Assembly: GCA_021298285.1 (NCBI GenBank)
Contig: JAJTFN010000021.1
Span: 1-36,956, forward strand
Source: Verrucomicrobium sp.
Lineage (GTDB): Bacteria > Verrucomicrobiota > Verrucomicrobiia > Limisphaerales > UBA9464
DNA length: 36,956 nucleotides
Reading direction: 5' to 3'
Below are positions 1 to 36,956 of the stretch, piece after piece. The position numbers were made by a program, and so were the translations under genes. Under the pieces are notes generated by a model that was not told the DNA's origin, did no database searches, and worked only from the letters and a program-made list of their open reading frames with translations. Numbering within the stretch: position 1 is the first letter of the stretch; every line of letters starts with the position of its first letter.

Positions 1-368
1 TCCAGCAAGACCAGCGTGCTGCGGTTGCGCACGGCGACGTTGGCCTCCCCGTAGCCACCATTGTTCTCCGTCTGGCCGACATTGCCGCTGCCGGCAAAGG
101 AGGTGCTGTACCGCCGGAGCACCGCCAGGATGTCCTGCTGGCCGGTCAGGGCGATGCGCTCGGCCTCCACGGTCTCGACCGGGGCGACCCCGACGGTCTC
201 GGCCGTGGGGATGAGCGAACCGGTGATCTGGACCCGGTCCATGGTTTGGGGGGCTGAGGCGTCCTGCGCCCAGAGGGCAGGCATCTGGATCAACTGGGAT
301 CCGAGCCCGACCGTGAGGGCACTGCGGAGGACGCAACTCCGGAAGTGGCGGTAGCTGTGGTTCGACAT
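1..368 (-). CDS. TonB-dependent receptor, N-terminal part (runs off window)
   Basis: The gene reads leftward from the ATG at 368 and is cut by the window edge after about 122 codons. The protein opens with a signal peptide (basic n-region, hydrophobic stretch, then PALWAQD as a probable cleavage area). A plug-domain start follows: DRVQITGSLIPTAE, then PVETVEAERI, and ILAVLRRYSTSF in the usual position of the 'D-L-L-R-x-x-P' helix. The later NVAVRNRSTLVLL corresponds to the plug strand normally read as 'I-x-L-R-G-L-x-x-x-x-T-L-V-L-I-N-G'. Such proteins are outer-membrane active transporters driven by TonB-ExbBD. The substrate cannot be told from the plug alone, because the barrel lies outside the window. 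It is divergent from the gene at 619, with a 250-nt shared upstream region. Confidence 0.8.
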   Translation of the reverse strand, partial: MSNHSYRHFRSCVLRSALTVGLGSQLIQMPALWAQDASAPQTMDRVQITGSLIPTAETVGVAPVETVEAERIALTGQQDILAVLRRYSTSFAGSGNVGQTENNGGYGEANVAVRNRSTLVLL

Positions 369-567
369 AGGTTGATGGGTGTGGTTTACCCCGAGGCTTG
401 GTTGTATTTTCGGGGACGGATTTCGACCCAAGCATCGATCGCAAGGCCTGCAAGCCGTTTTTTCAGGATTCTTCCGTTCCCGGGTCGCTTCCCGGACACC
501 GGGGGCTGCGGAGGGCCACGCCGGGGCGGACCGCTCCACAAAAACCCTCACCGTCAATCCGAGGCCG

Positions 568-597
568 TTGACAGGTTTCCAAGCACCGACCTAGTGT
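568..597 (+). promoter_or_regulatory. Candidate sigma-70-type promoter upstream of the coiled-coil gene
   Basis: A perfect -35 hexamer TTGACA (568-573) is followed after 18 nt by TAGTGT (592-597), a weak -10 match. The start of transcription would fall near 604, giving a leader of about 15 nt before the ATG at 619. The rest of the 369-618 interval shows no gene. It holds a short CCCCGA/TCGGGG inverted repeat near 389-415 and a T6 run near 460. Confidence 0.35.
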
Positions 598-618
598 CCG
601 CCCCAACAACTCTCTCAC

Positions 619-1371
619 ATGTATCGCGTCGCCCTCATCCTCGCCGTGCTGGCCGCCCTCGGAAGCCTTGCGCTGAGTTTCACCGTCACCAAGCCGAAGA
701 TCGAAGGGCTCGTCCAGGAGCGTGATGGTCTCCAGTCCAACCTGACGGCCTCCGAGGCCGCCAAGGCGGAGGCGGAGAAGAAGGCCAAGGCGGCGACCGC
801 GACCGCCGAGAAGAAGACGGCCGAACTGGCCGCCGCCCAGAAGGAACTCGAGACCGCCACCGAGACGGCCAAGACCCAACGGGCCCGCGCCGACAAGTAC
901 TTCGCCGACTACAACAAGACCTTGGCCGACAAGAATTCCGCGCAGGAGCAGCTGGCCCAATGGAGCGGCACGGGACTCAAGCCCGACCAGATCCTCGCCA
1001 TGAAGGCCGAGCTCAAGTCGACCAAGGAGCTGGCCGGCGTGCTGGCCGATGAGAAGTCGATCCTCCAGCGCAACGTGGCGTCGCTGAAGAACAAGCTGTC
1101 CAAGTACGAGGACGAGAGCCGCGTGGTCGCCATGCCCGGCCTCAAGGGTTCGGTGGTCGCGGTGGACCCGAAGTGGGAGTTCGTGATCCTGAACGTCGGA
1201 TCCCAGCAGGGAGCCCTCGAGGGCGGCCTGCTGATGGTTCGCCGCGGGGACAAGCTCGTCGGCAAGGTGAAGATCGTGTCGGTCGAGGCCAATCGCAGCG
1301 TGGCCAACGTGCTCCCGGCCTGGAAGCAGGGTGACGTGGCGGTTGCGGCCGGCGACCTCGTGCTCTACTGA
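619..1371 (+). CDS. Coiled-coil protein with MreC-like C-terminal domain
   Basis: This 250-aa protein has an N-terminal membrane segment (about residues 3-22). A long Ala/Lys/Glu-rich coiled coil follows (about 28-160), and then a small beta-rich domain (about 170-250). The C-terminal part contains GSVVAVDPKWEFVILNVGS, QQGALEGGLLMVRRGDKLVG and RSVANVLP. This resembles the MreC beta-barrel signature, where a phrase like 'N-x-G-S-x-x-G-V' is followed by 'V-x-x-x-x-x-L-V-G-x-V'. The architecture (membrane anchor, coiled coil, beta domain) is also that of MreC. The gene lies about 400 nt before mreB, so a cell-envelope scaffold role is plausible but inferred. No named family is recognised with certainty. 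No Shine-Dalgarno site precedes the ATG; the upstream bases are C/T-rich. Confidence 0.75.
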   Translation: MYRVALILAVLAALGSLALSFTVTKPKIEGLVQERDGLQSNLTASEAAKAEAEKKAKAATATAEKKTAELAAAQKELETATETAKTQRARADKYFADYNKTLADKNSAQEQLAQWSGTGLKPDQILAMKAELKSTKELAGVLADEKSILQRNVASLKNKLSKYEDESRVVAMPGLKGSVVAVDPKWEFVILNVGSQQGALEGGLLMVRRGDKLVGKVKIVSVEANRSVANVLPAWKQGDVAVAAGDLVLY

Positions 1372-1378
1372 TCCCGCC

Positions 1379-1540
1379 ATGAAGGCTTGGTCACTTCGGC
1401 TCAAGATCCCACTCCTCGCGGGCCTGATGGTCTGGACGCTCACCGGCTGCCGGACCGAGGATGAACTCATCGGTCGCCCTTGGAACACCCCGAAGTCTTG
1501 GGAAACCGGTCTCCCCGCGTCCATGACCGAGGGACGGTGA
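1379..1540 (+). CDS. Small lipoprotein, 53 aa
   Basis: The ATG at 1379 lies 7 nt after the stop of the preceding gene, so the two are probably co-transcribed. The peptide begins with a basic n-region (MKAWSLRLK) and a hydrophobic core, and then reaches the lipobox L-T-G-C. This predicts lipid attachment at Cys24 and a mature part of only about 30 residues. That part ends in RPWNTPKSWETGLPASM, rich in Trp and Pro, which looks like a short conserved interaction motif rather than a domain. Its function is unknown. A clean signal sequence and lipobox in a 53-codon frame make it unlikely to be a chance ORF. Confidence 0.6.
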   Translation: MKAWSLRLKIPLLAGLMVWTLTGCRTEDELIGRPWNTPKSWETGLPASMTEGR

Positions 1541-1707
1541 TCGACCTTCCGACCCAGACCTCCCGGTCGTGCCCAGGACGGGATCCGGTGCCGTCGGTGT
1601 CGATCCGATCCCGGCATCCGACAGGCGGCCTCCCCTCCTTCGAACGTCCGGCCAGCCGGCTGAATCCGTCGCATCCAAGGCCCAAACTCGGGGCACCCGC
1701 CTGCCGG

Positions 1708-1734
1708 TTGACCCGAGCATTTCCCTTGACCCGA
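1708..1734 (+). repeat. Tandem TTGACCCGA repeats in the mreB upstream region
   Basis: Two identical 9-mers TTGACCCGA lie at 1708-1716 and 1726-1734, 18 nt apart start to start, in the 241-nt gap before mreB. Each begins with a -35-like TTGACC, but neither is followed by a convincing -10 at 16-18 nt. They could be an operator or simple coincidence. The rest of 1541-1781 shows no gene. Confidence 0.3.
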
Positions 1735-1781
1735 AGTGGCACGTCCACCCACGTTGAGGGGTCGGTACCACGGAACCTCCC

Positions 1782-2810
1782 ATGCTAGCCCAGATCAAAG
1801 GCCTGTTCTCGAACGATATCGGGATCGACCTGGGAACCGCCAACTCCCTCGTCTACGTGAGGGATCAAGGCATCGTCCTGCGCGAACCCTCGGTCGTGGC
1901 GATCCAGGCGGGCACCACCAACGTGCTGGCGGTGGGCGAGGAGGCCAAGCGGATGCTCGGGCGCACGCCCGGCAACATCGTGGCCATCCGGCCGATGAAG
2001 GACGGCGTGATCGCCGACTTCGAGATCACCGAGGCGATGCTGCGGCACTTCATCCAGAAGGTGCACCACCGCAAGCTCATCATGCCCCGGGTGGTGGTGG
2101 CCGTCCCCTCCGGAATCACCGAGGTCGAGAAGCGCGCCGTGAAGGACTCGGCGACCCACGCCGGCGCCCGCGAGGTGTATCTCATCGAACAACCCATGGC
2201 CTCGGCCATCGGGGTGGGCCTGCCCGTCCATGAACCCTCGGGCAACATGATCGTCGACATCGGCGGTGGCACCTGCGAAATCGCGATCATCTCGCTGGCG
2301 GGCATCGTCTTCAGCCGCAGCGTCCGCGTGGGCGGCGACGAATTCGACGAAACGATCGTCGCGCACATGAAGCGCGCGCACAATTTAATGATCGGCGAAC
2401 GTACCGCCGAGGAGATCAAGATCCGTGTCGGGTCGGCGTTTCCGCTGGACCAGGAACTGACCATGGAGGTGAAGGGACGCGACCTGAGCGCGGGCCTGCC
2501 CAAGACGGTCGTCATCCGGTCCGAGGAGATCAGGGCCGCCCTGCAAGAACCGCTCTCGAGCATTTTGGAGTCCGTCCGCATCACGCTGGAACGGTGCCCG
2601 CCGGAGTTGTCCGCCGACCTGGTGGACCGGGGCATCATGATGGCCGGAGGTGGCGCGCTGTTGCGCAACATCGACCGGTTGGTCGCGCAGGAGACCGGGT
2701 TGCCGGTCCACATCGCCGACGATCCGCTCAGCGCCGTGGCCACCGGCACCGGCCGCGTGCTGCAGGAACTCTCCTTCCTCCGAAGAGTCGCTTCCTCCAC
2801 GTCGACCTGA
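1782..2810 (+). CDS. mreB: Rod shape-determining actin MreB
   Basis: The 342-aa product matches MreB over its full usual length. Actin-fold landmarks are in order: phosphate-1 loop [10 protein letters not shown] (residues 13-22), the [20 protein letters not shown] region, [14 protein letters not shown], phosphate-2 loop [13 protein letters not shown] (around D159), and the adenosine motif [13 protein letters not shown] near residue 290. MreB polymerises under the inner membrane and positions the elongation machinery. An amphipathic N-terminus ([10 protein letters not shown]) is present and probably binds the membrane. It heads the operon mreB-mreC-mreD-mrdA-rodA. No Shine-Dalgarno site is visible before the ATG. 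Confidence 0.97.
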
Positions 2811-2847
2811 CCTCCCCGGGGTGCGTTCGTCCGACACCGGACCGAAC

Positions 2848-3654
2848 GTGCTGAAGCGCACCCATCATCTGGCGATCATCGGCGTGGGGATCCTCACGCT
2901 GGTGCTGCTCAACCTGCCCGAGCCCGTCGAGGCGCGGGTCAAGTCGGCCATCGGCGCGGCCTTCCTGCCGCTCTTCGGCCTGCGGGCCGCGGCCGACTCC
3001 GTGGTCGACCGGGCGGCCTATCAGGCACTGCCCCGCTCGACCCTGGTGGACCACCTGCTGCGCCTGGAGCGCGAGAACGCCGAACTCCGGGTGGCAGCCC
3101 TCCAGACGACCGACCTGCTGGGCGAGAACCAGCGCCTCCGGACGGCCATCGGTGCGGCTCCCCGGGGGCCGTGGCGCCCGAAGTTGGCCAGGGTGGTCGG
3201 CCGCGAACCCACGACCTGGTGGCGAACCCTGCAGATCAACCTGGGATCGCGCGACGGGCTCGCCGCCGACCAGGTCGTCGTCAGCGGGTCCGGCCTCGTG
3301 GGCCGGGTCAGCCAGGCGGGACTCACCCATTCCCGGGTGGCCCTGGTCGGGGATGCCGAGTGCGGGGTGTCGGTGGTCGTCCACGAGACCAGGGACCTCG
3401 GCATCATCAAGCCGGGACAGACCCTTTCGGGCGACGGCGGCCTGGTGGAACTGACCCTGATGCAGAACTGCCCGGGGATCATGGCCGGACAGACGGTGAC
3501 GACCAGCGGGCTCGGAGGGGTCTTCCCGGCGGGCCTACCGGTCGGGACCATCGTGGACACGCGCAACGATGGCGGCAACGTGTTCACCACCGCCCGGGTG
3601 CGGCTGACGGCCAACCTGAACCGCCTCGAGGAAGTGTGGGTGCTGCAACCATGA
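2848..3654 (+). CDS. mreC: Rod shape-determining protein MreC
   Basis: The frame is open further upstream, but the best start is GTG at 2848. It gives an N-terminus of (M)LKRTHHL followed directly by the transmembrane helix IIGVGILTLVLLNLP. An in-frame GTG at 2821 is an alternative. The 268-aa protein then has a coiled coil (about residues 60-95, LLRLERENAELRV...) and the two-barrel MreC domain. Signatures include INLGSRDGLAADQVVVSGSG, LVGRVSQAG and a final RLEEVWVL. MreC links MreB to PBP2 and RodA in the periplasm. The stop overlaps the start of mreD by ATGA, which shows translational coupling. Confidence 0.93.
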   Translation: MLKRTHHLAIIGVGILTLVLLNLPEPVEARVKSAIGAAFLPLFGLRAAADSVVDRAAYQALPRSTLVDHLLRLERENAELRVAALQTTDLLGENQRLRTAIGAAPRGPWRPKLARVVGREPTTWWRTLQINLGSRDGLAADQVVVSGSGLVGRVSQAGLTHSRVALVGDAECGVSVVVHETRDLGIIKPGQTLSGDGGLVELTLMQNCPGIMAGQTVTTSGLGGVFPAGLPVGTIVDTRNDGGNVFTTARVRLTANLNRLEEVWVLQP

Positions 3655-4214
3655 ACCGCTCCACCCTGCTCTTTCTGGCGCTGGCGGTCTGGCTCTCGGC
3701 CTTCGCCCAGACCCAGTTCGCAAGCCTGCGGGATCTCCTGTCCGTCCCGGTCGCACTCGGTCCCTCGCTGGTCTGCTACGCCGCGCTGACGCAGGGACCC
3801 GGGGCGGCGATCGGACTGGCCGTCCTGGGAGCCCTGCTCTCCGACGCGCTGTCGAGCGCACCCCTGGGATCCGGCATCCCGGCCCCCTTCCTGTTGGCCC
3901 TCACGCTGCACCTCCAGCGACACCTCATCCTCAGGGATCAGCGTTTCGCCCAGTTCTGGATCGGATTCGGTGCCGGTGTCGGTGTGCCACTGCTGACGCT
4001 GGCGACCCTGGCCATGACCCGGGCCCAACCGGTGACGGGTGCCTTCACACTCCTCCAGCTCCTGGGGCTTGGTCTGGTGAACGGGGTCGCCTGCCCCGTC
4101 CTGTTCGCCCTCTTCGACCTGCTCCACCGGGCCTTCGACTACCGCCCGTTGGCCTCCACCACGTTCCGACCCGACCGCGAGACGGTCCGCGGCCGGCAGT
4201 TCCGCCCTCGCTGA
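3651..4214 (+). CDS. mreD: MreD-like membrane protein
   Basis: The ATG at 3651 overlaps the mreC stop (ATGA). The 187-aa protein is almost entirely hydrophobic with about five membrane segments. It contains the charged spot DLLSVPV, the small-residue stretch GLAVLGALLSDALSSAPLGSG, and a basic C-terminal tail. MreD sequences diverge strongly, so the call rests mainly on position between mreC and the PBP2 gene, on size, and on topology. MreD is an integral membrane member of the elongasome. Confidence 0.85.
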   Translation: MNRSTLLFLALAVWLSAFAQTQFASLRDLLSVPVALGPSLVCYAALTQGPGAAIGLAVLGALLSDALSSAPLGSGIPAPFLLALTLHLQRHLILRDQRFAQFWIGFGAGVGVPLLTLATLAMTRAQPVTGAFTLLQLLGLGLVNGVACPVLFALFDLLHRAFDYRPLASTTFRPDRETVRGRQFRPR

Positions 4215-4217
4215 ACG

Positions 4218-6242
4218 ATGCTCGTCTTCGACCAGTTCAACCAGGCCGAGCGCCCGTTGCGATGGATCGCGGCGGTGGTCGCCGGCGGCCTGCTGCTGCT
4301 GCTGGCGGGTCTGCTCAAGGTGCAGATCCTCGGGCACCGGCGCTTCGAGCAGTCCCTGCAGACCCAGAGCTTCCAGTCGGTCCGGGTGCCGGCGCTCCGG
4401 GGGCGCATCCTCGACCGGAACGGACGGGAGCTGGTCGGCAACGCCCCGCGGTACCGGCTGGATGTCTACCTCGAGGCCCTGAGCAGGGACTTCGGCCGGG
4501 AGTACGGCCGGCTGCGGCGGGAGATCCTCGCCGCGCGCGGGGGGACCAACGCCAACCCGGCAGGACCCTGGCATCGGATCGTGGCCAAGTTCCGCCGGGA
4601 AGCCCCCCGGAGCCTCATCCGGCCCGAGGAGAATGCCCTGCTCTGGCGGCAGGCGCGGTACAATGTCGTGAGCAACGTCGTCGCGCAGGTGGCGGCGAAG
4701 GTCGGGCTGCCGCTGACCCTGGGGGAGGCCGAGCTGCACCGCCACTGGGCCAACACCCGCGCCCTGCCGCTGGCGGTGCTCCGCAAGCTGACGCCGCAGC
4801 AGGTGGCGCTGCTGACCGAGCAGTCCTGGTCCATCCACGGGGTCAGCGTCGAGCTGCAGGCCACGCGCCACTACCCCCATGGGGCGCTCGCGGCCCATGC
4901 GCTGGGCTACCTCGTGAGGGCCGACGACTTCTCCGCCGAGGAGGGCGAGTCGTTCGACTACCGCCTGCGCGACTACCGGGGGGCGGCCGGCCTTGAGGCG
5001 GCCTTCGATGCGGCGCTCCGTGGCACCTCCGGCTCGAAGAGCCTCCTGGTCAACAGCGACGGCTACCGGGTGGGCGAGACCATGACCGCGGCCCCGGTAC
5101 CCGGACAGAACCTCGTCACGACGCTCGACCTCGAGGTGCAGAAGGCCGCGGAGGCGGCGCTGGCGGCCGTCAGCGGCGAGGAGCGCGGGGCGGTGGTGGT
5201 GCTGGATGTGCGCAACGGCGACGTGCTGGCGATGGCCAGCGCCCCGAGCTTCGACCCCGGGGAGTGGATCGACGGGATCAGCCGGGCGCGCTGGACCAAC
5301 TTCTACGACGTCCCCAAGCGCACCCCGCTCATGAACCGGGCCACCGACGGCGCCTATTCCCCGGGCTCGACCTTCAAGATCGTGACGGCCCTGGCGGCCC
5401 TCGAGAACGGGCTGGATCCCGACCGGGTTCAGCTGGTCGAGCCCAACCCGGCCAAGCCGGGCAAGGGGCTGTTCCATCGCGGGAACATCCGCATCGAGGA
5501 CACCGCGCCTCCCGGGCCCTACGATTTCCGGCGCGCCTTCATCCGGTCCTCGAACGCCTACTTCATCGAACTGGGCCTGGAAGCCGGCTACGACCGCCTG
5601 CTGTCCACGGCCCACCGCTTCCACTTCGGCGAGCAGACCCGCATCCAGCTCCGGCCCAGCGAGGAGCGCTCCGGGTGGATGCCCGATCCGGCCGAGGCGC
5701 GGGCCGAGCGCTGGCCCCTCGGACGGCTGGCCAACTTCAGCATCGGCCAGGAGGTGACGGTCACCCCGCTGCAGTTGGCCGTCATGGTCGCCGCCATCGC
5801 CAACGGCGGCACCGTGCACTACCCGCGGCTGGTGGACCGCCTCGAGACCGGGGATCCCCTGAGCGACGAGGCGGCCCACGCCGTGCGGCCCGGACAGGTG
5901 CGCAGCCGGCTCGAGGCACGGCCCGAGCACCTGGCCCGCATCCGGGCCGCCATGCGCGACGACGTGCTCGACCCCGAGGGCACCGGAACCTCCGCCCGCG
6001 TCGCCGACTTCGCGGTGTGCGGCAAGACCGGCACCGCCGAGATCAAGGGCAACGGCATCAAGGACAAGGTCACCTGGTTCGCCAGCTTCGCGCCGTTCGA
6101 GTCACCGCGGTACGCCGTCGTGGTGATGGTCGAAAGCGGGGCATCCGGGGGCCGTACCTGCGGGCCGGTGGCACGGGCCATCCACGAGCACCTGCGCGCC
6201 CGCGATGCCGGGACGCTCCGACCGATCGCACGCATCCCATGA
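4218..6242 (+). CDS. mrdA: Penicillin-binding protein 2, elongation transpeptidase
   Basis: The 674-aa class B PBP has a single N-terminal membrane helix (about residues 15-37) and a dimerisation/pedestal region starting at RGRILDRNGRELVGN. The transpeptidase domain has all three active-site motifs: S384-T-F-K387, S444-S-N446 and K603-T-G-T. It crosslinks peptidoglycan strands made by RodA in the periplasm. Length and motif order are normal for PBP2. The start is 3 nt after the mreD stop, and the end overlaps rodA by ATGA. Confidence 0.96.
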   Translation: MLVFDQFNQAERPLRWIAAVVAGGLLLLLAGLLKVQILGHRRFEQSLQTQSFQSVRVPALRGRILDRNGRELVGNAPRYRLDVYLEALSRDFGREYGRLRREILAARGGTNANPAGPWHRIVAKFRREAPRSLIRPEENALLWRQARYNVVSNVVAQVAAKVGLPLTLGEAELHRHWANTRALPLAVLRKLTPQQVALLTEQSWSIHGVSVELQATRHYPHGALAAHALGYLVRADDFSAEEGESFDYRLRDYRGAAGLEAAFDAALRGTSGSKSLLVNSDGYRVGETMTAAPVPGQNLVTTLDLEVQKAAEAALAAVSGEERGAVVVLDVRNGDVLAMASAPSFDPGEWIDGISRARWTNFYDVPKRTPLMNRATDGAYSPGSTFKIVTALAALENGLDPDRVQLVEPNPAKPGKGLFHRGNIRIEDTAPPGPYDFRRAFIRSSNAYFIELGLEAGYDRLLSTAHRFHFGEQTRIQLRPSEERSGWMPDPAEARAERWPLGRLANFSIGQEVTVTPLQLAVMVAAIANGGTVHYPRLVDRLETGDPLSDEAAHAVRPGQVRSRLEARPEHLARIRAAMRDDVLDPEGTGTSARVADFAVCGKTGTAEIKGNGIKDKVTWFASFAPFESPRYAVVVMVESGASGGRTCGPVARAIHEHLRARDAGTLRPIARIP

Positions 6243-7450
6243 ACGGCCCCCTCCCCCAGAACCGCCGGAACGAGGGGCACATCCTCTGGCCCCTGTGGCT
6301 CTCCGTGCTCGGGCTCATGGTGGTCAGCGCGATGTTCATCTTCAGCACGACCGGCGGCATCGAGACCTCGCGCGGCGTGCCCTGGTACCTTTGGACGGCC
6401 ACCCGTCAGGTCGTGGCCTTCGGCGTGGGGCTGGCGGCCGTCGCGGGCATGATGCTGGTGGACTACAGCCGGCTGGCCCGCTGGGCCATGGTGGGCTACT
6501 GGCTGTCGATCGCCCTGCTGGTGGCGGTGTACCTGGTGGGCACCTCGCGCAACGGGGCCCGGCGCTGGCTCGACCTCGGTCCGGTGCAGTTCCAGCCCAG
6601 CGAACTGGCCAAGCTGGCCTTCCTGTTCGCCATGGCCAACTTCCTGGCACGGCCGGCGTCCGAGCTGCGTTCCAAGGGCGTCTTCGTCCGGTCGCTGGCC
6701 CTCACCCTGGCGCCCCTGCTGCTGATCCTCAAGCAGCCCGACCTCGGGTCCTCGCTGGTGTTCCTGCCCATCACGCTGGTGATGATGGTGGTGGCCGGCG
6801 TGCCGACCCGATTCATCGGGCGTCTCCTGGCCGGGGCGGTCCTCGTGGCGGGCCTCGTCGTGGCCGACATCCTCTTCGCGCCCGAGGGCTGGCGGCTGAT
6901 CCGGCTGCAGGACTACCAGCGCGAGCGGCTGCTGGTCTACTTCGACGCCGACTTCGCGCCCGGTTCCGCGACGCCGGAACAGCGTCAGCGGGCCGCCCAG
7001 CGCAAACGGCAGATGTCCTGGAACGTCGAGCAGGCGCTGATCTCGGTCGGCTCGGGCGGCCTCACCGGCAAGGGTTGGCGCGAGGGCACCCAGCATCGCC
7101 TGGGCTACCTGCCCCGCCTCGGGGCCCACAACGACTTCATCTTCTCGGTCATCGCCGAGGAGCGGGGCTTCCTCGGGAGCCTCGCGGTGGTGACCCTGTA
7201 CGGGATCATCCTCTTCACCGGCATCAAGACCGCCGGGGAATCCCGGGATCGCCTCGGACGCCTGCTGGCCGTCGGGGTCGTCACCCTCCTCTTCATCCAC
7301 ATCTTCGTGAACATCGGCATGAACATCAAATTGATGCCGGTCACGGGCATCCCGCTGCCCCTGCTCAGTGCAGGCGGAACCTCAGTGCTGTGCTCGCTGA
7401 TCGCGGTCGGCGTTCTCCAGAACATCCATCTGTACCGCAAGCGGTACTAG
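6239..7450 (+). CDS. rodA: SEDS peptidoglycan glycosyltransferase RodA
   Basis: The start is the ATG overlapping the mrdA stop, giving 403 aa. The protein has about ten membrane segments and typical SEDS motifs: RRWLDLGPVQFQPSELAKL, LKQPDLGSSLVFLP, the HNDFIFSVIAEE loop, and the C-terminal GIPLPLLSAGGTS. RodA polymerises lipid II into glycan strands for side-wall growth and pairs with the PBP2 encoded just upstream. A hydrophilic segment between the Asp-rich LLVYFDADF and WNVEQALISVGSGG is the large periplasmic loop normal for the family. Confidence 0.96.
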   Translation: MNGPLPQNRRNEGHILWPLWLSVLGLMVVSAMFIFSTTGGIETSRGVPWYLWTATRQVVAFGVGLAAVAGMMLVDYSRLARWAMVGYWLSIALLVAVYLVGTSRNGARRWLDLGPVQFQPSELAKLAFLFAMANFLARPASELRSKGVFVRSLALTLAPLLLILKQPDLGSSLVFLPITLVMMVVAGVPTRFIGRLLAGAVLVAGLVVADILFAPEGWRLIRLQDYQRERLLVYFDADFAPGSATPEQRQRAAQRKRQMSWNVEQALISVGSGGLTGKGWREGTQHRLGYLPRLGAHNDFIFSVIAEERGFLGSLAVVTLYGIILFTGIKTAGESRDRLGRLLAVGVVTLLFIHIFVNIGMNIKLMPVTGIPLPLLSAGGTSVLCSLIAVGVLQNIHLYRKRY

Positions 7451-7468
7451 CCCACGTATCACACCATC

Positions 7469-9454
7469 ATGAGTCAACAGACATTCAAACGCGGCAAGGG
7501 GCCGATGCGCTTCAAGCCGACCCGCGGCATCGGGACCCCCAACCCGAGCCGCTCCGCAACCACCGCCCGCATGGAGGCCATCGGCGAGAAGACCACCGAC
7601 GAGCGGGTCTTCGACGTCCGCCGCCACGAATCGGAGATCCGCCGGGCCGAGAACCGGGCCGCCGGCCTGCCCGATGACGCCGTCGACGCGCCGGAGGTCA
7701 ACCTGACCAAGAACGGCCGCGACCAGACCTACCGTTCCCCCGACCTGTCCCGGCCGGAGGAGGCGCAGGACGAGCCGGCCGAGCAGGCTCCCCGCCAGGC
7801 GCGCGAACCCAAGGGCCTGATCGAGAAGGCGCGGGCGGCGGTCAAGGAGGTGGTCAAGAAGGTCAAGCGCCTGATCCGCCCCGAGGAGAAGATCGTCAAG
7901 GAGGTGATCATCAACGCCGAACCGCTCGAGACCCGCGTCGCCGTGCTCGAGGAGAGCAAGCTCGAGGACCTCACCGTCGAGCGCACCGGCGACGAGCGCC
8001 TGGTCGGGTCCATCTACAAGGGCAAGGTCAAGAACCTCGAGGACGGCCTCAAGGCCGCGTTCGTGGACATCGGCTTCGAGAAGAACGCCTTCCTGCACTA
8101 CTGGGACATCATCCCCAACAGCTTCGACTCCAGCGTCGAGATCGTGGAACGGGACGACGCCTCCAAGTCCCGGCGCAAGGAGAAGCCCAAGATCACCCAG
8201 AAGGACGTGCCCCGGCTCTTCCCGCCGGGCAGCGAGATCATCGTCCAGGTGACCAAGGGACCGATCGGCACCAAGGGGCCCCGGGTGACCACCAACCTCT
8301 CCCTGCCGGGCCGATACCTCGTCCTGCTCCCGAACTCCGACCAGTCGGGCATCAGCCGCAAGATCGAGAACGCCGAGGAGCGCCAGCGCCTCAAGAAGAT
8401 CGTCCGGGAGCTGACCATCCCCGAGGGCATGGGGGTCATCATCCGCACCGCGGGCGAGGACAAGCGCAAGGCCTATTTCGTCCGCGACCTGGCCCTCCTG
8501 CTGGAGGAGTGGAAGCTCATCCAGGAGAAGATCAAGGGCCAGTCGATGGCCTCCTGCGTGTACCAGGAACCCGACCTGATCGAGCGGACCGTCCGCGACT
8601 TCCTCACCGAGGACGTCGACAAGATCGTCATCGACGACCTCAAGAAGTTCGAGTCCATCCGGGACAGCATCAAGCGCATCAGCCCGCGCTCGGCGCGCAA
8701 GGTGCACTTCTACAACGAGGCGGAGCCGCTCTTCGACCGCTACAACATCACCCGGCAGCTCGAGGCGGCCTTCAGCCGGCAGGTCAACCTCAAGAGCGGC
8801 GGCTACCTGATCATCGACGAGACCGAGGCCCTCGTGGCCATCGACGTGAACACCGGCAAGCACAAGCAGGCCGGCACCAAGGACCACGACGCGACGATCC
8901 TCAAGGTGAACCAGGACGCCGCCGACGAGATCGCCCGGCAGCTGCGCCTGCGGAACATGGGCGGCATCATCGTGCTGGACTTCATCGACATGAAGTCGCG
9001 GCGCGACCAGCAGTCCATCTACCAGCGCATGAAGGAGAACCTGAAGCGCGACAAGGCCAAGACCCACGTGCTGCCGCTCTCGCAGCTCGGCCTCATGGAG
9101 ATGACCCGCCAGCGCCAGACCGAGAGCGTCCGCTCGTCGCTCTACGACGACTGCGAGCACTGCAAGGGACGCGGCGTGATCAAGAGCGCCGAGACCATGA
9201 GCGTCGAGATCCAGCGCAAGCTGACCCAGATCCTGAAGGGCCGGCCGCGCGACGACGGCGACTTCCAGGTCAAGGTCGTCTGCAATCCCGGTGTGCTCGA
9301 CCGCCTGCGGACGCGCGACGAGAAGCTGCTCATCGAGCTGGAGAAGAAGTTCTTCGCCAAGCTGAGTTTCAGGCCGGACCCGACCTACCACAACGAGGAG
9401 TGGAAGATCTACAACGCCATGAACAACGACGAGCTGGCGCGATCACGCAACTGA
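7469..9454 (+). CDS. rng: Ribonuclease E/G family endoribonuclease
   Basis: The 661-aa protein carries the RNase E/G catalytic core. An S1 RNA-binding domain starts near VGSIYKGKVKNLEDGLKAAF (about residue 175). The 5'-sensor/RNase H-like region and the DNase I-like subdomain follow, with metal-binding Asp459 (AIDVNTG) and Asp504 (VLDFIDM). The Zn-link C562-E-H-C565 is followed by KGRG. Unlike E. coli RNase E, it has no long C-terminal scaffold. Instead about 140 residues precede the catalytic core, rich in Arg, Glu and Lys and apparently disordered, ending in a basic helix (KEVVKKVKRLIR). It begins 18 nt after rodA, so it may be read with the shape operon, as rng often is in other bacteria. 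Later in-frame starts such as Met13 are possible. Confidence 0.93.
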   Translation: MSQQTFKRGKGPMRFKPTRGIGTPNPSRSATTARMEAIGEKTTDERVFDVRRHESEIRRAENRAAGLPDDAVDAPEVNLTKNGRDQTYRSPDLSRPEEAQDEPAEQAPRQAREPKGLIEKARAAVKEVVKKVKRLIRPEEKIVKEVIINAEPLETRVAVLEESKLEDLTVERTGDERLVGSIYKGKVKNLEDGLKAAFVDIGFEKNAFLHYWDIIPNSFDSSVEIVERDDASKSRRKEKPKITQKDVPRLFPPGSEIIVQVTKGPIGTKGPRVTTNLSLPGRYLVLLPNSDQSGISRKIENAEERQRLKKIVRELTIPEGMGVIIRTAGEDKRKAYFVRDLALLLEEWKLIQEKIKGQSMASCVYQEPDLIERTVRDFLTEDVDKIVIDDLKKFESIRDSIKRISPRSARKVHFYNEAEPLFDRYNITRQLEAAFSRQVNLKSGGYLIIDETEALVAIDVNTGKHKQAGTKDHDATILKVNQDAADEIARQLRLRNMGGIIVLDFIDMKSRRDQQSIYQRMKENLKRDKAKTHVLPLSQLGLMEMTRQRQTESVRSSLYDDCEHCKGRGVIKSAETMSVEIQRKLTQILKGRPRDDGDFQVKVVCNPGVLDRLRTRDEKLLIELEKKFFAKLSFRPDPTYHNEEWKIYNAMNNDELARSRN

Positions 9455-9490
9455 CCCACGCCCGGGCCGCATACCAGCCCGCACCCCGTG

Positions 9491-9528
9491 CCGCCCCGGC
9501 CGATCCCCTTTCGGCCCGGGGCGGTTTC
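9491..9528 (+). terminator. Rho-independent terminator-like hairpin after the RNase gene
   Basis: CCGCCCCGG (9491-9499) pairs perfectly with CCGGGGCGG (9516-9524) across a 16-nt loop, followed by TTTCGT. The hairpin lies 37 nt after the stop. It is a good candidate end for the mre-rod-rng transcript, although the T tract is short. Confidence 0.6.
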
Positions 9529-9574
9529 GTGTCCACCCGATGCCGGCCCGCGCCCGGGCGGGCGGAAGATTTGA

Positions 9575-9603
9575 TTGGCCACGGACCCCGGGGGCGCTAT
9601 CTA
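9575..9603 (+). promoter_or_regulatory. Candidate promoter of the pseudopilin-like gene
   Basis: TTGGCC (9575-9580) and TATCTA (9598-9603) are separated by 17 nt. They lie in a short AT-richer patch just after the terminator and 31 nt before the ATG at 9635. The matches are partial, so this is tentative. Confidence 0.3.
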
Positions 9604-9634
9604 AAGAACCGATCCCCGATCCGGAGCCTTCGTC

Positions 9635-10420
9635 ATGAATCCCATCCGACAACCACGCGCCAGCGCCTTCACCCTCATCGAGCTGCTGGTGGTCATCGCC
9701 ATCATCGCCATCCTGGCAGGCATGCTCCTGCCGGCCCTCGCCCGGGCGAAAGCCAAGGCCGTGAAGACCCTCTGCGCCAGCAACTGCAAGCAGTGGGGCA
9801 TCGCCGTCAATCTCTACGCCTCGGACAACCAGGGCTCCTTCCCGGACAACAGCGGCGGCGCAGGCTTCAGCTGGATGATGCCTTCGATGAGCAACTTCTG
9901 GAACGGCTACCTCATCCAGAACCGCCGCACATCCGCCAACAACACCCGGGCGGCCAACGACGTGCTGTTCTGCCCCACCGACGACTGGCACCGGGCGGCG
10001 GAGCGGGGGATGATCGCCAACAACAACGATCCCCAGCTGATGGGGTATTTCTACCTGCCGGGCCGGCGCACCGGCGACCCCGACGTGACCGGCGGCGCCC
10101 AAGGCACGGCCGAGTGGTTCTTCCGCAAGAAGCTCGGTGGCATGTACGAGTCCGCCCCGATCATCATCGACCGCCTTCAGGCGCTCGGTTCCAAGACCAC
10201 CAACATCCTCGACGCCAGGTTGAACTGGTTCACCGACTACAACGGCAAAAAGGTCGCCACCGCCGTGCACCGCGTCTCCCGGGGCGCCCCCGAGGGCGGC
10301 AACTTCGGGTTCGAGGACGGCCACGTGGAGTGGTTCGCCAACAAGAGGGTCTCGCTGGGCTCCGACTACGGCGGCTGGCAATGCTTCTTCAAGATCCCCG
10401 TGGCCACGCCGACACCGTGA
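9635..10420 (+). CDS. Type II secretion pseudopilin-like protein with prepilin N-terminus
   Basis: The 261-aa protein has a short basic leader and a prepilin peptidase site [19 protein letters not shown] with Glu at position +5. A long hydrophobic helix follows, ending in [10 protein letters not shown]. The rest resembles the large verrucomicrobial and planctomycetal family of pilin-fold proteins. It has two early cysteines (TLCASNC), a FCPTDDW segment, and a near-C-terminal [14 protein letters not shown] motif typical of that family. It should be cleaved and methylated by PilD-type peptidase and displayed at the envelope. Its exact role is unknown; these genomes usually encode many such paralogs. 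A GGAG at 9621-9624 lies about 10 nt before the ATG. It is convergent with gspK. Confidence 0.85.
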
Positions 10421-10507
10421 GGTCCGGCGCGCTTGCCGCAGGTCGGGCCTCGGTCACGGTGGCCGGATGACGCGGCAGGACCTGTCCCCCGACGGTCCCG
10501 ACGGGGC

Positions 10508-11653
10508 TCACTCCCGACGGAAGGTCAGCACGGGCATCTCTCGCAGGCTGCTGCGCCTCAGCACGGCGACATACCGTCGGGACAAGGCGCCCAGCTTGAC
10601 GTCCACCCGCACCTCGAAGGTGCTGCTGACCGTCGAGAAGACCGCCAGCGGCGTGCCCTGGTTGGGCACCACGGGCACCCCCTGGAGGCGGGCGATGTCC
10701 TGGGGGCCCCGCGCGGGCATGTCGTCGTAGGTGCCGTCCACGCCGTCGGGTCCGGCACGCTGCTCGAGGATGTTCCGGGCGATGTTCTCATCACCCCCGC
10801 AGGCCATCACCAGCACGGGATACGGGGCGGTGTTGATGTTCAACTGGCCGCTGGAGACGGCCGAAAAGATGTCGGCCAGGCCCACCGACCCGGCGACGCC
10901 CTGCCCGAGGAAGGTGGATGACACGCGGCGGCCGGCCGAGTCGATCGAGGAGCCCGCGGCCATCTCCCCCATCCCCTGTCCGCGGGGCCCCCAGTAGAGC
11001 TGCGGTGAGATCCCCCGGATCTTCAACAGCTCGGACAGGTCGTCGATCGGGCCGTTCTTGGCGATGTAGGGCGGGTTGAGCATCCGGTAGAACTCGCTCT
11101 CGGCGCCGCCACCCATCGCCGCATCGTCGTTGGGGTCGATCCAGTCGCGGATCGCCGCCGCGATGTCGGCCGAATCCGACGCGCCCGCGCCGCAGAGCTG
11201 CAGGATCAGCTCGAGCAGCTGCGGGTTGCGCGTGGCGATGGAGTTGATGTTCAGGTAGCGCTCGGCATCGAGGATCTCGATGGAGATGGTGCCGTCGCCC
11301 AACGGGACATCCTGCAGGGAGAGCCCCTCGAAGGGGTTGTCGGCCATGTTGGTCATCCCCTGCCCGCCGGCCCAGAACTGGTTGAGGCCGTCGTAGGTCT
11401 GCTCGCCGGGGATCTGCCGCGACAGCGACAGGACCCACTTGGCCATCTCGACGCCGGAGCGGCCCATCCATTCGGTCTCGCTCTCGCTCTGGGTCCGGGT
11501 CGCCAGCCGCCCCTCGATCTTCATCGTGTAGGCGAAGGCCGTGACGATCACCGCCATGGCGAAGATCAACAACATGACCATCAACAGCGCCACGGCCCGC
11601 TGCCCGGGCATCCGGGCCCCGGCGCCGCGGCACAGGAGGCCACGGGGATTCAC
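10508..11653 (-). CDS. gspK: Type II secretion minor pseudopilin GspK
   Basis: The 381-aa frame starts at GTG 11653, overlapping the gspJ stop (GTGA). ATG at 11611 is an alternative 14 codons later. The N-terminus has the GspK-type signal-anchor RAVALLMVMLLIFAMAVIV without a conserved Glu5. A long globular part follows, including ISIEILDAERYLNINSIATR, a helix-rich domain with RDWIDPNDDA, and LNINTAPYPVLVMACGG near residue 290. GspK caps the pseudopilus tip together with GspI and GspJ. It is the last gene of the minus-strand operon. The 87 nt between it and the convergent gene at 10420 show only a weak GC-rich inverted repeat. Confidence 0.88.
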   Translation of the reverse strand: MNPRGLLCRGAGARMPGQRAVALLMVMLLIFAMAVIVTAFAYTMKIEGRLATRTQSESETEWMGRSGVEMAKWVLSLSRQIPGEQTYDGLNQFWAGGQGMTNMADNPFEGLSLQDVPLGDGTISIEILDAERYLNINSIATRNPQLLELILQLCGAGASDSADIAAAIRDWIDPNDDAAMGGGAESEFYRMLNPPYIAKNGPIDDLSELLKIRGISPQLYWGPRGQGMGEMAAGSSIDSAGRRVSSTFLGQGVAGSVGLADIFSAVSSGQLNINTAPYPVLVMACGGDENIARNILEQRAGPDGVDGTYDDMPARGPQDIARLQGVPVVPNQGTPLAVFSTVSSTFEVRVDVKLGALSRRYVAVLRRSSLREMPVLTFRRE

Positions 11654-12333
11654 GGGGCCCCTCCGATCATGCCTTGCGCGTCCCGGGGCACCGCGACGGT
11701 GGGCAGCCGCACCACGCGGCTCACGACCTGGACGGGATCGCGGGCGTCCTTGGCCTGTCCGAACCCCAGCGTCACGCGGACGATCACCGGCAACTGGTTG
11801 GTCGAGAGCCACTCCTCGACGAAATCGCGCTGCTGGCCGTCCCAGAACTCGAGCTGGAAGAGCTCCACATCCCGGGCCAGCACGATGCTCGCCGGCTCCC
11901 CACCGCGCTCGAAGTCGGCCAGGAGCGAGTTCTGCTCGAGCACCAGGTCCCGGCCTCCCGGGGGCACGTAGAAGCTCACCCGGCGCAGGCGCTCGCCCCC
12001 GAACATCCCGCTGTTCGGAAAGGAGTCCGACAGGTCGGCGGCGAAGCTCACGGCGGCGAATCGGCCCGCCGTGTCGGCCTGGAAGAAATAGAGCCTCGGG
12101 TTGGAGGCGAACATGGTGGCGGATGCCAGGGCGTCCTCGACGGTGCGCATGGCCATCCGCGCCCGCTGGGCGTCGGTGGTGGAGCGGATCGCGGCCTGGG
12201 AACTCTGGAAGATGAGCCTCCAGGTCGAGTAGATCATGGTGAGGATCAGGGCGAAGAGGAACACCGCCACCATCACTTCCATCACGGTGAATCCGCGGGA
12301 CCGCCCCGGGCCTCCATGGATGCGGGATCTCAT
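11650..12333 (-). CDS. gspJ: Type II secretion minor pseudopilin GspJ
   Basis: The ATG at 12333 overlaps the gspI stop (ATGA), giving 227 aa. A prepilin leader of about 14 residues ends in SRG, followed by FTVMEVMVAVFLFALILTMIYS. The processing site is canonical G-F with Glu+5. The body contains RMAMRTVEDALASATM and a late VELFQLEFWDGQ strand pattern, as in GspJ. It forms the pseudopilus tip trimer with GspI and GspK. Confidence 0.88.
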   Translation of the reverse strand: MRSRIHGGPGRSRGFTVMEVMVAVFLFALILTMIYSTWRLIFQSSQAAIRSTTDAQRARMAMRTVEDALASATMFASNPRLYFFQADTAGRFAAVSFAADLSDSFPNSGMFGGERLRRVSFYVPPGGRDLVLEQNSLLADFERGGEPASIVLARDVELFQLEFWDGQQRDFVEEWLSTNQLPVIVRVTLGFGQAKDARDPVQVVSRVVRLPTVAVPRDAQGMIGGAP

Positions 12334-12746
12334 CGGCCGGCCCCCTGCACGTATTGCTTGGGAAAATAGAGCACGCTGAGCCGCCGTTCCGATCCCTTGG
12401 GTCCGCCGACCACCACGAAGTCGGCCCGGAAGAGCCCGTTGGTGCCCACCTCGTAGACCGTGCGGCTCCATTGATAGCCGGGGTAGAGCCGCCCGAAGTC
12501 GCCGTGGTCGGACATCTCCTCCAGCCGGTTCGAGATCGACAGCTCGGCGGCGAGGCTGCTCGCGTCGACCTCGACCCGGTTGAGCGACTTGGCCGACTTG
12601 AGCGCCGTGGAGCAGACCGAGATGAACCCGAAGAGGGCCAGCGCCATGATCGCCGAGGCGACGGCGACCTCGATGAGCGTGAAGGCGGCCCGGCCCCGGC
12701 AACCCCGGTCGATCGCACGGACCCCTGGATGGCGGAGCGGGGTCAT
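12330..12746 (-). CDS. gspI: Type II secretion minor pseudopilin GspI
   Basis: This 138-aa protein starts at the ATG overlapping the gspH stop (ATGA). The prepilin motif is A-FTLIEVAVASAIMALALFGF, with Ala instead of Gly at -1 and Glu at +5. It continues into a short pilin fold (LAAELSISNRLEEMSDHGD). Size and position between gspH and gspJ match GspI, which starts assembly of the pseudopilus tip. Confidence 0.85.
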   Translation of the reverse strand: MTPLRHPGVRAIDRGCRGRAAFTLIEVAVASAIMALALFGFISVCSTALKSAKSLNRVEVDASSLAAELSISNRLEEMSDHGDFGRLYPGYQWSRTVYEVGTNGLFRADFVVVGGPKGSERRLSVLYFPKQYVQGAGR

Positions 12747-13336
12747 CGAAGGTCCTCGATGGAAAGCCGGGCCGTGATGACCTCCAGCGTCAGCCGCTTG
12801 AGCTCCAGCCCGCGCTTGAGCCAGCTCAGTTCGGCAGTCATCGCGTCGCTGGTGCCGTTGGGGAAGAACCGGATGGCGGCCAACGACGAGTTCATCATGT
12901 CCATCCCGTTGACGGTCAGGCTGCGGAAGGCGACCTCGTCGTCGAGTTGACCGTGGAACGGAGGCTTGGAGAGCGGGCCGGAGACGGGTGTCTCGGCATC
13001 GCGCAACCGGTCGAAGGAGGCCATGGAAACACCGTTGGTCGCACCCATCACGCCCACGGGCGCGGGCTCGACCAGCACGCGGCCCTCCGCGCCATAAAGC
13101 ACCACCTGCATCGGCCGGTTGCCCATGATGGCACGGGCACGGGCCTCGTTGCAGGCGGTCTCCAGCACCTCCAGCGCCTGGGCCATGGGCCCCTTCTTGC
13201 CGGCCATGAAGCGCGGCACCGCCACGAACATCATCACCGCCACCAACATCACGGCCACGACCAGCTCGATCATGGTGAAGGCCGCGATGCCGCCGGGGCG
13301 CCGGGCGCCGGGGGGGATGACGTCGGGGATCCTCAT
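12743..13336 (-). CDS. gspH: Type II secretion pseudopilin GspH-like
   Basis: The 197-aa protein has a 19-residue leader and then A-FTMIELVVAVMLVAVMMFVA (Ala at -1, Glu at +5). A GspH-type body follows, with ETACNEARARAIMGNRPMQVV matching the usual 'L-x-x-A-R-x-x-A-x-x-x-x' helix before the first strand. It begins 12 nt after gspF and overlaps gspI. It is probably a minor pseudopilin. A major pseudopilin (gspG) is not present in this operon. Confidence 0.82.
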   Translation of the reverse strand: MRIPDVIPPGARRPGGIAAFTMIELVVAVMLVAVMMFVAVPRFMAGKKGPMAQALEVLETACNEARARAIMGNRPMQVVLYGAEGRVLVEPAPVGVMGATNGVSMASFDRLRDAETPVSGPLSKPPFHGQLDDEVAFRSLTVNGMDMMNSSLAAIRFFPNGTSDAMTAELSWLKRGLELKRLTLEVITARLSIEDLR

Positions 13337-13348
13337 CGGGCCTCGGGG

Positions 13349-14629
13349 TCAGCGGGTGGAGATGCTCTCGGTGATCTTGAACATGGCGGACATGACCCCC
13401 AGCAGCATGAATCCCACGACGAAGGCGATGGCCACGATGATCACCGGCTGGATGAGGTTGGTCATGGCCGTCAGGCCGACGTTGAGGTCGTTCTCGTAGG
13501 TGTCGGCCACGTTGGAGAGGGCCGCCGGCACGTCGCCGGTCTCCTCGCCGATCTTGATGAGGTCGATCATCAGTTGCGGGAAGAGCCGGCTCTTGGCCAG
13601 GGGCTGGGCGAGCGTCTTGCCGTCGGTGACGCCCTCCCGGGTGCGGGCGATGGCCTCCTGGATGACCACGTTGGGCATGACCTGCTCGGTGATGCGGAGG
13701 GCCTGCAGCACGGGGACGCCGTTCTGAAGCAGGGTGGAGAGTGTGCGGGCGAACTGGCCGAAAAGATTGAGCCGGACCACCTTGCCGACCACCGGCAGGC
13801 GCATCACCAGGCGGTCGAGCGTCTCACGGCCGGCCTTGCTGGCCCGGTAGCGGCGGAACGCCACCACCGCGCCGCCCCCGGCCAGGATCAGGGCCCACCA
13901 ATAGCTGCTCAGGAACCCGCTGATGGCGATGAGCATCTTGGTCATGGCCGGGAGCTCGATCTTGGTGTTGTCGAAGAGGGTCATGAACTTCGGCAGCATG
14001 ACCGTCATGAAGAAGAGGACCAACGCCCCGCCCACCACACAGACGACCGCCGGGTAGATCATCGCCGACTTGAACTTCGACTGGACCTCGGCGAACCGGT
14101 CGAAATGGGCGGCCTGGCGGCGCAGGACCTCCTCCAGCGCTCCCGACTGCTCGCCGGCCCGGACCATGTTGATGACCAGGTCGGGAAAGACATGGTTTTG
14201 GCGGGCCATGGCCTCGGACAGTCCCCGGCCTTCGGTGACATCCTGCTTGAGCTGACGGCTGACCTCGCCGGGGATGCCCTTCGAGGAGAGGCTTTCCATG
14301 CTGCGCAGGGCCATGGTCAGCGGCATGCCGGCCCGCAGCAGGTTGGCCAACTGGAGGGTGTACATGGCCAACTCCTTGAGGCCGGGCTTCTTGGGCCCGC
14401 GGGCGAAGAGCCTGGGCAACACCGAGACCTTGGAGGTGCCACGGTCGGCCCGACCGGCCGCCGGATCGGACTTGGCCGCCTTGGCCGAGCCCCTGGCTTG
14501 GACCACCGCGACGGGAATCACCCCCATCCGCTCGATCTGGACGACGGCGGCCTGACGGTCGGCGGCCTCGACGACGCCCTCGACCCCCTCACCCGTCCGA
14601 CGCCGCGCCTTGTAGTTGAATTGCGCCAT
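13349..14629 (-). CDS. gspF: Type II secretion inner-membrane platform protein GspF
   Basis: The 426-aa frame starts at MAQFNYKARRRTGEGVEGVV, the standard GspF/PilC beginning, with the adjacent VVEAADRQAAVVQIERMGVIPV. Two T2SSF domains follow. The first begins near YTLQLANLLRAGMPLTMALR, the second at QFARTLSTLLQNGVPVLQALR; each is followed by membrane segments (AMIYPAVVCVVGGALVLFF and QPVIIVAIAFVVGFMLLG). The protein anchors the assembly ATPase GspE to the membrane. It is the first gene of the minus-strand operon gspF-H-I-J-K. Confidence 0.94.
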   Translation of the reverse strand: MAQFNYKARRRTGEGVEGVVEAADRQAAVVQIERMGVIPVAVVQARGSAKAAKSDPAAGRADRGTSKVSVLPRLFARGPKKPGLKELAMYTLQLANLLRAGMPLTMALRSMESLSSKGIPGEVSRQLKQDVTEGRGLSEAMARQNHVFPDLVINMVRAGEQSGALEEVLRRQAAHFDRFAEVQSKFKSAMIYPAVVCVVGGALVLFFMTVMLPKFMTLFDNTKIELPAMTKMLIAISGFLSSYWWALILAGGGAVVAFRRYRASKAGRETLDRLVMRLPVVGKVVRLNLFGQFARTLSTLLQNGVPVLQALRITEQVMPNVVIQEAIARTREGVTDGKTLAQPLAKSRLFPQLMIDLIKIGEETGDVPAALSNVADTYENDLNVGLTAMTNLIQPVIIVAIAFVVGFMLLGVMSAMFKITESISTR

Positions 14630-14690
14630 GAAGCGTGGACCTTGGATAACCGGCTCGGGCCGAAAGTTCCACCGCCCGGCGCCGCGCCGC

Positions 14691-15002
14691 TCAACTGACG
14701 GCGACGAGCGACACCCGCTGCCCCTGGTCATTCCGACTGACCCCCTGTCCCCGCGGATCGACCTGCAAGGTGCCGTCCACCCAGAAGGCGTACCGGTGAT
14801 GACCGTGACGGAGCTGGAGCGACCCCTGCCACGAGCCGTCGAAGGCCCGGGCCAACGGGTTCGCCTGCGGGTTCCAGCCGTTGAAATCACCGACCACGGC
14901 CACCTCCCGGGCCTCCGGGGCCAGGCAGATGAAATGGACGGGGACCAGGGCCTTGGCCACGGGGCTTCGCGGGAGGCCGAAAGGACGGGGAGCCTGACTC
15001 AT
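14691..15002 (-). CDS. Stand-alone glycogen-binding (CBM48/AMPK-type) domain protein
   Basis: From the ATG at 15002 the protein is 103 aa and consists of little more than one early-set carbohydrate-binding domain. VPVHFICLAPEAREVAVVGD is followed by FNGWNP, then WQGSLQLRHGHHRYAFWVDG and LQVDP. This is the CBM48/AMPK-beta pattern that in branching enzymes and isoamylases sits before the catalytic barrel. No catalytic domain follows. It probably binds glycogen or a similar alpha-glucan, perhaps as an adaptor. It lies 62 nt upstream of gspF on the same strand. The 207-nt gap to the divergent gene at 15210 shows no further gene. Confidence 0.72.
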   Translation of the reverse strand: MSQAPRPFGLPRSPVAKALVPVHFICLAPEAREVAVVGDFNGWNPQANPLARAFDGSWQGSLQLRHGHHRYAFWVDGTLQVDPRGQGVSRNDQGQRVSLVAVS

Positions 15003-15209
15003 GGAAATCGCAACGGGTCGTCGATGGGTTGGTCTGGCCGTCCGGAGGGCGGCAACCCTTGGACGGAAGCCGGCTAGAGAAACCATTTGTAAACCCCGGG
15101 CAAGCCCAATCCGTGCCCAATCGCGCCAAGTCCGGCCCGTGGAAGCACCCGCGAGGGCCATTCGACCAGGTTGCGGTCGGAGCCGCTTCCGGAGAGCCTC
15201 ACGGCCGTC

Positions 15210-15977
15210 GTGCTGGGCCACTCCATCAATGCCATTGCCGCCGGGACGGGCCTGCTGGCCTCCGGGTGGGTGCGGCGCCGGACTTTGCGCGGACGTCCCG
15301 TGGATCTTCTGCGCCTGCGGTGGCTGGGCGCAGGGGCGGCGGTCATGATCGGGGGAATGGGACTCCTTCGAGACCTCGCACCGGGGCAACCGACACTCCC
15401 GGGCGGCCTGCGCGGGGCGGCCGTGGCGCTCGTCGGGTTGATCCTCGGCAACCTCACCGGTCGTGCGCTCGGCCTCCAACGACGCCTCGACACCTGGGGG
15501 AGGTCTTTCGCCCGGCCCGGGGGAAAGCTGGACGCGACCGTGGATGGCCGGCAGGGGGACTTTTCCCTCGGGGTTTTCATGGCCCTGAATCCCCTCCTGA
15601 TCCCGGCAACGATCCATGAGGGCCTGGGAGGCCGGTGGACCGGGCTGGCCCTCAAAGCGGTCCTGGATGCGGCGGCCCTTGCGGCCTGGGCGGCGGCCCA
15701 CCATGCCGGGCCGGCCGGTCGGAGCCTGCCCCTGGGACGGATCGCACGGGTGTTCGGCCCAGTCATGCTCTGGCAGGCCACCTGGGCCACAGGCACCTGG
15801 GCGACCGGACCCTGGTTGGTTCGACACGGCCTCTCCGGGCCGCTGATGCTCGCGGGCGACCTGCTCATCCTCTGCAGCGCCCCGGCCGTCGCCGGCTTCC
15901 GCGGCACGCCCCAGGCCAACCTGCTGCCCACCCTGCTCTGGATCCCGATCCTTGGGCGGTGGCTTGCCGGCGGTTGA
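15210..15977 (+). CDS. DUF554 family membrane protein
   Basis: GTG at 15210 is preferred over the upstream TTG at 15171. It yields (M)LGHSINAIAAGTGLLASG, the standard DUF554 N-terminus, and has GGAGAG about 13 nt upstream. The 255-aa protein has several membrane segments. Family landmarks include a membrane segment ending in LGNLTGRALGLQRRLDTWG, a central loop, and FMALNPLLIPATIHEGLGG, which replaces the usual 'GPMAILGSIQDGL'. The next segment is LALKAVLDAAALAAWA. The function of the family is not established; a transport role is often guessed. It is followed by the cytochrome gene 47 nt downstream on the same strand. Confidence 0.75.
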   Translation: MLGHSINAIAAGTGLLASGWVRRRTLRGRPVDLLRLRWLGAGAAVMIGGMGLLRDLAPGQPTLPGGLRGAAVALVGLILGNLTGRALGLQRRLDTWGRSFARPGGKLDATVDGRQGDFSLGVFMALNPLLIPATIHEGLGGRWTGLALKAVLDAAALAAWAAAHHAGPAGRSLPLGRIARVFGPVMLWQATWATGTWATGPWLVRHGLSGPLMLAGDLLILCSAPAVAGFRGTPQANLLPTLLWIPILGRWLAGG

Positions 15978-16024
15978 TCGAGGCGGATCTTTCCTCAGGG
16001 ACCCAACCTCAGTACCCTGCCCTC

Positions 16025-16783
16025 ATGAAGCCCCGGTTGAACGCTCCCGGTCTCCTGATCCGGCTTGTCTCATCGTTGGCGGCCGCGGCCACGCTCGCGA
16101 TCCAGGCCCAGGTGCCGATCCCGGCCGCCGAGTTGGCCAAGTTGCCACCGCCGTTGACGCGGCCCGTGGACTTCAAGACCGAGGTCTACCCGCTGTTCAA
16201 GGCGGCGTGCTTCAAGTGCCACGGGCCCGAGAAACAGAAGGGCAAGTACCGGATGGACACGAAGGAGGGTGCCTTCAAGGTCACCGATGACCACGGGCCG
16301 GCCATCGCCGCCGGCAAGAGCGCCCAGAGCGCGATCATCCACATGGCTGCCGGCCTCATCGACGAGATGCTCATGCCCCCGCCTGGAGGCAAACCCGGGG
16401 AGAGCGATCCCCTGACGCGCGAACAGATCAGCCTGTTGCGCGGCTGGATCGACCAGGGGGCCGCCTGGCCCGACGGCCCGATCACCGAGATCGTCGCACC
16501 GGTGCGCTTCGACCCCGAGATCAAGGCCCTCTTGGCGGGATCCTGCGCCAAATGCCACTCCGGCGCCGGCGCCGAGGGCGGGTTCTCGGTCGACTCGATG
16601 GACCGGGTGCTCACGGGCGGCAAGACCTACGGGAAGGTCGTCACGCCGGGGAATCCCAAGAAGTCGAGTCTCCTGACCATCCTCGCCGGGAAGGACGAGG
16701 ACATTCCCAAGCCCGAGGCCCACCGGATCGCCGACAAGCCCCTCAGGCAGGTGGAGGAGTGGATCCGCCAGGGAGCCCGATAG
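16025..16783 (+). CDS. Planctomycete-type cytochrome c, two heme motifs
   Basis: The 252-aa protein has a signal peptide (about residues 1-29, ending AIQAQ) and two CxxCH motifs, C62-F-K-C-H66 and C174-A-K-C-H178. The first domain reads FKTEVYPLFKAACFKCHG followed by KQKGKYRMDT. This is the PSCyt1 (planctomycete cytochrome C) pattern common in Planctomycetes and Verrucomicrobia. MPPPGG, GWIDQGAAWPDG and the C-terminal EEWIRQGAR are also typical. It should be periplasmic and covalently bind two hemes. The usual partner DUF1549/DUF1553 genes are not adjacent. It converges with the reductase gene at only 10 nt. Confidence 0.85.
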   Translation: MKPRLNAPGLLIRLVSSLAAAATLAIQAQVPIPAAELAKLPPPLTRPVDFKTEVYPLFKAACFKCHGPEKQKGKYRMDTKEGAFKVTDDHGPAIAAGKSAQSAIIHMAAGLIDEMLMPPPGGKPGESDPLTREQISLLRGWIDQGAAWPDGPITEIVAPVRFDPEIKALLAGSCAKCHSGAGAEGGFSVDSMDRVLTGGKTYGKVVTPGNPKKSSLLTILAGKDEDIPKPEAHRIADKPLRQVEEWIRQGAR

Positions 16784-16793
16784 CCACGGAGGG

Positions 16794-17567
16794 TCACTGC
16801 GGATCGACCCGGGACATCCGCACGTACCTCAGGAACCGCTCATCGCCCACCGCTCGCACCGACGCGAGGCGGAAGCGGGCCGCATCGGCCAGGGCATCGG
16901 CAACCGGACCATCGGCGATGGTGGGACTGGCGGCTCCGCCAAAGATCCGGGGGACCAAGGTCAATCGGACCTCATCCACCTGGTCGGCGGCCATCAGGGC
17001 CGCATTGAGCACGCCGCCACCTTCGGCCACCAGACGGCGCACCCCGTGCTCCCGGGCCAACCAGTCCAAGGCGGCCGGGAGATCAAGCCCCTGGCTTGGC
17101 GACTTCCAAACCTGAGCTCCAAGGCTTCGCAATCGTTCACGTTGCGTCTCAGAAGCCGTTCCGGCGGTCAAAACCAGGATCGGAGCCCCCGATGATCGCC
17201 ACAACGCCGCGTCGGACGACAGCGAGCCGGCCCCACTGACCACCACCCGCAGCGCCTCCGGGGACAGGCCCGCCCGGCGACGGGCGGCCAGGAACGCCTT
17301 GGAGCCTGTCCCCAAGGTGGCTCCGGTCTCCTCGACGGTCCGCGCGCCACAGAGCAGGGCATCGGCGGTGGCCCGCAAGGCGTAGAGGGCCCGCTGGTCA
17401 TGCGGGCTGCCGAAGGAGACGACCTCGCGACCGGCCGTGGCAACCTTGCCATCGGCCGTCATGGCCATGTTCACGACCACCTGGACCGACCGCCCGGGGA
17501 CAGGCTCCGTCGGGGATCCCGGATGGAACGGCCCGCGCCGATCAGTGGAGGAACATGGCGTCGCCAT
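16794..17567 (-). CDS. RibD C-terminal domain reductase-like protein
   Basis: The protein matches the RibD_C/dihydrofolate-reductase-like fold of riboflavin biosynthesis reductases. It has the opening strand VVVNMAMTADGKVA, ALRATADALLCGARTVEETG, the glycine-rich VRRLVAEGGGVLNAALM, and LVPRIFGG. Such proteins reduce diaminohydroxy-ribosylaminopyrimidinone phosphate with NADPH, or act on related substrates. There is no deaminase half, so it is not a full RibD. The start is uncertain. The ATG at 17567 gives 257 aa and overlaps the end of queA by 26 nt. GTG at 17480 would give 228 aa, beginning just before the first strand. It is probably co-transcribed with queA. Confidence 0.8.
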   Translation of the reverse strand: MATPCSSTDRRGPFHPGSPTEPVPGRSVQVVVNMAMTADGKVATAGREVVSFGSPHDQRALYALRATADALLCGARTVEETGATLGTGSKAFLAARRRAGLSPEALRVVVSGAGSLSSDAALWRSSGAPILVLTAGTASETQRERLRSLGAQVWKSPSQGLDLPAALDWLAREHGVRRLVAEGGGVLNAALMAADQVDEVRLTLVPRIFGGAASPTIADGPVADALADAARFRLASVRAVGDERFLRYVRMSRVDPQ

Positions 17568-18612
17568 AGCTGAAGAAACGGTAGCGTTCCCGGATGGCCT
17601 CGGCGTAGGCCGCGAGGATCCGCTCGCGGCCGGCCACGCCCCCGGGATCGGCAAACGCGCTGATGAGCATCAGGAGCGTGCTCCTCGGAAGGTGGAAGTT
17701 GGTCAACAACCCGTCGACAAGGCGGAACCGGAACGGCGGGTGGATGAAGATCCTCGTCCGGCCGGAACCGGCCTCGATGGAACCCCCGGAACGCCCGGCC
17801 ACGGTCTCCAGCACCCGCATCGTGGTGGTGCCGACGGCGATGATCCGGCGACCGGACGCCTTGGCCTCCCGGAGGGCCTGGGCGGTCTCCTCGCCCAATT
17901 CGTAGCGTTCCTCGTGCATGACGTGGTCGGAGACCTCGTCGGCCTTGACCGGGAGGAACGTGCCCGCCCCCACGTGCAGCGTGACGCGATGGAGGCGCAC
18001 CCCCTTGGACCGCAGCGCCTCCAGCACCCGCTCGGTGAAATGCAAGCCGGCGGTCGGTGCCGCGACCGAACCCGCCCGGGTGGCATACACGGTCTGGTAG
18101 CGGACGGCATCCTCGCCGGTCGCGCCGGTGTCTCCGCGCTCGATGTACGGTGGCAGTGGGAGCCGGCCGATGCGCTGCAGCGCCCCCCAGAACGAACCGG
18201 GATCCTCCCATTCCACCAACGCGTGGCCCTCCGGGTTCTTCTCCAGGACCCGGCACACCATTTCAGGCGCCTCTTCGGCGCCAAACCGGAGCACCGCCCC
18301 GGGCCGGATCCGCTTCCCGGGCCGCACCATCGCCCACCAGCACCCGGGTCTGGCCTCCTCGAGCAGGAGAAGTTCGACGCGCCCCGGCGAATCGGCCCGA
18401 CGACCCAGCAATCGGGCCGGAATCACCCGCGAATCGTTCATCACCAGCACCTCCCCGGGCTGGAGTTGGTCCACCAGATCGATGAACCGGCCGTGCCGGC
18501 AGGCGCCCGTCGACCGGTCGAACTGCATCAACCGGGATCCGTCCCGCTCCGGCGCCGGATGCTGGGCGATCAACTCGCCCGGCAGTTCGAAATCGAAGTC
18601 GGATACCCGCAT
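17542..18612 (-). CDS. queA: S-adenosylmethionine:tRNA ribosyltransferase-isomerase QueA
   Basis: The full-length 356-aa enzyme makes epoxyqueuosine in tRNA from 7-aminomethyl-7-deazaguanine using the ribosyl group of SAM. Family motifs are complete: DFDFELPGELIAQHPAPERD at the N-terminus, VLVMNDSRVIPARL, APTAGLHFTERVL, LHVGAGTFLPV, IAVGTTTMRVLE and NFHLPRSTLLMLI. The C-terminus YRFFSYGDAMFL is also standard. It is divergent from mraZ across an AT-rich control region. A perfect AAGGAGG on this strand lies at 18660-18654, about 40 nt before the ATG, too far to act directly as its ribosome-binding site. Confidence 0.97.
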   Translation of the reverse strand: MRVSDFDFELPGELIAQHPAPERDGSRLMQFDRSTGACRHGRFIDLVDQLQPGEVLVMNDSRVIPARLLGRRADSPGRVELLLLEEARPGCWWAMVRPGKRIRPGAVLRFGAEEAPEMVCRVLEKNPEGHALVEWEDPGSFWGALQRIGRLPLPPYIERGDTGATGEDAVRYQTVYATRAGSVAAPTAGLHFTERVLEALRSKGVRLHRVTLHVGAGTFLPVKADEVSDHVMHEERYELGEETAQALREAKASGRRIIAVGTTTMRVLETVAGRSGGSIEAGSGRTRIFIHPPFRFRLVDGLLTNFHLPRSTLLMLISAFADPGGVAGRERILAAYAEAIRERYRFFSYGDAMFLH

Positions 18613-18704
18613 GCAGGGAGAAAAAGGGAAACCCCCGCGGAAGTCGATTCCAACCTCCTTGTTCAGTTATCGGTATTCCTTGGTATTTCAACGGATACAC
18701 GGAT

Positions 18705-18724
18705 TGTGAATAACCTGCGCATAA
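18705..18724 (-). promoter_or_regulatory. Two DnaA-box-like sites, one helical turn apart
   Basis: On the minus strand 18713-18705 reads TTATTCACA, an exact match to the DnaA-box consensus TTATNCACA. On the same strand 18724-18716 reads TTATGCGCA, with one mismatch. The two sites are 11 bp apart, on the same face of the helix. This would suit cooperative DnaA binding in a promoter. Two boxes alone do not make an origin. Confidence 0.4.
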
Positions 18725-18730
18725 CACTTA

Positions 18731-18783
18731 GTAAGAAAAAGCAACGATTTAGTTGTAGAAAGGGAGACTGTTGCTGTAGAAAG
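18731..18783 (+). repeat. GTAGAAAG repeats before mraZ, possible MraZ operator
   Basis: TGTAGAAAG occurs exactly twice, at 18754-18762 and 18775-18783, 21 bp apart (two helical turns). A looser copy, GTAAGAAAAA, lies at 18731-18740. MraZ is known to repress its own operon by binding short tandem repeats just upstream, so these are reasonable operator candidates. The motif itself differs from the TGGG-type boxes known in E. coli. Confidence 0.4.
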
Positions 18784-18847
18784 TCGTCGTCCACGGGAAC
18801 GCGGGTTTCTTCGTGGTTTCGAGCCGACTCTTCACGGACACCCCAGC

Positions 18848-19360
18848 ATGGCCACTGCCGGTGACATCATGGAAACGGGATCCCCCTCTTCCGGGGCCGT
18901 CCCGGCGGTGTCGCCCCGTCCTCGGTTCACCTGGCGCTACGACCACAAGGTCGACACCCAGGGCCGGGTGCCCATGCCGGCCAAGTGGCGCCCCGAGGAC
19001 CCTTCGACCCTGTCCCTGATGGCGGTGATGATCCGTCATGCGGCCGACACCGAATTCGTGATGGTGCTTCCCTCCGAGCAGTTCGACCGCTTCAGCCAAC
19101 CCATCTGCGCCGGGGACTTCACCGAGCCGCTCAAGCTGGCCGAGCGTCACGACTACGTGGACCGGATCATCGAACTGGACCTCGACAGCGCCGGGCGCAT
19201 CTGCCTGCCGGAGGAGATGCGGATCGCCGCCGGGCTCACCAAGGACGTGCTTTTCGTCGGTTGCATCGACCGTTTCGAACTGTGGAACCCGAAGGCCTAC
19301 CAGTCGGCTCGCGGTGCGGAGACGGTGCTCAAGAAGGTCCAGAATCCGAGAAACACATGA
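18848..19360 (+). CDS. mraZ: Transcriptional regulator MraZ
   Basis: The 170-aa product has the two SpoVT/AbrB-like half domains of MraZ. The first is FTWRYDHKVDTQGRVPMPAK (about residues 27-46) and the second is IIELDLDSAGRICLPEEMR followed by KDVLFVGCIDRFELWNP. MraZ binds DNA as a ring-shaped oligomer and controls the dcw operon it heads. About 26 residues, rich in Ser and Pro, precede the first domain, where most family members begin directly. A later start at the in-frame ATG near 18869 would trim only seven residues. There is no Shine-Dalgarno site. The stop overlaps the next gene by ATGA. Confidence 0.93.
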   Translation: MATAGDIMETGSPSSGAVPAVSPRPRFTWRYDHKVDTQGRVPMPAKWRPEDPSTLSLMAVMIRHAADTEFVMVLPSEQFDRFSQPICAGDFTEPLKLAERHDYVDRIIELDLDSAGRICLPEEMRIAAGLTKDVLFVGCIDRFELWNPKAYQSARGAETVLKKVQNPRNT

Positions 19361-19755
19361 GACTGCCGGCATGGCTCCATTGGCGTTCCTGGCTCCCCAG
19401 CCGGGACGACCACCCGTCCGCCCCGTCCCGCATCGGCGTCCCGAAGGCAGGTGGCGTGCCGCTGGGCAGCGTCAAGGCGCTGCCGCAGACACTGGCGCGG
19501 CGGTTCCTCTCGTTCGAGAACCGCCGGATCCCCAACCACCCGCTCGTCCAGGCCGAGTTCCAGCTGCCGGCCGCGACCCCGGTCCGCAACGACCTGTTCG
19601 AGGACGATGTCGAACTGGTCCGCCGCCGCCGTGGGGGCCACCTGCTCCACGAGACCCGCCCGCCCGGGGCGGCCGGCACCCACGATCCCGAACTCGCCGT
19701 CAACCGCCTCCGGAACCGTGCCCCGCTGGACCGCAGGCTGGTCGCCCGCGAGTGA
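19357..19755 (+). CDS. Unknown basic protein between mraZ and rsmH
   Basis: The 132-aa frame is linked at both ends by 4-nt overlaps: ATGA with mraZ and GTGA with rsmH. This strongly supports real translation. The product is Arg-rich and hydrophilic, with no signal peptide and no membrane segment. The central part, LARRFLSFENRRIPNHPLVQ and AEFQLPAATPVRNDLFEDDV, looks structured; the ends look disordered. No family is recognised. Its place suggests a cytosolic role linked to division or 16S rRNA methylation, but that is only a guess from context. Confidence 0.7.
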   Translation: MRLPAWLHWRSWLPSRDDHPSAPSRIGVPKAGGVPLGSVKALPQTLARRFLSFENRRIPNHPLVQAEFQLPAATPVRNDLFEDDVELVRRRRGGHLLHETRPPGAAGTHDPELAVNRLRNRAPLDRRLVARE

Positions 19756-20714
19756 ACGTCCCAGGCCCCGAGGTGCCCCCGTTCTCCCACCAACCCGTCC
19801 TGCTCCACGAAGTGGTGACCGCGCTCCAACCGAAGGCCCATGGCCGCTACCTCGATGGAACCCTCGGGGGTGGGGGCCACGCCGAGGCGATCCTGGAGGC
19901 CGGTTCACCGGGGGGCTTCCTGTACGGATGCGACCGCGATCCCGCGGCGCTCCGGGCCGCCGGCGATCGCCTGGGTCGCTTCGGGGGCCGGACCGAGATC
20001 CACCACGGCGACTTCTCCGGGGCGGACCAATGGATCACTCCGGGATCGCTCGACGGGATCCTGTTCGACCTGGGGGTCAGCTCCCACCAGCTGGACACCG
20101 CGGACCGGGGGTTTTCCTTCCAGCAGGACGGCCCCCTCGACATGCGCATGGACCCGTCCGGCGGCGGCCCGACCGCCGCCGACCTGGTCAACACGCTTCC
20201 CGCCGGCGAGCTCGCCGACCTGTTCTGGAGCCTCGGGGACGAGCGCCATTCCCGGCGCATCGCCCAGGCGCTCGTCGAGGATCGGCGGAACCGTCCGTTC
20301 ACCACGACCGGCCAACTGGCCGCCTCGATCGAACGGGTCTGTCCCCGGCGGGGATCTCCGACCCATCCGGCCACCCGGTGTTTCCAGGCGCTTCGGATCG
20401 CCACCAACGGAGAGCTGGCCTCGGTGCGCGAGGGTCTCGAGCGGGCCTTCCCGCTGCTGACGCCGGGTGGGCGGCTGGCGGTGATCAGCTTCCATTCCCT
20501 CGAGGATCGGATCGTCAAGGAATTCATGCGCCGGGAAGCCCGCGACTACGACTACGAGGGTCCCGTCGACCATCCGCACCTGCGCACCCCGAGGCCCCCC
20601 CGGGGGCGCGAGCTGGCGCGCAAGGGGATCGTCGCGTCCGACGCGGAACTGGCGGCCAACCCGCGGGCACGCAGCGCGAGGCTGCGGGTGCTCGAACGCC
20701 TTCCGGAACCATGA
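19752..20714 (+). CDS. rsmH: 16S rRNA m4C1402 methyltransferase RsmH
   Basis: GTG at 19752 overlaps the preceding stop (GTGA) and gives 320 aa. The protein has the RsmH signature: HQPVLLHEVVTAL, the SAM loop DGTLGGGGHAEAIL, FDLGVSSHQLD with DRGFSF, and the C-terminal ISFHSLEDRIVKEFM. It N4-methylates C1402 of 16S rRNA using SAM. Its position after mraZ is the universal dcw order. It overlaps ftsL by ATGA. Confidence 0.96.
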   Translation: MNVPGPEVPPFSHQPVLLHEVVTALQPKAHGRYLDGTLGGGGHAEAILEAGSPGGFLYGCDRDPAALRAAGDRLGRFGGRTEIHHGDFSGADQWITPGSLDGILFDLGVSSHQLDTADRGFSFQQDGPLDMRMDPSGGGPTAADLVNTLPAGELADLFWSLGDERHSRRIAQALVEDRRNRPFTTTGQLAASIERVCPRRGSPTHPATRCFQALRIATNGELASVREGLERAFPLLTPGGRLAVISFHSLEDRIVKEFMRREARDYDYEGPVDHPHLRTPRPPRGRELARKGIVASDAELAANPRARSARLRVLERLPEP

Positions 20715-21100
20715 GCGCAAGGAACCGTTCCGAGATCCGCATGGGGACCATCCTCCGGGCGCTGGCCGGCTCGGCGCTGATCGGCACCCTGGGGTTCCTG
20801 TGGATCCTGCAGAGCCGCGCCCACCAGCGCCTGCAGGACCAGATCTCCCAGATCCGCACCCATTGCACGGCCCTCGAGCGGTCCATCGCCCGGGACCAGC
20901 AGGACATCGAGAAGCTGCTGACCCGGCCGGCGCTGATGCGCCGCATCCAGGAGCTGGGGCTGGGCCTGACGAACATCGCCTACCGGCAGGTCATCCACGT
21001 CACCAACGCGACCGCCCCCGCGGGCCCGTCCCTCGAGCTCGGGCGCGCGACGGCCCCGCTGGTCGCACCGGCGCCGCCGCTGGCCACCCTGCCGCACTGA
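20711..21100 (+). CDS. ftsL: FtsL-like cell division protein
   Basis: The 129-aa protein has a short basic cytosolic N-terminus, one membrane helix (about residues 13-34) and a predicted coiled coil (HQRLQDQISQIRTHCTALER and the following helix to about residue 75). It ends in a Pro/Ala-rich tail. FtsL is poorly conserved in sequence; the call rests on this topology and on its position between rsmH and ftsI. In the septum it would pair with an FtsB-type partner and recruit FtsW/FtsI. It overlaps rsmH by ATGA. Confidence 0.75.
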   Translation: MSARNRSEIRMGTILRALAGSALIGTLGFLWILQSRAHQRLQDQISQIRTHCTALERSIARDQQDIEKLLTRPALMRRIQELGLGLTNIAYRQVIHVTNATAPAGPSLELGRATAPLVAPAPPLATLPH

Positions 21101-21110
21101 CCAGACCCCC

Positions 21111-23280
21111 ATGAACGCCCCCGCCACCAACGACCGGATGCTGACCGGACTGACGCTGCTCTGCTGCGCCGCGTTCGCCGGGCTCGCAGGGCGCCTCGTG
21201 TACATCCAGGGATTCCGCCCGGACTCCGCGCGCTACACCCTCGGGGCGAACCCGGCACGGGTGTCGTACATCCCTGCCCCGCGCGGCGAACTGCTCGACC
21301 GGCGCGGCGAGCGGCTGGTGTTCTCGCAGCACACCTACAACCTGCGGGGCAACCCCGTGGTGATCAGCAACCAGGCCCCCCATGTGGCGGCGATGCTCTC
21401 TCCGCTGCTGTCGATCCCGGCGGCCGTGCTCGAGGAGCGGCTCACGATCCGCCCGGAGTTGCGCTGGAAGGCCGTCCCGACGACCAACGCCTCCGGGCTG
21501 GTGACCACCCAATGGGCCAACGTCCTCCACACCAACCAGAACGTCCTGGTGGCCTCCAACCTCACCCACGCGGAGTGGACCCGGGTGCAGACCAACCTCA
21601 AGGCGTTCCGTTCCCCTGAGCAGCAGCGGCTGCTGGCCGCCTCGGCAGCCCTCGCACGGCGCCGCACCAACTCCGCCGCGATCCCCTGGTGGGACCTGCC
21701 CGCGAGATACCGCCTCAGGAAGGAGATCTCCCGCGAGGGCAAGGAGATCACCCAGGCCCTGAAGAAGATCCAACCCCAATTGAAGGAGATCCGGGAAAAC
21801 GGGATCACCCGGGAGATCGTGGAACGACGCGTCATGCCGCACGGGCAGTTGGCCGCACCGGTGCTGGGATCGACCACCAACGGGCAGATCCCGATGGTCG
21901 AATACCGCACCGCGACGCAGCGCGTCCAGGTGCGCACCCGGGAGCTCCCGGCCGATGTCCGCGGCGCCGACGGCATCGAGCGCCAGTTCGACGACGAGCT
22001 GCACGGCGTCCCTGGGCAGTCGGTGCTCCGCAGGGGCAAGGGTCGGGAACTGGCCGGAACCCGGGAACTCGACCTGCCGCCCCAGCCGGGCGCCAACGTG
22101 CGGCTGACCCTCGACGCCAACCTGCAGTACGTGGCCGAGAACGCGCTCCAGAAGTCCATGGGAAGGCTGCGGCCGAACTGGATGTCGGCGATCCTCATCC
22201 GGCCATCGACCGGGGAGATCCTCGCCCTGGCCAACGCCACCGACCCGAGGTACGTCCCGGCACGGCCTTCCGGATCGCCGCCGACGACGAACGGGCCGGC
22301 CAAGCCGAGGCACCGCAACCACGCGGTCTCCGAGCTCGTCGAGCCCGGGTCCACCTTCAAGCTGGTGACCTACGCCGCGGCCTTCGAGGCCCTCCCCGGG
22401 CGCGCGTTGACCCCCGAATCGCGCATCGATTGCGAGGGTGGCATCTGGCACCCGCCGGCGGGGCGTCGCAAACCCATCGCCGACGCCCGCGGCCACAAGC
22501 TCCACACCGCGACCCTCGAGGAGGCCTTCGCGGCCTCCTCCAACGTCGGCGCAGCCAAGCTCGGGTACGCCCTGTGGGATCCGGCGGCCCCGCCGCGCGG
22601 CACGGCGCTGGTGCGGTATGCCGACACCTTCGGCCTGTTGCGACGGACGGGCATCCTTTGCGGCGGCGAACCGAATCCCCGGATCCCCGCCTGGGACGGC
22701 CTCGGGACCCAGCTCATCCTCTCCTACGGATACGGCATCTACACCACCCCGCTGCAGATCGCCATGGCCTACGCGGCGGTGGCCAATGACGGCATCCTGA
22801 TGGAGCCCATGCTGGTGAAGTCGGTGGAAACCCCCTCCGGCGGCATCATCCGCAACCTGGCGCCCCGTCAGGTCGGCAGGGTGGTGAGTCCGGAGACGGC
22901 CCGGCACCTTGTCCGCCTGATGACGGCCGTGGTGGGGCCCAAGGGCACCGGCAAGGATGCGACCATGGACGACTACACGGTCGCCGGGAAGACCGGGACC
23001 GCCAACAAGATGACCAAGGCCCACATGGAGGCGGGGGTCACCGCACATTTCAGCACCTTCGTCGGGTTCCTGCCGGCCGAGAACCCCCCAGGTCTGCCTG
23101 CTGGTCTGCGCCGACGAGCCGAAGGGTTCGGATGGGCGCGCCGCCTACGGTGCCGCCTGCGTGCCGGTCTTCAAGGAGATCGTCCGTGAGACGGCAAGCT
23201 ACCTCACGATCCCGCCTTCGCCCACGGCCACGGTGAACACGCTGGCGGCCGGATCCGGAGGCCATTCGACGCGCCCATGA
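21111..23280 (+). CDS. ftsI: Division transpeptidase FtsI (PBP3), one-base frameshift near the 3' end
   Basis: This class B PBP has an N-terminal membrane helix, a pedestal beginning RGELLDRRGERLVFSQ, and the motifs S414-T-F-K417, S476-S-N478 and K627-T-G-T. As given, the frame stops at 23189 with a nonsense tail after FLPAENPP. Removing one C from the six-C run at 23084-23089 restores AENPQVCLLVCADEPKG and AAYGAACVPVFKEI, the normal PBP3 ending. It also moves the stop to 23278-23280, overlapping the next ATG by ATGA. The corrected protein is 722 aa. A homopolymer error or a recent mutation is the likely cause; +1 slippage on the Pro codons is conceivable. A long, charged helical insert (about residues 200-240) lies between the pedestal and the transpeptidase domain. 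Confidence 0.9.
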
Positions 23281-24476
23281 GCATGCCCCCCATGGAAGCC
23301 ACGCTCCCGGAGACCGAAACCCTGCCGCGCCCCACCGGGTGCATCGAGGGCATCGGGGCCTTCCACGACCCGCCCCGGACAACGACGGGGTGCGACGCCT
23401 CCGGTCGCCGGCGTCACCAGCGACCCCAATCCCGGGGCGCGACGATGGACGTGGCGGCAACGGCGGTGGCAAGGCATCCGCTGGAGCGTCTGGACCTCTG
23501 CCGCATCCCCTGCCAAGGCCGGGTCTCCGCGGCCACCGCGGCCCTGCTCCATGGGCTCCTGGTCCAGGCAGGCAGGCGCCCGGCGCTGCTCACCCCGGAG
23601 GGCGGGCGCATCGCCGACCGGCTGTTCCCCCAGCGTCCGATGCGGGACGAGGCCCCCGAGTGGGCACGCCTGCTGGCCACCCATGTCCGTTGGGGCGGCG
23701 ACTGCCTGGTGGTCGAGGAGGACGCCGAGATCCAGGCCCTCATCCAGGATGCCCGCCCCAGGGCCCGGGTCGAGTCGACCGCCACGGGGCGCGTCCGGCT
23801 GGAGGCGCAGGCCCTGCACTGGCGGGGAACCCGTCTCAGGGTCCTCGGCCTGCCCGGAACACCGGAACGGACGGCCCACCTGCCGCTGGTCGGCACCTCC
23901 AATCTCCGGGGCCTTGAGGCCGCCCTCGACCTCGCGCTGGCGGCCGGATGCCCGGTCCCGCGCGCGCTCGGCGCCCTGCCCCTGCTGGAGCCGCCCCCGG
24001 GGCTCCTCGAGCCCGTCCCGGCAGGTCAACCCTTCGCGGTGTTCATCGACCGCGCCTCCTCGGCGACGGAGCTCGCGGCACTCCTTTCGGAGGCGCGCGC
24101 CTTGGGTGGCCGCAGGATCCTCCTGGTCGCCGGGATCCGGGGCGCCTCGGGCTCGGCGGACCGGATGGCCCTCGGGGCCGCCGCCAGGGCGGCCGATGAG
24201 GTCGTCTTCACGTCGGACAACCCCGGCCATGTCCCGGCCGACGGGATCCTCGCCGACCTCCAGCTCGGGTTCGGTGGAGGCGCCCTCGAGGAACCCGACC
24301 GCCACGAGGCCATCCGCGCCGCGATCCGCAACGCCCGGGCCGACGACGTGGTGCTCATCGCGGGCAAAGGGGCCTTGTCGTTCCAGGAGGTCCGCGGCTC
24401 GGTGGTGCCATGGGACGACCGGCTGCACGCCCGGGATGCGCTGGCATCCCGCGGCTGGGTGGGGGACAGCCTATGA
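23277..24476 (+). CDS. MurE-like protein lacking catalytic motifs (probable pseudoenzyme)
   Basis: The 399-aa protein sits where murE normally lies. Its last 150 residues align by eye with the MurE C-terminal domain: AGQPFAVFIDRASSATEL, GGRRILLVAGIRGASGSADR, ADEVVFTSDNPGHVPAD, DDVVLIAGKGALSFQE and VVPWDDRLHARDAL. The key positions are changed. The P-loop (normally GTNGKTTT) reads C79-Q-G-R-V-S-A. DYAHTPD reads D258-R-A-S-S-A-T. The meso-diaminopimelate motif DNPR reads D314-N-P-G, and GKGHE reads G363-K-G-A-L. About 60-70 residues of the central domain, including the DHLD and carbamoyl-lysine region, are missing. So is the N-terminal uridine-binding domain, replaced by about 75 low-complexity residues. 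It overlaps ftsI (corrected frame) and the SIMPL gene by ATGA. A later start at codon 57 is possible. Confidence 0.75.
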   Translation: MSMPPMEATLPETETLPRPTGCIEGIGAFHDPPRTTTGCDASGRRRHQRPQSRGATMDVAATAVARHPLERLDLCRIPCQGRVSAATAALLHGLLVQAGRRPALLTPEGGRIADRLFPQRPMRDEAPEWARLLATHVRWGGDCLVVEEDAEIQALIQDARPRARVESTATGRVRLEAQALHWRGTRLRVLGLPGTPERTAHLPLVGTSNLRGLEAALDLALAAGCPVPRALGALPLLEPPPGLLEPVPAGQPFAVFIDRASSATELAALLSEARALGGRRILLVAGIRGASGSADRMALGAAARAADEVVFTSDNPGHVPADGILADLQLGFGGGALEEPDRHEAIRAAIRNARADDVVLIAGKGALSFQEVRGSVVPWDDRLHARDALASRGWVGDSL

Positions 24477-25225
24477 CCAGCCCATCCCGCCCCCATCTCC
24501 TCGGCGTGCTCGCCGGCCTGTTCCTGGCGGCCGGCCTGGTGCTCTCGTCTCTGTTGCTCACGCGGACCTGGCTCAAGGTTGCGGACGCCGAGTCGATCAC
24601 CGTCACCGGATCGGCCCGACGCAACATCCAGTCCGACCTCGTGGTCTGGCGTGGGACGATCACCGTCGAGAGCGCCACGCTGCTCGAGGCGCAGGCCCTC
24701 CTGGCGACCCAGGAGGCGACCACCCGGGCCTTCCTCTCGGCCCAGGGCGTGACCAACGCGCAGTTCCACCCCATCGCCATCCAGCGCGTCCAGGTCCGCC
24801 CGGCGAAGCAGGCCGCGGACGATGAGGACGGAGCCGAGGCCGCGTCCTCGAGGTTCCGCCTGAGCCGCACGGCCGAGGTTCGTTCCGGAGACATCGACAC
24901 GGTCCTGGCGATGGACTCCAAGGCATCCCAACTGGTCACCCAGGGCATCGAGTTCACGTCGGGTGCGCCCGAATTCATCTGGACCAAGGCGGGGGAGGCG
25001 AAGATCGAGATGCTGGCCGACGCCTCGCGGGACGCCCTCGCCAGGGCCGAGCAGATCGTCTCGCCGGGCGGCCGGCGGATCGCACGCCTGCGCTCCGCCA
25101 AGATGGGGGTCTTCCAGATCACCCCCCTCCACTCCACGCAGAACACGTGGGACGGGATGAACGACACCACGTCCCGGGAGAAGACCGTCACCGCGGTCGT
25201 CAATGCGAGCTACGCCCTCGACTGA
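24473..25225 (+). CDS. SIMPL-domain (DUF541) envelope protein
   Basis: The 250-aa protein has an N-terminal membrane or signal helix (about residues 8-30) and then the SIMPL pattern. ITVTGSARRNIQSDLVVWRG is followed by RTAEVRSGDIDTVLAMDSK and by FIWTKAGEAKIEMLADASRD, where family members have 'A-x-x-x-A-x-x-x-A'. It ends in TVTAVVNASYALD. SIMPL proteins are periplasmic or membrane-bound oligomers of uncertain function. Its placement inside a dcw cluster is unusual. Overlaps at both ends (ATGA with the MurE-like gene, TGATG with murF) show it is part of the operon. Confidence 0.85.
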   Translation: MTSPSRPHLLGVLAGLFLAAGLVLSSLLLTRTWLKVADAESITVTGSARRNIQSDLVVWRGTITVESATLLEAQALLATQEATTRAFLSAQGVTNAQFHPIAIQRVQVRPAKQAADDEDGAEAASSRFRLSRTAEVRSGDIDTVLAMDSKASQLVTQGIEFTSGAPEFIWTKAGEAKIEMLADASRDALARAEQIVSPGGRRIARLRSAKMGVFQITPLHSTQNTWDGMNDTTSREKTVTAVVNASYALD

Positions 25226-26628
25226 TGGAACCCGTGACGCTCCAGAGCATCGCCGACGACTCCCTCGGGACGGTCCATCCCCCGACGGCCGGCGGTGTCC
25301 GCTTCGCGGGGATCTGCACCGACTCGCGCCGCCTGCAGGCGGGCCAGCTCTTTGTCGCGCTGCGCGGGGAACGCTTCGACGGGCACGCGTTCCTCGGCGA
25401 CCCCGCCCTGGCCTCGAGTGCCGCCGCCGTGCTGGTGTCGGAGGGGCGACGGGACGAGGTGCCGGAGGGGATGCCCGCGGTGGTTGTGCGCGATCCCCGG
25501 GCGGCCCTCGGCGCGATCGCCGCGGCCCACCGGAGGCGGCTCACGCTGCCGGTGGTCTGCGTGGCCGGATCCAACGGCAAGACCACCACCAAGGAGATCC
25601 TGGCCGCCGTGCTGGCGACCCGCTTCCGGACCCAGCGCTCCGAGGCCAGCTTCAACAACGACATCGGGGTGCCCTTGAGCCTCCTGGCCGTCGATGCCTC
25701 CCACGAGGTGGCCGTGCTCGAGGCGGGCACCAACCATCCGGGCGAACTGGCTCCGCTGGTCCGCATGATCGCCCCGACGTTCGGGGTCGTCCCCCAGATC
25801 GGCCGCGAGCATCTCGAGCATTTCGGCGATATCGAGGGGGTGCTGGAGGAGGAGAGCGCCCTGGCCCGGACACTGCCCGCGGAGGGGGTGCTGTTCCTCA
25901 ACGGCGACTGCACCGCGGCCTGCCGGCTGGCCGACCTGACCCGGGCCCGGGTGGTGCGGACCGGTTCCGGTCCCGGCAACGGCTGGCGCGCGCGCGCGCT
26001 CGGGACGGACTGGGACGGCACACGGTTCGAACTCGAGGCGCCGGACCCCCGATGGAACGGCACCTACACGGTGGGCGTCCCCGGTCGGCACATGGTCTCG
26101 AACGCCGTCCTGGCGATCGCCGTGGCCGCGGAGCTGGGTGTGGACCCGGGAGCCGCCAGGGGGGCCCTGGCCGGGTTCCGTGGGGCCCGCCAGCGTCTCC
26201 AGGGATCGGAGCGCCGCGGCATCCGCTGGCTCGACGACACCTACAACGCCAACGCCGACTCGACGCTGGCCTCGCTGCGCACGCTCGCCGACCTGCCCTG
26301 CCGGGGCCGCCGGATCGCCGTCCTGGGCGACATGGCCGAGCTCGGGGAACACACCGCCGAGGCCCACCGGGAGGTCGGCGCCGAGGCCAGCCGCCTCGGC
26401 ATCGACCTCCTTGTCTGCGTCGGGAGGTCGGCCGCGGACACGGCCTCCGGGGCGGGAGACCCGGACCGGGTGCTCCGCTTCCCGGACGTCGAGAGCGCCG
26501 CGTCGGCGCTGCGCCCCCTGCTCAGGCCCGGCGACTGCGTGCTGGCCAAGGCCTCCCGGAGCAGCCGTCTCGAGCGGCTGCTCGAGTGGTTGGCGTCCGA
26601 ACCGTCCGGCATCCCGATCCCCGGCTGA
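25225..26628 (+). CDS. murF: UDP-MurNAc-tripeptide:D-Ala-D-Ala ligase MurF
   Basis: The 467-aa cytosolic ligase has the three Mur domains intact. Domain 1 contains ICTDSRRLQAGQLFVALRG and DGHAFL. The P-loop is G115-S-N-G-K-T-T-T. ASFNNDIGVPLSL and EAGTNHPGEL follow in the central domain, and the C-terminal domain has DDTYNANADSTLASLRTL and AVLGDMAELGEH. It adds D-Ala-D-Ala (made by Ddl, encoded downstream) to the stem peptide. It is the only Mur ligase in the window with all catalytic motifs. The start shares one base with the preceding stop. Confidence 0.96.
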   Translation: MEPVTLQSIADDSLGTVHPPTAGGVRFAGICTDSRRLQAGQLFVALRGERFDGHAFLGDPALASSAAAVLVSEGRRDEVPEGMPAVVVRDPRAALGAIAAAHRRRLTLPVVCVAGSNGKTTTKEILAAVLATRFRTQRSEASFNNDIGVPLSLLAVDASHEVAVLEAGTNHPGELAPLVRMIAPTFGVVPQIGREHLEHFGDIEGVLEEESALARTLPAEGVLFLNGDCTAACRLADLTRARVVRTGSGPGNGWRARALGTDWDGTRFELEAPDPRWNGTYTVGVPGRHMVSNAVLAIAVAAELGVDPGAARGALAGFRGARQRLQGSERRGIRWLDDTYNANADSTLASLRTLADLPCRGRRIAVLGDMAELGEHTAEAHREVGAEASRLGIDLLVCVGRSAADTASGAGDPDRVLRFPDVESAASALRPLLRPGDCVLAKASRSSRLERLLEWLASEPSGIPIPG

Positions 26629-26635
26629 ACGCGAC

Positions 26636-27760
26636 ATGCTCTACAAGCTTCCAGAACTGTTTCCGACGGTCCCGTGGACGGTGTTCAAGTACGTCACCTT
26701 CCGGAGCGCCGGCGCGGCGGTGACCGCGCTGGTCCTGAGCTGGCTGATGGGCCCCCGGATCATCGAGGCGCTGCGGAACCTCAAGTTCCGCCAGGACTAC
26801 CAGCCCAAGGATGTCCGGAGCGCCGGCGACGCCACGGCCGCCTCGGCCGACCTGGCCAAGCGCGGCACCCCGACGATGGGCGGCCTCCTGATCCTCCTCT
26901 CGCTGGACATCTCCGTGCTGCTCTGGGCGCGGCCCAACGCGCTCGTGCTGCTGACCCTGCTCACCCTCATGGTGCTGGCGTTCCTGGGGTTCTACGACGA
27001 CTGGCTGAAGGTCACCCGCCAGAACGCCGCCGGGGCGAGGTCCCGGGTCAAGTGGATCGTCCAGAGCCTGCTGGCCGTCGGCGTCGGCGTCTACCTGTGG
27101 CAACTGCCCTCGACCCGCGCGCTGGTCACGGAGATCCAGGTACCCTTCTTCAAGGACCCGGTGCTCAGCGCGGTGCCGTGGATCGGGATCCCGTTGGTGG
27201 CACTGACGCTTGTCGGCAGCTCGAACGCGGTGAACCTGACCGACGGCATGGACGGCCTGGCCATCGGCTGCACGCTGATCGTGGCCATGGTGATGCTGAT
27301 CCTCACCTACCTGGCCGACAACGTGAAGCTGGCGACCTACCTGCAGATCCCCCACGTGCGCGGCGCCAGCGAGCTGACGGTGGTATGCGCCGCCCTGATC
27401 GGCGCCTCGCTGGGGTTCCTCTGGTTCAACTGCCATCCGGCCGAGGTCTTCATGGGCGACACCGGATCCCTGGCCCTCGGCGGGGCCCTCGGGTTGATGG
27501 CCGTGCTGATCCACCAGCCCCTGGTGCTGCTGATCGCCGGCGGGGTCTTCGTCGCCGAGGCCGGCAGCGTGATGCTGCAGGTCGGCTGGTTCAAGTACAC
27601 CCGTCGCCGGTGCGGCGAGGGTCGCCGGATCTTCCTGATGGCGCCGATCCACCACCATTTCCAGAAGCTCGGCTGGAAGGAGTCCAAGATCGTCACCCGT
27701 TTCTACATCGCCGGCATCCTCTGCGCCGTGGTGGCGCTGAGCACCCTCAAGATCCGATGA
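26636..27760 (+). CDS. mraY: Phospho-MurNAc-pentapeptide transferase MraY
   Basis: The 374-aa polytopic membrane enzyme transfers phospho-MurNAc-pentapeptide to undecaprenyl phosphate, giving lipid I. Landmarks are TPTMGGLLILL, FLGFYDDWLKV with the catalytic Asp pair, SNAVNLTDGMDGLAIG, AEVFMGDTGSLALGGALG and MAPIHHHFQKLGW. About ten membrane segments are visible. The start lies 7 nt after murF. In most bacteria murD follows; here a 356-nt gap follows instead. Confidence 0.97.
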   Translation: MLYKLPELFPTVPWTVFKYVTFRSAGAAVTALVLSWLMGPRIIEALRNLKFRQDYQPKDVRSAGDATAASADLAKRGTPTMGGLLILLSLDISVLLWARPNALVLLTLLTLMVLAFLGFYDDWLKVTRQNAAGARSRVKWIVQSLLAVGVGVYLWQLPSTRALVTEIQVPFFKDPVLSAVPWIGIPLVALTLVGSSNAVNLTDGMDGLAIGCTLIVAMVMLILTYLADNVKLATYLQIPHVRGASELTVVCAALIGASLGFLWFNCHPAEVFMGDTGSLALGGALGLMAVLIHQPLVLLIAGGVFVAEAGSVMLQVGWFKYTRRRCGEGRRIFLMAPIHHHFQKLGWKESKIVTRFYIAGILCAVVALSTLKIR

Positions 27761-27809
27761 ACGCGAACGCCTGCCCAAGCCCTCGTCGTTCCCGTCCCGG
27801 TCGTCCCTC

Positions 27810-27825
27810 CCGGAGGAACCTCCGG
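27810..27825 (+). terminator. Short perfect inverted repeat after mraY
   Basis: CCGGAGG is followed by AA and CCTCCGG. As RNA it forms a 6-bp GC-rich stem with a GAAC tetraloop, 50 nt after the mraY stop. The following bases (TTGCTCCTTG) are only weakly T-rich, so termination is uncertain. It could also mark an attenuator before the downstream promoter. Confidence 0.3.
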
Positions 27826-27832
27826 TTGCTCC

Positions 27833-27860
27833 TTGATCATGGGGGCATCGGTTGTTTAAT
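27833..27860 (+). promoter_or_regulatory. Internal dcw promoter upstream of LysM-ftsW-murG
   Basis: TTGATC (27833-27838) is followed after 16 nt by TTTAAT (27855-27860), a five-of-six -10 match that is conspicuous in DNA this GC-rich. Transcription would start near 27867 and leave a leader of about 250 nt before the LysM start codon. This would give the second half of the dcw cluster its own promoter. Confidence 0.5.
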
Positions 27861-28116
27861 CGCCCCCCGTCGACGGCCCGGATTCCCCCGTGGAGACCAG
27901 GGCCTCGCCCCCGCGGCGATCCGTGCAAACCCGAACGAATCCCATTTCCGTACCCTCGTCGTGGGCCCCGTGCCCCGACGCTCCCTCGGCTTCACGCACG
28001 CCGTCATCGCGGCGACCCGCATCGCTCTCGTCCGGACCCGGTTGGAGGACCCGGTTCCGGACGAATCCCCAAGAGTCCATCCTCGATCCAACCAGCACCG
28101 CCCCCATCCCTGACCC

Positions 28117-29031
28117 ATGAGCATCCCCAACTCCCCGCTGCTTCCCGGCTCCAAACTCGAGCAGGCGGCCAAGAGCCGTTCCACCTTCAGCATCGCCGCC
28201 TTCATCTTCAGCGCGCACGTGGCCGTGTTCCTCGTGGTGCTGCTCAACGGCTGCAACAAGGAGAGCTCGGCGACGACGGCGTCCTCCCCCGACCCGGCGC
28301 AACTCTCCAACCAGACGGACCTCGCCGTCCAACCGCTGTCCCCGCCGCCCGGCACGACCGAACCGGCCGTGGTCCCCGGCGCGGACACCCTGCCGACCAA
28401 CCCGCCGACCGCCCTCCCCGGGGGCGTGGTCACCTTCCCGGGCACCCCGGCCAATGTCGCCACCTCGACCCCTCCCCCGATTCCCGACCTCGGCGCGGGC
28501 CTGACGACCGGCGCCGGTCCGGCCGAGACGCTGCCGCAGGGCGCGGGCTCCACGACCTCCGAGTACAAGGTGAAGGGCGGGGACATCGCCTACAACATCG
28601 CCAAGGCCAACGGGATCTCGCTCAAGGCCCTGAAGGATGCCAACCCGAACATCGACCTCGGCAAGCTGAAGGTCGGCCAGGTGCTGCAGATGCCCGCCGG
28701 CGGTGCCGCAAAGGAGACCACCGCCAAGACCCTGCCGAAGAACTCCGCTGCCGCGGACATCGCGACCGAGGCCGCCGGCGCATCCTCCGGGTCCACCTAC
28801 ACCGTCAAGGGTGGTGACACGCTCGGTCGGATCGCCAAGAAGAACGGCATTTCCGTCAAGGCCCTCCGCGCCGCCAACAACCTGAGCGGCGACAAGATCA
28901 ACGTCGGTCAGAAGCTGAAGATCCCGGCCAAGGGAGGCACCGAGACCCCCGCGCCCGCGGTCAAGGCCCCGGCCGAACCCATTCCCGCAGCCCCGGTCCC
29001 GCTGACCCCGCCCTCCGGAACCGGCCGCTGA
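28117..29031 (+). CDS. Membrane-anchored protein with two LysM domains
   Basis: The 304-aa protein has a 25-residue cytosolic leader and then a hydrophobic helix ending in L-N-G-C46, which may be a lipobox or just a membrane anchor. A Pro/Thr/Ser-rich linker follows (about 50-145). Two LysM peptidoglycan-binding modules come next, at about 149-192 (YKVKGGDIAYNIAKANGISL) and 228-271 (YTVKGGDTLGRIAKKNGISV), and then a Pro/Ala tail. No catalytic domain is attached. It should hold the cell membrane to the wall, or mark sites of synthesis. It is the first gene of the second dcw transcription segment, 43 nt before ftsW. Confidence 0.88.
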   Translation: MSIPNSPLLPGSKLEQAAKSRSTFSIAAFIFSAHVAVFLVVLLNGCNKESSATTASSPDPAQLSNQTDLAVQPLSPPPGTTEPAVVPGADTLPTNPPTALPGGVVTFPGTPANVATSTPPPIPDLGAGLTTGAGPAETLPQGAGSTTSEYKVKGGDIAYNIAKANGISLKALKDANPNIDLGKLKVGQVLQMPAGGAAKETTAKTLPKNSAAADIATEAAGASSGSTYTVKGGDTLGRIAKKNGISVKALRAANNLSGDKINVGQKLKIPAKGGTETPAPAVKAPAEPIPAAPVPLTPPSGTGR

Positions 29032-29074
29032 ACGGGCACGGCCGGGCACACCCGACCACGCCACGCCACCCCCC

Positions 29075-30220
29075 ATGCGCACGACATCGATCCTCCTGCT
29101 GCTGACGGTCAGCCTGCTGCTGGCCCTGGGGTTCACCATGCTGGCCAGCGCCGTGATGCTGGAGTCGAGGTTCTCCAACCTCATCACCATGCAGGGGGTG
29201 GCGATCGTCGCCGGAGCGACCCTGATGTGCCTGCTGTGGCGCAGCGACTACCGGTTCTGGATCCGCACCCAATGGTGGTGGTACGGGCTGGCGCTGCTGC
29301 TCCTGGCCCTGGTGCTGTCGCCCCTCGGAACCTACCGCAACGGCGCCCAGCGCTGGGTCTTCGGGACCCAGCCGGGGGAGTTCGCCAAGCTGCCGCTCCT
29401 GCTGACCCTCGCGGCCTGGGGAGCCCGGTTCGGACCGCGCATGCGTTTCGGGGGCAACCTGCAGACCTTCCTGTGGGGCCAGGCGCTGCCCGGGCTGGTC
29501 GTCCTGCCGTTTCTCGGCCTGCTCTACAAGCAGCCCGACCGCGGGACCATGATCCTCTTCGGGATGGTGACGCTGGTCGTCCTCCTCCTCGGGGGGATGC
29601 GCAAACGCTTCGCGATCATGCCCCTGTTGGCGGGCGTGGGTCTGGGGGTGCACTTCTACCGGTCCAGCGAGATGGTGCGCAAGCGGGTGGATGCATTCCT
29701 CCACCCGGAACTGGATCCGCAGGGCACCGGCTCGCAGGCGTTGAAGTCGCTGGCGGCCCTTCGGGAGGGAGGACTCGAAGGGGTCGGGCTCGGCTCCGGG
29801 GTCATCAAGCTGACCATCCCGGAGCAGCACACCGACTTCATCCTGCCGGTGATCGGCGAGGAACTGGGCCTGTTCTTCACCCTCGGGATTCTCGTCGCCT
29901 TCGCGGTGATCCTGCTGTGCGCCGTCCGGATCGCCTCCCGGGCCGCCGACGTCGAGGGACGCCTGCTGGCCGGCGGCATCGGTTTCCTGATCGCCTGCCA
30001 GGCGATGATCAACATCGCGGTGGTGACCAACTCGATGATCAACAAGGGGATGCCCCTGCCCTTCGTGAGCCGGGGCGGGTCGAGCGCCGTGACGATGCTG
30101 GCCCTGGTGGGTCTGCTCCTGTCGATCGCACGACGTGCCCCCGAGACGGCGGAATCCGCCCCGGAACGCCGCGCCAATCCGTTCCAGTCCCCGGACCTCG
30201 AATCCCTCCCCGCCCGATGA
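29075..30220 (+). CDS. ftsW: SEDS septal peptidoglycan polymerase FtsW
   Basis: The 381-aa protein has about ten membrane segments and SEDS motifs distinct from the RodA encoded at 6239: QRWVFGTQPGEFAKLPLLL, YKQPDRGTMILFGM, EQHTDFILPVIGEELG and GMPLPFVSRGGSSAV. It polymerises lipid II at the septum with FtsI. Its place before murG is the conserved dcw order and separates it from RodA. Bases before the ATG are a run of C, with no Shine-Dalgarno site. It overlaps murG by ATGA. Confidence 0.95.
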   Translation: MRTTSILLLLTVSLLLALGFTMLASAVMLESRFSNLITMQGVAIVAGATLMCLLWRSDYRFWIRTQWWWYGLALLLLALVLSPLGTYRNGAQRWVFGTQPGEFAKLPLLLTLAAWGARFGPRMRFGGNLQTFLWGQALPGLVVLPFLGLLYKQPDRGTMILFGMVTLVVLLLGGMRKRFAIMPLLAGVGLGVHFYRSSEMVRKRVDAFLHPELDPQGTGSQALKSLAALREGGLEGVGLGSGVIKLTIPEQHTDFILPVIGEELGLFFTLGILVAFAVILLCAVRIASRAADVEGRLLAGGIGFLIACQAMINIAVVTNSMINKGMPLPFVSRGGSSAVTMLALVGLLLSIARRAPETAESAPERRANPFQSPDLESLPAR

Positions 30221-31431
30221 GCCGACCCGCCGCCACCCCTCTCCATGTCGCCATCGCCTGCGGTGGGACCGGTGGCCACCTGTTCCCGGGGCTGGCGGTC
30301 GGCCGGGAGCTCACGGCCAGGGGCGCCCAGGTGACGCTGCTGGTCTCCCCGAAGGAGGTCGACCGGGAGGCCGTGCGCGACATCGGCCTCCGGACGGCGA
30401 CGCTGCCGGCCGTCGGCCTGCAGGGAGGCAACGTGGGGTCATTCGTCGTCGGGTTCGTCCGTGCCTGGAGGGCGGCCCGCCGGTGCTTCACCGACCGCTC
30501 CCTCGGTCCAAGGCCGCCGGAGGCCGTCCTCGGAATGGGGGGCTTCACCGCCGCGCCGCCGATGCTGGCCGGAAGACACCTCGGTGCCGCGATCTTCCTC
30601 CACGAATCCAACACGGTCCCGGGACGCGCCAACCGCCTGCTGGCCCGCTGGGTCCGGGAGGCCTTCAGCGGATTCACGGAGACCGGCTCCCGCTGGGCGG
30701 CCGCACGCACGACCTGCACGGGAACCCCGGTCCGTGAGGAGATCGCGCGGCTGAGGCAGCGCCGGGATGCACGGTCGGCCCGGCTCGCCCTCGGTCTGGA
30801 CCCGGACCGCCCGGTGCTGCTGGTGACCGGCGGGAGCCAGGGTGCCCGTGGACTCAACCAGGCGGTCTGCGCGGCCTTGCCAGGCCTGGCCGCCGCCTCT
30901 CCCGGACTCCAGTTCATCCACCTCTCGGGCACGCCCGACCTCGAGGCGGTCCGGGCGGCGCACGGGCCACTTGGGACGCGCTCGGTCGTCCGTCCATTCC
31001 TCCGGGAGATGCACCTCGCGCTGGAGGCGGCCGACGCGGCCGTCAGCCGGGCCGGAGCGTCGTCGCTGGCGGAACTCGCGGCCGTCGGGCTGCCCTCCGT
31101 GCTGATCCCGCTGCCGACGGCGCAGGACGATCACCAGCGCCACAACGCCCTCGCCCTAGAGCGGGCCGGAGCCGCCACGCGTCTGGAGCAGGCTGGACTC
31201 GATCCGGATCGCCTCCGGTCGTCCATCCTCCGTCTCATCCACGAGGAGGGCACGCGCGCGGAGATGTGCCGGGCCCTGGCGGAACTGGACCGCCCGGAGG
31301 CCGCGGCCACGATCGCGGAATGCATCCTCGCGCACCTGAGGCAGCCGTTCACCCAGGCGGTCCGGGCCGTTTCCGGTCCGGAGAGGCTGCCCGTCGCGGG
31401 CCGTTGGATCCCGTTCAAGGAGGCCGCATGA
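30217..31431 (+). CDS. murG: UDP-GlcNAc:lipid I GlcNAc transferase MurG
   Basis: The 404-aa GT-B glycosyltransferase converts lipid I to lipid II on the inner face of the membrane. It has the N-terminal CGGTGGHLFPGLAVGREL, LGMGGFTAAPPMLAG, LHESNTVPGRANRLLA, the linker strand LLVTGGSQGARGLNQAV, and the donor site SRAGASSLAELAAVGLPSVL with QDDHQRHNA. A C-terminal extension of about 30 residues goes beyond the usual end. It overlaps murB directly by ATGA; murC, which often lies between them, is absent. Confidence 0.96.
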   Translation: MSRPAATPLHVAIACGGTGGHLFPGLAVGRELTARGAQVTLLVSPKEVDREAVRDIGLRTATLPAVGLQGGNVGSFVVGFVRAWRAARRCFTDRSLGPRPPEAVLGMGGFTAAPPMLAGRHLGAAIFLHESNTVPGRANRLLARWVREAFSGFTETGSRWAAARTTCTGTPVREEIARLRQRRDARSARLALGLDPDRPVLLVTGGSQGARGLNQAVCAALPGLAAASPGLQFIHLSGTPDLEAVRAAHGPLGTRSVVRPFLREMHLALEAADAAVSRAGASSLAELAAVGLPSVLIPLPTAQDDHQRHNALALERAGAATRLEQAGLDPDRLRSSILRLIHEEGTRAEMCRALAELDRPEAAATIAECILAHLRQPFTQAVRAVSGPERLPVAGRWIPFKEAA

Positions 31432-32417
31432 AGAATCCGTTGAGGCTCAGCCCGGAACCCGTCGACGCCACGATCGAGTCGGCGGCGGCCCACGCCGAGG
31501 ACATCTCCAACGCCTTCCGGGATCTCCAGATCGTCCTGCCCGCCGACGCGGTGGTGCGCCGTGACGAACCCATGGCCCGACGCACGACCCTGCGGGTCGG
31601 CGGCCCTGCCGATCTCTATGTGGAGCCCGGGTCGGAAAACGCCTTGGCCAGCACGCTGGAGATCGCCCACCTGCGCGGGCTGCCGGTGTTCCTGCTCGGG
31701 CGCGGGTCCAACCTGCTGGTCCGCGACGGGGGCATCCGGGGCATCGTGGTCTCGCTGGCGCACCCCCGGTTCTCCAAGGTGGAGATCTCCGACGGGCGGA
31801 TCACCGCCGGGGCCGGCGCGAGGCTCAAGGGCATCGCCCATGAGGCCCGCCGCGCCGGCATCGGCGGCCTCGAGTTCTTCGAGGGAATCCCCGGCTCGCT
31901 CGGCGGGGCGCTGCGGATGAACGCCGGGGCGATGGGCTCCTGGACCTTCGACGCGGTGGATCGGCTGCGCTGCATGAGCCGCTCGGGCGAGATCCTCGAC
32001 CTGCCGGCGTGCGAGGTGCCCGTGGAGTACCGCTCCTGCCCCCTGCTGGCCACCCACATCGCCCTGGGCGCGGTGCTGAGAGGGCGGCCCGACGACGCCG
32101 ACGCGATCCGCGCCCGCATGGAGCAGTTCTCCAACAAGCGCTGGACGAGCCAGCCCAGCCAGCCGAGCGCCGGCTGCACCTTCAAGAATCCCCTGCCGAC
32201 CCTCCCGGCCGGCCGCCTCATCGACGAGCTGGGCCTGAAGGGGACCCGGGTCGGGGACGCGATGGTCAGCGACGTGCACGGCAACTTCTTCGTCAACCTC
32301 GGCCAGGCGACCGCGGCCGACATGCTCGGCCTCATCGAGGCGGTCCGGACCCGGGCCCGCGAGGCGCGCGGCGTCGAGCTGGAGACCGAGGTGGAGATCG
32401 TGGGCGAGGACGCATGA
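31428..32417 (+). CDS. murB: UDP-N-acetylenolpyruvoylglucosamine reductase MurB
   Basis: The ATG at 31428 overlaps murG (ATGA) and yields 329 aa. FAD-binding motifs are RRTTLRVGGPADLYVEPG and LLGRGSNLLVRDGGIRG, then FFEGIPGSLGGALRMNAGA. Catalytic-domain motifs are EYRSC and PSAGCTFKNP followed by GNFFVNLGQATAADML. This is the short type II layout. At the position of the proton-donating Ser (Ser229 in E. coli) it has Cys250, a substitution that may still serve as acid. About 30 residues precede the FAD domain. The enzyme makes UDP-MurNAc with NADPH. Confidence 0.95.
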   Translation: MKNPLRLSPEPVDATIESAAAHAEDISNAFRDLQIVLPADAVVRRDEPMARRTTLRVGGPADLYVEPGSENALASTLEIAHLRGLPVFLLGRGSNLLVRDGGIRGIVVSLAHPRFSKVEISDGRITAGAGARLKGIAHEARRAGIGGLEFFEGIPGSLGGALRMNAGAMGSWTFDAVDRLRCMSRSGEILDLPACEVPVEYRSCPLLATHIALGAVLRGRPDDADAIRARMEQFSNKRWTSQPSQPSAGCTFKNPLPTLPAGRLIDELGLKGTRVGDAMVSDVHGNFFVNLGQATAADMLGLIEAVRTRAREARGVELETEVEIVGEDA

Positions 32418-33328
32418 ACCGCCCCCTGCACATCACGGTCCTGCGCGGCGGCCCCTCGGCCGAGCGTGAGGTCTCGCTGCGCTCCGGGGATGCCGTCGCC
32501 CGGGCCCTGCGATCCCTGGGCCACCGGGTGGACGAGGTCGACCCGCTGCCCGGCGACCCGGCCATCCCCGCCGGCACCGACGTGGTCTTCCTGGCGCTGC
32601 ACGGCACCTACGGCGAGGACGGCACGGTGCAGTCCGAGCTCGAGGAACTGGGGGTGCCCTACACCGGCTGCGGCGTCCGCGCCTCGCTCTTCGCCTTCGA
32701 CAAGATCCTCACCAAGCGCCGCTGCCTGCGGGCCGGGATCCCGACGGCCCGGTTCGAGCGCTTCATCGACGCCGGGGCGGCCTGGCCCGACGGGTGGCAA
32801 CCGCCGGTCGTGCTCAAGCCCGCCAGGCAGGGGTCCAGCGTCGGCCTGCGCTTCGTCGACCGCGTCGAGGACTTCCCGGCGGCGCTGGCCTTCTCGCTGT
32901 CGCATGGGGGTGAGGTGCTGATGGAGGAGCGCATCGTCGGCCGGGAGACCACGGTGGGCATCCTGGACGGCTCCGCCCTGCCGGTGGTGGAGGTGCGGCC
33001 CAGGTCGGGAACCTACGACTACGCCAACAAGTACACGCCCGGCCGCACCGAATACTTCTGCCCGGCGGAGTTCCCGGCCGAGGTCACCCGGGCCGTGCAG
33101 GCCGCCGCGCTGGGGGCCTTCCACGCGATCGGGGGCCGCGACTACGCCCGGGTCGACGTGATGGTCCGCCCGGACGGCTCGCCGGTCGTCCTCGAGGTGA
33201 ACACCCTGCCCGGGATGACCGAGACCAGCCTGCTGCCCAAGGCCGCGGCCGCGGCCGGGATCGGCTTCCCGGAACTCTGCGGACGGATGGTCCGTTCGGC
33301 ACTCTCCAGACCCCCGGCGACCCGTTGA
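32414..33328 (+). CDS. ddl: D-alanine:D-alanine ligase Ddl
   Basis: The 304-aa ATP-grasp ligase supplies D-Ala-D-Ala to MurF. It has ITVLRGGPSAEREVSLRSG, the substrate motif LALHGTYGEDGTVQ, PYTGCGVRASLFAFDK, the ATP-binding LKPARQGSSVGL, the omega-loop YDYANKYTPG, and the metal-binding LEVNTLPGMTETSL. Length is typical of the DdlB type. It overlaps murB by ATGA, and ftsQ starts 4 nt later. Confidence 0.96.
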   Translation: MNRPLHITVLRGGPSAEREVSLRSGDAVARALRSLGHRVDEVDPLPGDPAIPAGTDVVFLALHGTYGEDGTVQSELEELGVPYTGCGVRASLFAFDKILTKRRCLRAGIPTARFERFIDAGAAWPDGWQPPVVLKPARQGSSVGLRFVDRVEDFPAALAFSLSHGGEVLMEERIVGRETTVGILDGSALPVVEVRPRSGTYDYANKYTPGRTEYFCPAEFPAEVTRAVQAAALGAFHAIGGRDYARVDVMVRPDGSPVVLEVNTLPGMTETSLLPKAAAAAGIGFPELCGRMVRSALSRPPATR

Positions 33329-33332
33329 CCCC

Positions 33333-34307
33333 ATGTTCGGAAGAGACCAGGAGAATCGAAGGCGACCGCGGTCCGGGACCGTGCTCGAGGCACGCCTGCG
33401 CTCCGACGCCGGCGGCGGCGGTGGCACGGGCGGGTCGGCATCCCGCTCCGGCCGCTGGCTGCTGCGCACGGCCGTGATCCTCGTGCTCGGGGCCTCGGCG
33501 GCGGCCGGCGGGTGGTGGGTCCGGGAAAACTGGGTCCACCGCATCCCGTCGCTGGCCATCCGGGAGGTGGTGGTCGAGGTCGACGGGGTGCTCTCGCCCG
33601 ACGAGGTGCGGCGCCTGGCCGGTGTGCCCAAGGGCCGCAACATCCTCTCGGTGGACCTGCCGTCCCTGAGGGACCGCCTGCAGAACCATCCCCGGATCGC
33701 CTCGGCCCGCATCGTCGCCGAGTTCCCGGGGACGCTGCTCATCGGGATCCGTGAGCGGCTGCCGCTCGTCGCCGTCGAGCCGCTCTCCCGCAACGGCCTG
33801 CAGGCGCGCTACCTGCTCGACGAGACCGGCCACCTGCTGCTGCCGCTGGAGCCTTCCAGCGCGCCGGCCGAGGCTGTCGAGGCCGAGGCGGCGCTGCCGG
33901 TCCTCCTGGGGCACGACCCGCGCCGGCCGACGGCCCGGGCCGACACCCTGCGGGCGCTGGACTTCGTGCGGGCCTACGAGGCGGCCGCCCCGGGTTCCCT
34001 GCCCGAGATCCGCTCGGTTTCCATCGCCGAGCCCGGGGTCCTCGTGGTCGCCACCGCGGACGGCACGGAGGTCACCTTCACCGCGGGCGACTACGCCCTG
34101 CAGCTCCAGCGCTGGGGCGACATCCTCCGGCAGCTCACGGCACTGGCGGAGCCCCGGACGATCCGCAGCCTCGACCTGAGCGTGCGCCAGAACTCCCCGA
34201 TCCGCTGGAACGAACCGTCGGAGCCCGCCGCCACGAAGGACCCGGATGCCCCCGGTCGCGCCCCCCGCCCCAGACCCAAGAGACAGCCCAGAAGATCCCA
34301 TGCCTAA
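33333..34307 (+). CDS. ftsQ: FtsQ/DivIB-type division protein
   Basis: The 324-aa protein has a basic, Gly-rich cytosolic part (about 1-40) and a membrane helix (about 44-64). A POTRA domain starts at LAIREVVVEVDGVLSPDEVR and includes NILSVDLPSLRDRLQNHPRI and FPGTLLIGIRERLPLVAVE. A beta domain and a basic Pro/Arg-rich tail follow. FtsQ links the early and late divisome in the periplasm. Position between ddl and ftsA agrees. The stop overlaps ftsA by 8 nt. Confidence 0.9.
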   Translation: MFGRDQENRRRPRSGTVLEARLRSDAGGGGGTGGSASRSGRWLLRTAVILVLGASAAAGGWWVRENWVHRIPSLAIREVVVEVDGVLSPDEVRRLAGVPKGRNILSVDLPSLRDRLQNHPRIASARIVAEFPGTLLIGIRERLPLVAVEPLSRNGLQARYLLDETGHLLLPLEPSSAPAEAVEAEAALPVLLGHDPRRPTARADTLRALDFVRAYEAAAPGSLPEIRSVSIAEPGVLVVATADGTEVTFTAGDYALQLQRWGDILRQLTALAEPRTIRSLDLSVRQNSPIRWNEPSEPAATKDPDAPGRAPRPRPKRQPRRSHA

Positions 34308-35508
34308 GGAATCCCCCATCCTGGTCGGACTCGAGATCGGAACCTCGAAGATCTGCGCCGCCATCGGCGAGGAGAACGAGCGCGGCGAGTTCACGCTCCT
34401 GGGCATCGGACAGGCCAGGTCCCATGGTGTCCGGAAGGGGGAGATCATCGACCAGGCGCGCGCGCAGGAGGATGTCCGGGCGGCCCTTGGCAATGCCGAG
34501 GAACAGGCCCAGGTCACGGTCCGCAACCTGTTCCTCGGGGTCACCGGCCGGCACGTCGAGGGGTTCAACAACGTGGGCATGCACCCGGTCGCCTCGGACG
34601 ACCGCCTGGTCACGGCGCAGGACGTGGCCGACGCCGCCGACAACGCCAAGGCGATCACGCTGCCGGCCGAGCACACCATCCTGCACACGATCCGACAGCG
34701 CATCTGCGTCGACGGGGTCGAGGTGGCCGACAACCCGGCCGGCCGCCTGGGTCGCAAGGTCGAGGCCCACGTGCATGTGATCCACGGCAACGCCCTGCGC
34801 ATCCAGAACTCCATGCGCCTGGTGCAGTCGCTCTCCATCGAGGTCAACCAGCCGGTGTTCAACGGCCTGGCCGATGCCCAGGCGGTGCTGACCCCGGAGG
34901 ACAAGGAGAACGGGGCGCTGGTGATCGACATCGGCGGCGGATCCACCGAGTTTGTCTTCCAGCAGGGCCAGGCCATCCGGCAATCCGGGGTGTTCGCGAT
35001 CGGCGGCGACCACGTCAGCAACGACATCGCCCTCGGGCTGAAGTTGAACATCGGGGTGGCCGAGCGGCTGAAGATCCGGCACGGCAGCGCGGTGGTCGGG
35101 GCCGAGAGCCACGGACGGACCGTTCCCATCGGGGACAACGAGGTGGGGCTGCCCCCGCGCGAGGTCAGCCTCGAGCAACTGCACCGGATCATGTCGGTGC
35201 GCCTGCAGGAGCTTCTCGAGCTGGTGGCCGAGCGGTGCGCCGACGGGTGCCTGCTCGACGAGGCGCGTGCGGGGGTGTTCCTGTCGGGGGGATGCTCGCT
35301 CATCCCGGGGATCGACACGCTGGCCAAGCGCGTCTTCCGGCTGCCCGTCACCCGGGCGACCTGCCGCAACATCGCGGGCAACTCGGCCACGCTGGCGCAC
35401 CCCGAGTTCGCGACGGCCATCGGCATCGCCCGGTACGGCGGCATGCGGCTGCGGAACCGTCCACGGCCGCGTTTCAGCTTCCGGGACGTCTTCCCCTTCT
35501 TCCGCTGA
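34300..35508 (+). CDS. ftsA: Cell division actin FtsA
   Basis: The 402-aa protein has the FtsA actin fold: LVGLEIGTSKICAAIGE (phosphate 1), the 1C-domain region around QVTVRNLFLGVTGRHVEG, the ALVIDIGGGSTEFVFQQG phosphate-2 loop, a GGDHVSNDIALGL segment, and GVFLSGGCSLIPGIDTLAK for the adenosine site. The C-terminus (RPRFSFRDVFPFFR) is amphipathic and basic-aromatic, like the membrane-targeting helix that tethers FtsZ. It lies directly before ftsZ, with a 14-nt gap. Confidence 0.96.
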   Translation: MPKESPILVGLEIGTSKICAAIGEENERGEFTLLGIGQARSHGVRKGEIIDQARAQEDVRAALGNAEEQAQVTVRNLFLGVTGRHVEGFNNVGMHPVASDDRLVTAQDVADAADNAKAITLPAEHTILHTIRQRICVDGVEVADNPAGRLGRKVEAHVHVIHGNALRIQNSMRLVQSLSIEVNQPVFNGLADAQAVLTPEDKENGALVIDIGGGSTEFVFQQGQAIRQSGVFAIGGDHVSNDIALGLKLNIGVAERLKIRHGSAVVGAESHGRTVPIGDNEVGLPPREVSLEQLHRIMSVRLQELLELVAERCADGCLLDEARAGVFLSGGCSLIPGIDTLAKRVFRLPVTRATCRNIAGNSATLAHPEFATAIGIARYGGMRLRNRPRPRFSFRDVFPFFR

Positions 35509-35522
35509 TCCCGACGCCCACC

Positions 35523-36830
35523 ATGAACGACGCCTCCATCCGCTTCCTCGCCGTCGGCACCGCCGGCGCCCGGATCCTCGACGGGCTCCGCAGCCGCTCC
35601 TCCAGCCCGCTGGAATGCGCCCACGCGGACACCAGCCCGGAGTCCCTGCGCCTGTCGCCGATCGAACGGAGGATCACCCTCGGTCTGTCGGTCACCCACG
35701 GGCTTGGGGCCGGTGGCGACCCGGACATCGGCCGGCTGAGCGCGGAGGCCGACCTGGCATCGATCCGGGAATTCGCCGGCGGGGCACGCCTGGTGTTCGT
35801 CGTCACCGGACTCGGGGGCGGAACCGGCTCCGGGGCGGCCCCGGTGATCGCGAGGGCGGCGCGCGAATCGGGCGCGCTGGTGCTGGTGATCGCGACGACC
35901 CCCTTCGAGATCGAGGGACGGCGGGTCCAGTACGCCGTCGAGTCGCTCGAGCGCCTGCGGAGCGCGGCCGACGCGGTGCTGGCGATCTCCAACCAGCGGG
36001 TCCGCCGGATGCACGACGACCGCACCCATCCGCACGAGCTCTACCAGTTCGCCAACGAGCTGCTGGCCCAGACCCTGCAGGGGCTGTGGCGGCTGCTCGA
36101 TTCGCCCGGCCTCATCCCGATCGAGTTCGCCCACATCGAGCGGCTCCTGCGGGGCCGCCATGCCGAGAGCGCCTTCGCGGCGGTCCAGGCCACCGGCGAA
36201 AACCGGGCCCATGCGGCGGCGGAGCAGCTGCTGACGCACCCCTTCCTGGACACCGGTGCGGCGCTGGCCTCGGCCCGCGAGGTTCTGGTGAGCGTGGCCG
36301 GCGGCGACGACCTGCAGATCGGGGAGGTCGAGCGCCTCGTGGAGACCCTCCAGTCGCGCTGTCCGACCGCCGGCTTCATCGTGGGCGCATCGATCGACCG
36401 ATCGCTGACCGGACACCTCCACGTCACGGCGATCACCACCCGTCCACCGGCCTCGGCACCGAACCCTCTGGTGGGTTCGGGATTCGCGGGCGGCGGTCGG
36501 ACCACCGCACCCCCGGACGCGGAGGCTGGGATCGGGGCCACCGGCACCCCCGGGGGATTCGGCGGCGAGGACTTCCAACGGGAAACCGACGGCCGGTCGG
36601 TCGCCGACCCCCGGATGATCCCGCCCCCGCCCGAGCTGAGCATGGAGCAGCGCCAGCGGATCCTGAGCCGGCAGCGCGCCAAGTCCACCCGCCGCCGGGG
36701 CGACTCCCAGATGCTCATGAACTTCGACATCGCGCAACGGGGCCGTTTCGACAACACCGAGCGGAACCGGCACAAGGGGGTCGACCTCGACGTGCCGACC
36801 TACCTGCGCCTGGGAATCGTGCTCAACTGA
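35523..36830 (+). CDS. ftsZ: Divergent FtsZ tubulin homolog
   Basis: The 435-aa protein is FtsZ by its tubulin signature G98-G-G-T-G-S-G104, by ITLGLSVTHGLGAGGDPDIG, by ATTPFEIEGRRVQYAVESLE, by its place after ftsA, and by a C-terminal peptide DLDVPTYLR close to the usual 'LDIPTFLR' that binds FtsA. Several nucleotide contacts are altered. The first loop reads VGTAGAR rather than VGGGGGN. The 'NTD' loop reads A-D-T-S (residues 35-38). The T7 loop, normally N-x-D-x-x-D, reads P199-I-E201-F-A-H204. A Gly/Pro-rich linker follows the tubulin core, and the segment before the C-terminal peptide is basic. GTP turnover may therefore be slow or altered. Confidence 0.93.
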   Translation: MNDASIRFLAVGTAGARILDGLRSRSSSPLECAHADTSPESLRLSPIERRITLGLSVTHGLGAGGDPDIGRLSAEADLASIREFAGGARLVFVVTGLGGGTGSGAAPVIARAARESGALVLVIATTPFEIEGRRVQYAVESLERLRSAADAVLAISNQRVRRMHDDRTHPHELYQFANELLAQTLQGLWRLLDSPGLIPIEFAHIERLLRGRHAESAFAAVQATGENRAHAAAEQLLTHPFLDTGAALASAREVLVSVAGGDDLQIGEVERLVETLQSRCPTAGFIVGASIDRSLTGHLHVTAITTRPPASAPNPLVGSGFAGGGRTTAPPDAEAGIGATGTPGGFGGEDFQRETDGRSVADPRMIPPPPELSMEQRQRILSRQRAKSTRRRGDSQMLMNFDIAQRGRFDNTERNRHKGVDLDVPTYLRLGIVLN

Positions 36831-36886
36831 CTCCGCGCGACCGGGACGTTTGAAGACTCCGGCTTCGGGGATACCTTTCGACCAGG

Positions 36887-36956
36887 ATGGATTCCGCGCC
36901 GATGGAAAGTCGCAGAGCCGACGTCGAGGACCTGGGAAGCCTGACGGATCTCTGGT
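36887..36956 (+). CDS. Probable GNAT acetyltransferase, first codons only
   Basis: From the ATG at 36887 the frame reads MDSAPMESRRADVEDLGSLT and then DLW to the window edge. The pattern 'R-x-A-x-x-x-D-L-x-x-L-x-x-L-W' is the usual first strand and helix of GNAT N-acetyltransferases. With only 23 residues this is tentative; the inner ATG at 36902 may be the true start. It lies 56 nt after ftsZ on the same strand. Confidence 0.45.
   Translation, partial: MDSAPMESRRADVEDLGSLTDLW

Follow-up and report, generated by a model that had tools for sequence, protein, structure and literature searches.

MurC, MurD and MurE count as nearly universal among bacteria with a wall and serve as drug targets. 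The MurD2/MurL pathway of Xanthomonas is one described case of bacteria deviating from the usual way of making the stem peptide (PMC8788868), and a survey of PVC bacteria describes Planctomycetia (Pirellulales, Isosphaerales, Gemmatales) without murC and murD and the dcw genes as highly conserved in Verrucomicrobiota (PMC12283558). The murein peptide ligase Mpl is described as ligating the tripeptide, with only weak use of L-Ala (PMC3060825). For PAP11, the plant MurE-like subunit of the plastid RNA polymerase, contacts partly through the MurE C-terminal domain are reported (PMC12681378).

In this study, we analyzed a window of 36,956 nt, meaning the whole stretch of DNA under study, from a metagenome-assembled genome (MAG) of the order Limisphaerales (Verrucomicrobia subdivision 3; 88.9% complete, 244 contigs), an order represented by numerous MAGs from soil, lakes and groundwater. 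The initial annotation had proposed a MurE pseudoenzyme in the murE slot of the dcw cluster (Table 1), and motif loss, a Mur ligase fold and dN/dS values now support this proposal. The frame, described there as open over 1.2 kb, is uninterrupted on the plus strand and encodes 399 aa. Of the two 4-nt overlaps claimed with its neighbors, the downstream one with the SIMPL gene stands (ATGA at 24473–24476), while the upstream one exists only with the ftsI frame ending at 23280, as the frameshifted ftsI stops at 23189 in the available sequence; in a related genome (G016), the ftsI frame stays open up to this 4-nt overlap.

Table 1. Position of the dcw cluster genes and of parts of the pseudo-MurE in the window.
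Feature	Position	Strand	Basis or remark
mraZ	18848..19360	+	position, similarity across loci
rsmH (mraW)	19764..20714	+	position, similarity across loci
ftsI	21111..23189	+	frame broken in C-run near 23085; continuing frame ends at 23280
Degenerate, presumably non-catalytic MurE, 399 aa, in murE slot	23277..24476	+	motifs, fold, dN/dS
Mur ligase C-terminal domain, retained, residues about 237–365	23985..24371	+	PF02875, mostly well modelled
C-terminal tail RGWVGDSL	24450..24473	+	alignment with relatives
SIMPL-domain gene	24473..25225	+	PF04402; overlaps pseudo-murE by 4 nt
murF, start codon inferred	25225..26628	+	all three Mur ligase domains present
mraY	26678..27760	+	
Former murD position, mraY to LysM gene	27761..28116	+	no murD match
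LysM-domain gene	28117..29031	+	
ftsW	29075..30220	+	position, similarity across loci
murG	30217..31431	+	position, similarity across loci
murB alone, start approximate	31401..32417	+	MurC half of MurC-MurB fusion missing
ddl (D-Ala-D-Ala ligase)	32408..33328	+	

The C-terminal half, which had been recognized by eye as MurE, was confirmed as such. PF02875 (Mur_ligase_C) is the sole Pfam match of the protein (residues 246–365, E 2.3e-18, 67.7 bits vs. a cut-off of 28.4), with no match to Mur_ligase_M (PF08245) or Mur_ligase, and the alignment with the MurE model TIGR01085 spans only model positions 248–471 of 472 and scores 116.3 bits, less than half of the curated cut-off of 257.3 and thus short of family membership. 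By alignment with intact MurE from the same order, the P-loop GTNGKTT was found as QGRVSAA, DYAHT as DRASS and GKGHE as GKGAL, VSSHALxQxR is missing, and the central domain is short by about 60 columns, in line with the motif losses and the missing 60–70 residues of the initial annotation. DNPR likewise lost its Arg, reading DNPG in the window and in G016; this motif is variable among relatives, and several other genera have lost it. The P-loop is kept in none of the 23 family sequences read (of 28 aligned), the segments GQxFxVxxD, AGK and P[FWC]xD are largely kept in the pseudo-MurE, and most pseudo-MurE rows share an RG[WYF]xG-like C-terminal end that the rows of intact MurE lack. The N-terminal uridine-binding domain, which had been considered gone, is indeed unrecognizable in the window protein and its nearest relatives, but can still be made out in most of the family's other genera. 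An AlphaFold2 model (pLDDT 71.9, pTM 0.72; residues 1–65 unreliable) had 2wtz as best Foldseek match (E 2.8e-23), i.e. a MurE fold, followed by PAP11 (8r6s, E 4.0e-23), which was also the third-ranked PDB sequence match (8r5o). Judged by sequence and model, the gene product is a MurE-derived protein with a Mur ligase fold, and from its motifs it appears to be without ligase activity.

For comparison, 59 genomes were searched, comprising 46 with the losses described below (“loss” genomes; 36 of the family and ten of the order, namely G036, G040, G042, G044, G047, G049, G052, G055, G056 and G057) and 13 “intact” genomes. The pseudo-MurE was matched in 29 of the 36 family genomes, with internal stops in none, and was not found in the other seven (G006, G019, G026, G027, G029, G032, G033). 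No MurE over the TIGR01085 cut-off was detected in any of the 36, G000 included, and no second, intact murE in the source assembly at its given completeness. That completeness, the 244 contigs and the frameshift in the adjoining ftsI might point to a sequencing or assembly artefact or to an intact murE at another site of the genome, but as members of this protein family occur in 28 other genomes of the family and none of the 36 has a MurE above the cut-off, we regard this as extremely unlikely.

Of 136 same-genus pairs, the 22 with the least divergence gave pseudo-MurE dN/dS values of 0.057–0.216, and three pairs from another genus gave 0.084–0.113; in nine pairs, dN/dS was 0.05–0.15 for the pseudo-MurE vs. 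0.12–0.19 for MurF. The pseudo-MurE is under purifying selection, comparable to neighboring wall genes, and shows no decay: neither dN/dS near 1 nor interrupted frames were found, which bears out the view that it is not a decaying pseudogene. Other Limisphaerales show every stage of loss (degenerate MurE, degenerate full-length MurD, MurD C-terminal remnants of 50–98 residues and clean deletion), as would be expected of a slowly decaying relic whose frame stays open only through the translationally coupled operon, and dN/dS reaches 0.28–0.59 in family pairs of greater divergence, where synonymous change is near saturation. Such a relic is nevertheless highly improbable given that, in the three pairs for which the protein was divided, dN/dS was 0.04–0.17 for its first 60% as well as for its last 40%, and given the new conserved C-terminal tail.

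The window genome keeps MurB, MurF, Ddl, MraY, MurG, FtsW and FtsI, while MurD, intact MurE and MurI were not found in its 88.9% complete assembly. Where an intact relative carries a MurC-MurB fusion, the MurC half is absent and MurB is retained. MurD over its cut-off was found in none of the 36 family genomes, and a Ddl-class match in 57 of the 59 genomes. The Mpl model detected MurC in 12/13 intact and in 0/46 loss genomes, the absence of MurC being based on the Mpl and Mur_ligase_M models with MurC's own model not applied. A 102-tip tree, however rooted, requires a minimum of five losses of MurC and four of MurE. In another Limisphaerales clade, full-length MurD is degenerate too; since this MurD scores 349.6 (L141) and 366.0 bits (L203), well over the MurD cut-off of 211.95, annotation pipelines can miss degenerate MurD. 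A tenth full-length MurD without MurC (L177) stands outside the MurD comparison, and L113 and L116 were omitted from the cluster-state table as duplicates of L138 and L203. Among the fully readable named clusters without murC, 52 of 53 have no MurE at all, and together with the seven family genomes without a match this indicates that the pseudo-MurE is not universally needed.

Mpl exceeded the TIGR01081 cut-off in 40 of the 46 loss genomes and in 31/32 of those at least 90% complete; partial matches were obtained in G000, G001, G006, G012 and G015, and no match in G032 (76% complete). Of 31 named genomes whose cluster lacks murC, 29 have an Mpl-sized M domain; the exceptions are G071 and G083. 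All 24 Mpl rows, including two of intact genomes, carry GTHGKTT and FDKRSKF without change. In the PDB, the closest entries to the G016 Mpl are 3hn7 and 3eag; 3eag was deposited as Mpl and 3hn7, which we take to be the Psychrobacter Mpl, as MurC. Thus, Mpl is present in nearly all genomes where MurC, MurD and MurE are missing, as proposed for an Mpl-dependent wall; it also occurs in 12/13 intact relatives and so is no innovation of the losing lineages.

On balance, we favor as probable a lineage devoid of MurC, MurD and MurE chemistry with entry through Mpl, in which the pseudo-MurE is held by purifying selection in a non-catalytic partner role; that is, we infer loss of activity, Mpl as main pathway entry and a scaffold role, which the initial annotation had suggested alongside a regulatory one. 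A putative MurA and MurB would make UDP-MurNAc, to which Mpl would join the ready-made L-Ala-gamma-D-Glu-mDAP tripeptide in one step, bypassing MurC, MurD and MurE; Ddl would make D-Ala-D-Ala for addition by MurF, and MraY, MurG, FtsW and FtsI would then proceed as usual. MurE, freed from catalysis, would most likely persist as a non-catalytic partner of the precursor or division complex, with MurF, MraY, MurG and FtsI as candidate partners contacted via the preserved C-terminal domain and the new conserved tail. More tentatively, it is plausible that most Limisphaerales, a large order of free-living bacteria, no longer build the first three peptide residues on UDP-MurNAc and use Mpl entry with a tripeptide that is scavenged from other bacteria or made in free form by enzymes yet to be recognized, some of them reusing a dead MurE or MurD as a structural part of the wall-building complex. 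Recycling alone cannot suffice for net growth, which counts against the Mpl-bypass reading, and the intact-looking MurD and MurE without MurC in G059 and G060 are not explained by a plain Mpl bypass.

The searches of the loss genomes for MurI, Dat and an epimerase revealed no dedicated source of the tripeptide. MurI over the cut-off was found in none of the 46; this is not taken as proof of D-Glu auxotrophy, since DapF of Chlamydia makes D-Glu and many PVC bacteria are described as lacking MurI (PMC5885031). Dat did not exceed its cut-off in any of the 59 genomes, and a D-amino-acid transaminase was dismissed as D-Glu source, the widespread match being IlvE in the four tested. A dipeptide-epimerase-like protein (DgcA/YcjG family) occurs in 39/46 loss and 7/13 intact genomes; it was rejected as a new step, being not exclusive to loss genomes and without an adjoining ligase. 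In G058 and G036, it adjoins a putative DUF1611/DgcN-like protein, read as such by eye, which would suggest D-Glu breakdown.

Alternatively, unrelated, unrecognized ligases may replace MurC, MurD and MurE stepwise on UDP-MurNAc, with Mpl only recycling. Free-living genomes of 3–9 Mb rarely live by scavenging, and the losses in several lineages with a common ancestor look as if a substitute had pre-existed; the epimerase-like enzyme in most loss genomes and extra Mur ligase-like proteins in two of them (two in G027, one in G063) would also fit. The latter, however, are nearest to MurF, below its cut-off, and confined to these two genomes, and were discarded as a general substitute, as was an extra Ddl-class ligase, a second Ddl-like protein (66–106 bits) being present in only 7/59 genomes of both kinds among the matches listed. 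The epimerase, moreover, is missing in 7/46 loss genomes and shares no neighbor among more than 3/20 loci, and no conserved Mpl neighborhood was seen across genera. As no general candidate emerged from a search that was far from exhaustive, we consider such substitute ligases rather unlikely.

In place of a scaffold role, the C-terminal domain of the pseudo-MurE might bind mDAP or the tripeptide and deliver it to, or sense it for, Mpl or MurF. In MurE this domain holds the incoming amino acid and DNPR binds mDAP, and the domain is the best conserved part of the pseudo-MurE, with the three retained segments named above. The change to DNPG in the window and G016 and the loss of DNPR in several other genera argue against such binding, which we therefore regard as doubtful.

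Limisphaerales have thus repeatedly lost MurC, MurD and MurE with the rest of the pathway kept. This means that they either depend on a supply of ready-made murein peptides or use a route still to be discovered. With their degenerate MurE and MurD, they also offer a bacterial example of Mur ligases retained after loss of the catalytic motifs. We found no published account of this pattern in the open-licence literature searched.

Compared with MurE (TIGR01085), the window protein shares the slot between ftsI and murF, the fold and the sequence of the C-terminal domain, but lacks the P-loop and catalytic motifs and has a shortened central domain. Mpl (TIGR01081), retained above its curated cut-off in the 40 loss genomes, is elsewhere an accessory recycling enzyme, whereas here it is apparently the only known route from UDP-MurNAc to UDP-MurNAc-tripeptide. 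PAP11 is likewise MurE-derived with a role outside ligation, but it is eukaryotic and part of a transcription complex, while the pseudo-MurE gene remains in a bacterial wall operon. In the MurD2/MurL pathway, peptide assembly on UDP-MurNAc continues with a MurD-type ligase, whereas in the window lineage MurC, MurD and MurE are each absent or degenerate. The Planctomycetia, as far as the survey describes them, also lost murA, murF, murG, ftsW and murJ (PMC12283558), while the window lineage keeps murF, mraY, murG, ftsW, ftsI and ddl.

Pseudo-MurE, the product of the open reading frame in the murE slot of the dcw cluster, contains the Mur ligase C-terminal domain as its sole recognised Pfam domain. 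Against the MurE model TIGR01085 it reached 116.3 bits (cut-off 257.3) with model positions 248-471 aligned, so the HMM search proposed in the initial annotation bore out the reading of a MurE-like C-terminal half. The structure prediction likewise proposed there used an input alignment with twelve order-level MurE proteins (pTM 0.72, pLDDT 71.9; residues 1-65 unreliable). Its top match among solved structures was MurE 2wtz (E 2.8e-23), followed by plant MurE-like PAP11, 8r6s, and the predicted fold is that of a Mur ligase. For motif analysis, 37 proteins were aligned (28 of the window's family, that of G049 and eight order-level MurE), of which 30 rows were read, 23 of them from the family. 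The GTNGKT P-loop is left in 0/23 of these family rows (28 family proteins aligned), VSSHALxQxR and DYAHT are lost, and GKGHE is broken, several genera still having GKGH without the E. The central domain lacks about 60 columns. The loss or replacement of P-loop, DYAHT and GKGHE and the shortening of the central domain, as described from the window, were seen again in the alignment with order-level MurE. The supposed absence of the whole uridine-binding domain holds for the window's subgroup and not for most other genera, where the N-terminal domain is recognisable. The C-terminal domain is retained in the family rows, and an RG[WYF]xG-like tail recurs in most of them and is absent from intact MurE rows. 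Judged by its motifs, the sequence is unlike that of a working ligase.

Coordinates of pseudo-murE, the Ddl-class match and extra ligase-like proteins
Feature	Location	Strand	Remark
pseudo-murE	23277-24476	+	ORF, 399 aa
Ddl-class match in window	32801-33292		
extra Mur ligase-like protein	L280:901-2358	-	G027
extra Mur ligase-like protein	L281:1411-2694	+	G027
extra Mur ligase-like protein	L282:772-2103	-	G063

The view that this gene is no decaying pseudogene was upheld by low dN/dS values. Of 136 same-genus pairs, the 22 with the least divergence gave 0.057-0.216, and three pairs from another genus gave 0.084-0.113; values of 0.28-0.59 came from five pairs at greater distance, where synonymous change was close to saturation. 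In nine pairs pseudo-MurE (0.05-0.15) was under the same degree of constraint as MurF (0.12-0.19); compared with the LysM protein (0.18-0.36, seven measured pairs), its constraint was equal or stronger. When three pairs were split, values were 0.08-0.17 for the first 60% and 0.04-0.12 for the last 40%. Pseudo-MurE was present in 29/36 family genomes, G018 having a 57-residue piece only, and was not found in G006, G019, G026, G027, G029, G032 and G033 of the 36 searched. A selected function of some kind is very probable.

The assembly to which the window belongs, as contig C174, measures 3.37 Mb and is 88.9% complete; 59 genomes were searched, comprising the window's own genome, 18 of the genus, 17 of the family and 23 of the order. 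MurE exceeded its cut-off in 14/59 and MurD in 16/59 genomes, each in none of the 36 family genomes; a second, intact murE, which was to be looked for in the window's own genome, was not found over the cut-off there. In G049, MurE passes solely by summed pieces and the P-loop is gone, and this genome was placed with the 46 loss genomes as opposed to the 13 intact ones. MurC was sought via the Mpl and Mur_ligase_M models only; among the matches listed, which extend to scores far lower than these, MurC-class matches to the Mpl model occurred in 12/59 genomes, all intact, and the remaining intact genome, G050, is 75% complete. Intact relatives have the order mraZ-rsmH-ftsI-murE-murF-mraY-murD-LysM-ftsW-murG-murC::murB. 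In the intact genome G054 the final gene encodes a MurC-MurB fusion (MurC 381.7 bits, cut-off 335.1; MurB 208.8, cut-off 144.5), known in Verrucomicrobium spinosum according to an excerpt of PMC12283558. The window's MurB is unfused and stands alone, and no match to MurD lies in the 356 bases separating mraY from the LysM gene.

Among named dcw loci, the best 80 of 459 encoding a MurF relative were considered. The titles of nearly all their records name Verrucomicrobia or Verrucomicrobiota, in many cases as Limisphaerales, subdivision 3 or Pedosphaera sp.; the few records labelled otherwise (Akkermansia muciniphila, Methylacidimicrobium, Proteobacteria) were regarded as mislabelled MAGs. All three genes were readable in 64/80, 16 loci being interrupted by contig ends. 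In these 64, murC, murD and murE were all kept in 11 and all missing in 40, while full-length MurD alone was found in 7, a MurD remnant in 5, and MurD and MurE without MurC in 1 (L211). In loci L138, L139, L140, L144 and L160, MurD matches between mraY and the LysM gene are limited to the final 50-98 residues. Loss-only counting on one FastTree tree of six proteins, built on MAGs (102 tips, 87 readable for MurC), gave at least five losses of MurC and at least four of MurE under any root.

From clusters lacking murC and murE, nine of the ten full-length MurD proteins entered an alignment (L110, L111, L117, L141, L161, L187, L194, L202 and L203; L177 left out). The GNIG loop was lost in 9/9, the Glu of LEVSSFQLE in 8/9 and the Lys of the AKAR segment in 6/9, positions which we take to serve substrate, magnesium and carbamoylated lysine in E. 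coli MurD. The mildest case is L203, with the loop as its only loss; it and L141 are still over the MurD cut-off. In their loss of active-site residues these full-length MurD proteins parallel degenerate MurE. The MurD motifs of L211 and L214 look intact; their genomes, G059 and G060, each encode MurE (~203 bits to PF08245), MurF, MurD, an Mpl-sized and a FolC-like domain, and a PF08245 search of both assemblies found no sixth domain for MurC. L121:9442-10596 (G051) encodes a MurE with intact P-loop and ~80 central-domain positions missing; this genome has MurC and MurD.

Mpl exceeded its curated cut-off in 52/59 genomes (40/46 loss, 12/13 intact). The loss genomes below it had partial matches (G000, G001, G006, G012, G015) or, in the 76% complete G032, no match. 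In the window's own genome, G000, Mpl is divided between two contigs, with one half at an end of each, and the remaining genes of these contigs correspond to those on either side of Mpl in relatives. The intact genome below the cut-off, G054, has two short Mpl pieces (G054:C17:70182-70500); it reverses the window's pattern, Mpl being reduced while MurC, MurD and MurE are kept. By size and score, an Mpl-sized middle domain was assigned in 29/31 named genomes without cluster murC and was missing in G071 and G083. GTHGKTT, EGDEYD and FDKRSKF are common to 24 Mpl rows, and the Mpl of G016 matches 3hn7 (E 1.1e-95), which was deposited as a MurC and which we take to be Psychrobacter Mpl. Mpl is probably the main route in these genomes. 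A portion of PMC3060825 gives rates of known Mpl onto UDP-MurNAc of 260 per min for tripeptide and 0.7 per min for L-Ala; the weak latter activity may bear on the case of G059 and G060.

The main rival, replacement of MurC, MurD and MurE by unrelated, unrecognised ligases with Mpl merely recycling, is considered unlikely. G027 and G063, both without MurC, encode two and one extra Mur ligase-like proteins, respectively, nearest to MurF (170-185 bits; cut-off 288.6). These count against a uniform picture; with them, this rival gains very slightly, and the explanation that we hold to be a little more likely than not, namely Mpl bypass of MurC, MurD and MurE with pseudo-MurE as non-catalytic partner, loses very slightly.

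A Ddl-class protein was found in 57/59 genomes searched, G007 and G048 being the exceptions. The window carries MurF, MraY, MurG, FtsW, FtsI, FtsQ, FtsA, FtsZ, MreB and PBP2; no downstream component among those tested is missing, and from these genes a wall would seem still to be made. Upstream, mreB, PBP2 and an RNase E/G gene (1782-9454) bring elongation and division genes into one window. Its FtsZ (35523-36830, plus strand) is divergent, with the GTP-binding start VGTAGAR and T7 loop GLIPIEFAHI, and is possibly GTPase-impaired, as far as its residues tell; FtsZ of G016, G004 and G008 is altered similarly, and that of G056 retains NVDF.

MurI was over its cut-off in 8/59 genomes, all intact, with weak or partial matches in G022, G024, G028 and G034. 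Since Chlamydia DapF can make D-Glu (PMC5885031, in part), MurI loss is not decisive. In each of the four proteins examined, a Dat-like match considered as D-amino-acid transaminase proved to be IlvE. An epimerase of the DgcA/YcjG type, scoring under its cut-off, occurred in 39/46 loss and 7/13 intact genomes, no neighbour being common to more than 3/20 loci. Gram-negative bacteria recover roughly 30-60% of their wall in each generation by recycling, as stated in a section of PMC3060825; therefore, growth needs imported peptide or another synthesis.

Located between ftsI and murF, pseudo-murE shows stop-start codon overlap. The 4-nt overlap reported with the upstream neighbour is not reached by the window's ftsI, whose frame is broken in a C-run near 23085 by either a sequencing error or a strain-specific change; in G016 the ftsI frame continues to the same overlap. 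Pseudo-MurE retains the C-terminal domain and ends in a conserved tail that is a new acquisition. That it is a non-catalytic partner in a precursor or division complex is our tentative reading, at somewhat under even chances; the chief alternative is that it binds mDAP or tripeptide. For the partner role there is a precedent of a MurE homologue as part of another complex in plants, where PAP11 is a peripheral part of the plastid RNA polymerase with contacts partly via the MurE C-terminal domain (PMC12681378, in part).
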